Positions 1 through 64,000 of a DNA stretch of 64,000 bases are shown here, piece after piece. This stretch comes from Sialis fuliginosa (Eukaryota; Arthropoda; Insecta; Megaloptera; Sialidae), in contig OY540818.1 of the NCBI GenBank assembly GCA_961205875.1, positions 914,001 through 978,000 of the forward strand, given 5' to 3'. The stretch's first letter is position 1. The number at the start of each line of letters is the position of its first letter. Made by a program: the position numbers and the translations under genes. The notes below the pieces were generated by a model. That model was not told the origin of the DNA. It was given only the letters and a program-made list of their open reading frames with translations, and ran no database searches.

Positions 1-565
1 CAATTCTGTATGTGTAATAATTTTAATTTTAGAATTAAAATGATACACGAATTTTTTTGTTACAATTAAAATTATGTACATAATTTTAATTCAAACATTC
101 AATTTTTCACGTGTATTAAATTTTATTAAGAATTAAAATGATACACGAATTTTTTTGTTACAATTAAAATTATATACATAATTTTAATTCAAACATTCAA
201 TTCTGCACGTGTAGTAATTTTTATTTTAGAATTAAAATGTTACACGAATTTTTTTTTTACATTTAAAATTATGTACATAATTTTAATTCAAACATTCAAT
301 TTTACATGTGTAATAATTTTTATTTTAGAATTAAAATGTTACACGAATTTTTTTGTTACAATTAAAATTATGTACATAATTTTAATTCAAGCATACAATT
401 TTGCATGTATTTTAATTTTTATTTTAGAATTAAAATGATGTACGAATTTTTATGTTACAATTAAAATTATGTACATAATTTTAATTCAAGCATACAATTT
501 TGCATGTATTTTAATTTTTATTTTAGAATTAAAATGATGTACGAATTTTTTTGTTACAATTAAAA
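1..565. repeat. 99-bp AT-rich tandem satellite (about 6 units)
   Basis: Units begin at about 1, 100, 198, 297, 396 and 495, giving a 98-99 bp period. Each contains the landmarks CAATTTTGCATGTATTTTA, GAATTAAAATGATACACGAA and ATTAAAATTATGTACATAAT. The last of these is self-complementary around TGTACA, so each unit has a short palindrome. The array breaks at 566 where a Helitron starts and seems to resume for about 40 bp near 3996. No coding potential is seen. Confidence 0.85.
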
Positions 566-577
566 TCCATACTAATA

Positions 578-3064
578 CACTGCTTGTCACAATTAGTGGG
601 ACACTTTTTCAATGTAACACAGTTTTGGTAAATATTGTCATATTAAGATGAAAATTTATAAAAATCATTAGTGTGGTGTTGTTTCAAAGCCCGAAGAGTA
701 AAAACTTTGTGCGTGCATCGATAGCGGGTGTACAACCCTTGGAGGGGTGAAAAATGGAAAGTGACAGTTTCAAGTATTGAAAAAAAAGTTTAAAAACTAT
801 TTATTCCAAGATAATGATAAAATTCACATTAATTTTTATACGTAGAACTTATTTGAACCCTAAAGGTATAAATTATTTTTTTTAAATCAATATTTAATTC
901 TATTTACCACCTGTTATCATCCCCTAAATTTAGGTTATTAGAAATATAGGAAAATATGAAAGAAATTTTAAAAATCTTCAAGGGTTGTTAGAAATAATCA
1001 CAATAAATATAAATTTACAATTTCAATAAAATCCAGTAATTTTCAACCACTTTTCTACCCTTTAATAATCAACCCCCTGTGTATTACAATTAATTCGAAC
1101 AACGTAAGTAAAGATAAATTTTTGAAATTTACAAAATAGGTAGTAAACTGTATATACAACGGTACTGTATGTTAAAAAACACAAATAAATTATAAGGGTA
1201 GGCTTCAACCCTTAAATACTAAACCGCCCCAAATAATAGGCGTAGAATATTAAATTTATGTGTGATTTTATAAGAAATCAATTAATGCTTTTATTTGAAG
1301 ATTTTTGTAAAAATTTTGTGCACCACAATTCACCCCTACGGATGTAGCTACCCTAAATTTAAAAAATATACACTTTTTTTAAAACATCGTATCTAAAAAT
1401 TCAGTGGAATTTTTTTGTCATCCTTTCGTAATATAAAAGATCGACATTTTATCTGTCTACACTGGTAAAATTAAAACAATACACTAACAGGAACTACCCT
1501 TAAATTCATATTTCTTAAAAATAAAATAAATTTTATTTCAATTAATATTGAAAATATAGGTATCTATGGAAATTAATAGACAATTTATGAGTTTATCATA
1601 AGTTTGGCTCAAATTAATTCAATCATTCAGAGACGTTGAAATTTACAAAATGTGTAGTAAACTGTGTATACAACAGAATTGTATGTTAAAAAACACAAAT
1701 AAGTTATAAGGGTAGTCATCAACCCTTAAAAACTAAATCACCCCCGATAACAGGGTTGTAAATTGAATTCAATTGCGATTTTATGAAAAATCAATTAAAG
1801 CTGTTATTTAACAATTTTTTTGAAAATTTTATGCACCACAATTCACCTCTACGGATATAGGTACCCTCAATTTAAAAAAATATACACATTTTTTTAAATA
1901 TGGTATCTAGACAGTCCGTGGTATTTTTGTTACATCCTTTCGTAATATAAAAGGCCGACATTTGTTCTTTCATTACCGGTAAAATTAAAACAATATATTA
2001 TCAGAAACGTCTCAAAACGATTGAATTAATTTGAGCCAAACTTACAAAAAACTCGTAAATTGTCTATTAATTTCCATAGATACCTATATTTTCAATATTA
2101 ATTGAAATAAAATTTATTTTATTTTTAAGAAATATGAATTTAAGGGTAGTTCCTGTTAGTGTATTGTTTTAATTTTACCAGTGTAGACAGATAAAATGTC
2201 GATCTTTTATATTACGAAAGGATGACAAAAAAATTCCACTGAATTTTTAGATACGATGATTTAAAAAAAGTGTATATTTTTTAAATTTAGGGTAGCTACA
2301 TCCGTAGGGGTGAATTGTGGTGCACAAAATTTTTACAAAAATCTTCAAATAAGAGCATTAATTGATTTCTTATAAAATCACACTTAAATTTAATATTCTA
2401 CCCTACTATTTGGGGCGGTTTAGTATTTAAGGGTTGAAGCCTACCCTTATAATTTATTTGTGTTTTTTAACATACAGTACCGTTGTATATACAGTTTACT
2501 ACCTATTTTGTAAATTTCAAAAATTTATCTTTACTTACGTTGTTCGAATTAATTGTAATACACAGGGGGTTGATTATTAAAGGGTAGAAAAGTGGTTGAA
2601 AATTACTGGATTTTATTGAAATTGTAATTTTATATTTATTGTGATTATTTCTAACAACCCTTGAAGATTTTTAAAATTTCTTTCATATTTTCCTATATTT
2701 CTAATAACCTAAATTTAGGGGATGATAACAGGTGGTAAATAGAATTAAATATTGATTTAAAAAAAATAATTTATACCTTTAGGGTTCAAATAAGTTCTAC
2801 GTATAAAAATTAATGTGAATTTTATCATTATCTTGGAATAAATAGTTTTTAAACTTTTTTTTCAATACTTGAAACTGTCACTTTCCATTTTTCACCCCTC
2901 CAAGGGTTGTACACCCGCTATCGATGCACGCACAAAGTTTTTACTCTTCGGGCTTTGAAACAACACCACACTAATGATTTTTATAAATTTTCATCTTAAT
3001 ATGACAATATTTACCAAAACTGTGTTACATTGAAAAAGTGTCCCACTAATTGTGACAAGCAGTG
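578..3064. mobile_element. Foldback DNA transposon with 1.05-kb inverted arms, TA target duplication
   Basis: The element starts CACTGCTTGTCAC and ends GTGACAAGCAGTG. TA flanks both sides (576-577 and 3065-3066). Removing it and one TA restores the Helitron 5' end seen intact at 61980, so the boundaries are exact. The arms 578-1624 and 2019-3064 are nearly identical inverted copies. The spacer 1625-2018 is not unique sequence but a diverged direct copy of about 1118-1500. The TA duplication suggests the Tc1/mariner superfamily. No transposase is encoded. The superfamily call rests on the target duplication and a CACTG terminus only. Confidence 0.85.
1625..2018. repeat. Spacer of the foldback element: diverged direct copy of the arm segment
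   Basis: Shared landmarks in order are GAAATTTACAAAAT, GTAGTAAACTGT, TATGTTAAAAAACACAAATAA, TTATAAGGGTAG, CACCACAATTCACC and CATCCTTTCGTAATATAAAA. The spacer copy differs from the arm copy at many positions, whereas the two arms hardly differ. The internal direct duplication is therefore older than the event that made or last homogenised the inverted arms. Confidence 0.8.
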
Positions 3065-4039
3065 TATTATAAATGCGAAAGTGTGTCTGTCTGTCTGTCT
3101 GTCTGTCTGTTACCTTTTCACGGCTAAACCACTGAACCGATCTTGATGAAATTTGGCAGTGAGATAGCTTGCATCCCGTGGACGGACATAGGCTACTTCG
3201 TATCTCGAAAATTCAACCCCTATTGAATTGCAAGGGGGTGGAAATATTTTATTTTTTTCAGTAATTAATATTTTACCCCCCGTTACATATGTAGGGTTGT
3301 AAGTGGTTTCATTAGATCCGGCGGGAAAAATACTACGGGGGTAAGGGTTTTAGGAGGAAAAACAACCCTCTATCTCGCATAGGAGCCGAGATATTTACGA
3401 TTTTGTATAATGAAAGAAAACCAAAAATAAGACAATTTTTATATTTTACCCCCTGTCGCATATGAGGGGTTGTCATTGGTTTCGTTTAATCTGTTGGAAA
3501 AAATACTACGGAAGAGGGGTTTCTAGAGGGAAAAATCAACCCCTTATCTGATCATCTCGCATAGGAGTCGACACTTATATTATAAATGCGAAAGCGTGTT
3601 TCTCAGTCTGTCTATTTGTTACGTGTTCACGGCTAAACCGCTTAACCGATCTTGATGAAATTTGGCAGCGAGATAGATTGCATCCAGAGAATGTATATAG
3701 GCTACTTCGTATCTCGAAATTTCAACCCCTATTGAATTGCAAGGGGGTGGAAATATTTTATTTTTTTCAGTAATTAATATTTTACCCCCCGTTACATATG
3801 AAGGGTTGTAAGTGGTTTCATTAGATCCGGCGGGAAAAATACTACGGGAGCGGGGGTTTCAGGGGGAAAAACAACCCTCTATCTCGCATAGGAGCCGAGA
3901 TATTTACGATTTTGTATAATGAAGAAAACCAAAAATAAGAATATTTTAATATTTCGTCCCCTGTCACATATGAAGGGTTGTTATTGGTTTCAATTTTGCT
4001 TGTATTTTAATTTTTATTTTATTATAATTTATTTATTTT

Positions 4040-4402
4040 ATTATGTCCTGACATAATAATAATTCGACGAATTAAAATTATGTCACGACATAATTTTAAT
4101 TCATTGAATTAAAATTATGCTGTGACATAATTTTAATTCGTCGTATTTTAATTATGCTGCAACATAATAATAATCGCAGAATTATTATTATGTCGGGACA
4201 TAATTTTAATTCATTGAATTATTATTATGTCGTGACATAATTTTAATGATTTAATTTTATGTTGGGACATAATAAAAATTATTTAAATTTATGTTGTGAC
4301 ATAATAATAATTCAATGAATTTCCTATGCTCTCTTATGTATTCGAAATTAATTTTATGTTAAAGCATAATTTTAAATATATTTTATTATGCTGTGACATA
4401 AT
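4040..4402. repeat. Array of 18-bp palindromes (ATTATGTCGTGACATAAT type)
   Basis: About ten near-palindromic cores related to ATTATGTCGTGACATAAT are spaced roughly 30-50 bp apart and joined by AATTAAAA or AATAATAAT linkers. Each core could extrude a small hairpin. The cores vary mainly at the central 4-6 bp while the outer arms stay complementary. No coding frame is present. From 4403 to 4636 there is only AT-rich sequence ending in (TA)n, with nothing recognisable. Confidence 0.75.
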
Positions 4403-4636
4403 AAAAATGTGTACAAAAAATTTCGTTTTTTTTTTTAATTCAAAAACATGTTTTTTATTTTATATGTAAAAATTTTACCATTAAAAAGTAAAACGGCGTG
4501 CCATAATGACCATATTTTCCAGACCCCATGATATGAGCAGATTTTTCACATAACTGTCTCCCATGTTATGAAATATTTCAAATTACAATCAAAATATTAA
4601 TTAAACTAAATGAATTATATATATGTATATATATAT

Positions 4637-6949
4637 ATGTATATTTAAATATACCTATTTTGTAGGGGTTTTTTTTTAGGTCAAAATATTAATTAAAGAA
4701 CTAAACCAATGTTCAAATCATTTTAATTAATAGCGCTTATTTTAATTTTCAACATTTTTGTCTTCATCAGAAATTAATAATTATCCCTATAAGAAATCAT
4801 AAACATAAGTAAGTAACATAAGCAAATGAACAAGATATTCATAGATATAAACATATTTTTTTTACTTACAATTTAAACAGTAATTAGTGTGACCATATGT
4901 ATGTAGTAAAAGATGCATATTACATCAAAAAAATTTTTTTTAAATATTAAAAAGTACCCATTCTTGTACAAAAGACTAAAAATATGTAAATGTGATATCC
5001 AACAGATAAAACAATATATAAAAACAATTTCTTTAAAACATTAAAACTTAAAAATTTAGTTTAAAAACGTTAAAAATAAATAAAATTCGTATCACATTGT
5101 ATCACATGTTGAAAAGTATTTATACTAAGATAAAACTTAATTAAACAAGAACCATCAATTGTTTTTACTTAAAACTAGTTACAAATTTATTATACAAACA
5201 TGAAAAAAGAAATAAAATTACTAGTGTTTCAATGAAAGAAAAGCACTAGTATTACAAACTTAATTATATTTATTACATCTATGGAAAACAAAAATCTTAT
5301 CTATGTTAAATGTCAATTTTAAGTACAAGGTAACCTAGAAAGAATTTTTTAAAAATTTTTTAAAAAGAGAGAAAAAAAGGGGACAAAAACCAACAAAATC
5401 AAACTAAAACATATACCTAATCAAACAAAAATGAAAAAAGTTAAAATTAATAGAAAAACCAAAAAATGGCATACAATACAAGCAAAAAGCAACGTGGAAA
5501 GAAGAAGAAAGAGGAAAAAAGAAAATTTATTTAATTAAATTTAGATATGATTCTTTGAGGTGATTAAGATTTTCTCTAGAGTTAAGACATTTAGGTTCTT
5601 TTAAGATATGTAACGATTCACTAAGTAATCTTTTTTTTAAAATAGGCTGAAAATCTAAAATTTCAACATCACCATATTCAACTTCGTGACCAGTCTGTTG
5701 TATATGGGTACGAAGTGCAGTAACTTCATTTTTAGCATATTTATGACTGTTGATTCTCTTTTGCAAGTATTGTTTAGATTGCCCTAAGTAAGAATAATCA
5801 CAAGAACATTTAAGTTTATAAATAACGTTAGAACATTTCATCTTATCAGTTTTATTTTTTAATTTAGAAAAAAAAATTTTTGTAGTATACTTATTTTTGT
5901 TTATCATTTTTATATTATGTCCAGAAACAACTCTTTTCATTTTTTCAGATAAAATAGGTATATACGGGAATGAAAAATATATTTGATCATCATAAGAGTA
6001 ATTGGAATTTTCTGCAACAGCCAAACTTTTACTATTTTTATTATGTCCATAAAGTATACTTTTGAGTCTATTATTTATAGTGTTTTTAAGAAAATTAATG
6101 GGATAACCATTTAATAAGAAAATATTGTAAACTTTGTTGAGTATTTGACTTCTATATTTAAAATTAGTGAATTTAATTGCCCGGTCTAAAATAGCAGTAA
6201 TAACATTACGTTTATGTTCAATAGAGGAATTAGAATTGTAGTTCAAATATCTAGCAGACCAGGTAGGTTTAGTATACCATATGGTTTCAACTTTATTATG
6301 TTTGTTAACCAAAATTTTTATATCTAAAAAACTAATTTCTCTATTTTGATTTTCAAGTTCATAAGAAAATTGTAATCTATCATGAAAAGAATTAAAGCTA
6401 TTGCATAAAGTTTCAATTTTATCCGAAGGTATTGCTGTAATGATGTCATCAACATATCTTTTAAAAAAAGGAATCTCATAATCTACATTTTTCAAAACAG
6501 ACTCTTGTAGTTCGTTCATAATAATATCAGCCAAAACAACAGATAGAGATGAACCCATAGGTGCTCCATAAATTTGTGAATAAAATTGATTTTTAAACTG
6601 GAAATATGACGTATTGCAACAAAATTTCAAACCATCAATAAAATCGTCCTTCTCAATATTAGTGTATTTTTTTATTTCTTCCCATTTATTAGTGATAATC
6701 TCAATAGTAGTATCGATAGGTATGTTAGTAAACAATGATTTAACATCAAGTGAAATTAATTTATATTTATTAGGTATATGAAAATCTTTAATAAATTCAT
6801 GGAATTCCCAAGAGTCTCTCACGGTATTATTATTAGCAGTAATATTTTTTAAAATATCAGAGAAAAATTTTGACAATTTTTGTTGTGGGCTATTATATGA
6901 AGCAACTATAGGTCTGACAGGATTATTTACTTTATGTAATTTTATCAAC
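4637..6949 (-). mobile_element. Penelope-like element, 5'-truncated, left half of a head-to-head pair
   Basis: Reverse-strand copy holding the 3' untranslated region with a hammerhead motif and the C-terminal half of the RT/GIY-YIG ORF. Its 3' end lies in (TA)n near 4637. Its 5' end is cut within the RT domain and joined at 6946-6949 to a second copy on the plus strand. The arms 4641-6881 and 6950-9190 are almost identical. They share amino-acid variants (for example VRDSWEF, DRLQFSYELE, KSLAVAENS) that differ from the copies at 27611-41762. Confidence 0.9.
4708..4786 (-). ncRNA. Hammerhead ribozyme candidate of the Penelope-like element
   Basis: On the minus strand the core CTGATGA (4764-4770) is followed by a small stem II (ACA/TGT around AAAA), then GAAA, a stem III (ATTAA/TTAAT) and TA at the predicted cleavage site. 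Hammerhead motifs are known from the terminal regions of Penelope-like elements. Stem I is short with a mismatch, so activity is not certain. Confidence 0.65.
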
Positions 6950-6951
6950 AA
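5527..6951 (-). pseudogene. Penelope-like RT/GIY-YIG polyprotein, N-terminally truncated
   Basis: The 474-aa frame begins at LIKLHKVNNPVRPI, which is about residue 417 of the full protein at 34582. The whole N-terminal region and the start of the RT are therefore missing. It keeps RT motif A (LDVKSLFTN), motif B (GAPMGSS), the catalytic YVDD, and the C-terminal GIY-YIG region (IYKLKCS...YSYLGQS...RINSH). The frame is free of stops but has no genuine start, so it is a dead fragment as it stands. It could be read only as part of a longer transcript. The protein is identical to its inverted partner at 6955-8304 over the shared part. Confidence 0.9.
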
Positions 6952-6954
6952 AAA

Positions 6955-8304
6955 TTGTCAAAATTTTTCTCTGATATTTTAAAAAATATTACTGCTAATA
7001 ATAATACCGTGAGAGACTCTTGGGAATTCCATGAATTTATTAAAGATTTTCATATACCTAATAAATATAAATTAATTTCACTTGATGTTAAATCATTGTT
7101 TACTAACATACCTATCGATACTACTATTGAGATTATCACTAATAAATGGGAAGAAATAAAAAAATACACTAATATTGAGAAGGACGATTTTATTGATGGT
7201 TTGAAATTTTGTTGCAATACGTCATATTTCCAGTTTAAAAATCAATTTTATTCACAAATTTATGGAGCACCTATGGGTTCATCTCTATCTGTTGTTTTGG
7301 CTGATATTATTATGAACGAACTACAAGAGTCTGTTTTGAAAAATGTAGATTATGAGATTCCTTTTTTTAAAAGATATGTTGATGACATCATTACAGCAAT
7401 ACCTTCGGATAAAATTGAAACTTTATGCAATAGCTTTAATTCTTTTCATGATAGATTACAATTTTCTTATGAACTTGAAAATCAAAATAGAGAAATTAGT
7501 TTTTTAGATATAAAAATTTTGGTTAACAAACATAATAAAGTTGAAACCATATGGTATACTAAACCTACCTGGTCTGCTAGATATTTGAACTACAATTCTA
7601 ATTCCTCTATTGAACATAAACGTAATGTTATTACTGCTATTTTAGACCGGGCAATTAAATTCACTAATTTTAAATATAGAAGTCAAATACTCAACAAAGT
7701 TTACAATATTTTCTTATTAAATGGTTATCCCATTAATTTTCTTAAAAACACTATAAATAATAGACTCAAAAGTATACTTTATGGACATAATAAAAATAGT
7801 AAAAGTTTGGCTGTTGCAGAAAATTCCAATTACTCTTATGATGATCAAATATATTTTTCATTCCCGTATATACCTATTTTATCTGAAAAAATGAAAAGAG
7901 TTGTTTCTGGACATAATATAAAAATGATAAACAAAAATAAGTATACTACAAAAATTTTTTTTTCTAAATTAAAAAATAAAACTGATAAGATGAAATGTTC
8001 TAACGTTATTTATAAACTTAAATGTTCTTGTGATTATTCTTACTTAGGGCAATCTAAACAATACTTGCAAAAGAGAATCAACAGTCATAAATATGCTAAA
8101 AATGAAGTTACTGCACTTCGTACCCATATACAACAGACTGGTCACGAAGTTGAATATGGTGATGTTGAAATTTTAGATTTTCAGCCTATTTTAAAAAAAA
8201 GATTACTTAGTGAATCGTTACATATCTTAAAAGAACCTAAATGTCTTAACTCTAGAGAAAATCTTAATCACCTCAAAGAATCATATCTAAATTTAATTAA
8301 ATAA
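6955..8304 (+). pseudogene. Penelope-like RT/GIY-YIG polyprotein, N-terminally truncated
   Basis: The 449-aa frame corresponds to about residues 441-889 of the full protein at 34582. RT motif A (LDVKSLFTN), motif B (GAPMGSS) and YVDD are present, as is the C-terminal GIY-YIG endonuclease with YKLKCS, YLGQS and RINSH. The upstream part of the RT, including the KLHK/RPIV region, is absent because of the head-to-head junction at 6946. The apparent methionine is fortuitous (a TTG codon in the alignment to full copies), so this is an inactive fragment. Confidence 0.9.
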
Positions 8305-9045
8305 ATTTTCTTTTTTCCTCTTTCTTCTTCTTTCCACGTTGCTTTTTGCTTGTATTGTATGCCATTTTTTGGTTTTTCTATTAATTTTAACTTTTTTCAT
8401 TTTTGTTTGATTAGGTATATGTTTTAGTTTGATTTTGTTGGTTTTTGTTCCCCTTTTTTTCTCTCTTTTTAAAAAATTTTTAAAAAATTCTTTCTAGGTT
8501 ACCTTGTACTTAAAATTGACATTTAACATAGATAAGATTTTTGTTTTCCATAGATGTAATAAATATAATTAAGTTTGTAATACTAGTGCTTTTCTTTCAT
8601 TGAAACACTAGTAATTTTATTTCTTTTTTCATGTTTGTATAATAAATTTGTAACTAGTTTTAAGTAAAAACAATTGATGGTTCTTGTTTAATTAAGTTTT
8701 ATCTTAGTATAAATACTTTTCAACATGTGATACAATGTGATACGAATTTTATTTATTTTTAACGTTTTTAAACTAAATTTTTAAGTTTTAATGTTTTAAA
8801 GAAATTGTTTTTATATATTGTTTTATCTGTTGGATATCACATTTACATATTTTTAGTCTTTTGTACAAGAATGGGTACTTTTTAATATTTAAAAAAAATT
8901 TTTTTGATGTAATATGCATCTTTTACTACATACATATGGTCACACTAATTACTGTTTAAATTGTAAGTAAAAAAAATATGTTTATATCTATGAATATCTT
9001 GTTCATTTGCTTATGTTACTTACTTATGTTTATGATTTCTTATAG

Positions 9046-9122
9046 GGATAATTATTAATTTCTGATGAAGACAAAAATGTTGAAAATTAAAATAAGCGCT
9101 ATTAATTAAAATGATTTGAACA
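9046..9122 (+). ncRNA. Hammerhead ribozyme candidate of the Penelope-like element
   Basis: Core CTGATGA at 9062-9068, stem II ACA/TGT with an AAAA loop, GAAA at 9082-9085, stem III ATTAA.../TTAAT, then TA with predicted cleavage after 9108. Stem I would pair AATTT with AAAT and then continue with mismatches. The same elements occur in every Penelope-like copy in the window that retains its 3' part. Confidence 0.65.
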
Positions 9123-9654
9123 TTGGTTTAGTTCTTTAATTAATATTTTGACCTAAAAAAAAACCCCTACAAAATAGGTATATTTAAATAATATCAAGAT
9201 GGTCATATATATGAATACTTATATATGTATATATATATATGTGGTGAGTATTTTTCAGGGACTTTTTATATATCCAGTGTATTATTTGGGGACATTTGTA
9301 TACATCGGGGACAGGTCTCGAAAAATCCACATATTAATTGTATTTTTCGGGGACATTCCGTATATATGCACAGTATATATTTAACGACTACTTCGGGGAC
9401 CTAAATTAATATACATGGAATACCAACAGATGGCGCTACCGTGATTGTTTTTAAAACTGGTTTGACCAGATCAGTGATTTTTCAAGCAATGTCGATTTAT
9501 TTTGTTATTCACTTTAAAGGGCCGTATTCTGAAAAAAATGTTTTTATATTCTAATTAAATATTAAAATACCAAATTGATTTGTGGAGTTAATAATTAAAC
9601 CAAATAATAATTATTCAAATTATTATTATTGCTTAAATTGTTTGTATGTATATT

Positions 9655-10009
9655 CAATAGCGTACCTTGAGGGGGAGGGGGGTTATTTGCCTAGAGGGCG
9701 GCAAAATTAGTGATTGGGGGCGACAAATTTGAGTTAGCAAATAAAAAATATAGTGCAACGTAGGGAGGGTGGCAAATTTGCTAACTGTTAAGCGCGGATC
9801 CAGGGGTTGGTAATGGGGGACATGACCCCTCCCAAATCTCAAAAATTAAATATAAAAATGTTCATTTATTTTTTTACATGTTACAGTCCATCACCCCTCC
9901 CCCCCGCCACAATTGTCATTTCTCAGATCATGACCCCCCCCCCAAATTGTAAACCTAGATCCGCGCCTGCTAGCTGTCCTGAGTGGTAGAAACCTACGGT
10001 ACGCCACTG
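9655..10009. mobile_element. hAT-type non-autonomous element (CAGTGGCGTACC ends)
   Basis: The ends are CAATAGCGTACC (left) and GGTACGCCACTG (right), flanked by TGTATATT and TGTGTATT. That is an 8-bp target duplication with one mismatch. The same element in copy B (55912-56268) has a perfect TGTATATT duplication. An 8-bp duplication with CAGTG-type ends fits hAT. The interior is G-rich and non-coding and contains a further nested element. Confidence 0.75.
9789..9969. mobile_element. 181-bp MITE nested in the hAT-type element
   Basis: Ends TAAGCGCGGATCCAGG and CCTAGATCCGCGCCTG are imperfect inverted repeats. They are flanked by CTAACTGT and CTAGCTGT, an 8-bp target duplication with one mismatch, again hAT-like. 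The interior contains CATGACCCC and its C-run variants. The same MITE sits at the same place in copy B, so it arrived before the two copies separated. Confidence 0.7.
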
Positions 10010-10309
10010 TGTGTATTACCTAACCTCCTCCTTTTTTTGAAGTTTGTAAAAATAAGGTATAATTAAATACCATAGACATAGACATAGAGCATGGACCGCG
10101 CTTTCTGTATTAACATAATGATGTAACATTTCTCCAAAACAGTGAGAGAAATGCGGTGGCGTTTGGGATATATCTATCTCTTTTTCTAATAAGATTGAAA
10201 TAGACACTACTGTTTAAAAAAGGACAAGTATGTCCTAAACCTATTTCAATATCTTTCTTTTGACACGGCTCTGTTTTCAAGTCAGATACGCAATCCATTC
10301 TCTATATCT

Positions 10310-10695
10310 TTTACCATTATGTGACAGATGAGTTATACGCATGCGCATAAAATGTACCACGAAATTTAAAAAAAGTTATTTTTTAAATTCTTTTTCTTTT
10401 TCTTTTGTATTTCATTTAAACTTGATATTGATATGAAATTACTTAATTAGATATTAATAAGTCTTAATAATAATATATAAACTGTCATTTGTTAAATATT
10501 CGGTTATTTATGATCTTTTTTTATGGAAAGATAATTTGAAAGTCCATGTACGTTGTATGTCTTTACAAATGGATAACATATAAAAATATGATTTTTATTT
10601 TCAAATAAACGTACATTATGTTTTTAAATATTTGGAAAAATGTATAAATATGTTATTTGTGTCTTCACATCAGTTATGAATGATATTTCAAGAAA
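10310..10695 (+). repeat. Left subterminal inverted repeat of copy A
   Basis: Inverted counterpart of 26605-27003. Landmarks shared in reverse complement are ACGCATGCGCATAAAATGTAC, CATTTAAACTTGATATTGATATG, ACGTACATTATGTTTTTAAA and CACATCAGTTATGAATGATAT, with scattered differences and small indels. The same segment occurs in copy B at 57290-57680. Copy B keeps a 14-bp piece near ACGGTATTCGTAC that this arm has lost but the right arm has kept. Confidence 0.75.
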
Positions 10696-10749
10696 TCTAT
10701 AAGTAAACATTTTTGCAATAATTTGACAGTTTTATTTCTTCTACTTAAC

Positions 10750-10755
10750 GAATAG
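10750..10755. repeat. Target-site duplication GAATAG, left
   Basis: GAATAG precedes the palindromic element here and follows it at 25145-25150. The uninterrupted site in copy B reads CTTAACGAATAGGTACTTCGG with a single GAATAG (57731-57736). This fixes both ends of the insertion to the base. Confidence 0.95.
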
Positions 10756-10919
10756 AGTAGAGGAGTCAAGTCACTCCTGGCTCAATTGTTCATGATTTTC
10801 CCGCTAGATGTCGCCACATGTACTTTAATCAAATTCATAGCCTATCAAGGTTTGTATCTTTGCTAAGCGGTTTGTATATTTGCTAAGTGTATCATTCTTG
10901 GAATTTATTTCAGGGGGGT

Positions 10920-11690
10920 GGTGAAGCGGGGGTTAACGTATACGCGGGTGAAGCCGCGGTATATTAAAATTAGAATTGAATTATATATTACAACTAAATA
11001 CATAAAAATAGCTAAATCAGCGAAATGTTGTTGCAGGTGTTCTAGATATCATATTACATTCTTGGAATATTGTCTCTGAAATTATTTATTTATGTAAATT
11101 AGACCAAGAAGATTTAGATAATTAAATTAAATAATATTCAGAAGCCATTCTGATTGATAGATTAGTTATTGTAGGGGTGAAGCGGGGGTTAACGTATACG
11201 CGGGTGAATCTTAGAAAATTGTCTCTGAAATTATTTATTTGTGCAAATTAGACCAAGAAGATTTAGATAATTAAATTAAAAAATATTCAGAAGCCATTCT
11301 GATTGATAGATTAGATAGTGGAGAGGTAAAGCAGGGGTATAAAATTTATATTCGCTATGCAGCAGGTATATCATATTACATTCTTGGAATATTGTCTCTG
11401 AAATTATTTATTTGTTTCAACACATAATAAGAAGATAAAGATAATTAAATTTAAAAAAAAATATTCAGAAGCCATTCTGATTGATAGATTAGTTAGTGGA
11501 GAGGTGAAGCCACGGTATAAAATGTATAATTGAAAGTATATTTGCAATGAAGCTATGTTGATGTAAGTGTTTTAGATATTATATTACATTCTAGGAATTT
11601 TTCTGATTATAATTATTTTTAAATTGTCTTTGGAATTAATTATTTGTGCACAATGAATATAAATTAAACCAACACATAACAAAAAGTAAC
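10920..11690 (+). repeat. Degenerate tandem modules inside the left arm
   Basis: Motifs such as GAAGCGGGGGTTAACGTATA (10923, 11169), AATATTCAGAAGCCATTCTG, TTGTCTCTGAAATTATTTAT and GACCAAGAAGATTTAGATAA recur three or four times between 10920 and 11690 with a spacing of about 120-250 bp. The mirror set lies at about 24210-24980. No coding frame is seen. The recurrent CGCGGGTGAAGCCGCGG is a small GC hairpin. Confidence 0.65.
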
Positions 11691-11691
11691 A

Positions 11692-12482
11692 AAAAGATTT
11701 AGATAATTAAATATAAATAAAAAATATTCAGAAGTCATTTCAAAAAATTATAAATGAAAGTATATCTTAACCACTGAAAATGTTGATATAAAGTACAAGT
11801 GTTCTATATAGCATATTAAATTCGTCGCAAGTCATTGTTGCAATAAGGCTATCTGTCGGGTTCACAGGTCAAGTTATAGACACATATATATATAAAATTC
11901 TTAAAATATGGTCGCTGTCAAGTGCAGGTGTCTAAAATTAACAATTTGTATGTGCACGAAAAATGTAAGCGAACGTTTAGACCAACATATAATAAATTTT
12001 AAAAAAAATTTGATGGTTATATACAAGTAAAAAATATTGAAAATAAATTAAAAATCATGCATATCGATAATCGTAGCAGGACTAAACAAAAAGATTTAGA
12101 TAATTAAATATAAATAAAAAATATTCAGAAGTCATTTCAAAAAATTATAATTGAAAGTATAGCTTAACCACTGAAAATGTTAATATAAAGTACAAGTGTT
12201 CTATATAGCATATTAAATTCGTCGCAAGTCATTGTTGCAATAAGGCTATCTGTCGGGTTCACAGGTCAAGTTATAGACACATATATATAAAATTCTTAGA
12301 ATATGGTCGCTGTCAAGTGCAGGTGTCTAAAATTAACAATTTGTATGTGCACGAAGAATGTAAGCGAACGTTTAGATAAGCATATAATAAATTTAAAAAA
12401 AAAAAATTTATGGTTATATACAAGTAAAAAATATTGAAAATAAATTAAAAATCATGCATATCGATAATCGTAGCAGGACTAA
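11692..12482 (+). repeat. Tandem duplication (about 395 bp) just upstream of the 222-aa ORF
   Basis: Two adjacent copies (about 11692-12085 and 12086-12482) share AGATTTAGATAATTAAATA, CTGTCGGGTTCACAGGTCAA, GGTCGCTGTCAAGTGCAGG and ATGCATATCGATAATCGTAG in the same order with few differences. The second copy runs directly into the leader of the ORF at 12557. The mirror copies are at about 23418-24208. The likely promoter region is therefore present twice per arm. Confidence 0.8.
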
Positions 12483-12556
12483 CGGTATTGTAACATGCAC
12501 TGAAATCAGTTCTTAACGAGTCTCCGCCAGAAGAAGAGATATCTGAAATTACAACA

Positions 12557-13225
12557 ATGGAACTGAAAACATTTTTAAAACAATTTATATTCGATGCTTT
12601 GAACCAAGGTATCAAATACGATTTTTTAAAATATATATTAGATGAATTTCCTATGCTCATAAATTCAGATGTAAATATTTTGTCATTTGCGATTAATTCC
12701 GGTTGTGGCGAGCAAGAAGTGGAATATATCATCGATGTAAAGAAACGTTACATGCACGATATAGAAGTTCAGTATTTCACGTCTGCTAATCAATCTGCAG
12801 AAGAATTATACAAAACTCTAATCGCGTTGTGTACAGAAAATGATAATCTAATAAAATATGTTCGCGATTGTGATACATCAAATTATGAAGAAATGCATGC
12901 AGCGTATAAATGCTGGTTAGAGCAGAATGGTTTGACGAAATTTCTAAACGCAGCAGTACGAGTTGCAGTCGAAGTCGCAAATCCTGTGGTTCTTAGAACA
13001 TTAATAGAACAAGCAAAAAAGGAAAATGTAAAAATAGATTTTGATCCTACACGATTCGATGAAGATGCAAGAATTTTGGAATGTATTAAATTGGTCATCA
13101 GAGAAAATGAAGAAGACTCGTATTTCATATTATCAAAATCAGAAAATCCTAATTTGAATACCTCAAATAATTTAAACCATTACTATGATGTAGCAAGTAT
13201 ATTGGAACAGGAATTTAATATATAA
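12557..13225 (+). CDS. 222-aa uncharacterised protein, left-arm copy
   Basis: I do not recognise a family with confidence. The protein starts MELKTFLKQFIFDALNQG and looks wholly helical, with repeats of the type ...LSFAINSG...EVEYIID and ...VVLRTLIEQAKKE that recall degenerate ankyrin-like helix pairs. There is no signal peptide or membrane segment. It is acidic, especially near 175-190 (DEDARILECIKLVIRENEED). Codon use is more balanced than in the surrounding AT-rich DNA. A polyadenylation signal AATAAA follows 47 bp after the stop. The frame is identical in the mirror copy at 22675-23343, so both copies are intact. The tandem 395-bp repeat immediately upstream probably holds its promoter. 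A real gene is likely; its function is unknown. Confidence 0.7.
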   Translation: MELKTFLKQFIFDALNQGIKYDFLKYILDEFPMLINSDVNILSFAINSGCGEQEVEYIIDVKKRYMHDIEVQYFTSANQSAEELYKTLIALCTENDNLIKYVRDCDTSNYEEMHAAYKCWLEQNGLTKFLNAAVRVAVEVANPVVLRTLIEQAKKENVKIDFDPTRFDEDARILECIKLVIRENEEDSYFILSKSENPNLNTSNNLNHYYDVASILEQEFNI

Positions 13226-13271
13226 TATTATATTTTATTTGATTGTACTTACATATGTATTTGAATTGTGG

Positions 13272-13277
13272 AATAAA
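13272..13277 (+). promoter_or_regulatory. Polyadenylation signal AATAAA after the 222-aa ORF
   Basis: AATAAA lies 47 bp downstream of stop codon 13225 in GTGGAATAAAAAATATTTAG. It is the first canonical signal after the stop and supports expression of the ORF as an independent short mRNA. Confidence 0.5.
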
Positions 13278-13689
13278 AAATATTTAGAGTTGAAATGAGT
13301 TACTTATTTAAAGCTTAAAAATGTATTTCTATAGTTCTTAATTAAACAATAACAATGATTGAGAAAGATATTAAAATATATATTATATCTATATTAATAC
13401 ATACAATAATTAAACAAAGGAAAAAATAAAAATAATAATTAAGAGCAATAATGTCAGCTCTCTACCCAGTAGAAAAAAATATATAGTCGCACGAACAGTT
13501 AGCAGTATTATCAAGATGTTTCGAATTTCCGATTAAGTTGCATAGAATTATGTCTACAAAATTAAAATTTCAGTCACATAAATAAAATATAATAAAAATG
13601 TAATCTATTTTACAATTAAAATTATTTTACATTAACTGTACGTGGTTTTTCTTAGCTTCGTTAGCCATATCTGCATTATTTTGAACATT

Positions 13690-14150
13690 TGGAAGCACTA
13701 TAAAATTTCAGTAATATTAGTATACACAGAAAAACTATTTATACACTGTGAAAATATATAAGGAAATTTTAAAGAAAACTACATAAATATTATAGATCTT
13801 GAGGATATAAAGTAAAAGTTTAATTGTATTAAATTATTATTTCTGCATTACATTAAAATTTAATATCTCTATAACAAATAAACACACTATTAGTCAGTCA
13901 TACTATATTCATTGTTTTAGACTATTTAGACATTCGGATTCGAGATATGAACTTTCGGTAATATTATGGGTACGCAGGAAAAAATATTTATATATTATTG
14001 ATATATAATGGAAGATTTTAAAAGAAACTACATAAATATTATATACTTCCAAAACATTCAGTAAAATTTTGAATTGTAATATTATATTATTATTTTACAT
14101 TAAAATATAATTTAATAAACACAAATCTCCGTATTATTTTTTTTTTTAAA
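13690..14150 (+). repeat. Two diverged copies of a 190-250 bp module (third partial copy near 17204)
   Basis: Both copies (13690-13890 and 13940-14150) contain GGTAATATTA or AGTAATATTAG, a variant of GAAAATATATAAGGAAATTTT, the core AACTACATAAATATTATA and a terminal ATTAAAAT...AATAAACAC. A third occurrence at 17228-17300 has CACTGTGAATATAAAAG...GAAACTACATAAATATTTTAG. The module is repeated within one arm and mirrored in the other. No protein frame is maintained, so it may be a structural or transcribed non-coding repeat. Confidence 0.55.
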
Positions 14151-14199
14151 CTACATTAAATATTAATATATCTGCAACGTATAAACATTATTGACACCA

Positions 14200-15237
14200 G
14201 TGTTGGTCGCTTTAAGAGCAGGGTATACTGTTTCTTGTTATTCTCATGAACTCATATTACTAATATTTAAAGCAAGTACATTCTTTATTAAATCAATTTA
14301 ATCACCAAAGTCCGCAAATATAGTTTTTTAATTATAGCCTATTATTTTGTTTATGTTTTCTCTCCAGTAATGAATAAAGTAAAACTAGTAATGAGCACGC
14401 AGTGATGGACACTTACTAATGATTAAAAAATAATATGTACTACGACACAAAAGTTATAAAATAAAGAACCGTAAAATTAGAAACAATATAAAGCAGATTA
14501 TGTGATAATATAATTAATAAATAAATTACACTAATAATTAGTTGAAATGTTCACCATTTTGACACACATTGGCCGATTGTCATCAAATTAAGCTGTTTTA
14601 CAGTTATGTGTCTATAAATATTATGATTCAGTAATGACACTAATCAAATATCTACAAATATATTTTTTAATTTATTACATTTAATTAAACAAGAGTCTAA
14701 CACTGGGGTATTGTCTAAGACTGGTGTCAGTATCTTACCAGAATCTAATTTATCAGAAAGTTTGTTAAATTATTATGCTCTAAGTTGTCTAAGACACTAC
14801 ATAATTTCCAATACTTTCATTACACTTAATTAATACACAGAGCAATATTTATTTTTTAAGCATCGTTCTTATAACAGTTTTATAAAATTGAATAAAAAAA
14901 TAATTATGTATAAAAAATAGAATTTAATAAACAAAAATCTCTGTATTATCACAACAACTATAACAGATAAATAATAAAATTTATTATAACCTCTATACAA
15001 CTGTTTTACTTGTCTCACACAGTTTTGTAATTTTCGTAATTAACAACAATTCTTAAATTAAATTTCATATTAAAATTCTAGCATACAATCGATGTTCTTA
15101 GACATTATTTTGAAAAATTATTTGGGTTTAATTTTGTAAATTTATTATTGCGCTTTGGTAAGGCAGCTATTTAAACCATACACCACTTAATTTTATTTTA
15201 TTTTATTTTTTTGTAGGATTAAATTATTTTATAGATG
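14200..15237. other. No recognisable gene
   Basis: AT-rich part of the left arm (mirror about 20665-21702). I see no long frame, promoter or simple repeat beyond weak recurrences such as CACTGGGGTATTGTCTAAGAC and ACACCAGTGTTGGTCGC. It is probably decayed element sequence. Confidence 0.5.
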
Positions 15238-15365
15238 GTGTCCGTTAAAAAACTACAAACTTTCAAAAATAAAAGTTACAAAACGCAATTTTTAAATGTA
15301 ACACCCCTATATTTTGTATCTTAAAGTATATAACTTTCAATTCTCTACAACTTTCGTATAGTATA

Positions 15366-15497
15366 ATGGAACCTAAATATCCTTGGTCAGTATATCGTGT
15401 AGTAGAAAAATGTAAAGAGCCAAGGTCTTATGTTTTTGAAACACGGGAAGATGCAAGATATAGAAGAAACAGAAAACATCTGCTGATCACATATTAA
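15366..15497 (+). pseudogene. Pol/integrase C-terminal fragment (43 codons), left-arm copy
   Basis: The frame from ATG 15366 to TAA 15497 reads MEPKYPWSVYRVVEKCKEP followed by RSYVFETREDARYRRNRKHL. A tail of the form PRSY-V-T-(acidic)-RRNRKHL is characteristic of the segment after the integrase core in Ty3/Gypsy-type pol polyproteins. Nothing of the integrase catalytic core is found upstream, so only the extreme C-terminal end survives. It is either a relic of an integrase once carried by this element or a captured retrotransposon piece. The copy at 20405-20536 is identical in arrangement. The match is from memory of the motif and is not proven. Confidence 0.5.
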
Positions 15498-15799
15498 ATT
15501 TAAAATAAAGTTAAAAAAATAAAATAATTTTTTTGAATATTAACAATTAAAATTAAATTACATTTTTGTAAAAAACGAACATCTTACATATCTATACTAT
15601 TTATTAATATATAGGATAGTAAGCTATGAAGATATAAACTATAGGATAATTGAATATAATAATTTGATTGATAAAATGATGTATCAAAAAGATTAATAAA
15701 AACATAACAATAACTTTCCAGCACATAATTTAGATGGCTACTTAACTCCAAGAGGGGAAGTTGGTATAGCACGGAGAATATGTCAAAGTTTGTGGTGTG

Positions 15800-16620
15800 G
15801 GAATTAGATCGAATGTGGTGGGGGTAATTTCAAGGTTGTGGTATGAGTAAAAAAATAAAAAAAAAAAATGGTGACGTCATATTCTAAAAATAAAATATTA
15901 CGTCATGTTCTATTTATAGAAATAATTAATTCATTAAATGAGTTAGTTATTGTTTTAATAATGTTTTATTGCTGTGATTGTCTCTTTGTTATAGCTTTAC
16001 AAGATTTTGGGCTGTATTAGTATCTACTTATTAAATAATTTTGAAAATATAAAAAAATAGGTTATTTATATATGTATATATACAATCTGAGAATAGATGA
16101 ATCACTGTCATAACTTATAACTAAGAATATAATATTTTTAATTTTCAAATACATGGACCACTACTTAATTATACAGGAAAAATATGAAATTATTGCAATA
16201 GAATGTAACATCATGTTCTATTTATTGATAATAAATATTTAATCGTTGATGTATTGTTACTGATTCCTATTGTTAAAAATTTACAATATAATTATAGAGT
16301 TGTATTAGTACTTCTTAAATTATTCTGAAAATATGTAAATAGGTGATTTGTACAAAAAGTCTGAGAATATAATATAGTAATTTATTTTTATATAAAACAC
16401 AAAATATTTAAAACAATTAAATACATGATTGAAATATAAAGATTCGTAAAATATATATATACACATAAATAGAGAACATTGATATGGATAATAATTCAAT
16501 AAGTATAGAATATAAGACAACACAATTTTATATATATAAATATATCAAATATACATGTTGTTATGTTCTAGACAACATCTGTAAAATATTTTCATACACA
16601 AACAACACATCTTAGAATAT
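15800..16620. other. No recognisable gene
   Basis: AT-rich segment between the pol-like fragment and the 95-aa gene (mirror about 19282-20100). Short frames rich in Tyr, Phe and Leu occur but look like translation of AT-rich DNA. Two similar stretches, each ending in TTTTGAAAATAT or TTCTGAAAATATG followed by a GATTTGTA-like motif near 16040 and 16325, suggest an old internal duplication. Confidence 0.45.
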
Positions 16621-16640
16621 TATAGGAATTGTTTCTAACT

Positions 16641-16928
16641 TTATTTTGAAAAAACAATCTCAGACGATCTCATGTCTTCGTTTCCCCCATTGTATATCAT
16701 GTACAATTTGGGTGTATTATTGATCTCAATTATTTCCTGGTCAGTAAGACTCGAAAATCGTGCTGGTAGAAAAACTGAGAATTCTTGTAATTCTGACAAA
16801 ATACGTCTCCCAAACTGGGTTGAAAGTGCATTAATTTTCACAACAAGGTGCTTTTCACCAGGTGTCAATTCACTTATTTTCTTCAACTGTTTATTCTTCA
16901 ATGAACCAGCCTTGTTCAATAAATCCAT
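16641..16928 (-). CDS. 95-aa uncharacterised protein, left-arm copy
   Basis: The protein begins MDLLNKAGSLKNKQLKKISE and continues LTPGEKHLVVKINALSTQFG, then RRILSELQEFSVFLPARFSS and ends with KLYMIYNGG and a short tail. The pattern 'L-PGE-h-V--h---T-FG--h---L-----FLP-R--------I---N----LYMIY-G' resembles a family of short uncharacterised proteins I recall as common in arthropod genomes. The alternating strand-like stretches suggest a small beta-barrel, possibly OB-fold; this is inference. A TATAAATA box lies 88-95 bp upstream of the start on the minus strand (17016-17023). The mirror copy at 18974-19261 encodes the same protein. Confidence 0.7.
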   Translation of the reverse strand: MDLLNKAGSLKNKQLKKISELTPGEKHLVVKINALSTQFGRRILSELQEFSVFLPARFSSLTDQEIIEINNTPKLYMIYNGGNEDMRSSEIVFSK

Positions 16929-17015
16929 TTAATTATTACTAATAGTATTATTAAAAACCAATTCTTGTCAAACGAATGAAACAGATAAATTAAAATTATA
17001 TTAAATCCTACACGA

Positions 17016-17023
17016 TATTTATA
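17016..17023 (-). promoter_or_regulatory. TATA box for the 95-aa gene, left arm
   Basis: TATAAATA on the minus strand, 88-95 bp upstream of the ATG at 16928. The sequence after it (TCGTGTAGGATTTAA, then CTGTTTCATTCG) leaves room for a transcription start about 30 bp downstream and a leader of roughly 60 nt. It is identical in the mirror arm. Confidence 0.5.
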
Positions 17024-17334
17024 CTAGAAAATTTCAGAAAAGTGGTGGGAATGTTAAAACGTATGAATCCAACTGCAATGCTCGGATATTACATATTTTC
17101 ATAAGCACTGTAATACTACACACTCTGTACGATACCGATTTAACAAATACGTCCCATAATAAAAATTATAAAAAATTTTAGTTTAATATTTTTATAATAA
17201 AATTTGCTCAATGTTATTGGGGAAAAAATACACTGTGAATATAAAAGTCGAGATTTTAATAGAAACTACATAAATATTTTAGATTTTGAAGAAATACAGA
17301 AAAAAATATTATTGCTATGCGCAATCTTTTCTTC

Positions 17335-17530
17335 AGCTTTCTGTTCTCGTTCAAACAGCATTCTGTTCTCGTTCAAACAGCTTTCTGTTTTCTCCAAACA
17401 GCTTTCTGTTTTCTCCAAACAGCTTTCTGTTCTCGTTCAAACAGCTTTCTGTTCTCGTTCAAACAGCTTTCTGTTCTCGTTCAAACAGCTTTCTGTTCCC
17501 GTTCAAATAGCTATCTATGTATGTTCAAAC
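17335..17530 (+). repeat. 22-bp minisatellite, 9 units, left arm
   Basis: Nine units of AGCTTTCTGTTCTCGTTCAAAC, two of them 21 bp with TTTTCTCCAAAC. Order of types from 17335 is: normal, AGCATT variant, two CTCC variants, three normal, CCCG variant, TATGTATG variant. The mirror array has eleven units. All three frames translate without stops, which creates spurious ORFs here. Confidence 0.95.
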
Positions 17531-17915
17531 AGCTCCCCCCCCCCCTTCACTTTTTATAATGACACCTGCAAAGGTCATTGACCCCGCACCTGCAAAGGTC
17601 ATTGACCTACGCAGCTTTTTGTTTATGTTCAAACAGCCTTATCAGTTTTAAGTCTAGCAAGTCATGGTCACGGAAATCATTTAATATTTATGATTAAAAA
17701 ACCGAATTTATATTTCTTCCAGCATGCAGCAACACATATCTTGAAGTTTTTTTATTGTTACTATTATTAACAAGTAGTAGAAGTATTAGTATTCAGAAAA
17801 ACATGATGCATTGTTATTATTGATAACAACAACAACAATAGCATCAGATTTCAAGAATCCGGGATCCGCCCCCGGCGCCCCCCTCTACTTTTTATAATGA
17901 CACCTGCAAAGGTCA

Positions 17916-17943
17916 TTGACACCGCACCTGCCTAAAAGTTCAT
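17916..17943. other. Centre of the 14.4-kb palindrome
   Basis: The 28-bp asymmetric spacer between the arms is TTGACACCGCACCTGCC plus AAAAGTTCAT. It sits inside a short direct repeat, CACCTGCAAAGGTCATTGAC, that also occurs twice at about 17563-17610. The arms therefore meet within a repeat, which suggests that repeat took part in forming the inversion. Confidence 0.85.
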
Positions 17944-18328
17944 TGACCTTTGCAGGTGTCATTATAAAAAGTAGAGGGGGGCGCCGGGGGCGGATCCCGG
18001 ATTCTTGAAATCTGATGCTATTGTTGTTGTTGTTATCAATAATAACAATGCATCATGTTTTTCTGAATACTAATACTTCTACTACTTGTTAATAATAGTA
18101 ACAATAAAAAAACTTCAAGATATGTGTTGCTGCATGCTGGAAGAAATATAAATTCGGTTTTTTAATCATAAATATTAAATGATTTCCGTGACCATGACTT
18201 GCTAGACTTAAAACTGATAAGGCTGTTTGAACATAAACAAAAAGCTGCGTAGGTCAATGACCTTTGCAGGTGCGGGGTCAATGACCTTTGCAGGTGTCAT
18301 TATAAAAAGTGAAGGGGGGGGGGGAGCT

Positions 18329-18567
18329 GTTTGAACATACATAGATAGCTATTTGAACGGGAACAGAAAGCTGTTTGAACGAGAACAGAAAGCTGTTTGA
18401 CCGAGAACAGAAAGCTGTTTGGAGAAAACAGAAAGCTGTTTGAACGAGAACAGAAAGCTGTTTGAACGAGAACAGAAAGCTGTTTGGAGAAAACAGAAAG
18501 CTGTTTGGAGAAAACAGAAAGCTGTTTGAACGAGAACAGAATGCTGTTTGAACGAGAACAGAAAGCT
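18329..18567 (-). repeat. 22-bp minisatellite, 11 units, right arm
   Basis: Mirror of 17335-17530 with two more units (one 22 bp, one 21 bp), exactly accounting for a 43-bp length difference between the arms at this point. It also has a private variant unit (GACCGAGAAC). The arms have thus diverged by repeat-number change while the rest stayed nearly identical. Confidence 0.95.
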
Positions 18568-18878
18568 GAAGAAAAGATTGCGCATAGCAATAATATTTTT
18601 TTCTGTATTTCTTCAAAATCTAAAATATTTATGTAGTTTCTATTAAAATCTCGACTTTTATATTCACAGTGTATTTTTTCCCCAATAACATTGAGCAAAT
18701 TTTATTATAAAAATATTAAACTAAAATTTTTTATAATTTTTATTATGGGACGTATTTGTTAAATCGGTATCGTACAGAGTGTGTAGTATTACAGTGCTTA
18801 TGAAAATATGTAATATCCGAGCATTGCAGTTGGATTCATACGTTTTAACATTCCCACCACTTTTCTGAAATTTTCTAG

Positions 18879-18886
18879 TATAAATA
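18879..18886 (+). promoter_or_regulatory. TATA box for the 95-aa gene, right arm
   Basis: TATAAATA in TTTTCTAGTATAAATATCG, 88-95 bp before the ATG at 18974. It is the mirror of 17016-17023. Confidence 0.5.
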
Positions 18887-18973
18887 TCGTGTAGGATTTA
18901 ATATAATTTTAATTTATCTGTTTCATTCGTTTGACAAGAATTGGTTTTTAATAATACTATTAGTAATAATAAA

Positions 18974-19261
18974 ATGGATTTATTGAACAAGGCTGGTTCA
19001 TTGAAGAATAAACAGTTGAAGAAAATAAGTGAATTGACACCTGGTGAAAAGCACCTTGTTGTGAAAATTAATGCACTTTCAACCCAGTTTGGGAGACGTA
19101 TTTTGTCAGAATTACAAGAATTCTCAGTTTTTCTACCAGCACGATTTTCGAGTCTTACTGACCAGGAAATAATTGAGATCAATAATACACCCAAATTGTA
19201 CATGATATACAATGGGGGAAACGAAGACATGAGATCGTCTGAGATTGTTTTTTCAAAATAA
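18974..19261 (+). CDS. 95-aa uncharacterised protein, right-arm copy
   Basis: Identical protein to the left-arm copy (16641-16928). The ATG at 18974 was chosen over an upstream in-frame ATG at 18941 because the left arm uses the same start and the TATA spacing suits it. Predicted features: a basic, Lys-rich N-terminal 20 residues, then strand-rich segments with TQFG and FLPARF, and a C-terminal LYMIYNGG. The stop codon overlaps an AATAAA (19257-19262), a possible polyadenylation signal. The function is not known; a small nucleic-acid-binding protein is one possibility. Confidence 0.7.
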   Translation: MDLLNKAGSLKNKQLKKISELTPGEKHLVVKINALSTQFGRRILSELQEFSVFLPARFSSLTDQEIIEINNTPKLYMIYNGGNEDMRSSEIVFSK

Positions 19262-20404
19262 AGTTAGAAACAATTCCTATAATATTCTAAGATGTGTTGT
19301 TTGTGTATGAAAATATTTTACAGATGTTGTCTAGAACATAACAACATGTATATTTGATATATTTATATATATAAAATTGTGTTGTCTTATATTCTATACT
19401 TATTGAATTATTATCCATATCAATGTTCTCTATTTATGTGTATGTATATATTTTACGAATCTTTATATTTCAATCATGTATTTAATTGTTTTAAATATTT
19501 TGTGTTTTATATAAAAATAAATTACTATATTATATTCTCAGACTTTTTGTACAAATCACCTATTTACATATTTTCAGAATAATTTAAGAAGTACTAATAC
19601 AACTCTATAATTATATTGTAAATTTTTAACAATAGGAATCAGTAACAATACATCAACGATTAAATATTTATTATCAATAAATAGAACATGATGTTACATT
19701 CTATTGCAATAATTTCATATTTTTCCTGTATAATTAAGTAGTGGTCCATGTATTTGAAAATTAAAAATATTATATTCTTAGTTATAAGTTATGACAGTGA
19801 TTCATCTATTCTCAGATTGTATATATACATATATAAATAACCTATTTTTTTATATTTTCAAAATTATTTAATAAGTAGATACTAATACAGCCCAAAATCT
19901 TGTAAAGCTATAACAAAGAGACAATCACAGCAATAAAACATTATTAAAACAATAACTAACTCATTTAATGAATTAATTATTTCTATAAATAGAACATGAC
20001 GTAATATTTTATTTTTAGAATATGACGTCACCATTTATTTTTTTTATTTTTTTACTCATACCACAACCTTGAAATTACCCCCACCACATTCGATCTAATT
20101 CCCACACCACAAACTTTGACATATTCTCCGTGCTATACCAACTTCCCCTCTTGGAGTTAAGTAGCCATCTAAATTATGTGCTGGAAAGTTATTGTTATGT
20201 TTTTATTAATCTTTTTGATACATCATTTTATCAATCAAATTATTATATTCAATTATCCTATAGTTTATATCTTCATAGCTTACTATCCTATATATTAATA
20301 AATAGTATAGATATGTAAGATGTTCGTTTTTTACAAAAATGTAATTTAATTTTAATTGTTAATATTCAAAAAAATTATTTTATTTTTTTAACTTTATTTT
20401 AAAT

Positions 20405-20536
20405 TTAATATGTGATCAGCAGATGTTTTCTGTTTCTTCTATATCTTGCATCTTCCCGTGTTTCAAAAACATAAGACCTTGGCTCTTTACATTTTTCTAC
20501 TACACGATATACTGACCAAGGATATTTAGGTTCCAT
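20405..20536 (-). pseudogene. Pol/integrase C-terminal fragment, right-arm copy
   Basis: Mirror of 15366-15497. It has the same 43-codon frame with the RSYVFET...RRNRKHL tail and no integrase core nearby. Confidence 0.5.
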
Positions 20537-22674
20537 TATACTATACGAAAGTTGTAGAGAATTGAAAGTTATATACTTTAAGATACAAAATATAGGGGTG
20601 TTACATTTAAAAATTGCGTTTTGTAACTTTTATTTTTGAAAGTTTGTAGTTTTTTAACGGACACCATCTATAAAATAATTTAATCCTACAAAAAAATAAA
20701 ATAAAATAAAATTAAGTGGTGTATGGTTTAAATAGCTGCCTTACCAAAGCGCAATAATAAATTTACAAAATTAAACCCAAATAATTTTTCAAAATAATGT
20801 CTAAGAACATCGATTGTATGCTAGAATTTTAATATGAAATTTAATTTAAGAATTGTTGTTAATTACGAAAATTACAAAACTGTGTGAGACAAGTAAAACA
20901 GTTGTATAGAGGTTATAATAAATTTTATTATTTATCTGTTATAGTTGTTGTGATAATACAGAGATTTTTGTTTATTAAATTCTATTTTTTATACATAATT
21001 ATTTTTTTATTCAATTTTATAAAACTGTTATAAGAACGATGCTTAAAAAATAAATATTGCTCTGTGTATTAATTAAGTGTAATGAAAGTATTGGAAATTA
21101 TGTAGTGTCTTAGACAACTTAGAGCATAATAATTTAACAAACTTTCTGATAAATTAGATTCTGGTAAGATACTGACACCAGTCTTAGACAATACCCCAGT
21201 GTTAGACTCTTGTTTAATTAAATGTAATAAATTAAAAAATATATTTGTAGATATTTGATTAGTGTCATTACTGAATCATAATATTTATAGACACATAACT
21301 GTAAAACAGCTTAATTTGATGACAATCGGCCAATGTGTGTCAAAATGGTGAACATTTCAACTAATTATTAGTGTAATTTATTTATTAATTATATTATCAC
21401 ATAATCTGCTTTATATTGTTTCTAATTTTACGGTTCTTTATTTTATAACTTTTGTGTCGTAGTACATATTATTTTTTAATCATTAGTAAGTGTCCATCAC
21501 TGCGTGCTCATTACTAGTTTTACTTTATTCATTACTGGAGAGAAAACATAAACAAAATAATAGGCTATAATTAAAAAACTATATTTGCGGACTTTGGTGA
21601 TTAAATTGATTTAATAAAGAATGTACTTGCTTTAAATATTAGTAATATGAGTTCATGAGAATAACAAGAAACAGTATACCCTGCTCTTAAAGCGACCAAC
21701 ACTGGTGTCAATAATGTTTATACGTTGCAGATATATTAATATTTAATGTAGTTTAAAAAAAAAAAATAATACGGAGATTTGTGTTTATTAAATTATATTT
21801 TAATGCAAAATAATAATATAATATTACAATTCAAAATTTTACTGAATGTTTTGGAAGTATATAATATTTATGTAGTTTCTTTTAAAATCTTCCATTATAT
21901 ATCAATATATAAATATTTTTTCCTGCGTACCCATAATATTACCGAAAGTTCATATCTCGAATCCGAATGTCTAAATAGTCTAAAACAATGAATATAGTAT
22001 GACTGACTAATAGTGTGTTTATTTGTTATAGAGATATTAAATTTTAATGTAATGCAGAAATAATAATTTAATACAATTAAACTTTTACTTTATATCCTCA
22101 AGATCTATAATATTTATGTAGTTTTCTTTAAAATTTCCTTATATATTTTCACAGTGTATAAATAGTTTTTCTGTGTATACTAATATTACTGAAATTTTAT
22201 AGTGCTTCCAAATGTTCAAAATAATGCAGATATGGCTAACGAAGCTAAGAAAAACCACGTACAGTTAATGTAAAATAATTTTAATTGTAAAATAGATTAC
22301 ATTTTTATTATATTTTATTTATGTGACTGAAATTTTAATTTTGTAGACATAATTCTATGCAACTTAATCGGAAATTCGAAACATCTTGATAATACTGCTA
22401 ACTGTTCGTGCGACTATATATTTTTTTCTACTGGGTAGAGAGCTGACATTATTGCTCTTAATTATTATTTTTATTTTTTCCTTTGTTTAATTATTGTATG
22501 TATTAATATAGATATAATATATATTTTAATATCTTTCTCAATCATTGTTATTGTTTAATTAAGAACTATAGAAATACATTTTTAAGCTTTAAATAAGTAA
22601 CTCATTTCAACTCTAAATATTTTTTATTCCACAATTCAAATACATATGTAAGTACAATCAAATAAAATATAATA

Positions 22675-23343
22675 TTATATATTAAATTCCTGTTCCAATA
22701 TACTTGCTACATCATAGTAATGGTTTAAATTATTTGAGGTATTCAAATTAGGATTTTCTGATTTTGATAATATGAAATACGAGTCTTCTTCATTTTCTCT
22801 GATGACCAATTTAATACATTCCAAAATTCTTGCATCTTCATCGAATCGTGTAGGATCAAAATCTATTTTTACATTTTCCTTTTTTGCTTGTTCTATTAAT
22901 GTTCTAAGAACCACAGGATTTGCGACTTCGACTGCAACTCGTACTGCTGCGTTTAGAAATTTCGTCAAACCATTCTGCTCTAACCAGCATTTATACGCTG
23001 CATGCATTTCTTCATAATTTGATGTATCACAATCGCGAACATATTTTATTAGATTATCATTTTCTGTACACAACGCGATTAGAGTTTTGTATAATTCTTC
23101 TGCAGATTGATTAGCAGACGTGAAATACTGAACTTCTATATCGTGCATGTAACGTTTCTTTACATCGATGATATATTCCACTTCTTGCTCGCCACAACCG
23201 GAATTAATCGCAAATGACAAAATATTTACATCTGAATTTATGAGCATAGGAAATTCATCTAATATATATTTTAAAAAATCGTATTTGATACCTTGGTTCA
23301 AAGCATCGAATATAAATTGTTTTAAAAATGTTTTCAGTTCCAT
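22675..23343 (-). CDS. 222-aa uncharacterised protein, right-arm copy
   Basis: Encodes the same 222 residues as 12557-13225, so neither copy has drifted. It has the same helical, acidic, ankyrin-like character and the same tandem repeat upstream (about 23418-24208). Two intact divergently placed copies separated by about 9 kb are a direct consequence of the palindrome. Confidence 0.7.
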   Translation of the reverse strand: MELKTFLKQFIFDALNQGIKYDFLKYILDEFPMLINSDVNILSFAINSGCGEQEVEYIIDVKKRYMHDIEVQYFTSANQSAEELYKTLIALCTENDNLIKYVRDCDTSNYEEMHAAYKCWLEQNGLTKFLNAAVRVAVEVANPVVLRTLIEQAKKENVKIDFDPTRFDEDARILECIKLVIRENEEDSYFILSKSENPNLNTSNNLNHYYDVASILEQEFNI

Positions 23344-25144
23344 TGTTGTAATTTCAGATATCTCTTCTTCTGGCGGAGACTCGTTAAGAACTGATTTCAG
23401 TGCATGTTACAATACCGTTAGTCCTGCTACGATTATCGATATGCATGATTTTTAATTTATTTTCAATATTTTTTACTTGTATATAACCATAAATTTTTTT
23501 TTTTTAAATTTATTATATGCTTATCTAAACGTTCGCTTACATTCTTCGTGCACATACAAATTGTTAATTTTAGACACCTGCACTTGACAGCGACCATATT
23601 CTAAGAATTTTATATATATGTGTCTATAACTTGACCTGTGAACCCGACAGATAGCCTTATTGCAACAATGACTTGCGACGAATTTAATATGCTATATAGA
23701 ACACTTGTACTTTATATTAACATTTTCAGTGGTTAAGCTATACTTTCAATTATAATTTTTTGAAATGACTTCTGAATATTTTTTATTTATATTTAATTAT
23801 CTAAATCTTTTTGTTTAGTCCTGCTACGATTATCGATATGCATGATTTTTAATTTATTTTCAATATTTTTTACTTGTATATAACCATCAAATTTTTTTTA
23901 AAATTTATTATATGTTGGTCTAAACGTTCGCTTACATTTTTCGTGCACATACAAATTGTTAATTTTAGACACCTGCACTTGACAGCGACCATATTTTAAG
24001 AATTTTATATATATATGTGTCTATAACTTGACCTGTGAACCCGACAGATAGCCTTATTGCAACAATGACTTGCGACGAATTTAATATGCTATATAGAACA
24101 CTTGTACTTTATATCAACATTTTCAGTGGTTAAGATATACTTTCATTTATAATTTTTTGAAATGACTTCTGAATATTTTTTATTTATATTTAATTATCTA
24201 AATCTTTTTGTTACTTTTTGTTATGTGTTGGTTTAATTTATATTCATTGTGCACAAATAATTAATTCCAAAGACAATTTAAAAATAATTATAATCAGAAA
24301 AATTCCTAGAATGTAATATAATATCTAAAACACTTACATCAACATAGCTTCATTGCAAATATACTTTCAATTATACATTTTATACCGTGGCTTCACCTCT
24401 CCACTAACTAATCTATCAATCAGAATGGCTTCTGAATATTTTTTTTTAAATTTAATTATCTTTATCTTCTTATTATGTGTTGAAACAAATAAATAATTTC
24501 AGAGACAATATTCCAAGAATGTAATATGATATACCTGCTGCATAGCGAATATAAATTTTATACCCCTGCTTCACCTCTCCACTATCTAATCTATCAATCA
24601 GAATGGCTTCTGAATATTTTTTAATTTAATTATCTAAATCTTCTTGGTCTAATTTGCACAAATAAATAATTTCAGAGACAATTTTCTAAGATTCACCCGC
24701 GTATACGTTAACCCCCGCTTCACCCCTACAATAACTAATCTATCAATCAGAATGGCTTCTGAATATTATTTAATTTAATTATCTAAATCTTCTTGGTCTA
24801 ATTTACATAAATAAATAATTTCAAAGACAATATTCCAAGAATGTAATATGATATCTAGAACACCTGCAACAACATTTCGCTGATTTAGCTATTTTTATGT
24901 ATTTAGTTGTAATATATAATTCAATTCTAATTTTAATATACCGCGGCTTCACCCGCGTATACGTTAACCCCCGCTTCACCACCCCCCTGAAATAAATTCC
25001 AAGAATGATACACTTAGCAAATATACAAACCGCTTAGCAAAGATACAAACCTTGATAGGCTATGAATTTGATTAAAGTACATGTGGCGACATCTAGCGGG
25101 AAAATCATGAACAATTGAGCCAGGAGTGACTTGACTCCTCTACT

Positions 25145-25150
25145 GAATAG
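25145..25150. repeat. Target-site duplication GAATAG, right
   Basis: Partner of 10750-10755. Downstream sequence GTACTTCGGGGACAATTATT continues copy A exactly as in copy B at 57737. Confidence 0.95.
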
Positions 25151-25185
25151 GTACTTCGGGGACAATTATTATTTTTATGTATCAC

Positions 25186-26284
25186 CATGGGCGTAGTCAG
25201 ACTTTTGTTCAGGGGGAGGAGGAATTTTTTTTTTAAACCGGTTTAGTAGGCGTGTTTTGCCTAAGACCCCGTGGAAAAGGAAGGGGGGGGGGCTCAAATA
25301 GTCGGTAGTTAATCTTTTTGGATGTTGAAGAGCAAACAATGCTCCCACATTATTATGGTACCCTTACCTAAAAAGTTTTATAAACATGTCTTGAGGCTTC
25401 CGCGGTGGTCTTGATATGGATCTTGGCTTCTGGGTGTAAGCCGCGTCGGTTTGGTCGTGTTATCAAGAGTTATAAGAGCCCTGACGATGTCCACTGCAAT
25501 GTGTGACGAAACGTTGGCCGATAACACGACCAAACCGACGCGGCTTACACCCAGAAGCCAAGATCCATTTTATAAACATTTTTTTAAATAAAAAATCTTT
25601 TCAATGAGCTTCAAATATTCGGCGCCTCGGGCCTCGAAATGTGTATTTACGGGTCTGATAAATGGCCATTAATGCAAACAAAATTTGGGTTATTTTTCCT
25701 ATTTTTCTTAAATATTCTATCGTTTCGATGCTACGCCGCGCGGTTGCTGCTTTGAACTTTAGCTCGTGAAATGCTGTGATTTTCATTAAATTATCGAATT
25801 GCAATAATACATATGTTTTCTAGACTTGTCGAGGAATTGTAAAAAGGTTATGAAAAAAATTATCAATTTCATTATTTTTGATATCTATAGATAGGTGTGC
25901 AAAAAGTAACGATGAAAAGTCATCCTTTTTTTCATTTCTTCTTTTATTTTGACCACATTATTTTGAATCAATTAAATTTATATTTGGATATTTTTTTGAA
26001 GACAAAATCCTCTTCAGAAATATAAGTAGGTACTCTACGTTGCTATTTTGGTCTTTTTTTAAGTCTATATTTTATATTCGAAAATTTAAATATCACTGTT
26101 TTTTTATTTCAATCTCTTGTTGCAGCGGTAAACTGTTAATGTCATTGTCGTTTATCCTTTTTATACAAGAGAAAAAAGTTTAATGTTTTTTTTCTCGATA
26201 TTTAACTATATATGTATATTTATCAAGTCATTTCTTAATTAAATCGGAAGCACCCCACACTGCCCATGCCTGGCTACGCCCATG
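25186..26284. mobile_element. 1.1-kb non-autonomous TIR element (CATGGGCGTAG ends)
   Basis: CATGGGCGTAGTCAG at the left and CTGGCTACGCCCATG at the right form a 15-bp inverted repeat with one mismatch. The same element is present at the same place in copy B (about 57770-58866), so it predates the split of the copies. The interior has G- and C-runs and a ribozyme-like hairpin (25417-25567). No protein is encoded. The target duplication is not clear, so the superfamily is unassigned. Confidence 0.6.
25417..25567 (+). ncRNA. Perfect 48-bp stem enclosing a hammerhead-like core
   Basis: 25417-25464 and 25520-25567 are exact inverted repeats of 48 bp (TGGATCTTGGCTTCTGGG at the base, GTCGTGTTATC at the tip). 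The 55-nt loop contains CTGACGA (25481-25487), a GTC-CAC/GTG-TGAC stem and GAAA (25508-25511). This matches the hammerhead consensus CTGANGA - stem II - GAAA, with the long stem in the position of stem I. Copy B has CTGAAGA at the same place, a change at the one free position of the motif. Stem III is weak, so activity is uncertain. It may be a relic of another Penelope-like family. Confidence 0.5.
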
Positions 26285-26604
26285 TATATAACATGAATAC
26301 TAAATATTATTTATTAAGAATTATTTAATTGTTGATTAGTTTCATTCAACGGTTACTAATAAACAAAGAGAGCACATCATTTTCAATTTCATATTTATAT
26401 ATACGTCTCTTTCACTAACAGAGAATATAAAAGACGAATATTATTAAATAAAGAGATCATGATATTTTGATTTACAAAACTCTAGTCTATCTCTTTTTAC
26501 AAATAATAAACCGGTTTCTAAATAAAATTATTGTGTCAGGTAAAATGTAACTAAACAATCAGTTATTTAATTAAATATTATATATATATTATATTATATT
26601 AATA

Positions 26605-27003
26605 TTTATAAATATATTTAAATATCATTCATAACTGATGTGAAGATACAAATAACTTACATATTTATACATTTAAAAACATAATGTACGTTTATTTAGA
26701 AAAAAACATTTTTATATCCATTTGTAAAGATATACAACGTACATACACTTTCAAATGATTTTTCCAATAAGCAGAGTTCAGAAAATAACCGATTATTTAA
26801 TAAGTAACAGTTGATATATTATTATTAAGACTTATAAATATCTAATTAAGTAAATTCATATCAAAATCAAGTTTAAATGAAATAAAAAAGAAAAAAAAGA
26901 ATTTTTAAAATAACTTTTTTAAATTTCGCGGTACATTTTATGCGCATGCGTACAATTAATCTGTCACATAATGGTACGAATACCGTTATTATATTTAATT
27001 AGA
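26605..27003 (-). repeat. Right subterminal inverted repeat of copy A
   Basis: Reverse complement of 10310-10695 with scattered differences. Outside it lie a TGACGTACAAACGGACGACA segment related to 50880-50950, and then a 97-bp tandem repeat up to the right end of copy A. Confidence 0.75.
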
Positions 27004-27126
27004 TCGTATTTTATGTAGTATTATGAAATATTTTGCTGTGACGTACAAACGGACGACAAAGTGACATAAAAAAGGTTTCTTTGGAAGCCAAAAAACTAAC
27101 ATAACATATGTCTAGTGTCCAATTCC

Positions 27127-27470
27127 TCAAAAAATACATATCGTTAATAATGTTCCCGAAATATACGTAAAGTATACATATAAATACTATTATATGTCTA
27201 ATGTATGATTCAAGGACATGTCCTCAAAAAATACATTTCGTTGATGATGATCCCGAAATATACGTAAAGTATACATATAAATACTATTATATGTCTAATG
27301 TATGATTCAAGGACATGTCCTCAAAAAATACATTTCGTTGATGATGTTCCCAAAATATACGTAAAGTATACATATAAATACTATTATATATCTAATGTAT
27401 GATTCAAGGACATGTCCTCAAAAAATACATTTCGTTGATGATGATCCCGGAACATACGTTAAATAGAAGA
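27127..27470. repeat. 97-bp tandem repeat (3.5 units)
   Basis: TCAAAAAATACAT recurs at 27127, 27224, 27321 and 27418, a constant 97-bp period. Each unit contains GATCCCGAAATATACGTAA and GATTCAAGGACATGTCC. The GGACATGTCC palindrome and the (C/T)TCAAAAAATAC motif are the reverse complement of the GTATTTTT...GGGAC motifs at the left end of copy A. Confidence 0.9.
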
Positions 27471-27679
27471 AATAGTTTAACGGCTAAAATATTGTAATAA
27501 AAATTAAAATAAAATTGTTTTTTTATTCGGAGTTGTATTTTACAAGTTTTTCAATAACAAAAAAAGGGTGTCTCAAAAAATACGCTGGACATATATATAT
27601 ATATATACATATATTTAAATATACCTATTTTGTAGGGGTTTTTTTTTCAGGTCAAAATATTAATTAAAGAACTAAACCA

Positions 27680-27756
27680 ATGTTCAAATCATTTTAATTA
27701 ATAGCGCTTATTTAATTTTCAACATTTTTGTCTTCATCAGAAATTAACAAATTATC
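27680..27756 (-). ncRNA. Hammerhead ribozyme candidate
   Basis: Minus-strand CTGATGA at 27734-27740, then the ACA/TGT stem, GAAA and the stem III ATTAA.../TTAAT as in the other copies. Confidence 0.65.
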
Positions 27757-28516
27757 ACTATAAGAAATCATAAACATAAGTAAGTAACATAAGCAGATGA
27801 ACAAGATATTTCTAGATGTAAACATATTTTTTTTTTTACTTACAATTTAAACAGTAATTGGTGTGTACATTTGTATGTAGTAAAAGATGCATAATTACAT
27901 CAAAAAAATTTTTATTTTTATTTTTTAATATTAAAAAGTACCCATTCTTGTACAAAAGACTAAAAATATGTAAATGTGATATCAAACAGATAAAACAATA
28001 TATAAAAACAATTTTTTTTAAAAATTAAAACTTAAAATTTAGTTTAAAAACGTTAAAAATTAATAAAATTCGTATCACATTATATCACATGTTGAAAAGT
28101 ATTTATAATAAGATAAAGCTTAATTAAACAAGAAACATCAATTGTTTTTACTTAAAAATAGTTACAAATTTATTATACAAACATGAAAAAAAAAAAAGAA
28201 ATAAAATTACTAGTGTTTCAATGAACGAAAAGCACTAGTATTACAAACTTAATTATATTTATTTACATCTATGGAAAACAAAAATCTTATCTATGTTAAA
28301 TGTCAATTTTAAGTACAAGGTAACCTAGAAAAAATTTTTTTTAAAAATTAATAAAAGAGAGAAAAAAAGGAACATAAAACCATCAAAATCAAACTAAAAC
28401 ATATACCTAATCAAACAAAAATGAAAAAAGATAAAATTAATAGAAAAACCAAAAAATGGCATACAATACAAGCAAAAAGAAACGTAGAAAAAAGAAGAAA
28501 GAGGAAAAAAGAAAAT

Positions 28517-30985
28517 TTATTTAATTAAATTTAGATATGATTCTTTTAGGTGATTAAGATTTTCTCTAGAGTTAAGACATTTAGGTTCTTTTAAGATATG
28601 TAACGATTCACTAAGTAATCTTTTTTTTAAAATAGGCTGAAAATCTAAAATTTCAACATCACCATATTCAACTTCGTGACCAGTCTGTTGTATATGGGTA
28701 CGAAGTGCAGTAACTTCATTTTTAGCATATTTATGACTGTTGATTCTCTTTTGCAAGTATTGTTTAGATTGCCCTAAGTAAGAATAATCACAAGAACATT
28801 TAAGTTTATAAATAACGTTAGAACATTTCATCTTATCAGTTTTATTTTTCAATTTAGAATAAAAAATTTTTGTAGTATACTTATTTTTGTTTATCATTTT
28901 TATATTATGTCCTGAAACAACTCTTTTCATTTTTTCAGATAAAATAGGTATATACGGGAATGAAAAATATATTTGATCATCATAAGAGTAATTGGAATTA
29001 TCTGCAACAGCCAAATTTTTACTATTTTTATTATGTCCATAAAGTATACTTTTGAGTCTATTATTTATAGTGTTTTTAAGAAAATTAATGGGATAACCAT
29101 TTAATAAGAAAATATTGTAAACTTTGTTGAGTATTTGACTTCTATATTTAAAATTAGTGAATTTAATTGCCCGGTCTAAAATAGCAGTAATAACATTACG
29201 TTTATGTTCAATAGAGGAATTAGAATTGTAGTTCAAATATCTAGCGGACCAGGTAGGTTTGGTATACCATATGGTTTCAACTTTATTATGTTTATTAATC
29301 AAAATTTTAATATCTAGAAAACTAATTTCTCTATTTTGATTTTCAAGTTCATAAGTAAATTGTAATCTATTATGAAAAGAATTAAAGCTATTGCATAAAG
29401 TTTCAATTTTATCCGAAGGTATTGCTGTAATGATGTCATCAACATATCTTTTAAAAAAAGGAATCTCATAATCTACATTTTTCAAAACAGAATCTTGTAG
29501 TTCGTTCATAATAATATCAGCCAAAACAACAGATAGAGATGAACCCATAGGTGCTCCATAAATTTGTGAATAAAATTGATTTTTAAACTGGAAATATGAC
29601 GTATTGCAACAAAATTTCAAACCATCAATAAAATCGTCCTTCTCAATATTAGTGTATTTTTTTATTTCTTCCCATTTATTAGTGATAATCTCAATAGTAG
29701 TATCAATAGGTATGTTAGTAAACAATGATTTAACATCAAGTGAAATTAATTTATATTTATTAGGTATATGAAAATCTTTAATAAATTCATGGAATTCCCA
29801 CGAGTCTTTCACGGTATTATTATTAGCAGTAATATTTTTTAAAATATCAGAGAAAAATTTTGACAATTTTTGTTGTGGGCTATTATATGAAGCAACTATA
29901 GGTCTGACAGGATTATTTACTTTATGTAATTTTATCAACCCGTAAATTTGTGGAGGAGTACTATTATGCACTTTAAGTTGGTTACTCAAATTTTGATCAA
30001 TATAACCCATTTCATAAAATTTTTGAATAATGTTATTGTTTTTGTTCTGGAAAATATTAGTGGGGTCTTTATGTATTTTAAGATATGTTTCACCATCATT
30101 TAACAGCTCATACATTTTATTATCATAATCTACTTTATCGATCAATACGGTTTTATTAGTTTTATCAGCACGAATCACTTTGATATTTTCATTCTCCTTA
30201 AAAAACTTCCTTGCATCAGAAACATCCTTAATTAGAGAACAATTATATTTATTATTCAAAAAATTGTTTTTTTTCATGTTATCCTTGTACTGATTAACAT
30301 TATATATAAATTTATTTCTAATTAAGTTTTTTTCATTTTCATCTAGGTTGTCAATACCATATTCAAATGAAATAATCATATCATTGATAGGTAGATTATT
30401 ATTATTATAGGGTAAATTGAAATTTGATCCAAGTTTTAATAAATTGTTAATATTATCTGGTATCTTGTTAGAGGTTAAATTAACAACAAAATTCTCCTCA
30501 TTGTGTTTAAGAGGGTTAAATTCAATATCTATTGGTAGCTTACAATTATATTTGTTATTATATTTAGAAACATGGTTATTACTTATTATTAAATTTCTAT
30601 TTTTATTATTATTATAGTTATCTACTATCTGTTTAGAACTATTGATACAATTATTAATATATTGGTTTTCATTAACCATGGCTTCAGACTTCAATTTATT
30701 AAATTTATTAATGACAACATTAAATGATTTATAATAAGTAAATTGATAAATAGAACTTTCAATGAAAAAAACTTGTTGTAAATCAGATATAGTGAGATAT
30801 TGTTTTAGCAAACTATGACATTCATTAATACAATTTTTGTTATTTTTTAAATTACTAAAGGTTTCTGAAATTAACAGATTTAATAGCTTGTACTTAAAAT
30901 TATTTAAAATATTGTTATATCTATGTTTATTGCTATTATTACTTAAAGAAATAAAGTTTTTTTTATTATCAAATTTACTATTCAT
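28517..30985 (-). CDS. Penelope-like RT/GIY-YIG polyprotein, lacks the first 67 residues
   Basis: From the in-frame ATG of MNSKFDN this is 822 aa, matching residues 68-889 of the protein at 34582. All catalytic motifs are present: ADKTNKT (N-terminal RT region), LIKLHK...RPIV, LDVKSLFTN, GAPMGSS, YVDD, and the C-terminal GIY-YIG nuclease. The frame stays open beyond 31003 into the palindrome loop and the antisense of the partner copy, giving a 943-codon run. That extension is an artefact of the junction, not PLE protein. The missing N-terminus may or may not matter for activity. Confidence 0.85.
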   Translation of the reverse strand: MNSKFDNKKNFISLSNNSNKHRYNNILNNFKYKLLNLLISETFSNLKNNKNCINECHSLLKQYLTISDLQQVFFIESSIYQFTYYKSFNVVINKFNKLKSEAMVNENQYINNCINSSKQIVDNYNNNKNRNLIISNNHVSKYNNKYNCKLPIDIEFNPLKHNEENFVVNLTSNKIPDNINNLLKLGSNFNLPYNNNNLPINDMIISFEYGIDNLDENEKNLIRNKFIYNVNQYKDNMKKNNFLNNKYNCSLIKDVSDARKFFKENENIKVIRADKTNKTVLIDKVDYDNKMYELLNDGETYLKIHKDPTNIFQNKNNNIIQKFYEMGYIDQNLSNQLKVHNSTPPQIYGLIKLHKVNNPVRPIVASYNSPQQKLSKFFSDILKNITANNNTVKDSWEFHEFIKDFHIPNKYKLISLDVKSLFTNIPIDTTIEIITNKWEEIKKYTNIEKDDFIDGLKFCCNTSYFQFKNQFYSQIYGAPMGSSLSVVLADIIMNELQDSVLKNVDYEIPFFKRYVDDIITAIPSDKIETLCNSFNSFHNRLQFTYELENQNREISFLDIKILINKHNKVETIWYTKPTWSARYLNYNSNSSIEHKRNVITAILDRAIKFTNFKYRSQILNKVYNIFLLNGYPINFLKNTINNRLKSILYGHNKNSKNLAVADNSNYSYDDQIYFSFPYIPILSEKMKRVVSGHNIKMINKNKYTTKIFYSKLKNKTDKMKCSNVIYKLKCSCDYSYLGQSKQYLQKRINSHKYAKNEVTALRTHIQQTGHEVEYGDVEILDFQPILKKRLLSESLHILKEPKCLNSRENLNHLKESYLNLIK

Positions 30986-31052
30986 AAATTTAGGAAATAC
31001 TAATACTAATACTAATACTAATATAAAAAACACTGGGGATGATAAGTGTAAT

Positions 31053-33668
31053 ATGAACTCTCTACTCAACAAATATAAAAATGAAGACATCCAAGATAGA
31101 ATGAAACAAGTAAGAAAATTATATAGTGCAAAGGCAAGACTAGATATAAAAAAATTTTTCCTTATAAGTTGTAAAAAGAATAATCTTTTTCCTAAATTTA
31201 TGAATAGTAAATTTGATAATAAAAAAAACTTTATTTCTTTAAGTAATAATAGCAATAAACATAGATATAACAATATTTTAAATAATTTTAAGTACAAGCT
31301 ATTAAATCTGTTAATTTCAGAAACCTTTAGTAATTTAAAAAATAACAAAAATTGTATTAATGAATGTCATAGTTTGCTAAAACAATATCTCACTATATCT
31401 GATTTACAACAAGTTTTTTTCATTGAAAGTTCTATTTATCAATTTACTTATTATAAATCATTTAATGTTGTCATTAATAAATTTAATAAATTGAAGTCTG
31501 AAGCCATGGTTAATGAAAACCAATATATTAATAATTGTATCAATAGTTCTAAACAGATAGTAGATAACTATAATAATAATAAAAATAGAAATTTAATAAT
31601 AAGTAATAACCATGTTTCTAAATATAATAACAAATATAATTGTAAGCTACCAATAGATATTGAATTTAACCCTCTTAAACACAATGAGGAGAATTTTGTT
31701 GTTAATTTAACCTCTAACAAGATACCAGATAATATTAACAATTTATTAAAACTTGGATCAAATTTCAATTTACCCTATAATAATAATAATCTACCTATCA
31801 ATGATATGATTAATTCATTTGAATATGGTATTGACAACCTAGATGAAAATGAAAAAAACTTAATTAGAAATAAATTTATATATAATGTTAATCAGTACAA
31901 GGATAACATGAAAAAAAACAATTTTTTGAATAATAAATATAATTGTTCTCTAATTAAGGATGTTTCTGATGCAAGGAAGTTTTTTAAGGAGAATGAAAAT
32001 ATCAAAGTGATTCGTGCTGATAAAACTAATAAAACCGTATTGATCGATAAAGTAGATTATGATAATAAAATGTATGAGCTGTTAAATGATGGTGAAACAT
32101 ATCTTAAAATACATAAAGACCCCACTAATATTTTCCAGAACAAAAACAATAACATTATTCAAAAATTTTATGAAATGGGTTATATTGATCAAAATTTGAG
32201 TAACCAACTTAAAGTGCATAATAGTACTCCTCCACAAATTTACGGGTTGATAAAATTACATAAAGTAAATAATCCTGTCAGACCTATAGTTGCTTCATAT
32301 AATAGCCCACAACAAAAATTGTCAAAATTTTTCTCTGATATTTTAAAAAATATTACTGCTAATAATAATACCGTGAAAGACTCGTGGGAATTCCATGAAT
32401 TTATTAAAGATTTTCATATACCTAATAAATATAAATTAATTTCACTTGATGTTAAATCATTGTTTACTAACATACCTATTGATACTACTATTGAGATTAT
32501 CACTAATAAATGGGAAGAAATAAAAAAATACACTAATATTGAGAAGGACGATTTTATTGATGGTTTGAAATTTTGTTGCAATACGTCATATTTCCAGTTT
32601 AAAAATCAATTTTATTCACAAATTTATGGAGCACCTATGGGTTCATCTCTATCTGTTGTTTTGGCTGATATTATTATGAACGAACTACAAGATTCTGTTT
32701 TGAAAAATGTAGATTATGAGATTCCTTTTTTTAAAAGATATGTTGATGACATCATTACAGCAATACCTTCGGATAAAATTGAAACTTTATGCAATAGCTT
32801 TAATTCTTTTCATAATAGATTACAATTTACTTATGAACTTGAAAATCAAAATAGAGAAATTAGTTTTCTAGATATTAAAATTTTGATTAATAAACATAAT
32901 AAAGTTGAAACCATATGGTATACCAAACCTACCTGGTCCGCTAGATATTTGAACTACAATTCTAATTCCTCTATTGAACATAAACGTAATGTTATTACTG
33001 CTATTTTAGACCGGGCAATTAAATTCACTAATTTTAAATATAGAAGTCAAATACTCAACAAAGTTTACAATATTTTCTTATTAAATGGTTATCCCATTAA
33101 TTTTCTTAAAAACACTATAAATAATAGACTCAAAAGTATACTTTATGGACATAATAAAAATAGTAAAAATTTGGCTGTTGCAGATAATTCCAATTACTCT
33201 TATGATGATCAAATATATTTTTCATTCCCGTATATACCTATTTTATCTGAAAAAATGAAAAGAGTTGTTTCAGGACATAATATAAAAATGATAAACAAAA
33301 ATAAGTATACTACAAAAATTTTTTATTCTAAATTGAAAAATAAAACTGATAAGATGAAATGTTCTAACGTTATTTATAAACTTAAATGTTCTTGTGATTA
33401 TTCTTACTTAGGGCAATCTAAACAATACTTGCAAAAGAGAATCAACAGTCATAAATATGCTAAAAATGAAGTTACTGCACTTCGTACCCATATACAACAG
33501 ACTGGTCACGAAGTTGAATATGGTGATGTTGAAATTTTAGATTTTCAGCCTATTTTAAAAAAAAGATTACTTAGTGAATCGTTACATATCTTAAAAGAAC
33601 CTAAATGTCTTAACTCTAGAGAAAATCTTAATCACCTAAAAGAATCATATCTAAATTTAATTAAATAA
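31053..33668 (+). CDS. Penelope-like RT/GIY-YIG polyprotein, tandem unit 1
   Basis: The start chosen is the ATG of MNSLLNKYKNEDIQ (871 aa), because everything upstream to 30837 is palindrome-loop and antisense sequence that happens to be open. The N-terminal region is Asn/Lys-rich. RT motifs in order are ADKTNKT, LIKLHKVNNPVRPI, LDVKSLFTN, GAPMGSS and YVDD. After the RT comes WYTKPTWSARYL, a PLE hallmark, and then the GIY-YIG nuclease with YKLKCS, YLGQS and RINSH. It copies RNA into DNA at a nick made by its own nuclease. It differs from units 2 and 3 by one residue (INDMINSF in place of INDMIISF). Confidence 0.92.
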   Translation: MNSLLNKYKNEDIQDRMKQVRKLYSAKARLDIKKFFLISCKKNNLFPKFMNSKFDNKKNFISLSNNSNKHRYNNILNNFKYKLLNLLISETFSNLKNNKNCINECHSLLKQYLTISDLQQVFFIESSIYQFTYYKSFNVVINKFNKLKSEAMVNENQYINNCINSSKQIVDNYNNNKNRNLIISNNHVSKYNNKYNCKLPIDIEFNPLKHNEENFVVNLTSNKIPDNINNLLKLGSNFNLPYNNNNLPINDMINSFEYGIDNLDENEKNLIRNKFIYNVNQYKDNMKKNNFLNNKYNCSLIKDVSDARKFFKENENIKVIRADKTNKTVLIDKVDYDNKMYELLNDGETYLKIHKDPTNIFQNKNNNIIQKFYEMGYIDQNLSNQLKVHNSTPPQIYGLIKLHKVNNPVRPIVASYNSPQQKLSKFFSDILKNITANNNTVKDSWEFHEFIKDFHIPNKYKLISLDVKSLFTNIPIDTTIEIITNKWEEIKKYTNIEKDDFIDGLKFCCNTSYFQFKNQFYSQIYGAPMGSSLSVVLADIIMNELQDSVLKNVDYEIPFFKRYVDDIITAIPSDKIETLCNSFNSFHNRLQFTYELENQNREISFLDIKILINKHNKVETIWYTKPTWSARYLNYNSNSSIEHKRNVITAILDRAIKFTNFKYRSQILNKVYNIFLLNGYPINFLKNTINNRLKSILYGHNKNSKNLAVADNSNYSYDDQIYFSFPYIPILSEKMKRVVSGHNIKMINKNKYTTKIFYSKLKNKTDKMKCSNVIYKLKCSCDYSYLGQSKQYLQKRINSHKYAKNEVTALRTHIQQTGHEVEYGDVEILDFQPILKKRLLSESLHILKEPKCLNSRENLNHLKESYLNLIK

Positions 33669-34429
33669 ATTTTCTTTTTTCCTCTTTCTTCTTTTTTCTA
33701 CGTTTCTTTTTGCTTGTATTGTATGCCATTTTTTGGTTTTTCTATTAATTTTATCTTTTTTCATTTTTGTTTGATTAGGTATATGTTTTAGTTTGATTTT
33801 GATGGTTTTATGTTCCTTTTTTTCTCTCTTTTATTAATTTTTAAAAAAAATTTTTTCTAGGTTACCTTGTACTTAAAATTGACATTTAACATAGATAAGA
33901 TTTTTGTTTTCCATAGATGTAAATAAATATAATTAAGTTTGTAATACTAGTGCTTTTCGTTCATTGAAACACTAGTAATTTTATTTCTTTTTTTTTTTTT
34001 CATGTTTGTATAATAAATTTGTAACTATTTTTAAGTAAAAACAATTGATGTTTCTTGTTTAATTAAGCTTTATCTTATTATAAATACTTTTCAACATGTG
34101 ATATAATGTGATACGAATTTTATTAATTTTTAACGTTTTTAAACTAAATTTTAAGTTTTAATTTTTAAAAAAAATTGTTTTTATATATTGTTTTATCTGT
34201 TTGATATCACATTTACATATTTTTAGTCTTTTGTACAAGAATGGGTACTTTTTAATATTAAAAAATAAAAATAAAAATTTTTTTGATGTAATTATGCATC
34301 TTTTACTACATACAAATGTACACACCAATTACTGTTTAAATTGTAAGTAAAAAAAAAAATATGTTTACATCTAGAAATATCTTGTTCATCTGCTTATGTT
34401 ACTTACTTATGTTTATGATTTCTTATAGT

Positions 34430-34505
34430 GATAATTTGTTAATTTCTGATGAAGACAAAAATGTTGAAAATTAAATAAGCGCTATTAATTAAAATGATTT
34501 GAACA
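34430..34505 (+). ncRNA. Hammerhead ribozyme candidate, unit 1/2 boundary
   Basis: CTGATGA 34446-34452, stem II ACA-AAAA-TGT, GAAA 34466-34469, stem III ATTAAATA/TATTAAT (34470-34489 with loop AGCGC), then T34490 A34491 and predicted cleavage after 34491. Cleavage here and at 38074 would release one 3,583-nt RNA carrying the whole ORF of unit 2. Confidence 0.7.
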
Positions 34506-34581
34506 TTGGTTTAGTTCTTTAATTAATATTTTGACCTGAAAAAAAACCCCTACAAAATAGGTATATTTAAATAATATCAAG

Positions 34582-37251
34582 ATGGTCATATATATGAATA
34601 CTAATATAAAAAACACTGGGGATGATAAGTGTAATATGAACTCTCTACTCAACAAATATAAAAATGAAGACATCCAAGATAGAATGAAACAAGTAAGAAA
34701 ATTATATAGTGCAAAGGCAAGACTAGATATAAAAAAATTTTTCCTTATAAGTTGTAAAAAGAATAATCTTTTTCCTAAATTTATGAATAGTAAATTTGAT
34801 AATAAAAAAAACTTTATTTCTTTAAGTAATAATAGCAATAAACATAGATATAACAATATTTTAAATAATTTTAAGTACAAGCTATTAAATCTGTTAATTT
34901 CAGAAACCTTTAGTAATTTAAAAAATAACAAAAATTGTATTAATGAATGTCATAGTTTGCTAAAACAATATCTCACTATATCTGATTTACAACAAGTTTT
35001 TTTCATTGAAAGTTCTATTTATCAATTTACTTATTATAAATCATTTAATGTTGTCATTAATAAATTTAATAAATTGAAGTCTGAAGCCATGGTTAATGAA
35101 AACCAATATATTAATAATTGTATCAATAGTTCTAAACAGATAGTAGATAACTATAATAATAATAAAAATAGAAATTTAATAATAAGTAATAACCATGTTT
35201 CTAAATATAATAACAAATATAATTGTAAGCTACCAATAGATATTGAATTTAACCCTCTTAAACACAATGAGGAGAATTTTGTTGTTAATTTAACCTCTAA
35301 CAAGATACCAGATAATATTAACAATTTATTAAAACTTGGATCAAATTTCAATTTACCCTATAATAATAATAATCTACCTATCAATGATATGATTATTTCA
35401 TTTGAATATGGTATTGACAACCTAGATGAAAATGAAAAAAACTTAATTAGAAATAAATTTATATATAATGTTAATCAGTACAAGGATAACATGAAAAAAA
35501 ACAATTTTTTGAATAATAAATATAATTGTTCTCTAATTAAGGATGTTTCTGATGCAAGGAAGTTTTTTAAGGAGAATGAAAATATCAAAGTGATTCGTGC
35601 TGATAAAACTAATAAAACCGTATTGATCGATAAAGTAGATTATGATAATAAAATGTATGAGCTGTTAAATGATGGTGAAACATATCTTAAAATACATAAA
35701 GACCCCACTAATATTTTCCAGAACAAAAACAATAACATTATTCAAAAATTTTATGAAATGGGTTATATTGATCAAAATTTGAGTAACCAACTTAAAGTGC
35801 ATAATAGTACTCCTCCACAAATTTACGGGTTGATAAAATTACATAAAGTAAATAATCCTGTCAGACCTATAGTTGCTTCATATAATAGCCCACAACAAAA
35901 ATTGTCAAAATTTTTCTCTGATATTTTAAAAAATATTACTGCTAATAATAATACCGTGAAAGACTCGTGGGAATTCCATGAATTTATTAAAGATTTTCAT
36001 ATACCTAATAAATATAAATTAATTTCACTTGATGTTAAATCATTGTTTACTAACATACCTATTGATACTACTATTGAGATTATCACTAATAAATGGGAAG
36101 AAATAAAAAAATACACTAATATTGAGAAGGACGATTTTATTGATGGTTTGAAATTTTGTTGCAATACGTCATATTTCCAGTTTAAAAATCAATTTTATTC
36201 ACAAATTTATGGAGCACCTATGGGTTCATCTCTATCTGTTGTTTTGGCTGATATTATTATGAACGAACTACAAGATTCTGTTTTGAAAAATGTAGATTAT
36301 GAGATTCCTTTTTTTAAAAGATATGTTGATGACATCATTACAGCAATACCTTCGGATAAAATTGAAACTTTATGCAATAGCTTTAATTCTTTTCATAATA
36401 GATTACAATTTACTTATGAACTTGAAAATCAAAATAGAGAAATTAGTTTTCTAGATATTAAAATTTTGATTAATAAACATAATAAAGTTGAAACCATATG
36501 GTATACCAAACCTACCTGGTCCGCTAGATATTTGAACTACAATTCTAATTCCTCTATTGAACATAAACGTAATGTTATTACTGCTATTTTAGACCGGGCA
36601 ATTAAATTCACTAATTTTAAATATAGAAGTCAAATACTCAACAAAGTTTACAATATTTTCTTATTAAATGGTTATCCCATTAATTTTCTTAAAAACACTA
36701 TAAATAATAGACTCAAAAGTATACTTTATGGACATAATAAAAATAGTAAAAATTTGGCTGTTGCAGATAATTCCAATTACTCTTATGATGATCAAATATA
36801 TTTTTCATTCCCGTATATACCTATTTTATCTGAAAAAATGAAAAGAGTTGTTTCAGGACATAATATAAAAATGATAAACAAAAATAAGTATACTACAAAA
36901 ATTTTTTATTCTAAATTGAAAAATAAAACTGATAAGATGAAATGTTCTAACGTTATTTATAAACTTAAATGTTCTTGTGATTATTCTTACTTAGGGCAAT
37001 CTAAACAATACTTGCAAAAGAGAATCAACAGTCATAAATATGCTAAAAATGAAGTTACTGCACTTCGTACCCATATACAACAGACTGGTCACGAAGTTGA
37101 ATATGGTGATGTTGAAATTTTAGATTTTCAGCCTATTTTAAAAAAAAGATTACTTAGTGAATCGTTACATATCTTAAAAGAACCTAAATGTCTTAACTCT
37201 AGAGAAAATCTTAATCACCTAAAAGAATCATATCTAAATTTAATTAAATAA
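34582..37251 (+). CDS. Penelope-like RT/GIY-YIG polyprotein, tandem unit 2 (full length)
   Basis: 889 aa from the first ATG; starts at residue 5 (MNTNIKN) or 19 (MNSLLNK) are also possible. The first codons MVIY come from the end of the preceding unit, so translation bridges the tandem junction. Approximate positions: ADKTNKT 340-346; LIKLHK 417-422; motif A Asp484; motif B GAPMGSS 544-550; YVDD 581-584 with catalytic Asp583 and Asp584; WYTKPTW after the RT; GIY-YIG domain about 791-880 with Tyr793 and Tyr803. The family normally has RT plus GIY-YIG at this length, so the protein looks complete. No frameshift or stop is present. This is a plausible active copy. Confidence 0.95.
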   Translation: MVIYMNTNIKNTGDDKCNMNSLLNKYKNEDIQDRMKQVRKLYSAKARLDIKKFFLISCKKNNLFPKFMNSKFDNKKNFISLSNNSNKHRYNNILNNFKYKLLNLLISETFSNLKNNKNCINECHSLLKQYLTISDLQQVFFIESSIYQFTYYKSFNVVINKFNKLKSEAMVNENQYINNCINSSKQIVDNYNNNKNRNLIISNNHVSKYNNKYNCKLPIDIEFNPLKHNEENFVVNLTSNKIPDNINNLLKLGSNFNLPYNNNNLPINDMIISFEYGIDNLDENEKNLIRNKFIYNVNQYKDNMKKNNFLNNKYNCSLIKDVSDARKFFKENENIKVIRADKTNKTVLIDKVDYDNKMYELLNDGETYLKIHKDPTNIFQNKNNNIIQKFYEMGYIDQNLSNQLKVHNSTPPQIYGLIKLHKVNNPVRPIVASYNSPQQKLSKFFSDILKNITANNNTVKDSWEFHEFIKDFHIPNKYKLISLDVKSLFTNIPIDTTIEIITNKWEEIKKYTNIEKDDFIDGLKFCCNTSYFQFKNQFYSQIYGAPMGSSLSVVLADIIMNELQDSVLKNVDYEIPFFKRYVDDIITAIPSDKIETLCNSFNSFHNRLQFTYELENQNREISFLDIKILINKHNKVETIWYTKPTWSARYLNYNSNSSIEHKRNVITAILDRAIKFTNFKYRSQILNKVYNIFLLNGYPINFLKNTINNRLKSILYGHNKNSKNLAVADNSNYSYDDQIYFSFPYIPILSEKMKRVVSGHNIKMINKNKYTTKIFYSKLKNKTDKMKCSNVIYKLKCSCDYSYLGQSKQYLQKRINSHKYAKNEVTALRTHIQQTGHEVEYGDVEILDFQPILKKRLLSESLHILKEPKCLNSRENLNHLKESYLNLIK

Positions 37252-38179
37252 ATTTTCTTTTTTCCTCTTTCTTCTTTTTTCTACGTTTCTTTTTGCTTGT
37301 ATTGTATGCCATTTTTTGGTTTTTCTATTAATTTTATCTTTTTTCATTTTTGTTTGATTAGGTATATGTTTTAGTTTGATTTTGATGGTTTTATGTTCCT
37401 TTTTTTCTCTCTTTTATTAATTTTTAAAAAAAATTTTTTCTAGGTTACCTTGTACTTAAAATTGACATTTAACATAGATAAGATTTTTGTTTTCCATAGA
37501 TGTAAATAAATATAATTAAGTTTGTAATACTAGTGCTTTTCGTTCATTGAAACACTAGTAATTTTATTTCTTTTTTTTTTTTTCATGTTTGTATAATAAA
37601 TTTGTAACTATTTTTAAGTAAAAACAATTGATGTTTCTTGTTTAATTAAGCTTTATCTTATTATAAATACTTTTCAACATGTGATATAATGTGATACGAA
37701 TTTTATTAATTTTTAACGTTTTTAAACTAAATTTTAAGTTTTAATTTTTAAAAAAAATTGTTTTTATATATTGTTTTATCTGTTTGATATCACATTTACA
37801 TATTTTTAGTCTTTTGTACAAGAATGGGTACTTTTTAATATTAAAAAATAAAAATAAAAATTTTTTTGATGTAATTATGCATCTTTTACTACATACAAAT
37901 GTACACACCAATTACTGTTTAAATTGTAAGTAAAAAAAAAAATATGTTTACATCTAGAAATATCTTGTTCATCTGCTTATGTTACTTACTTATGTTTATG
38001 ATTTCTTATAGTGATAATTTGTTAATTTCTGATGAAGACAAAAATGTTGAAAATTAAATAAGCGCTATTAATTAAAATGATTTGAACATTGGTTTAGTTC
38101 TTTAATTAATATTTTGACCTGAAAAAAAACCCCTACAAAATAGGTATATTTAAATAATATCAAGATGGTCATATATATG
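34597..38179 (+). mobile_element. Penelope-like element, tandem unit 2
   Basis: Exactly 3,583 bp. Over every stretch I compared it is identical to unit 3. The unit junction reads CAAGATGGTCATATATATG then AATACTAATATAAAAAACAC. Confidence 0.93.
38013..38088 (+). ncRNA. Hammerhead ribozyme candidate, unit 2/3 boundary
   Basis: Same motif as at 34430, shifted by 3,583 bp (CTGATGA at 38029-38035, predicted cleavage after 38074). Confidence 0.7.
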
Positions 38180-40834
38180 AATACTAATATAAAAAACACT
38201 GGGGATGATAAGTGTAATATGAACTCTCTACTCAACAAATATAAAAATGAAGACATCCAAGATAGAATGAAACAAGTAAGAAAATTATATAGTGCAAAGG
38301 CAAGACTAGATATAAAAAAATTTTTCCTTATAAGTTGTAAAAAGAATAATCTTTTTCCTAAATTTATGAATAGTAAATTTGATAATAAAAAAAACTTTAT
38401 TTCTTTAAGTAATAATAGCAATAAACATAGATATAACAATATTTTAAATAATTTTAAGTACAAGCTATTAAATCTGTTAATTTCAGAAACCTTTAGTAAT
38501 TTAAAAAATAACAAAAATTGTATTAATGAATGTCATAGTTTGCTAAAACAATATCTCACTATATCTGATTTACAACAAGTTTTTTTCATTGAAAGTTCTA
38601 TTTATCAATTTACTTATTATAAATCATTTAATGTTGTCATTAATAAATTTAATAAATTGAAGTCTGAAGCCATGGTTAATGAAAACCAATATATTAATAA
38701 TTGTATCAATAGTTCTAAACAGATAGTAGATAACTATAATAATAATAAAAATAGAAATTTAATAATAAGTAATAACCATGTTTCTAAATATAATAACAAA
38801 TATAATTGTAAGCTACCAATAGATATTGAATTTAACCCTCTTAAACACAATGAGGAGAATTTTGTTGTTAATTTAACCTCTAACAAGATACCAGATAATA
38901 TTAACAATTTATTAAAACTTGGATCAAATTTCAATTTACCCTATAATAATAATAATCTACCTATCAATGATATGATTATTTCATTTGAATATGGTATTGA
39001 CAACCTAGATGAAAATGAAAAAAACTTAATTAGAAATAAATTTATATATAATGTTAATCAGTACAAGGATAACATGAAAAAAAACAATTTTTTGAATAAT
39101 AAATATAATTGTTCTCTAATTAAGGATGTTTCTGATGCAAGGAAGTTTTTTAAGGAGAATGAAAATATCAAAGTGATTCGTGCTGATAAAACTAATAAAA
39201 CCGTATTGATCGATAAAGTAGATTATGATAATAAAATGTATGAGCTGTTAAATGATGGTGAAACATATCTTAAAATACATAAAGACCCCACTAATATTTT
39301 CCAGAACAAAAACAATAACATTATTCAAAAATTTTATGAAATGGGTTATATTGATCAAAATTTGAGTAACCAACTTAAAGTGCATAATAGTACTCCTCCA
39401 CAAATTTACGGGTTGATAAAATTACATAAAGTAAATAATCCTGTCAGACCTATAGTTGCTTCATATAATAGCCCACAACAAAAATTGTCAAAATTTTTCT
39501 CTGATATTTTAAAAAATATTACTGCTAATAATAATACCGTGAAAGACTCGTGGGAATTCCATGAATTTATTAAAGATTTTCATATACCTAATAAATATAA
39601 ATTAATTTCACTTGATGTTAAATCATTGTTTACTAACATACCTATTGATACTACTATTGAGATTATCACTAATAAATGGGAAGAAATAAAAAAATACACT
39701 AATATTGAGAAGGACGATTTTATTGATGGTTTGAAATTTTGTTGCAATACGTCATATTTCCAGTTTAAAAATCAATTTTATTCACAAATTTATGGAGCAC
39801 CTATGGGTTCATCTCTATCTGTTGTTTTGGCTGATATTATTATGAACGAACTACAAGATTCTGTTTTGAAAAATGTAGATTATGAGATTCCTTTTTTTAA
39901 AAGATATGTTGATGACATCATTACAGCAATACCTTCGGATAAAATTGAAACTTTATGCAATAGCTTTAATTCTTTTCATAATAGATTACAATTTACTTAT
40001 GAACTTGAAAATCAAAATAGAGAAATTAGTTTTCTAGATATTAAAATTTTGATTAATAAACATAATAAAGTTGAAACCATATGGTATACCAAACCTACCT
40101 GGTCCGCTAGATATTTGAACTACAATTCTAATTCCTCTATTGAACATAAACGTAATGTTATTACTGCTATTTTAGACCGGGCAATTAAATTCACTAATTT
40201 TAAATATAGAAGTCAAATACTCAACAAAGTTTACAATATTTTCTTATTAAATGGTTATCCCATTAATTTTCTTAAAAACACTATAAATAATAGACTCAAA
40301 AGTATACTTTATGGACATAATAAAAATAGTAAAAATTTGGCTGTTGCAGATAATTCCAATTACTCTTATGATGATCAAATATATTTTTCATTCCCGTATA
40401 TACCTATTTTATCTGAAAAAATGAAAAGAGTTGTTTCAGGACATAATATAAAAATGATAAACAAAAATAAGTATACTACAAAAATTTTTTATTCTAAATT
40501 GAAAAATAAAACTGATAAGATGAAATGTTCTAACGTTATTTATAAACTTAAATGTTCTTGTGATTATTCTTACTTAGGGCAATCTAAACAATACTTGCAA
40601 AAGAGAATCAACAGTCATAAATATGCTAAAAATGAAGTTACTGCACTTCGTACCCATATACAACAGACTGGTCACGAAGTTGAATATGGTGATGTTGAAA
40701 TTTTAGATTTTCAGCCTATTTTAAAAAAAAGATTACTTAGTGAATCGTTACATATCTTAAAAGAACCTAAATGTCTTAACTCTAGAGAAAATCTTAATCA
40801 CCTAAAAGAATCATATCTAAATTTAATTAAATAA
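38165..40834 (+). CDS. Penelope-like RT/GIY-YIG polyprotein, tandem unit 3 (full length)
   Basis: 889 aa, identical to the product of unit 2, with all RT and GIY-YIG motifs at the same positions. It is preceded by the unit 2/3 junction with a hammerhead motif 77 bp before the first predicted cleavage-to-ATG interval, so a self-cleaved RNA would have a leader of about 90 nt to the first ATG. The identity of two complete units indicates very recent formation or a collapsed or expanded assembly. Confidence 0.95.
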   Translation: MVIYMNTNIKNTGDDKCNMNSLLNKYKNEDIQDRMKQVRKLYSAKARLDIKKFFLISCKKNNLFPKFMNSKFDNKKNFISLSNNSNKHRYNNILNNFKYKLLNLLISETFSNLKNNKNCINECHSLLKQYLTISDLQQVFFIESSIYQFTYYKSFNVVINKFNKLKSEAMVNENQYINNCINSSKQIVDNYNNNKNRNLIISNNHVSKYNNKYNCKLPIDIEFNPLKHNEENFVVNLTSNKIPDNINNLLKLGSNFNLPYNNNNLPINDMIISFEYGIDNLDENEKNLIRNKFIYNVNQYKDNMKKNNFLNNKYNCSLIKDVSDARKFFKENENIKVIRADKTNKTVLIDKVDYDNKMYELLNDGETYLKIHKDPTNIFQNKNNNIIQKFYEMGYIDQNLSNQLKVHNSTPPQIYGLIKLHKVNNPVRPIVASYNSPQQKLSKFFSDILKNITANNNTVKDSWEFHEFIKDFHIPNKYKLISLDVKSLFTNIPIDTTIEIITNKWEEIKKYTNIEKDDFIDGLKFCCNTSYFQFKNQFYSQIYGAPMGSSLSVVLADIIMNELQDSVLKNVDYEIPFFKRYVDDIITAIPSDKIETLCNSFNSFHNRLQFTYELENQNREISFLDIKILINKHNKVETIWYTKPTWSARYLNYNSNSSIEHKRNVITAILDRAIKFTNFKYRSQILNKVYNIFLLNGYPINFLKNTINNRLKSILYGHNKNSKNLAVADNSNYSYDDQIYFSFPYIPILSEKMKRVVSGHNIKMINKNKYTTKIFYSKLKNKTDKMKCSNVIYKLKCSCDYSYLGQSKQYLQKRINSHKYAKNEVTALRTHIQQTGHEVEYGDVEILDFQPILKKRLLSESLHILKEPKCLNSRENLNHLKESYLNLIK

Positions 40835-41762
40835 ATTTTCTTTTTTCCTCTTTCTTCTTTTTTCTACGTTTCTTTTTGCTTGTATTGTATGCCATTTTTT
40901 GGTTTTTCTATTAATTTTATCTTTTTTCATTTTTGTTTGATTAGGTATATGTTTTAGTTTGATTTTGATGGTTTTATGTTCCTTTTTTTCTCTCTTTTAT
41001 TAATTTTTAAAAAAAATTTTTTCTAGGTTACCTTGTACTTAAAATTGACATTTAACATAGATAAGATTTTTGTTTTCCATAGATGTAAATAAATATAATT
41101 AAGTTTGTAATACTAGTGCTTTTCGTTCATTGAAACACTAGTAATTTTATTTCTTTTTTTTTTTTTCATGTTTGTATAATAAATTTGTAACTATTTTTAA
41201 GTAAAAACAATTGATGTTTCTTGTTTAATTAAGCTTTATCTTATTATAAATACTTTTCAACATGTGATATAATGTGATACGAATTTTATTAATTTTTAAC
41301 GTTTTTAAACTAAATTTTAAGTTTTAATTTTTAAAAAAAATTGTTTTTATATATTGTTTTATCTGTTTGATATCACATTTACATATTTTTAGTCTTTTGT
41401 ACAAGAATGGGTACTTTTTAATATTAAAAAATAAAAATAAAAATTTTTTTGATGTAATTATGCATCTTTTACTACATACAAATGTACACACCAATTACTG
41501 TTTAAATTGTAAGTAAAAAAAAAAATATGTTTACATCTAGAAATATCTTGTTCATCTGCTTATGTTACTTACTTATGTTTATGATTTCTTATAGTGATAA
41601 TTTGTTAATTTCTGATGAAGACAAAAATGTTGAAAATTAAATAAGCGCTATTAATTAAAATGATTTGAACATTGGTTTAGTTCTTTAATTAATATTTTGA
41701 CCTGAAAAAAAACCCCTACAAAATAGGTATATTTAAATAATATCAAGATGGTCATATATATG
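38180..41762 (+). mobile_element. Penelope-like element, tandem unit 3
   Basis: Last direct unit. It ends with TATATATGAATACTAATATA and then (TA)n, abutting the left end of copy B at 41802. The other 3' end that meets a GGGAC-type element (9190-9240) has the same tail and the same (TA)n neighbour. Confidence 0.93.
41596..41671 (+). ncRNA. Hammerhead ribozyme candidate, end of unit 3
   Basis: CTGATGA at 41612-41618, same architecture as the preceding two, predicted cleavage after 41657. Confidence 0.7.
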
Positions 41763-41769
41763 AATACTA

Positions 41770-41801
<32 letters not shown>

Positions 41802-42312
41802 GTGGTGAGTATTTTTCAGGGACTTTTTATATATCCAGTGTATTATTTGGGGACATTTGTATACTTCGGGGACAGGTCTCGATAAATCCACATATTAATT
41901 GTATCATATATTAATCTACTAATATGTCCCATCATGAGTTTCAAATATACAGAATACTAGATGGCGCCACACAGGGTTCCAATCTATGAATATGATTACA
42001 AAAAAAATACCTAGATGGCGACACGTCTTGAAATATAATTCCATCTATGGTCAGCATTCTCAATATTTTATTTTATCTATGGTATGAACATAGAGCAGTT
42101 ATTGTCTATTGTAAGTAAGCATAAAGCAAAATAAAATAAATATTAGAGAAGAAAGCGGGGTTGGTGCGGGTGAAAAATATGGAATTATACGTCACGTCAG
42201 TTTAATTTGTATATGTATGGAATTCGTTCTTATGTTTATTGTTGTCATTTATAGTAAACAATTAAAATATATTTGATTTCATTATAACAATTATTAGTAG
42301 ATTAATATATGA

Positions 42313-42625
42313 TAATATTTATATATTTCTGATTAATACTGATCTTAATTCGTTAATTTTTGTTGCTAATCTTTTAAATAATTAAATTCATATTATATCG
42401 TATTTACATTTTCCTTATTTTTAGTTCGATATTTAATTTATATAATTTTCAGTTTTTTAAGATTCTGTCCGTCCGTCTGTCTGTCTGTCTATATAAATTT
42501 TATATCTATTAAGATGAAATTTGGTATACAGACGTAGATTGATAACCCAAAAACATGATGAGATTTTTTTAAATTATTTTTTTGAAACCCCTTCCCATAT
42601 ACTGAAAAGTATACTCACATTTTCT
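42313..42625. other. AT-rich sequence with a CTGT microsatellite
   Basis: Contains CTGTCCGTCCGTCTGTCTGTC (42465-42490) followed by AAGATGAAATTTGGTATACAG, a motif like the one after the start of the Helitron family here, and C-runs. It may be a decayed Helitron fragment. No gene is seen. Confidence 0.4.
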
Positions 42626-43490
42626 TCCTTAATATATATATATAAAGCTCAACGTCTCTCTTTCTGTCTGTCTGTCCGTTAGTGCGCTTATCACTCAAGA
42701 ACCACTTATCCGATTTACGTGGTTTCTTTTTTAATTCATAAGTACATTCTCTGGCCAGGTAATTGGCTATATTTTGTTACGTTAGGTAACATAACAACTA
42801 AGCAGATAATAGTGCGATTTACTATTATCTGCTTAACAAAACAAAATTTTTTTCCGACTTAAATCAAGTCGGAAAAAAATTTGCCGTCGGCGCGCTGTTT
42901 TGCAATACGCTGCCTAAACCGTCCAATATTGAACAAAATACTGAATTAAAGAATTGTGTGGAATCAAAAGTTCTACAATATTTATATTTAAGCCACAATG
43001 ACTGATTTTATATTACAAAGAAAACATAAAATATTTGGGTTCTATTTACATGGACTTATGACATGCAAAACATTAATCCTTATCGAAATAAATTGATTTA
43101 ATCGTCATAAGTACTTAATGTAGATATAATTTGCCCTTTACAGCATCCAATTTGGTCTTTTGGTTTAGGAAATATCGTGAAATATAAATACAATAACATA
43201 TTATTCGCGGCAATTCGTGCGAACTATGATGAAATGTCGCGGGGAGAGGGATGATTCAGCGCTCGGCCGGCAGTTGTTTATTTTGTTTTCAATTATTAAC
43301 TTTTTTAAACAGAACAAAAATTATTTGTAATTTTTGTTCTGATTTGTTTTTTTTTAGGTACGTTAGGTTTTGATTAGTTAATATTACGATAATAATTAAT
43401 CGTGTTTGTATTTAATTCAACTATATTTTTCAAAAATCCTAAACAATAATTCCGTAGTGCAAGCGGGCGAAGCCGCGCGGGCCCAGCTAG
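42626..43490 (+). mobile_element. Helitron-like element H1
   Basis: 5' end TCCTTAATATATATA and AAGCTCAACGTCTCTC, 3' end with hairpin GCGGGCGAAGCCGCGC then GGGCCCAGCTAG and a following T. It is non-coding. The body contains AAGTCGGAAAAAAATTTGCCG and GGTAACATAACAACTAAGCAG landmarks shared with H2-H4. Confidence 0.75.
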
Positions 43491-43739
43491 TAACTTATAA
43501 ATGCAATAAAAAATATCTTAGGACCTTTTGATTTTAACCTTTCAGTCACGATATATCTGCGTTCAAAGTCGTTATTAGATCCCCCCCCCCCTCCACTGTT
43601 CTAAACTATCAAAAAAATTCCAGAATGTAGCTTTTAACCCCGTCCTGTAAACTGAAAAATCTACTCAAATTTTTTTTTATCCTTTATCTCAATAAGTGGG
43701 GTGTCTTTAGGTAAGTCTCCTAAAATGCAATAAAATGTC

Positions 43740-44579
43740 TAACTCTGTCTGTCTGTCTGTCCGTTAGTACGCTTATCATTCGAGAACCACTTATCAGATT
43801 TACTTGGTTTCTTTTTTAATTCATAGGTACATTCTCTGGTTAGATTATAGGCTATATTTTGTTACGTTAGGTAACATAACAACTAAGCAGTGACGATAAT
43901 AGTAAATCAAGTCGGAAAAAATTTTACCGTCGCGTCGGCACGCTATTTTGTAATACTTTGCTTAAACCGTTCAATATTGAACAAAATAATGTATTCAAGA
44001 ATTATGTAGAATCAAAAGATCTACAATAAACTCAACGACACCATATGTTTAACTTTTATATTTAAGCCACAATGACTGCTTTTATGTTACAAAGAAAATT
44101 TAAAATATTTTATTTACGTGGACTTATGACCTGCAAAACATTAATCCTTATCGAAATAAATGATTTCATCGTCATAAGTATTTAATGTAGATATAATTTG
44201 CCCTTTACAGCATCCAATTTGGTCGTATAGGTAGTTTTGAAAATATCGAAATATATGTATATACGGGAACATACTATTCGCGCGATGATGACCCCTGTCG
44301 CGGCGTGCGGGAAGGAGGGAGCGTGCCAAGTAGACGCAGGGCAGAGGAAATGATCACATTTTGTTTTCAATAATTAACTTATAAATTTAAATAGAACAAA
44401 AATTATTTCTACTTTTTGTTCCGATTCGTTTTTGTTAGGTAAGTAATTTAAGTGTTGTTTGGTTTTTATTACAATAATAACTAATCGTGTTTGTACTTAA
44501 TTAATTAAACTATATTTTTCAAAAATCCTAAACAATAATTCCGTAGTCTACGCAAGCGAAGCCGCGTGGGCACTGCTAA
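43740..44579 (+). mobile_element. Helitron-like element H2
   Basis: Related to H1 from CTGTCTGTCTGTCCGTTAGT onward; the canonical TCCTTAATA start is lost. The 3' end is AAGCGAAGCCGCGTGGGCA then CTGCTAA and T, a CTRR-type terminus. A C-run (43579-43591) and unassigned sequence lie between H1 and H2. Confidence 0.65.
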
Positions 44580-45136
44580 TAAGTATATAAATTTATTTTA
44601 AGATATTTCCTAAACTATTAAAACTATACGACCAAATTGGATGCTGTAAAGGGCAAATTATATCTATATTAAGTACTTATGGCGATAAAATCATTTATTT
44701 CGATAAGGATTAATGTTTTGCAGGTCATAAGTCCACGTAAACAGAACCCAAATATTTTTAATTTTCTTTTTTACATTAAAGCAGTCATTGTGGCTTAAAT
44801 ACAAAAGTTGGTGTCGCGGACTTTATTGTAGATCTTTTGATTTTACACAATTCTTCTATACATTATTTTGTTCAATATTGAACGATTTAGGCAGCGTATT
44901 GCAAAACAGCGCGCCGACGGCAAATTTTTTTCCGACTTGATTTACTATTATCGTCACTGCTTAATTGTTATGTTACCTAACGTAACAAAATATAGCCTAT
45001 AACCTGGCCAGAGAATGTACATATGAATTCAAAAAGAAGCCACGTAAATCGGATAAGTGGTTTTCGAGTGATAAACGCACTAACGGGCGGACAGACAGAC
45101 AGACAGAGAGACGTTGAGCTTTATATATATTAAGGA
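44580..45136 (-). mobile_element. Helitron-like element H3, 3'-truncated
   Basis: Minus-strand relative of H2, forming an inverted pair with it. The 5' end (TCCTTAATATATATAAAGC on the minus strand) is at 45136. The 3' hairpin and CTAG end are missing; the body stops near AAACTATACGACCAAATTGG. Confidence 0.65.
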
Positions 45137-45989
45137 CTAGCATTGCCCATGCGGCTTCGCTCGCGTAGACTACGGAATTATTGTTTAGGATTTTTGAAAA
45201 ATATAGTTTAATTAATTAAGTACAAACACGATTAGTTATTATTGTAATAATAACATATCAAAACCTAAATTACCTAACAAAAACGAATCAGAAGAAAAAA
45301 GTACAAATAATTTGTGTTCTGTTTAAATTTTAATGTTAATTATTGAAAACAAAATAAACTCACGACGATCAGTCGAGGGAATCCGAATATCTACCGAGCG
45401 TAAGCGAATCCAGTCTGTTGTACATCGCTTCGATGCGGCACGACACCATACATTTAATATGTTACCTTTATAAATTTATTTTAAGATATTTTCTAAACTA
45501 TACGACCAAATTGGATGCTGTAAAGGGCAAATTATATCTACATTAAGTGCTTATGACGATAAAATCATTTATTTCGATATGGATTAATGTTTTGCTGGTC
45601 ATAAGTCCATGTAAACAGAACCCAAATATTTTATGTCTTCTTTATAACATAAAAGCAGTCATTGTGGCTTAAATATAAAAGTTAGACATATGGTGTCATC
45701 GACTTTACTGTAGAACTTTTGATTCTACACAATTCTTTAATACATTATTTTGTTCTATATTGAAGGGTTTAGCGCGCCGACGGCAAAAATTTTTCCGACT
45801 TGATTTACTATTATTGTCACTGCTTAGTTGTTATGTTACCTAACATAACAAAATATAGCCTATAACCTGGCCAGAGAACGTACCTATGAATTAAAAAAAA
45901 ACACGTAAATCGGATAAGTGGTTTTCGAGTGATAAGCGCACGAACGGACAGACAGACAGAGAGACGTTGAGCTTTATATATATTAAGGA
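45137..45989 (-). mobile_element. Helitron-like element H4
   Basis: Complete minus-strand copy: the 3' end CTAG (45137-45140) sits next to the hairpin read as GCGGCTTCGCTCGCG, and the 5' end TCC is at 45989. On the plus strand it is flanked by A45136 and T45990, the expected A/T target. It therefore landed precisely at the 5' terminus of H3. Confidence 0.75.
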
Positions 45990-47159
45990 TAGATTAACAT
46001 AGTTACAAGTATTTCATTGTGATGTGATTGATAAGTCTTAACAAGTTTAATTAAACCATATATTAATCTACTAGTAGATTAATATACTCGTATAATTAAA
46101 CTATCGAACTTTATCGAAGTAAAACTATAAGTACTTAAATTCAAGTTATTATACGTGAAAAGGAAATTAATAAAATTTAAAACAAAATTAAGTAGTAAAA
46201 ATCAAATAAAAATGGTAAGAAGCAACAGAAATAAACAAAATAAATTAATAATATAGTTGAACATTATATGCTTAGCATTTTTTACATAGATATTTACTGA
46301 ACGCTCACTAAGGTCATTGAGTAAAGAATAACAAGAGAAACAACGTATATGGGAGAGTTGAAACGCAGTAGATATATGAACCATGCACTATTTGAGCCCC
46401 AGGAAGTGCTGGTATCTATTGAAAAAATTATTAATTATTCATATGAAATATCTGGTTTTCGACTCTGCTAAATCGTCAGATTTTAAGCTCCGCCCTTCTA
46501 AAATGATTTACGAACGTCTTGTTTACATTATTTTAAGTCGGCTGATACGTGATACAAAGGCGGCAAGAACGTTGCAAGAAATATTCGTTACTTATTATCT
46601 TTTTCTTTTAAATAAAACAAAAAAAATATGTAATGTTAAAATTATTTGAGATAATTGCTGCTATCAATAATATAATAGATTTTTGCTTTAAAATAGGTTT
46701 TTATAAGTTGTAAGAAATTTAAATTTGTGACGCGATGTTACATTACTGATGATATAATAAGTAAAATTAGATTGATCGTTTTATTCATTTCAAATTAATA
46801 TAAAAATATATCAAAACTAAAAATATGGTTCTGCGGTTTTTTGTATCTACATTGCTTTAAACATAGAATATGGATTGTGGACCGATACATATTACATATA
46901 ATAATATATACAAAATAAGTTTTTTTATCTTCTTCAATAAAAATTAAAAATTCTTTTGTTTTTGTTTTTATTTCTCAAATATTATTTATTAAAATTACTT
47001 TTGACCAAATATCATCGAAATTTTTATTATTTATGTACATTTTTTTTGATATTTTGAAGAAATAAAAATCCTTTTTTTAGGCCGACGCGACGGCTGGAAT
47101 GTTTCTACATATAAAGAAAAACAGAAAAAATAATAATTTAATATTGCATCCCCTGTCGC

Positions 47160-47510
47160 GTATGGTGAGTCGTAATTATTTTCATTCGATCCGGCGGGAA
47201 AAATACTATGGGGAAGTACCCTCTCTCGCATAGGAGCCGAAATATTTACAATTTTTTAAGTTCGGTTAGGTAAATAATACATATAGATAATACAAATTTT
47301 TGTATGATAATCGATAAACAGGTCAAATTTTACACACCCATTTTTTTATCTAATACATTTTTCGGGATACAAAGTAGCATATGTCGTTCTTCAGGATGCA
47401 AGCTATCTTCCAGCCAAATTTCATGAAGATCGGTTCATCGGCTTAGTCGTGAAAAGGTAAAAAAAAACAGACAAACACACTTTCGCATATGTAATATTAG
47501 TATGGATTTA
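47160..47510 (-). mobile_element. Helitron-family fragment inside E1
   Basis: Minus-strand relative of 61980-62923: the 5' part reads CCATACTAATATTACATATGCG on the minus strand at about 47485-47507, followed by CAAACACACTTTCGC in complement and the GATCCGGCGGGAAAAATACTA region. E2 has it at about 54414-54830. The 3' end is absent. Confidence 0.6.
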
Positions 47511-47610
47511 AAGCAATGAAAAAAAATTGGAATAAAAGATTTCACGACATTACATTCTAAAAGGTAAGCTGAAACGTCGAAAACCACACGTAAAATCTCG
47601 GCTTGAAACA

Positions 47611-47811
47611 TTGAAAGCTTGTTCAAATTGTCCAATAAGAACTAGAATATTGTGTAAGGAATGTGACGAGATTTTGCGATGTGTTTCAAAAACAAACACT
47701 AAAATAAGTCAGCTATCAGAGAGAGGCAAGGGGACTCACAATAAAAAAGCACCCCAAAATGTACACAGTAATTTGAATATGACTGAAAGATATAAAACAT
47801 GTAGTTTATAA
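47611..47811 (+). pseudogene. Zinc-ribbon-like relic, possibly the C-terminus of a transposase
   Basis: The 66-codon frame includes KACSNCPIRTRILCKECDEI, a CxxC-x7-CxxC pattern. The frame upstream remains readable and basic (KLKRRKPHVKSRLETL). Basic residues followed by a C-terminal zinc ribbon are usual in some DNA transposases. In E2 the matching stretch (about 54210-54330, minus strand) has a stop just after the cysteines. Nothing else of a transposase is seen, so this is only a suggestion. Confidence 0.35.
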
Positions 47812-47889
47812 TGTCTTATCACTAAAAATTCCGAAAAAAATTATGATTTTTTAATTTTTACCCCCACCATATTGAATTAAAAACGGGGA

Positions 47890-48944
47890 CCCGAGATAAA
47901 ATTTTCAGTCTCCCTCGAGTATCCCAGCGTCTCCCAGAGTATTCCAGCGACCGTTACAGTATTCCAAAGCGTCTCTCAGAGTATTCCGGCGACTCCTTGC
48001 TTATACTTGAGTCTCCCATAGGAATACTCGAGTCTCTATAGGATACTTGAGTCTCCCATAGGAATACTCGAGTCTTCCAAAGTTGGTGGACTTAGAAGAT
48101 TTTTGAACTGGTAATATGTGTTTCTTAGGTTTCTTCTAAATAAACAAGGACACAACGTGTACTGTTTAACACATGTTTCACAAATGTGTTTGTAAGTATG
48201 TTTAGTTGTATCTAGTTGTCGAAGGAATGCACATAGGTCGCGTTTACTTGGTAAAAATACACACAGTATTTGAATTGATAATGTCAAAAATTCTCATCAT
48301 TTCTGAATGTGTTATATACTTGATGTGAGTATTTATTTTATATACATGATTTCTCTAACATAATTTCATTACTCTAGCTGCTAGAGTCTAACAAATTACT
48401 TATTTTGACTATTTATTTTTTCAGGTTCAATGATCAAAAAATCAACCAGCAAAAAACAGAAAAATGATCAAGTAAATGTAATTATTTTTATAATTACTAT
48501 CATAATCATCACAATCCTGTTAATAATATTCAAATGCGATATTGAAAAGCATTTTATAGACTTATAATTCATATGTAAGTCTATAAAAGCCGAATTTTTT
48601 CACAACTCATAGTTACAGCAATAATAATAATTCTATGTTCTTCTCAATTAATTTTAAATAAATAAATATTGTATCTAGAAAATTTTGTGTATTCAAATTT
48701 TATACTACCTAATTTTATGCATTTTCAGAGAGACTCGAGTATCCCATACAGAGACTATAGACCCATAAATCTGGATCATTCTTTGGAATACTAGCGTCTC
48801 CCGTTCAGAGACTAGAGTCTCCCATTCAGAGACTAGAGTCTCCCATTCAAGAGTCTCCCATCGAGTCTCCCTGAGTGACATTAGGAATACCCATGGGAGA
48901 CTCTCGTTGGAATACTCTGGGAGACTGTATTTTTTTATCTCGGG
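47890..48944. mobile_element. 1.05-kb element with CCCGAGATAAAA ends and many GAGACTC motifs
   Basis: Left CCCGAGATAAAA and right TTTTATCTCGGG are inverted repeats. E2 lacks this block: its sequence reads straight through AAAAACGGGGAATGAG in complement. The target duplication is at least GA and at most GGGGA, because the terminal G-run is ambiguous. About 180-190 bp inside each end are dense with GAGTCTCCCAT, GGAATACTC and GAGTATCCC motifs in both orientations, typical of transposase-binding subterminal repeats. The middle is AT-rich with no gene. Confidence 0.7.
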
Positions 48945-49499
48945 GAATGAGTGAAAATATTTACTGTAATAGTGTATCTAACATAGAATTTCACTTTTAT
49001 TATAAGTAGCTCATAAAAGCATGATACAAAAAAAAATCTTAATTTTACAATTTTTTTTATTATTTTTAACATTTTGGTGAGTTTAAAATGGTTTAAGGTG
49101 AGAAAAAAAATGTTTTCTTAAACTCTGATACCTCCGATCACCGTTGATCATAGTTTCAATTCAATTCTGATACTCTTTCGACTCGAAAAAAAGGTGAAAA
49201 TAAAAAATCTCTTATTTTTTGATACTTTTCGACTTAAAATTCGCCATATTTTTTTTCAGAGCCATAAAAATGTAATTTTGAACCCGGAAATAGAAAGAGC
49301 ACACTCGAAAATAGTAAAATACATTACTTTTATTTATATTACTTCCATTATTCTTAATGAGTTTGGAGCTCAAAGATTGACGAAAAAAATTGTTATTTTG
49401 GTCCTTAATGGGTTAAATAGCCGTTACCCAAAAAAGTGGTATTCCCCCCCCCCCCCACCCGATCGAATGAAACAAATTAAAACTATCCATATATGAAAG

Positions 49500-49980
49500 G
49501 GGGTGAAATATTAAATTTGTTTCCTTTTATTCATTATAGAAAAACGTAAATATCACGGCTCATATGCGTGATAGGGGGTTGTTTTACCTCTAAAATCCTC
49601 AACCCCGTAGTATTTCTCCCGCCGGATCTAATAAAACTAATTAAAACTCTTCATATTTGAATAGGGGGTGAAATATTCCTTTTTTTTCATTCATTATACA
49701 AAATCGTAAATAACTCAATTCCTATGTGAGATAAGGTGTTTTTTTTCCTTCTAAAACCCCAACCCTCGTGGTATTTTTTCCGCCGGATAGAATGAAACCA
49801 ATTACAACCCTGAATAAATAACAGGGGGTGAAATATTAATGACCAAACAATTTTTTTCCATACAAACTTTTCCACCCCCTTGCAATCCTTTAGGTGTTGT
49901 TTTTTCGGGAGACTATGTTGCCCATGTCCTTCTTCAGAATATAAGACACACTTTCGCATTTATAATATTAGTATAAATAA
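49500..49980 (-). mobile_element. Second Helitron-family fragment inside E1
   Basis: Contains complementary forms of TACTAATATTATAAATGCGAAA (49953-49975), CAAGGGGGTGGAAAAG and three GGGGGTGAAATATTA blocks. It matches 53000-53500 in E2 in inverted orientation. Confidence 0.6.
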
Positions 49981-49989
49981 AAATAAATT

Positions 49990-50870
49990 CTACTAATTGT
50001 TATCTATATTTTGACACCCCACATGCCTATATATGAAAATAAAAATAAAAAATTCTATGACGTCCCTCCCTATTATTCCAAAATTTAAAATTATATTGTT
50101 GACTTTAGTATTTATCTTAGGTAGTCTCACCACAGCCTCATTACCAATTTTTTTTTCCAGTTTTTTTGAGCCAGTAGTTACAAAGTTAGAGGGGGGGGGG
50201 GACAAAATAAAATATTACTTTTAGTCTCCTATAGGCGCCATTTTTGAGTTAGAAAAAAAATAAAATATGGTCATATTCTACTAATTGAGATCTATATTTC
50301 GATAACCCACATGCCTAGATATGAAAATTAAAAATTCTGACACCCGTCACTATTATTCCAAAATTTAAAATGAAATTATTGACTTTAGTATTTGTCGTTG
50401 GTAGTCTCACTAAAGCCACGTTACCAAATTTTTGCAGATTTTTTGAACCAGTAGTTACCAAGGTAGAGGGGGGGGGGGGGCAAAATTAAAAACTGCTTTT
50501 AGCCTCCTGCTGGCGCTATTTTTGAGTTAAAAAAATAGGGTCAAATTTTACTTATTGAAATCTACATTTTGATACCCCACACGTCTTGATATAGAATTGT
50601 TTTTTTTTTTTTGATTTGCTTTAAAGCTCCCTGCTGGCGCAATTTTTGATTTAAAAAAAAATAAGAAAAAGCGTCAAATTCCACTGGTTTGGTTATACAT
50701 TTTAACGTGCCACATGCCTTGATATAAAAAAAATATTTTGTTTACCTAACTTCTCCTTAGCGTCAACCCTGAAAAATTATTTTTTCAACAAAGTACATAT
50801 TTTACTAGAAGGCATTATTTTACATGTTCAGTAAAAATTTCAAGTTATTAGCTTATATAGTTAACGAGAT
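49990..50870. repeat. Three to four diverged units of about 270 bp
   Basis: Each unit carries CCACATGCCTAGATATG-like sequence, CTATTATTCCAAAATTTAAAAT, GACTTTAGTATTTGTC, GTAGTCTCAC, a GGGGGGG run with CAAAAT, and CTCCTGCTGGCGC. Units start near 50000, 50280, 50550 and 50690 (partial). The block ends in GACGGACGGACGGACGACAA, a motif also found at 27040-27080. The inverted counterpart is 52290-52990. Confidence 0.65.
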
Positions 50871-51622
50871 ATTTTGCTTTGACTGAAAATGACGGACGGA
50901 CGGACGACAAAGTGAGATTAATAGGGTTTCTTCGGAACCCTAAAAAAGAGTTTGTTCATTATTTTAATTTTAATAATACATTTATTATACCAATAATTTT
51001 TCAACTACTAACATAACTTTTTCAATTACATATAAATACATATTCATGTTAGAAATGTATCAAATAGATCAGTCGCGCCCGACGAAAGGTTAAAAAGAAA
51101 ATAATAGTACGAATCACAAGTCACAATGTGTAAAATAGTTAAAGCCGCCGCTTCGATGTTTACATTAACATGAACAGAAACTAGTAGTACATATTTTATA
51201 TTAAACTGGTTTGGGTATAGGCGGAGCTTAAGCTTAGTGTGCTGTCAAGCGAGGGGTACGGGACGGATAATTTTGTATCTTGGATAATAAGTTAGTTCAA
51301 GTTCCGATTGTAAGATGGCTTGAGTGCTGCCATCTAGAGCTTGGAACATCGTCCCCGTTTCATCAAAATACATTGCGTTGTTTCTCTTGTTATTCTTTAC
51401 TCAATGCTAAGGTATACAAACATTGAACATGATTGAACGAATACCAATTCAAATAAATATATGACCTTGAAGGTTTGTTTGCTGGCTAAATACAATATTC
51501 AGTACTGGTACTGCCACCTACATTTCAGTTGGTTAATCAAAAAATTCAGGATGGGACATATTAGTAGATTAATATATGATTGTATTTTTCGGGGACATTC
51601 CGTATATATGCACAGTTTATAT

Positions 51623-54600
51623 CATTGAGTAAAGAATAACAAGAGAAACAACGCAATGTATTTTGATGAAACGGGGACGATGTTCCAAGCTCTAGATGGC
51701 AGCACTCAAGCCATCTTACAATCGGAACTTGAACTAACTTATTATCCAAGATACAAAATTATCCGTCCCGTACCCCTCGCTTGACAGCTCACTAAGGTTA
51801 AGCTCCGCCTTTACCCAAACCAGTTTAATATATTTATTACTAGTTTCTGTTCATGCTAATGTAAACATTGACGCGACGGTTTTAACGGTTTTAACTATTT
51901 CACACGTTGTGACTTGTGATTCGTACTATTATTTTATTTTTAACCTTTCGTCGGGCGCGACTGATCTGTTTGATACATTTCTAACATGAATATGTATTTA
52001 TATGTAATTGAAAAAGTTATGTTAGTAGTTGGAAAAATTATTGGTATAATAAATGTATTATTAAAATTAAAATAATGAACAAACTCTTTTTTAGGGTTCC
52101 GAAGAAACCCTATTAATCTCACTTTGTTGTCCGTCCGTCCGTCATTTTCAGTCAAAGCAAAATATCTCGTTAACTATATAATAATGAAATTTTTACTGAA
52201 CATGTAAAATAATGCCTTCTATGTAGTAAAAGAAGTACTTTGTTAAAAAAATAATTTTTCAGGGTTGACGCTAAGGAGAAGCTAGGTAAACAAAATATTT
52301 TTTTTATATCAAGGCATGTGGCACGTTTTTTTAAATCAAAAATTGCGCTTTAAAGCAAATCAAAAAAAAAAAAAAAACAATTCTATATCGAGACGTGTGG
52401 GGTATCAAAATGTAGATTTCAATAAGTAAAATTTGACCCTATTTTTCTAACTCAAAAATAGCGCCAGCAGGAGGCTAAAAGCAGTTTTTAATTTTGTCCC
52501 CCCTCTACCTCGGTAACTACTGGTTCAAAAAATCTGCAAAAATTTGGTAACGTGGCTTTAGTGAGACTACCAACGACAAATACTAAAGTCAATAATATCA
52601 TTTTAAATTTTGGAATAATAGGGACGGGTGTCAGAATTTTTAATTTTAATTTTCATATCTAGGCATGTGGGTTATCGAAATATAGATCTCAATTAGTAGA
52701 ATATGACCATATATATTTTTTTTCTAACTCAAAAATGGCGCCTATAGGAGGCTAAAAGTAATATGTATTTTATTTTGTCCCCCCCCCTCTAACTTTGTAA
52801 CTACTGGATCAAAAAATCTGAAAAAAAATTGGTAATGAGGCTGTGGTGAGATTACCTAAGACAAATACTAAAGTCAACAATATAATTTTAAATTTTGGAA
52901 TAATAGGGAGGGACGTCATAGAATTTTTTATTTTTATTTTCATATATAGGCATGTGGGGTGTCAAAATATAGATAACAATTAGTAGAATTTATTTTTATT
53001 TATACTAATATTATAAATGCGAAAGTGTGTCTTATATTCTGAAGAAGGACATGGGCAACTTAGTCTCCCGAAAAAACAACACCTAAAGGATTGCAAGGGG
53101 GTGGAAAAGTTTGTATGGAAAAAAATTGTTTGGTCATTAATATTTCACCCCTTGTTATATATTCAGGGTTGTAATTGGATTCATTCTATCCGGCGGAAAA
53201 AATACCACGAGGGTTGGGGTTTTAGAAGGAAAAAAATACCTTATCTCACATAGGAATTGAGTTATTTACGATTTTGTATAATTAATGAAAAAAAAAGGAA
53301 TATTTCACCCCCTATTCAAATATGAAGAGTTTTAATTAGTTTTATTAGATCCGGCGGGAGAAATACTACGGGGTTGGGGATTTTAGGGGTAAAACAACCC
53401 CCTATCACGCATATGAGCCGTGATATTTACGTTTTTCTATAATGAATAAAAGGAAACAAATTTAATATTTCACCCCCTTTCATATATGGATAGTTTTAAT
53501 TTGTTTCATTCGATCGGATGGGAGGGGGAGATACCACTTTTTTGGGTAGCGGCTATTTAACCCATTAAGGACCAAAATAACAATTTTTTTCGTCAATCTT
53601 TGAGTTCCAAACTCATTAAGAATAATGGAAGTAATATAAATAAAAGTAATGTATTTTACTATTTTCGAGTGTGCTCTTTCGATTTTCGGGTTCAAAATTA
53701 CATTTTTATGGCTCTGAAAAAAATATGGCGGATTTTAAGTCGAAAAGTATCAAAAAATAAGAGATTTTTTATTTTCACTTTTTTTTTCGAGTCGAAAGAG
53801 TATCAGAATTGAATTGAAACTATGATCAACGGTGATCGGAGATATCAGAGTTTAAGAAAACATTTTTTTTCTCACCTTAAACCATTTTAAACTCACCAAA
53901 ATGATAAAAATAATAAAAAAATTTGTAAAATTAAAATTTTCATGCTTTTATGAGCTACTTATAATAAAAGTGAAATTATATGTTAGATACACTATTACAG
54001 TAAATATTTTCACTCATTCCCCGTTTTTAATTCAATATGATGGGGGTAAAAATTAAAAAATCATCATTTTTTTCGGAATTTTTAGTGATAAAACTTTATA
54101 AACTACATGTTTTATATCTTTCAGTCATATTCAAATTACTGTGTACATTTTGGGCTGCTTATTGTGAGTCCCTTTGCCTCTCTCTGATAGCTGACTTATT
54201 TTAGTGTTTGTTTTTGAAACACTTATCGCAAAATCTCGTCACATTCCTTACACAATTTTCTAGTTCTTATTGGACAATTTGAACAAGCTTTCAATGTTTC
54301 AAGCCGAGATTTTACGTGTGGTTTTCGACGTTTCAGCTTACCTTTTAGAATGTAATGTTTAGTAATAGAAATCGTGAAATCTTTTATTCCAATTTTTTTT
54401 TCATTGCTTTAAATCCATACTAATATTAAAAAAACAGACAAACACACTTTCGCATATATGCGAAAGTGTGTTTGTCTGTTTTTTTACCTTTTCACGACTA
54501 AACCGATGAACCGATCTTCGTGAAATTTGGCTGGAAGATAGCTTGCATCCTGAAGAACGACATATGCTACTTTGTATCCCGAAAAATGTATTAGATAAAA

Positions 54601-55630
54601 AAATGGGTGTGTAAAATTTGACCTGTTTATCGATTATCATACAAAAATTTGTATTATCTATATGTATTATGTATTAACCTAACCGAACTTAAAAAATTAT
54701 AAATATTTCGGCTCCTATGCGAGAGAGGGTACTTCCCCATAGTATTTTTCCCGCCAGATCGAATGAAAATAATTACGACTCTCCATACGCGACAGGGGAT
54801 GCAATATTAAATTATTATTTTTTCTGTTTTTCTTTATATGTAGAAACATTCCAGCCGTCGCGTCGGTCTAAAAAAAGGATTTTTATTTCTTCAAAATATC
54901 AAAAAAATGTACATAAATAATAAAAATTTCGATGATACCTATTTGGTCAAAAGTAATTTTAATAAATAATATTTGAGAAATAAAAAAAAAAAGAATTTTT
55001 AATTTTCATTGAAGAAGATAAAAAAACTTATTTTGTATATATTATTATATGTAATATGTATCGGTCCACAATCCATATTTTATGTTTAAAGCAATGTAGA
55101 TACAAAAAACCGCAGAACCATATTTTTAGTTTTGATATATTTTTATATTAATTTGAAATGAATAAAACGATCAATCTAATTTTACTTATTATATCATCAG
55201 TAATGTAACATCGCGTCGCAAATTTAAATTTCTTACAACTTATAAAAACCTATTTTAAAGCATAAATCTATTATATTATTGATAGCAGCAATTATCTCAA
55301 ATAATTTTAACATTACATATTTTTTTTGTTTTATTTAAAAGGAAAAGATAATAAGTAACGAATATTTCTTGCAACGTTCTTGCCGCCTTTGTATCACGTA
55401 TCAGCTGACTTAAAATAATGTAAACATGACGTTCGTAAATCATTTCAGAGGGCGGAGCTTAAAATCTGACGATTTAGCAGAGTCGAAAACCAGATATTTC
55501 GTATATATAATTAATAATTTTTTCAATAGATACCAGCACTTCCTGGGGCTCAAATAGTGCATGGTTCATATATCTACTGCGTTTCAGCTCTCCCGTATAC
55601 GTTGTTTCTCTTGTTATTCTTTACTCAATG
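51623..55630 (-). mobile_element. TIR element E2 (4.0 kb, 7-bp target duplication), inverted relative to E1
   Basis: Same 31-bp ends as E1; TTTATAT flanks both sides (51616-51622, 55631-55637). Most of its sequence is E1 in reverse complement without the nested 1.05-kb element. The two lie 216 bp apart, so together they form a 9.3-kb imperfect inverted repeat. At 54428-54485 there is a private 29-bp foldback palindrome that E1 lacks. Confidence 0.8.
54428..54485. repeat. Perfect 58-bp palindrome private to E2
   Basis: AAAAAAACAGACAAACACAC followed by TTTCGCATA is immediately followed by its own reverse complement. E1 has only one arm at the same place and then continues normally, so E2 gained the inverted piece locally. 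Confidence 0.8.
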
Positions 55631-55911
55631 TTTATATTAAATGACTACTTCGGGGACCTAAATTAATATACATGGAATACCAACAGATGGCGCTACCATG
55701 ATTGTTTTTAAAACTGGTTTGACCAGATCAATTATTTTTCAAGCAATGTCGATTTATTTTGTTATTCACTTTAAAGGGCCGTATTCTGAAAAAAATGTTT
55801 TTATATTCTAATTAAATAATGAAATGCCAAATTGATTTGTGGTGTTAATAATTAAACCAAATAATAATTATTCAAATTATTATTATTGCTTAAATTGCTT
55901 GTTTGTATATT

Positions 55912-56268
55912 CAGTCGCGTACCCCGGGGGGGAGGGGGGGCATTTGCCCTGAGGGCGGCAAAATTATGGATTGGGGGCGACAAATTTGAGTTAGCAAATA
56001 AAAAATATAGTGCAACGGGGGAAGGGTGGCAAATTTGCCAACTGTTAAGCGCGGATCCAGGGGTTGGTAATGGGGGACATGACCCCTCCCAAATCTCAAA
56101 AATTAAATATAAAAATGTTAATTTATTTTTTTACATGTCACAGTCCATGACCCCTCCCCCACGCCCCAATTGACATTTCTCAGATCATGACCCCCCCCCC
56201 CCAAATTGTAAACCTAGATCCGTGCCTGCTAGCTGTCCTGAGTGGTAGAAACCTACGGTACGCCACTG
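55912..56268. mobile_element. hAT-type non-autonomous element, copy B version
   Basis: Starts CAGTCGCGTACC and ends GGTACGCCACTG with a perfect 8-bp duplication TGTATATT (55904-55911, 56269-56276). It is the same insertion as 9655-10009 and includes the nested GCGCGGATC MITE (about 56046-56229). Confidence 0.8.
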
Positions 56269-56432
56269 TGTATATTACCTAACCTCCTCCTTTTTTTGAA
56301 GTTTGTAAAAATAAGGTATAATTAAATACCATAGACATAGACATAGAGCATGGACCGCGCTTTCTATATTAACATAATGATGTAACATTTCTCCAAAACA
56401 GTGAGAGAAATGCGGTGGCGTTTGGGATATAT

Positions 56433-57131
56433 CTAGGGTTGCCAGAAGCTCAAGATGAAAAAAGAGAACTAGTTCATTAAAAAAAGAGGACAAATTGATA
56501 AAATCAAAAAAATTATATTGTGGTTTACGGAAATCGATAAAATTGGTCAAATATATGAACATATTATATTTTTATTAAATAAATCTTTCTTTTTTTGATT
56601 TTAAAAACTTTACATATTCAATTGTTAAACACATTTTGAAGTTATTTTATTTATTATTATACAGTTATGTTATCTATAAAAACCTGTGTCCACGATACAA
56701 GAACTTGGTACTAAATTTCGGACCAAGTTATTGGATCATGGCTTAACTTACAGTTACAAATTTATAATCTTACTTATATTATTTAAAATAATATTTAAAT
56801 TAATAAAATTAAATTGTTTTAAAATATTCCAAAATAAATGTAATGTATTCACTATTCACCAAAATCCAAAAATTATAGTACATAATAGTACCTACATAAG
56901 ACATTCAAATTGGAATTCGTCTACAATTGAATTTGTATCACGACATTCGTGACCTGATATTAGTTAGTAAATACAGTTTAGGTACCTTGAAGTACAAAAA
57001 TTTAAATCAAAATATGCCCAATTAAAAAAAGAGAACAAAAGAGGACATTTCAATATAAAAAAAGAAAAAGAAAGATCCAAGCTAAAAAAGAGAACATGTT
57101 CTCTTTAAAAGAGACATTCTGGCAACCCTAG
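56433..57131. mobile_element. 0.7-kb TIR element (CTAGGGTTGCCAGA ends)
   Basis: Starts CTAGGGTTGCCAGAA and ends TTCTGGCAACCCTAG. ATATAT precedes and follows it, and copy A has the single site GGGATATATCTATCTC. The duplication is 6 bp, or slightly more if the terminal CTA is counted as target. The interior has repeated AAAAAAGAGAAC motifs near both ends. An 88-codon frame inside has no recognisable feature and is probably chance. Confidence 0.75.
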
Positions 57132-58000
57132 ATATATCTATCTCTTTTTCTAATAAGATTGAAATAGACACTACTGTTTAAAAAAGGACAAGTATGTCCT
57201 AAACCTATTTCAATATCTTTCTTTTGACACGGCTCTGTTTTCAAGTCAGATACGCAATCCATTCTCTATATCTTTTACCATAACGGTATTCGTACCATTA
57301 TGTGACAGATGAGTTATACGCATGCGCATAAAATGTACCGCGAAATTTAAAAAAAGTTATTTTTTAAATTCTTTTTCTTTATCTTTTGTATTTCATTTAA
57401 ACTTGATATTGATATGAAATTACTTAATTAGATATTAATAAGTCTTAATAATAATATATCAACTGTCATTTGTTAAATATTCGGTTATTTATGATCTCTT
57501 TTTTTGGAAAGATAATTTGAAAGTCCATGTACGTTGTATGTCTTTACAAATGGATAACATATAAAAATATGATTTTTATTTTCAAATAAACGTACATTAT
57601 GTTTTTAAATATTTGGAAAAATGTATAAATATGTTATTTGTGTCTTCACATCAGTTATGAATGATATTTCAAGAAATTTATAAGTAAACATTTTTGCAAT
57701 AATTTGACAGTTTTATTTCTTCTACTTAACGAATAGGTACTTCGGGGACAATTATTATTTGTATGTATCACCATGGGCGTAGTCAGACTTTTGTTCAGGG
57801 GGGGAGGATTTTTTTTTTAAACCGGTTTAGTAGGCGTGTTTGCCTAGGACCCCGTGGAAAAGGAAGGGGGGGGGGGGTCGAATAGTCGGTAGTTAATCTT
57901 TTTGGATGTTGAAGAGCAAACAATGCTCCCACATTATTATGGTACCCTTACCTAAAAAGTTTTATAAACATGTCTTGAGGCTTCCGCGGTGGTCTTGATA

Positions 58001-58151
58001 TGGATCTTGGCTTCTGGGTGTAAGCCGCGTCGGTTTGGTCGTGTTATCGAGAGTTATAAGAGCCCTGAAGATGTCCACTGCAATGTGTGACGAAACGTTG
58101 GCCGATAACACGACCAAACCGACGCGGCTTACACCCAGAAGCCAAGATCCA
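58001..58151 (+). ncRNA. Perfect 48-bp stem enclosing a hammerhead-like core, copy B
   Basis: Same structure as 25417-25567. CTGAAGA at 58065-58071 in place of CTGACGA, GAAA at 58092-58095. The stem remains a perfect match although the surrounding sequence of copies A and B has diverged in places. Confidence 0.5.
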
Positions 58152-58975
58152 TTTTATAAACATTTTTTTAAATAAAAAATCTTTTCAATGGGCTTCAAAT
58201 ATTCGGCGCCTCGGGCCTCGACATGTGTATGTACGGGTCTGATAAATGGCCATTAATGCAAACAAAATTTGGGTAATTTTTCGTATTTTTCTTAAATATT
58301 CTATCGTTTCGATGCTACGCCGCGCGGTTGCAGCTTTGAACTTTAGCTAGTGAAATTCTGTGATTTTCATTAAATTATCGAATTGCAATAATACATATGT
58401 TTTCTAGACTTGTCGAGGAATTGTAAAAAGGTTATGAAAAAAATTATCAATTTCATTATTTTTGATATCTATAGATAGGTGTGCAAAAAGTAACGATGAA
58501 AAGTCATCCTTTTTTTCATTTCTTCTTTTATTTTGACCACATTATTTTGAATCAATTAAATTTATATTTGGATATTTTTTTGAAGACAAAATCCTCTTCA
58601 GAAATATAAGTAGGTACTCTACGTTGCTATTTTGGTCTTTTTTTAAGTCTATATTTTATATTCGAAAATTTAAATATCACTGTTTTTTTATTTCAATCTC
58701 TTGTTGCAGCGGTAAACTGTTAATGTCATTGTCGTTTATCCTTTTTATACAAGAGAAAAAAGTTTAATGTTTTTTTTCTCGATATTTAACTATATATGTA
58801 TATTTATCAAGTCATTTCAAAATTAAATCGGAAGCACCCCACACTGCCCATGCCTGGCTACGCCCATGTATATAACATGAATACTAAATATTATTTATTA
58901 AGAATTATTTAATTGTTGATTAGTTTCATTCAACGGTTACTAATAAACAAAGAGAGCACATCATTTTCAATTTCA

Positions 58976-59202
58976 TCTACTATATATAACGAAGTATGTA
59001 CATATTGTACGTGTTAACTTACAACTTATTCTATTTACGACCGATGTCTAGGAACCTATCTCGGTTGTAAGTCGAGGAATACCTGTACTACGATATATAA
59101 CGTATGTCTTATCAGTTTAAGCGTAAAACAAATATTCAATGTTTTTAAATGCTGCGAGAAGTTCAAACATGCTTGACTGATTTAAATTTACTTTTTTCAT
59201 TA
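58976..59202 (+). mobile_element. Helitron 5' end fused to half a MITE
   Basis: TCTACTATATATAACGAAG follows an A at the point where copy B stops matching copy A, consistent with insertion between A and T. After 19 bp it continues as the right half of the mariner-type MITE seen at 60537-60825 and then the segment also found at 60840-60960. No CTAG end lies before the next Helitron start at 59203. Confidence 0.55.
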
Positions 59203-60480
59203 TCTACTATATATAATGAAGTGCCCTGACTGACTGATAATCATTTTTTTGACCATTTCCACTCATCGGAGAAACTTGAAATTTGGTATATACATTCCTT
59301 GGGGGTAAAAAATAACAACTAGTGGGCCTTTTTTGAAAAAGTTTATAAATGGGGTAACAAGGGGCCCCCAATTTTTCAAAAAAAAAGTTAGAATTTTTTT
59401 ATTATTTTTTTTATATTCCTTGGGCGATATAATGTAAGGTTCAAATTTCAGATTTAAAAAAAAAGAAAAAAAAAGGAAAAAAAAAGTTTTGATGTAAAAA
59501 AGTATCAAAACGAAAACCGATATTAGATTTTTTTAATTTTTTTCAAATACTTTGGTTAATTGACAACCATAAACCCGTGTCTGATTTTTGAAAAAGATAT
59601 GTTAAAGAGGAGAAAATAAACAAAATACGTTTACATATAATGCGCATTAAGCATTTACTAAATTAATTGCAAATGTCGTAACTATGGATACATTATATTT
59701 TATTGATTATTTTAAAAAAATTTAAATGTCAGTGGCCATTTAAAATTTTGAAGTGAACAATAAAATATAACAAAAAAGAAATATAAAGAACATAACGAAT
59801 GAAAAAATATGCACAACTCTAATGTAATATATAATTAAAATTTTCATAAATAAATTTGACAAAAAAATTCAGCATTCGGACACAATTCGACCAACATTCG
59901 GCGATAGATATGTGTTCCCGGTACAAATAAAAATTAAGTATATAATGACATTTTTTTAATCTTATGTCATTGAATTATCAATATTTTTACTTTCATAGGT
60001 ATAGGTATTTTATTATATTTATTTGTAATCATAAATATCAGAAGAATTTATATAATTTCAAATTAACATTGTAATTTTAAATGATATTATTTTAATTGTT
60101 GTTTGAAACTGTATATCTGTCATCTTTACCCAATGTACTAACCTAAAATGTACATTTACAAAATTAAAACAAGATGTTGATTTATTGCAAATTGTTACGA
60201 AAGCTTCATTCAATTGACAAGACCTATATTTGATTGTAATTAATTAATTAATTGTACAAAGGGTGTACGAGTATCTACAAGAGCTAATAATGTATTTATA
60301 TAGACACATTGATGAATTTTTGAAAGACACGAGCAGAAAAACCAAAAATGAAATTATTTTTAATATTCATAAAATGTTCAAATCATGTAAGTACATGATG
60401 TAATACAATACATGTACCAGAAGTCATAAAATAATTTTTTGTCGTTGTCATATCAGAAACAAATGTCATAATATGTATTT
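59203..60480 (+). mobile_element. Helitron-like element, TCTACTATATATAATGAAG family
   Basis: The start TCTACTATATATAATGAAG follows A59202. The segment to about 60260 is repeated directly at 62924-64000 with few differences (shared GACCATTTCCACTCATCGGAG, CAACTAGTGGGCC, GGGGCCCCC, ACAATTCGACCAACATTCGG). No Rep/helicase is seen. The 3' end is unclear. Confidence 0.6.
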
Positions 60481-60536
60481 AGTATGCAATATATTTTCAT
60501 ACGACAAGAGTTGAAAACGCATCGTAAACAAATATA

Positions 60537-60825
60537 CAGGTAATCCTCGACTTATAATTGTCTTTGTCTCTTTCTTACATGCACATATTACATAAATGAA
60601 ACAAACAGTTCCGGGAATTTCCCAAAAATGTAATTTATTATTATTTATGTAGATATTTTTGGGAACCCGCAACTGTTTGTTATGTATAGAAAATGCGATT
60701 CGCTTCACATCAAGGAAAACGTCCAAAGCAAAAATATGTACATATTGTACGTGTTAACTTACAACTTATTCTATTTACGATCGATGTTTAGAAACCTATC
60801 TCGGTTGTAAGTCGAGGAATACCTG
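60537..60825. mobile_element. 289-bp mariner-type MITE (CAGGTAATCCTCGACTTA ends)
   Basis: Left CAGGTAATCCTCGACTTATAA and right TTGTAAGTCGAGGAATACCTG are inverted repeats with three mismatches, flanked by TA on both sides (60535-60536, 60826-60827). A half copy sits at about 58994-59092. No coding capacity. Confidence 0.7.
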
Positions 60826-60839
60826 TACTACGATATATA

Positions 60840-61979
60840 ACGTATGTCTTATCAGTTTAAGCGTAAAAAATATCAAAGTTAATATTCAATGTTTTTAAAT
60901 GCTGCGAGAAGTTCAAACATGCTTGACTGATTTAAATTTACTTTTTTCCTTATTTTATATATTACTTACAAAATAACCAAGACGTTCCATTAAAATTTCA
61001 GGATTTGTGAAGTGTTCTGTCGTAGGAAAAGTTTAGGAAGCACTGTTCTACATCATACTTCAATATCAACCAAATTGAGTTATTGAGGGTAAAAAATATA
61101 TTGAAAAAACCTCATAGAGAAACCATATTTAGTTTGTGCAATAAAGTTTTAACAGGTACGATTTTTCTAAAATATCTTAAAATTAATAAAATTAAAATTG
61201 ATAAAAACCCAGCTCTAATGAATAAATAAGAAAGCACTCCGTCACAGCACTATATTATTCCGTCGCGGGAAAGTACCTACCATATAGGCCAGTCAGGATC
61301 CACTCAGGGCTAGCTACGTCACTGGTTACGATACTATATTATTGTTGGTTACGATATTTCATAAAACAGATATCGGTGCTTAGAATACATTGTCTGGAGG
61401 AATACGATAAAAGTTTTAACAGATTTTTTAGCGGAAAAGAGAATTTTGTCGCTTATATATGAGATTTTTAGAATCGATAACTCAATTTCGCAAAAAGTGT
61501 ATCTTACGATACTTTGCCTTGGAGGGGACGATATAGAAATAATTTAACCAGGTATGTTATAATTTAGGTATATAAAAACATAGTACCTAGCCATGGAATA
61601 CGGAATTTTATAATTTACGGTTTCAATATTTTATTTTATTAATTTAGGTTACTATGATTATGTCTCTTTAAAATATTTTGTCGAACAATTAAATGATTTT
61701 TGACACATATTAACAATTAAATATTTTGAAATGCCTATATTGATTGAAAATTTAAATATGAAGAAACATTTCATTTCTATGAAAGGTAAAATATCGAAAT
61801 TAATTATTAGGTTTGGTGTAAATTTTTCGAAACACAATTTTTCGAATCACAATTTTTCAAATCAAAATTCTTCGAATGAACAATTTTTCGAAAAATTTAA
61901 GTTTTATTGTTTAAATTTTAATTAGTTAATAAAATATTAAGTAAAGTAATATTTGGACATTTTACGATATCCATACTAA
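60840..61979. other. No recognisable gene; short 15-bp repeats near 61820-61895
   Basis: 60840-60960 duplicates 59097-59200. After that I see only AT-rich unique sequence with a moderately GC-rich stretch around 61250-61330 and four to five copies of an AATTTTTCGAATCAC-like 15-mer (61820-61895). The open frame over those repeats is a by-product of their length being a multiple of three. Confidence 0.5.
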
Positions 61980-62923
61980 TATTATAAATGCGAAAGTGTG
62001 TTTGTCTGTCTGTTTTCTGTTTGTTACCTTTTTACGGCTAAACCGCTTTACCGATTTTGATGAAATTTGGCAGTGAGATAGCTTGCATCCCGAGGACGGA
62101 CATAGGCTATTTCGTATCTTAAAAATTCAACCCCTAAGAAATTGCAAGGGGGTAGAAATTTTTTAATTTTTTTTAGTAATTATTATTTTACCCCCCGATA
62201 CATATGAAGGGTTGTAAGTGGTTTTATTCGATCCGGCGGGAAAAATACCACGGGGGCGTAGGTTTTAGGGGGCAAAACAACCCTCTATCTTGCATAGGAG
62301 CCGAGATATTTACGATTTTGTATAATGAAAGAAAACTAAAAATAAGAAAAATTTAATATTTTACCCCCTGTCACATATGAAGAGTTGTAATTGATTACAT
62401 TCGATCTGGCGGGCAAAAATACTACGGAAGAGGGATTATTAGGGGGACAAAACAACCCCTTATCTTACATAGGAGTCGCGACTTATATTATAAATGCGAA
62501 AGTGTATCTCTCAGTCTGTCTATTTGTTACCTGTTCACGACTAAACTGCTTTACCGATTTTGATGAAATTTGGCAGTGAGATGGCTTACATCCCAAGGAC
62601 GGATTAAGGCTATTTCATATCTCGAAAATTCAACCCCTAAGGAATTGCAAGGGGGAGGAAAATTTTAAATTTTTTTTAGTAATTAATATTTTACCCGTTA
62701 CATATGAAGGGTTGTAAGTGGTTTTATTCGATCCAGCGGGAAAAATACCACGGGGGTGGGGGTTTTAGGGCGGAAAAACCCCTCTATCTCGCATAGGAGC
62801 CGACACATTTACGATTTTGCATAATTAAAGAAAACTAAAAATAAGATAAATTTAATATTTTACCCCCTGTCACATATGAAGGGTTTCGAAATCCACGCGA
62901 GCGAAGTCGCGGGTAGCAGCTAG
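61980..62923 (+). mobile_element. Complete non-autonomous Helitron, dimeric body
   Basis: 5' TCCATACTAATATTATAAATG, 3' hairpin CGCGAGCGAAGTCGCG then GGTAGCAGCTAG. A61979 and T62924 flank it, the expected A/T target. The body consists of two related units (61980-62480 and 62481-62880), the same dimer as at 3067-3995, so the dimer is a property of the family and not a local accident. No protein is encoded. Confidence 0.85.
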
Positions 62924-64000
62924 TCTACTATATATAACGAAGTGTCCTCACTCACTGATAATCATTTTTTTGACCATTTCCACTCATCGGAGAACCTTGA
63001 AATTTGGTATATATATTCCTTGGGGGTAAAAAATAACAACTAGTGGGCCTTTTTTGAAAAAGTTTATAAATGGGGTGACAAGGGGCCCCCAATTTTTCAA
63101 AAAAAAAGTTAGAATTTTTGTATTATTTTTTTTATATTCCTTGGGCGATATAATGTAAGGTTCAAATTTCAGATTTAAAAAAAATAAAAAAAAAAGGAAA
63201 CAAAAAGTTTTGATGTAAAAAAGTATCAAAACGAAAACCGATATTAGATTTTTTTAATTTTTTTCAAATACTTTGGTTAATTGACAACCATGAACCCGTG
63301 TCTGATTTTTGAAAAAGATATGTTAAAGAGGAGAAAATAAACAAAATACGTTTACATATAATGCGCTTTAAGCATTTACTAAATTAATTGCAAATGTCGT
63401 AACTATGGATACATTATATTTTATTGATTATTTTAAAAAATTTTAAATGTCAGTGGCCATTTAAAATTTTGAAGTGAACAATAAAATATAACAAAAAAGA
63501 AATATAAAGAACATAACGAATGAAAAAATATGCACAACTCTAATGTAATATATAATTAAAATTTTCATAAATAAATTTGACAAAAAAATTGAAGACAAAC
63601 AATTACAGCATTCGGACACAATTCGACCAACATTCGGCGATAGATATGTGTTCCCGGTACAAATAAAAATTAAGTATATAATGACATTTTTTTAATCTTA
63701 AGTCATTGAATTATCAATATTTTTACTTTCATAGGTATAGGTATTTTATTATATTTATTTGTAATCATAAATATCAGAAGAATTTATATAATTTCAAATT
63801 AACATTGTAATTTTAAATGATATTATTTTAATTGTTGTTTGAAACTGTATATCTGTCATCTTTACCCAATGTATTCATACTAACCTAAAATGTACATTTA
63901 CAAAATTAAAACAAGATGTTGATTTATTGCGAATTGTTACGAAAACTTCATTCAATTTACAAGTACCTATATTTGATTGTAATTAATTAATTAACTGTAC
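62924..64000 (+). mobile_element. Helitron-like element, TCTACTATATATAACGAAG family, runs off the window
   Basis: Starts directly after the CTAG of the preceding Helitron. Direct copy of 59203-60260 with a small insertion (GAAGACAAACAATTA near 63591). Continues beyond 64000. Confidence 0.65.

Follow-up and report, generated by a model that had tools for sequence, protein, structure and literature searches.

A family of palindromic transposable elements in Sialis fuliginosa with a centre homologous to the terminus of resident Polinton-like elements

The window analyzed here, a stretch of 64,000 nucleotides of the Sialis fuliginosa genome, contains a near-perfect palindrome of 14,389 bp (10756-25144, ~14.4 kb), which presents the same sequence on either strand and belongs to a mobile family whose full-length members are palindromes as well. 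Sequence comparisons indicate that the centre of the palindrome is homologous to the terminus of Polinton-like elements resident in the same genome, and that an accessory gene is common to both. The features of the element and of its target site are as follows (TSD, target site duplication; PolB, protein-primed DNA polymerase).

10756-25144, no strand assigned: entire palindromic element, 14,389 bp
10750-10755, + strand: left TSD, GAATAG
25145-25150, + strand: right TSD, GAATAG
10756-17915, + strand: left arm, with the outer end AGTAGAGGAGTCAAG
17944-25144, − strand: right arm, an inverted copy of the left arm
17916-17943, + strand: asymmetric centre of 28 nt (hairpin loop)
17334-17534, + strand: minisatellite with a 22-bp unit; mirror at 18325-18568, with a 43-bp length difference
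17807-18052, no strand assigned: centre, homologous by comparison to the terminal region of PolB elements (positions about 174-321), mirrored about the loop
17537-17616, − strand: further block carrying the iteron-like unit CACCTGCAAAGGTCATTGACC, likewise homologous to the PolB-element terminus; mirror at 18243-18322
12557-13225, + strand: 222-aa ORF, a relative of a 194-aa ORF in PolB elements
22675-23343, − strand: mirror of the 222-aa ORF
16641-16928, − strand: 95-aa ORF, no match; mirror at about 18974-19261 (+ strand), derived from the arm alignment
57731-57736, + strand: uninterrupted target site GAATAG, in a paralogous copy of the flank

In their alignment, the arms differ by six substitutions, by two indels (of 3 bp and 1 bp), and by the 43 bp in minisatellite length. 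An earlier note on this DNA had described the palindrome, the GAATAG duplication, and the uninterrupted site, and each of them was found as claimed. When up to three mismatches were allowed, the terminus AGTAGAGGAGTCAAG was found in the window at both element ends only; in the genome, its exact sequence occurred eight times, and the reversed control once.

The search for further copies was carried out in the window's own assembly (392 Mb). Five full-length copies were found, including that in the window; all are palindromes, and the four others each have their own flanks. A sixth copy, C8, is a truncated palindrome. Perfect 6-bp TSDs, all different (GAATAG, ATTTAC, TATTTT, and TTCGAC), bound four of the five full copies and show, as the note had proposed, insertion of the whole palindrome as one unit; the C12 copy has no TSD. 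The 28-nt loop is common to four copies, and lies in the same orientation in C5 and in the opposite orientation in C12 and in C10:812628-830789. The latter copy carries a 3.65-kb insertion in one arm only, the C3 copy has a 544-bp duplication in one arm only, and the centre is affected by deletions in the C12 and C8 copies. In C12, symmetry runs 598 bp further into the flanks at 100% identity; this flank is itself repetitive, and other members of its family form inverted pairs at other places.

Polinton-like elements are present in the same genome. They encode PolB and an adenovirus-type protease, and have AGTAGTAGG ends and 6-bp TSDs. Such duplications were present in all four AGTAGTAGG-ended elements checked, two with PolB (C9:6876443 and C13:1617090) and two without it (C14:5157120 and C9:7855096). 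An integrase-like ORF lies at C14:5163700. Comparison of the palindrome centre with the PolB-element terminus gave 89.7 bits, while the maximum was 27.4 bits for 500 dinucleotide-block shuffles (of which 423 aligned at all) and 29.2 bits for arm windows outside the inner repeat region. Blocks homologous to this terminus were found in five of five palindromes, with the iteron part only in C3. The outer ends have AGTAG in common with the PolB-element terminal repeat, followed by loose resemblance only (outer 300 bp). The sequence CCTCTACT at 17882-17889 was considered as a buried inverted terminus; C3 has CCACCACT at this place and the PolB-element counterpart of the stretch lies ~230 bp inside the terminus, so CCTCTACT is not an end. 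In viral contigs, a 22-mer of the centre had no match, and the terminal 17-mer had one, which was taken as chance.

The "full gene set" that each arm had been said to carry was too strong a description, since an arm contains one 222-aa ORF plus small ORFs. The similarity between the 222-aa ORF and the 194-aa ORF had an E value of 7e-8 in a single comparison, and none of 1000 shuffles reached 30 bits. A whole-genome search (E ≤ 0.1) returned 12 distant matches at 27% identity, reaching only E 0.03; all 12 lie within AGTAGTAGG-ended elements having a PolB hit (10 elements in total), and one further distant relative lies in a PolB-less element. The ORF is directed towards the terminus in the C9 element and towards the centre in the palindrome. 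Among the six sites that vary in the ten arms, five alter the amino-acid sequence, including one that creates a stop, and a stop is also present in the C8 copy; purifying selection on this ORF can therefore not be claimed. Neither the 222-aa nor the 95-aa ORF had relatives in the protein database or in viral contigs, and the predicted structure of the latter (mean pLDDT 43) was unusable. No PolB (PF03175) hit fell at palindrome coordinates in a six-frame genome search in which 32 of 32 candidates were scored, and none of the other palindromes had one. At E ≤ 0.1, a scan of the left arm in its three forward frames gave no Pfam hit, including none to a retroviral-type integrase, protease, ATPase, or capsid; ORFs that were scanned individually yielded nothing above the cut-off.

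We consider it probable that the palindrome is a Polinton derivative without autonomy, a pseudo-dimer whose halves are fused head-to-head through one terminus, and that it moves in palindromic form with the help of Polinton enzymes acting in trans. A linear molecule of Polinton type would have become linked, head-to-head, with a copy of itself; fold-back at the inverted iteron-like repeats close to the terminus involved is the probable mechanism, and at least the outermost 100 nt of this terminus would be missing. Both of the outer ends that remain (AGTAGAGG...) would then serve as the ends of the element, and be inserted with 6-bp TSDs. Integrase and polymerase would presumably be supplied in trans by resident Polinton elements, and candidate helpers are present in the same genome. 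The head-to-head dimer had already been put forward in the earlier note, and the homology of the centre to the PolB-element terminal region is to be expected of a dimer with its junction at one end. The fit to Polintons/Mavericks proposed there is supported by the 6-bp TSDs, the AGT-type ends, the resident PolB elements, and the centre; past AGTAG, the outer 300 bp are not recognizable as the Polinton terminal repeat. Movement in palindromic form agrees with the palindromic state of the other copies, and the palindrome itself may be replicated in a protein-primed manner, or be integrated, by such a system. The absence of clear homology of the outer ends beyond AGTAG, the lack of PolB hits in the palindromes, the C12 copy without a TSD, and the modest E value of the ORF matches were counted against Polinton derivation.

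The ends of vertebrate Mavericks are most commonly (AGT)2//(ACT)2, with 6-bp TSDs (PMC8097293); the ends of the palindrome, AGTAGA...TCTACT, agree with this in five of six letters, and the palindrome thus resembles Polintons/Mavericks (polintoviruses, adintoviruses) in AGT-type ends and TSD length. It is also like them in its centre, homologous to the terminal region of the resident PolB elements, and in one ORF, homologous to an ORF of theirs. It differs from them in lacking a polymerase gene (and, in the frames scanned, no other Polinton gene was found), and in that the limited terminal inverted repeats (TIRs) of Polintons surround a unique gene block, whereas the TIRs of the palindrome are its whole 7.2-kb arms, and the element is symmetric.

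Two other origins were weighed. Foldback elements (FB, Galileo) have very long inverted repeats, and differ in TSD length and in their transposases. The palindrome is like them in that inverted repeats make up most of the element, and it could be a foldback-type cut-and-paste transposon of another superfamily with 6-bp TSDs that captured Polinton sequence at its centre. Such an origin would accord with the commonness of inverted repeats in this genome and with the dissimilarity of the outer ends to the PolB-element repeat past AGTAG. We regard it as improbable, however, for no transposase gene was present in the three frames scanned, and the AGT ends, the 6-bp TSDs (four of five full copies), the centre, and the ORF all point to Polintons. 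No autonomous relative was found. A CACTA-type transposase frame (PF02992) near the C11 family end (L015 4516-7317) was rejected, as it is part of another repeat, C11:623309-627909, some of whose sequence is found again at 640987-641689. An assembly or fold-back read artefact, which the near-identity of the arms and nothing else would favor, is hardly conceivable: the right flank of the palindrome matches the empty site, and several loci show different TSDs and private one-arm differences. The four further full-length palindromic copies at other loci, with their own flanks, make both chance and the fold-back chimera named in the earlier note not credible.

Divergence, computed on a set of 6,050 columns common to the five copies, was 0.017-0.099% between the arms of a copy versus 0.26-0.84% between copies. 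Since, in addition, 66 of 78 variable columns were symmetric in every copy, arm symmetry must be actively kept, and hairpin intermediates, arm-to-arm gene conversion, or both may maintain it. It is nearly an even call whether symmetry is kept by chromosomal gene conversion after insertion only, the palindromic form being inherited and not rebuilt with each move. The loop common to four copies implies that palindromes are inherited; the nonsense change at codon 206 is present in both C12 arms; and three of the 12 columns with a difference between the arms of one copy involve alleles also present in other copies, which, together with mutual conflict among five informative symmetric sites, is a sign of recombination. 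The C12 copy, having no TSD and symmetric flanks, would be the expected trace of a conversion or break-repair tract that left the element, but this flank symmetry may have a pre-existing basis, given the repeat family to which the flank belongs. Features that remain asymmetric (the one-arm insertion in C10 and duplication in C3, and the centre deletions of C12 and C8) also stand against conversion. A substantial possibility, though one we would not bet on, is that symmetry is rebuilt at each mobilization, when a displaced strand would form a full-length hairpin that is copied or mismatch-repaired, so that new insertions start with identical arms. The other nine of the 12 arm-differing columns are private to one arm, against a background of columns symmetric everywhere; the C8 arms are identical over the comparable 3,290 bp; and the same genome encodes protein-primed polymerases, which by homology would be strand-displacing. 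The present data fit gene conversion equally, however, and the mixed and incompatible sites require recombination in either case. A stronger version, which we think unlikely, takes the palindrome as the replicating form of the genome, an obligate self-complementary protein-primed pseudo-dimer whose displaced strand hairpins in each cycle, with arms reset before integration; it would be a parasite of the resident Polinton system, with polymerase and integrase maybe carried by two elements with the same ends.

Symmetric recombinant (SYREC) adenovirus type 12 DNA is palindromic, carries one viral end twice, once at each terminus, and needs helper protein-primed replication; it is an extrachromosomal virus product, whereas the palindrome described here forms a chromosomal family with TSDs. 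Y-chromosome-type palindromes undergo arm-to-arm gene conversion, are not mobile, and have no target duplication; the present family is like them in that arms are far closer within a copy than between copies. A chromosomal transposon family with wholly palindromic full-length members, linked to a protein-primed system resident in the same genome, would be to transposons what symmetric defective genomes are to viruses. No palindromic Polinton appears in the titles or abstract openings of the literature matches listed. The family would provide a natural system in which to study survival, copying, and symmetry of 14-kb palindromes in a eukaryotic genome, and would bear on whether Polintons replicate extrachromosomally in a form capable of fold-back.

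Six AGTAGTAGG-ended elements of 14.3-14.9 kb without PF03175 were suspected of being palindromic as well; the mid-parts of four of the six were read, and none was palindromic. In the PolB element C9:6876443-6890624, the left end is repeated in inverted orientation at the right end, and the protease frame is shortened at that inverted copy relative to the C13 element.

The palindrome in the window consists of two arms around a short asymmetric centre.

10756-25144: the palindrome, 14,389 bp
10756-17915 and 17944-25144: its left and right arms
Between the two arms: the asymmetric centre, 28 nt

Its arms differ by six substitutions, one 3-bp and one 1-bp indel, and 43 bp in the length of a minisatellite. 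The motif GAATAG lies directly at either side of the palindrome, and the flanking sequence is present again at 57131-58988, there with only one GAATAG. Thus, the whole 14,389-bp palindrome inserted as one unit, as the earlier note had claimed.

The genome (392 Mb, 20 contigs, the window being C10:914001-978000) was searched with the outer 300 bp of the palindrome, yielding 37 matches, 16 of them at least 230 bp long. These outer-end matches defined five full-length copies, all of them palindromic.

C10:924756-939144: full-length copy in the window, target-site duplication (TSD) GAATAG
C5:34237180-34251604: full-length copy
C3:34159969-34174542: full-length copy
C12:1407510-1421718: full-length copy, no TSD
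C10:812628-830789: full-length copy

The TSDs are GAATAG, ATTTAC, TATTTT, and TTCGAC, the C12 copy having none. A sixth copy, on C8 (241285 downwards) and also palindromic, has a truncated second arm and a deletion at the centre; its arms are identical over 3,290 bp. An older copy (96-98% identity), from C10:908836 downwards, ends at an AT microsatellite; reading on to 899300 showed no second arm. In the sequence read there, the matches on C11, C8 (6.8 Mb), and C7 retain just ~230-325 bp of the end. The search for other copies, palindromic or not, that the earlier note had proposed thus returned palindromes at full length, and outer-end searches of the genome found no intact copy that is not a palindrome. 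In the stretch read around the C11 end (L015), a 933-aa frame at 4516-7317 with a tnp2-type transposase domain (PF02992, 3.8e-10) lies in a separate element.

One loop, in either orientation, is common to the C10, C5, C12, and C10:812628 copies, while another centre is common to C3 and C8; thus, the palindromic state is inherited within each subfamily. The centre was probably formed or revised at least twice.

Divergence was computed from the ten arms, outside their inner part, over 6,050 gap-free columns. Between the arms of one copy, it was 0.099% (C10), 0.033% (C5), 0.017% (C12), 0.017% (C3), and 0.033% (C10:812628), compared with 0.264-0.843% for the 40 between-copy arm pairs (0.264-0.364% without C3). 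Symmetry in all copies was seen at 66 of 78 variable columns; nine were private to one arm and three were mixed. Copy-private changes present in both arms numbered 4, 7, 6, 37, and 7 in C10, C5, C12, C3, and C10:812628, while those private to one arm numbered 5, 1, 1, 0, and 2, respectively. Among gap runs of up to 2,500 columns, a count to which a 3.65-kb one-arm insertion does not belong, 18 were symmetric and eight asymmetric. The 222-aa ORF that each palindrome arm contains has the same nonsense change in both C12 arms. Changes must therefore be passed from one arm to the other, whether during each mobilisation or within the chromosome. Pairwise alignment of the C10:812628 arms including the inner part gave 99.88% over 2,476 bp and 99.73% over 4,366 bp, and this copy is therefore less even near repeats. 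The five informative symmetric sites do not fit a single tree of copies, which suggests recombination among copies.

Chromosomal copying, by which symmetry would be kept in situ, is supported by the C12 copy, which lacks a TSD and whose symmetry runs 598 bp past the element at 100% (1406912-1407509 and 1421719-1422316). However, this flank is part of a repeat family that forms several inverted pairs elsewhere in the genome, and the persistence of one-arm insertions and duplications argues against rapid copying of this kind.

A profile search of the genome for the protein-primed DNA polymerase B family (PF03175) returned 43 matches, several contigs having open frames of 1,362 aa; no match lay within a palindrome. 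Two of the polymerase genes are followed downstream by genes for a BIR-domain protein (PF00653, 1.8e-10) and a protease of adenovirus type (PF00770; 4.4e-5 in C13, 0.014 for the shortened C9 frame). These two polymerase genes belong to Polinton-like (PolB) elements with ends AGTAGTAGGAAG.

C13:1617090-1630573: PolB element, TSD TACATA; its 5' end recurs inverted at the opposite end (~745 bp)
C9:6876443-6890624: PolB element, TSD AGCGTT; its left end recurs inverted at the right end (99.8% over 1,962 bp compared)

Downstream of the polymerase, the two are identical as far as a position within the protease gene and different beyond it, in a comparison that leaves out the 0.7 kb between this position and the verified C9 repeat. 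As the C9 element shows, rearrangements that duplicate an end do occur in this family. A 20-mer of the PolB-element end had 35 exact genome occurrences (0 for the reversed control). These form 17 paired elements with ends AGTAGTAGG and leave one end single. Eleven of the 17 enclose a PF03175 match; the other six do not.

C14:5157120-5171436: PolB-less paired element
C9:7855096-7869412: PolB-less paired element
C13:1490350-1504670: PolB-less paired element
C13:3034356-3048674: PolB-less paired element
C14:3645908-3660225: PolB-less paired element
C1:24504444-24519318: PolB-less paired element

In the parts read, the C14:5157120 element contains an integrase-like ORF (PF00665, E 0.0078, below the cut-off and for a cut piece only). 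It also has a protease frame, which reads as in C13, and an ORF related to the 222-aa one. Its mid-part is matched at 100% by those of three other PolB-less elements, and both elements examined have 6-bp TSDs. Possibly, the Polinton system is in two parts, with the polymerase on some elements and the integrase on others.

Outward from the loop, the centre of all five palindromes matches the PolB-element terminus between positions ~102 and 321, in C3 just the iteron part (102-210). The inner 400 bp scored 89.7 bits against this terminus, compared with at most 27.4 for shuffles (423 of 500 gave an alignment) and 29.2 for windows taken from beyond the inner repeat region. A 194-aa ORF of the PolB elements is a relative of the 222-aa ORF (BLASTP 7e-8, phmmer 7e-9, both E values from a one-to-one comparison; none of 1000 shuffles reached 30 bits). 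A whole-genome protein search with the 222-aa ORF (E <= 0.1) gave 24 matches, 12 from the palindrome family and 12 distant (E 0.03, 27% identity), the latter all within 10 of the 11 paired PolB-matching elements. The weaker relative in the C14 element (E 8e-6, single comparison) was absent from these matches. The ORF points towards the element's end in C9 and towards the centre in the palindrome; in two PolB elements, C9:6876443-6890624 and C7:7380337-7397522, the 194-aa ORF is present at either end, in inverted orientation.

The best reading of the palindrome is a pair of arms of Polinton origin joined at one terminus, the opposite ends being left exposed and serving for insertion; resident polymerase and integrase would mobilise it. 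It differs from a Polinton proper in having no polymerase and in that the repeats are the whole element. As the non-autonomous Polinton derivative proposed earlier, it fits in TSD, end motif, centre, and ORF. The main weakness of this argument is the outer end: past AGTAG, homology to the PolB-element repeat cannot be recognised. Among the papers listed in literature searches, none described a palindromic Polinton in its title or the start of its abstract; symmetric adenovirus recombinants offer a comparison system.

A short frame at 15273-15497 ends in RYRRNRKHLL, which resembles the end of a Ty3-type integrase, and had no Pfam match. Elsewhere in the window, head-to-head and tandem copies (4642-9190 and 27609-41743) carry an ORF of 857-889 aa (343 aa in 4642-9190), which had no Pfam match above the cut-off and which resembles a reverse transcriptase of Penelope type whose end is GIY-YIG-like. 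The element at 573-3069 has 1,065-bp inverted arms, 98.8% identical, and ends similar to those of Tc1/mariner. Two inverted elements with ends CATTGAGTAAAGAATAACAAGAG (46315-51409 and 51620-55630) jointly form a 9.3-kb imperfect palindrome.
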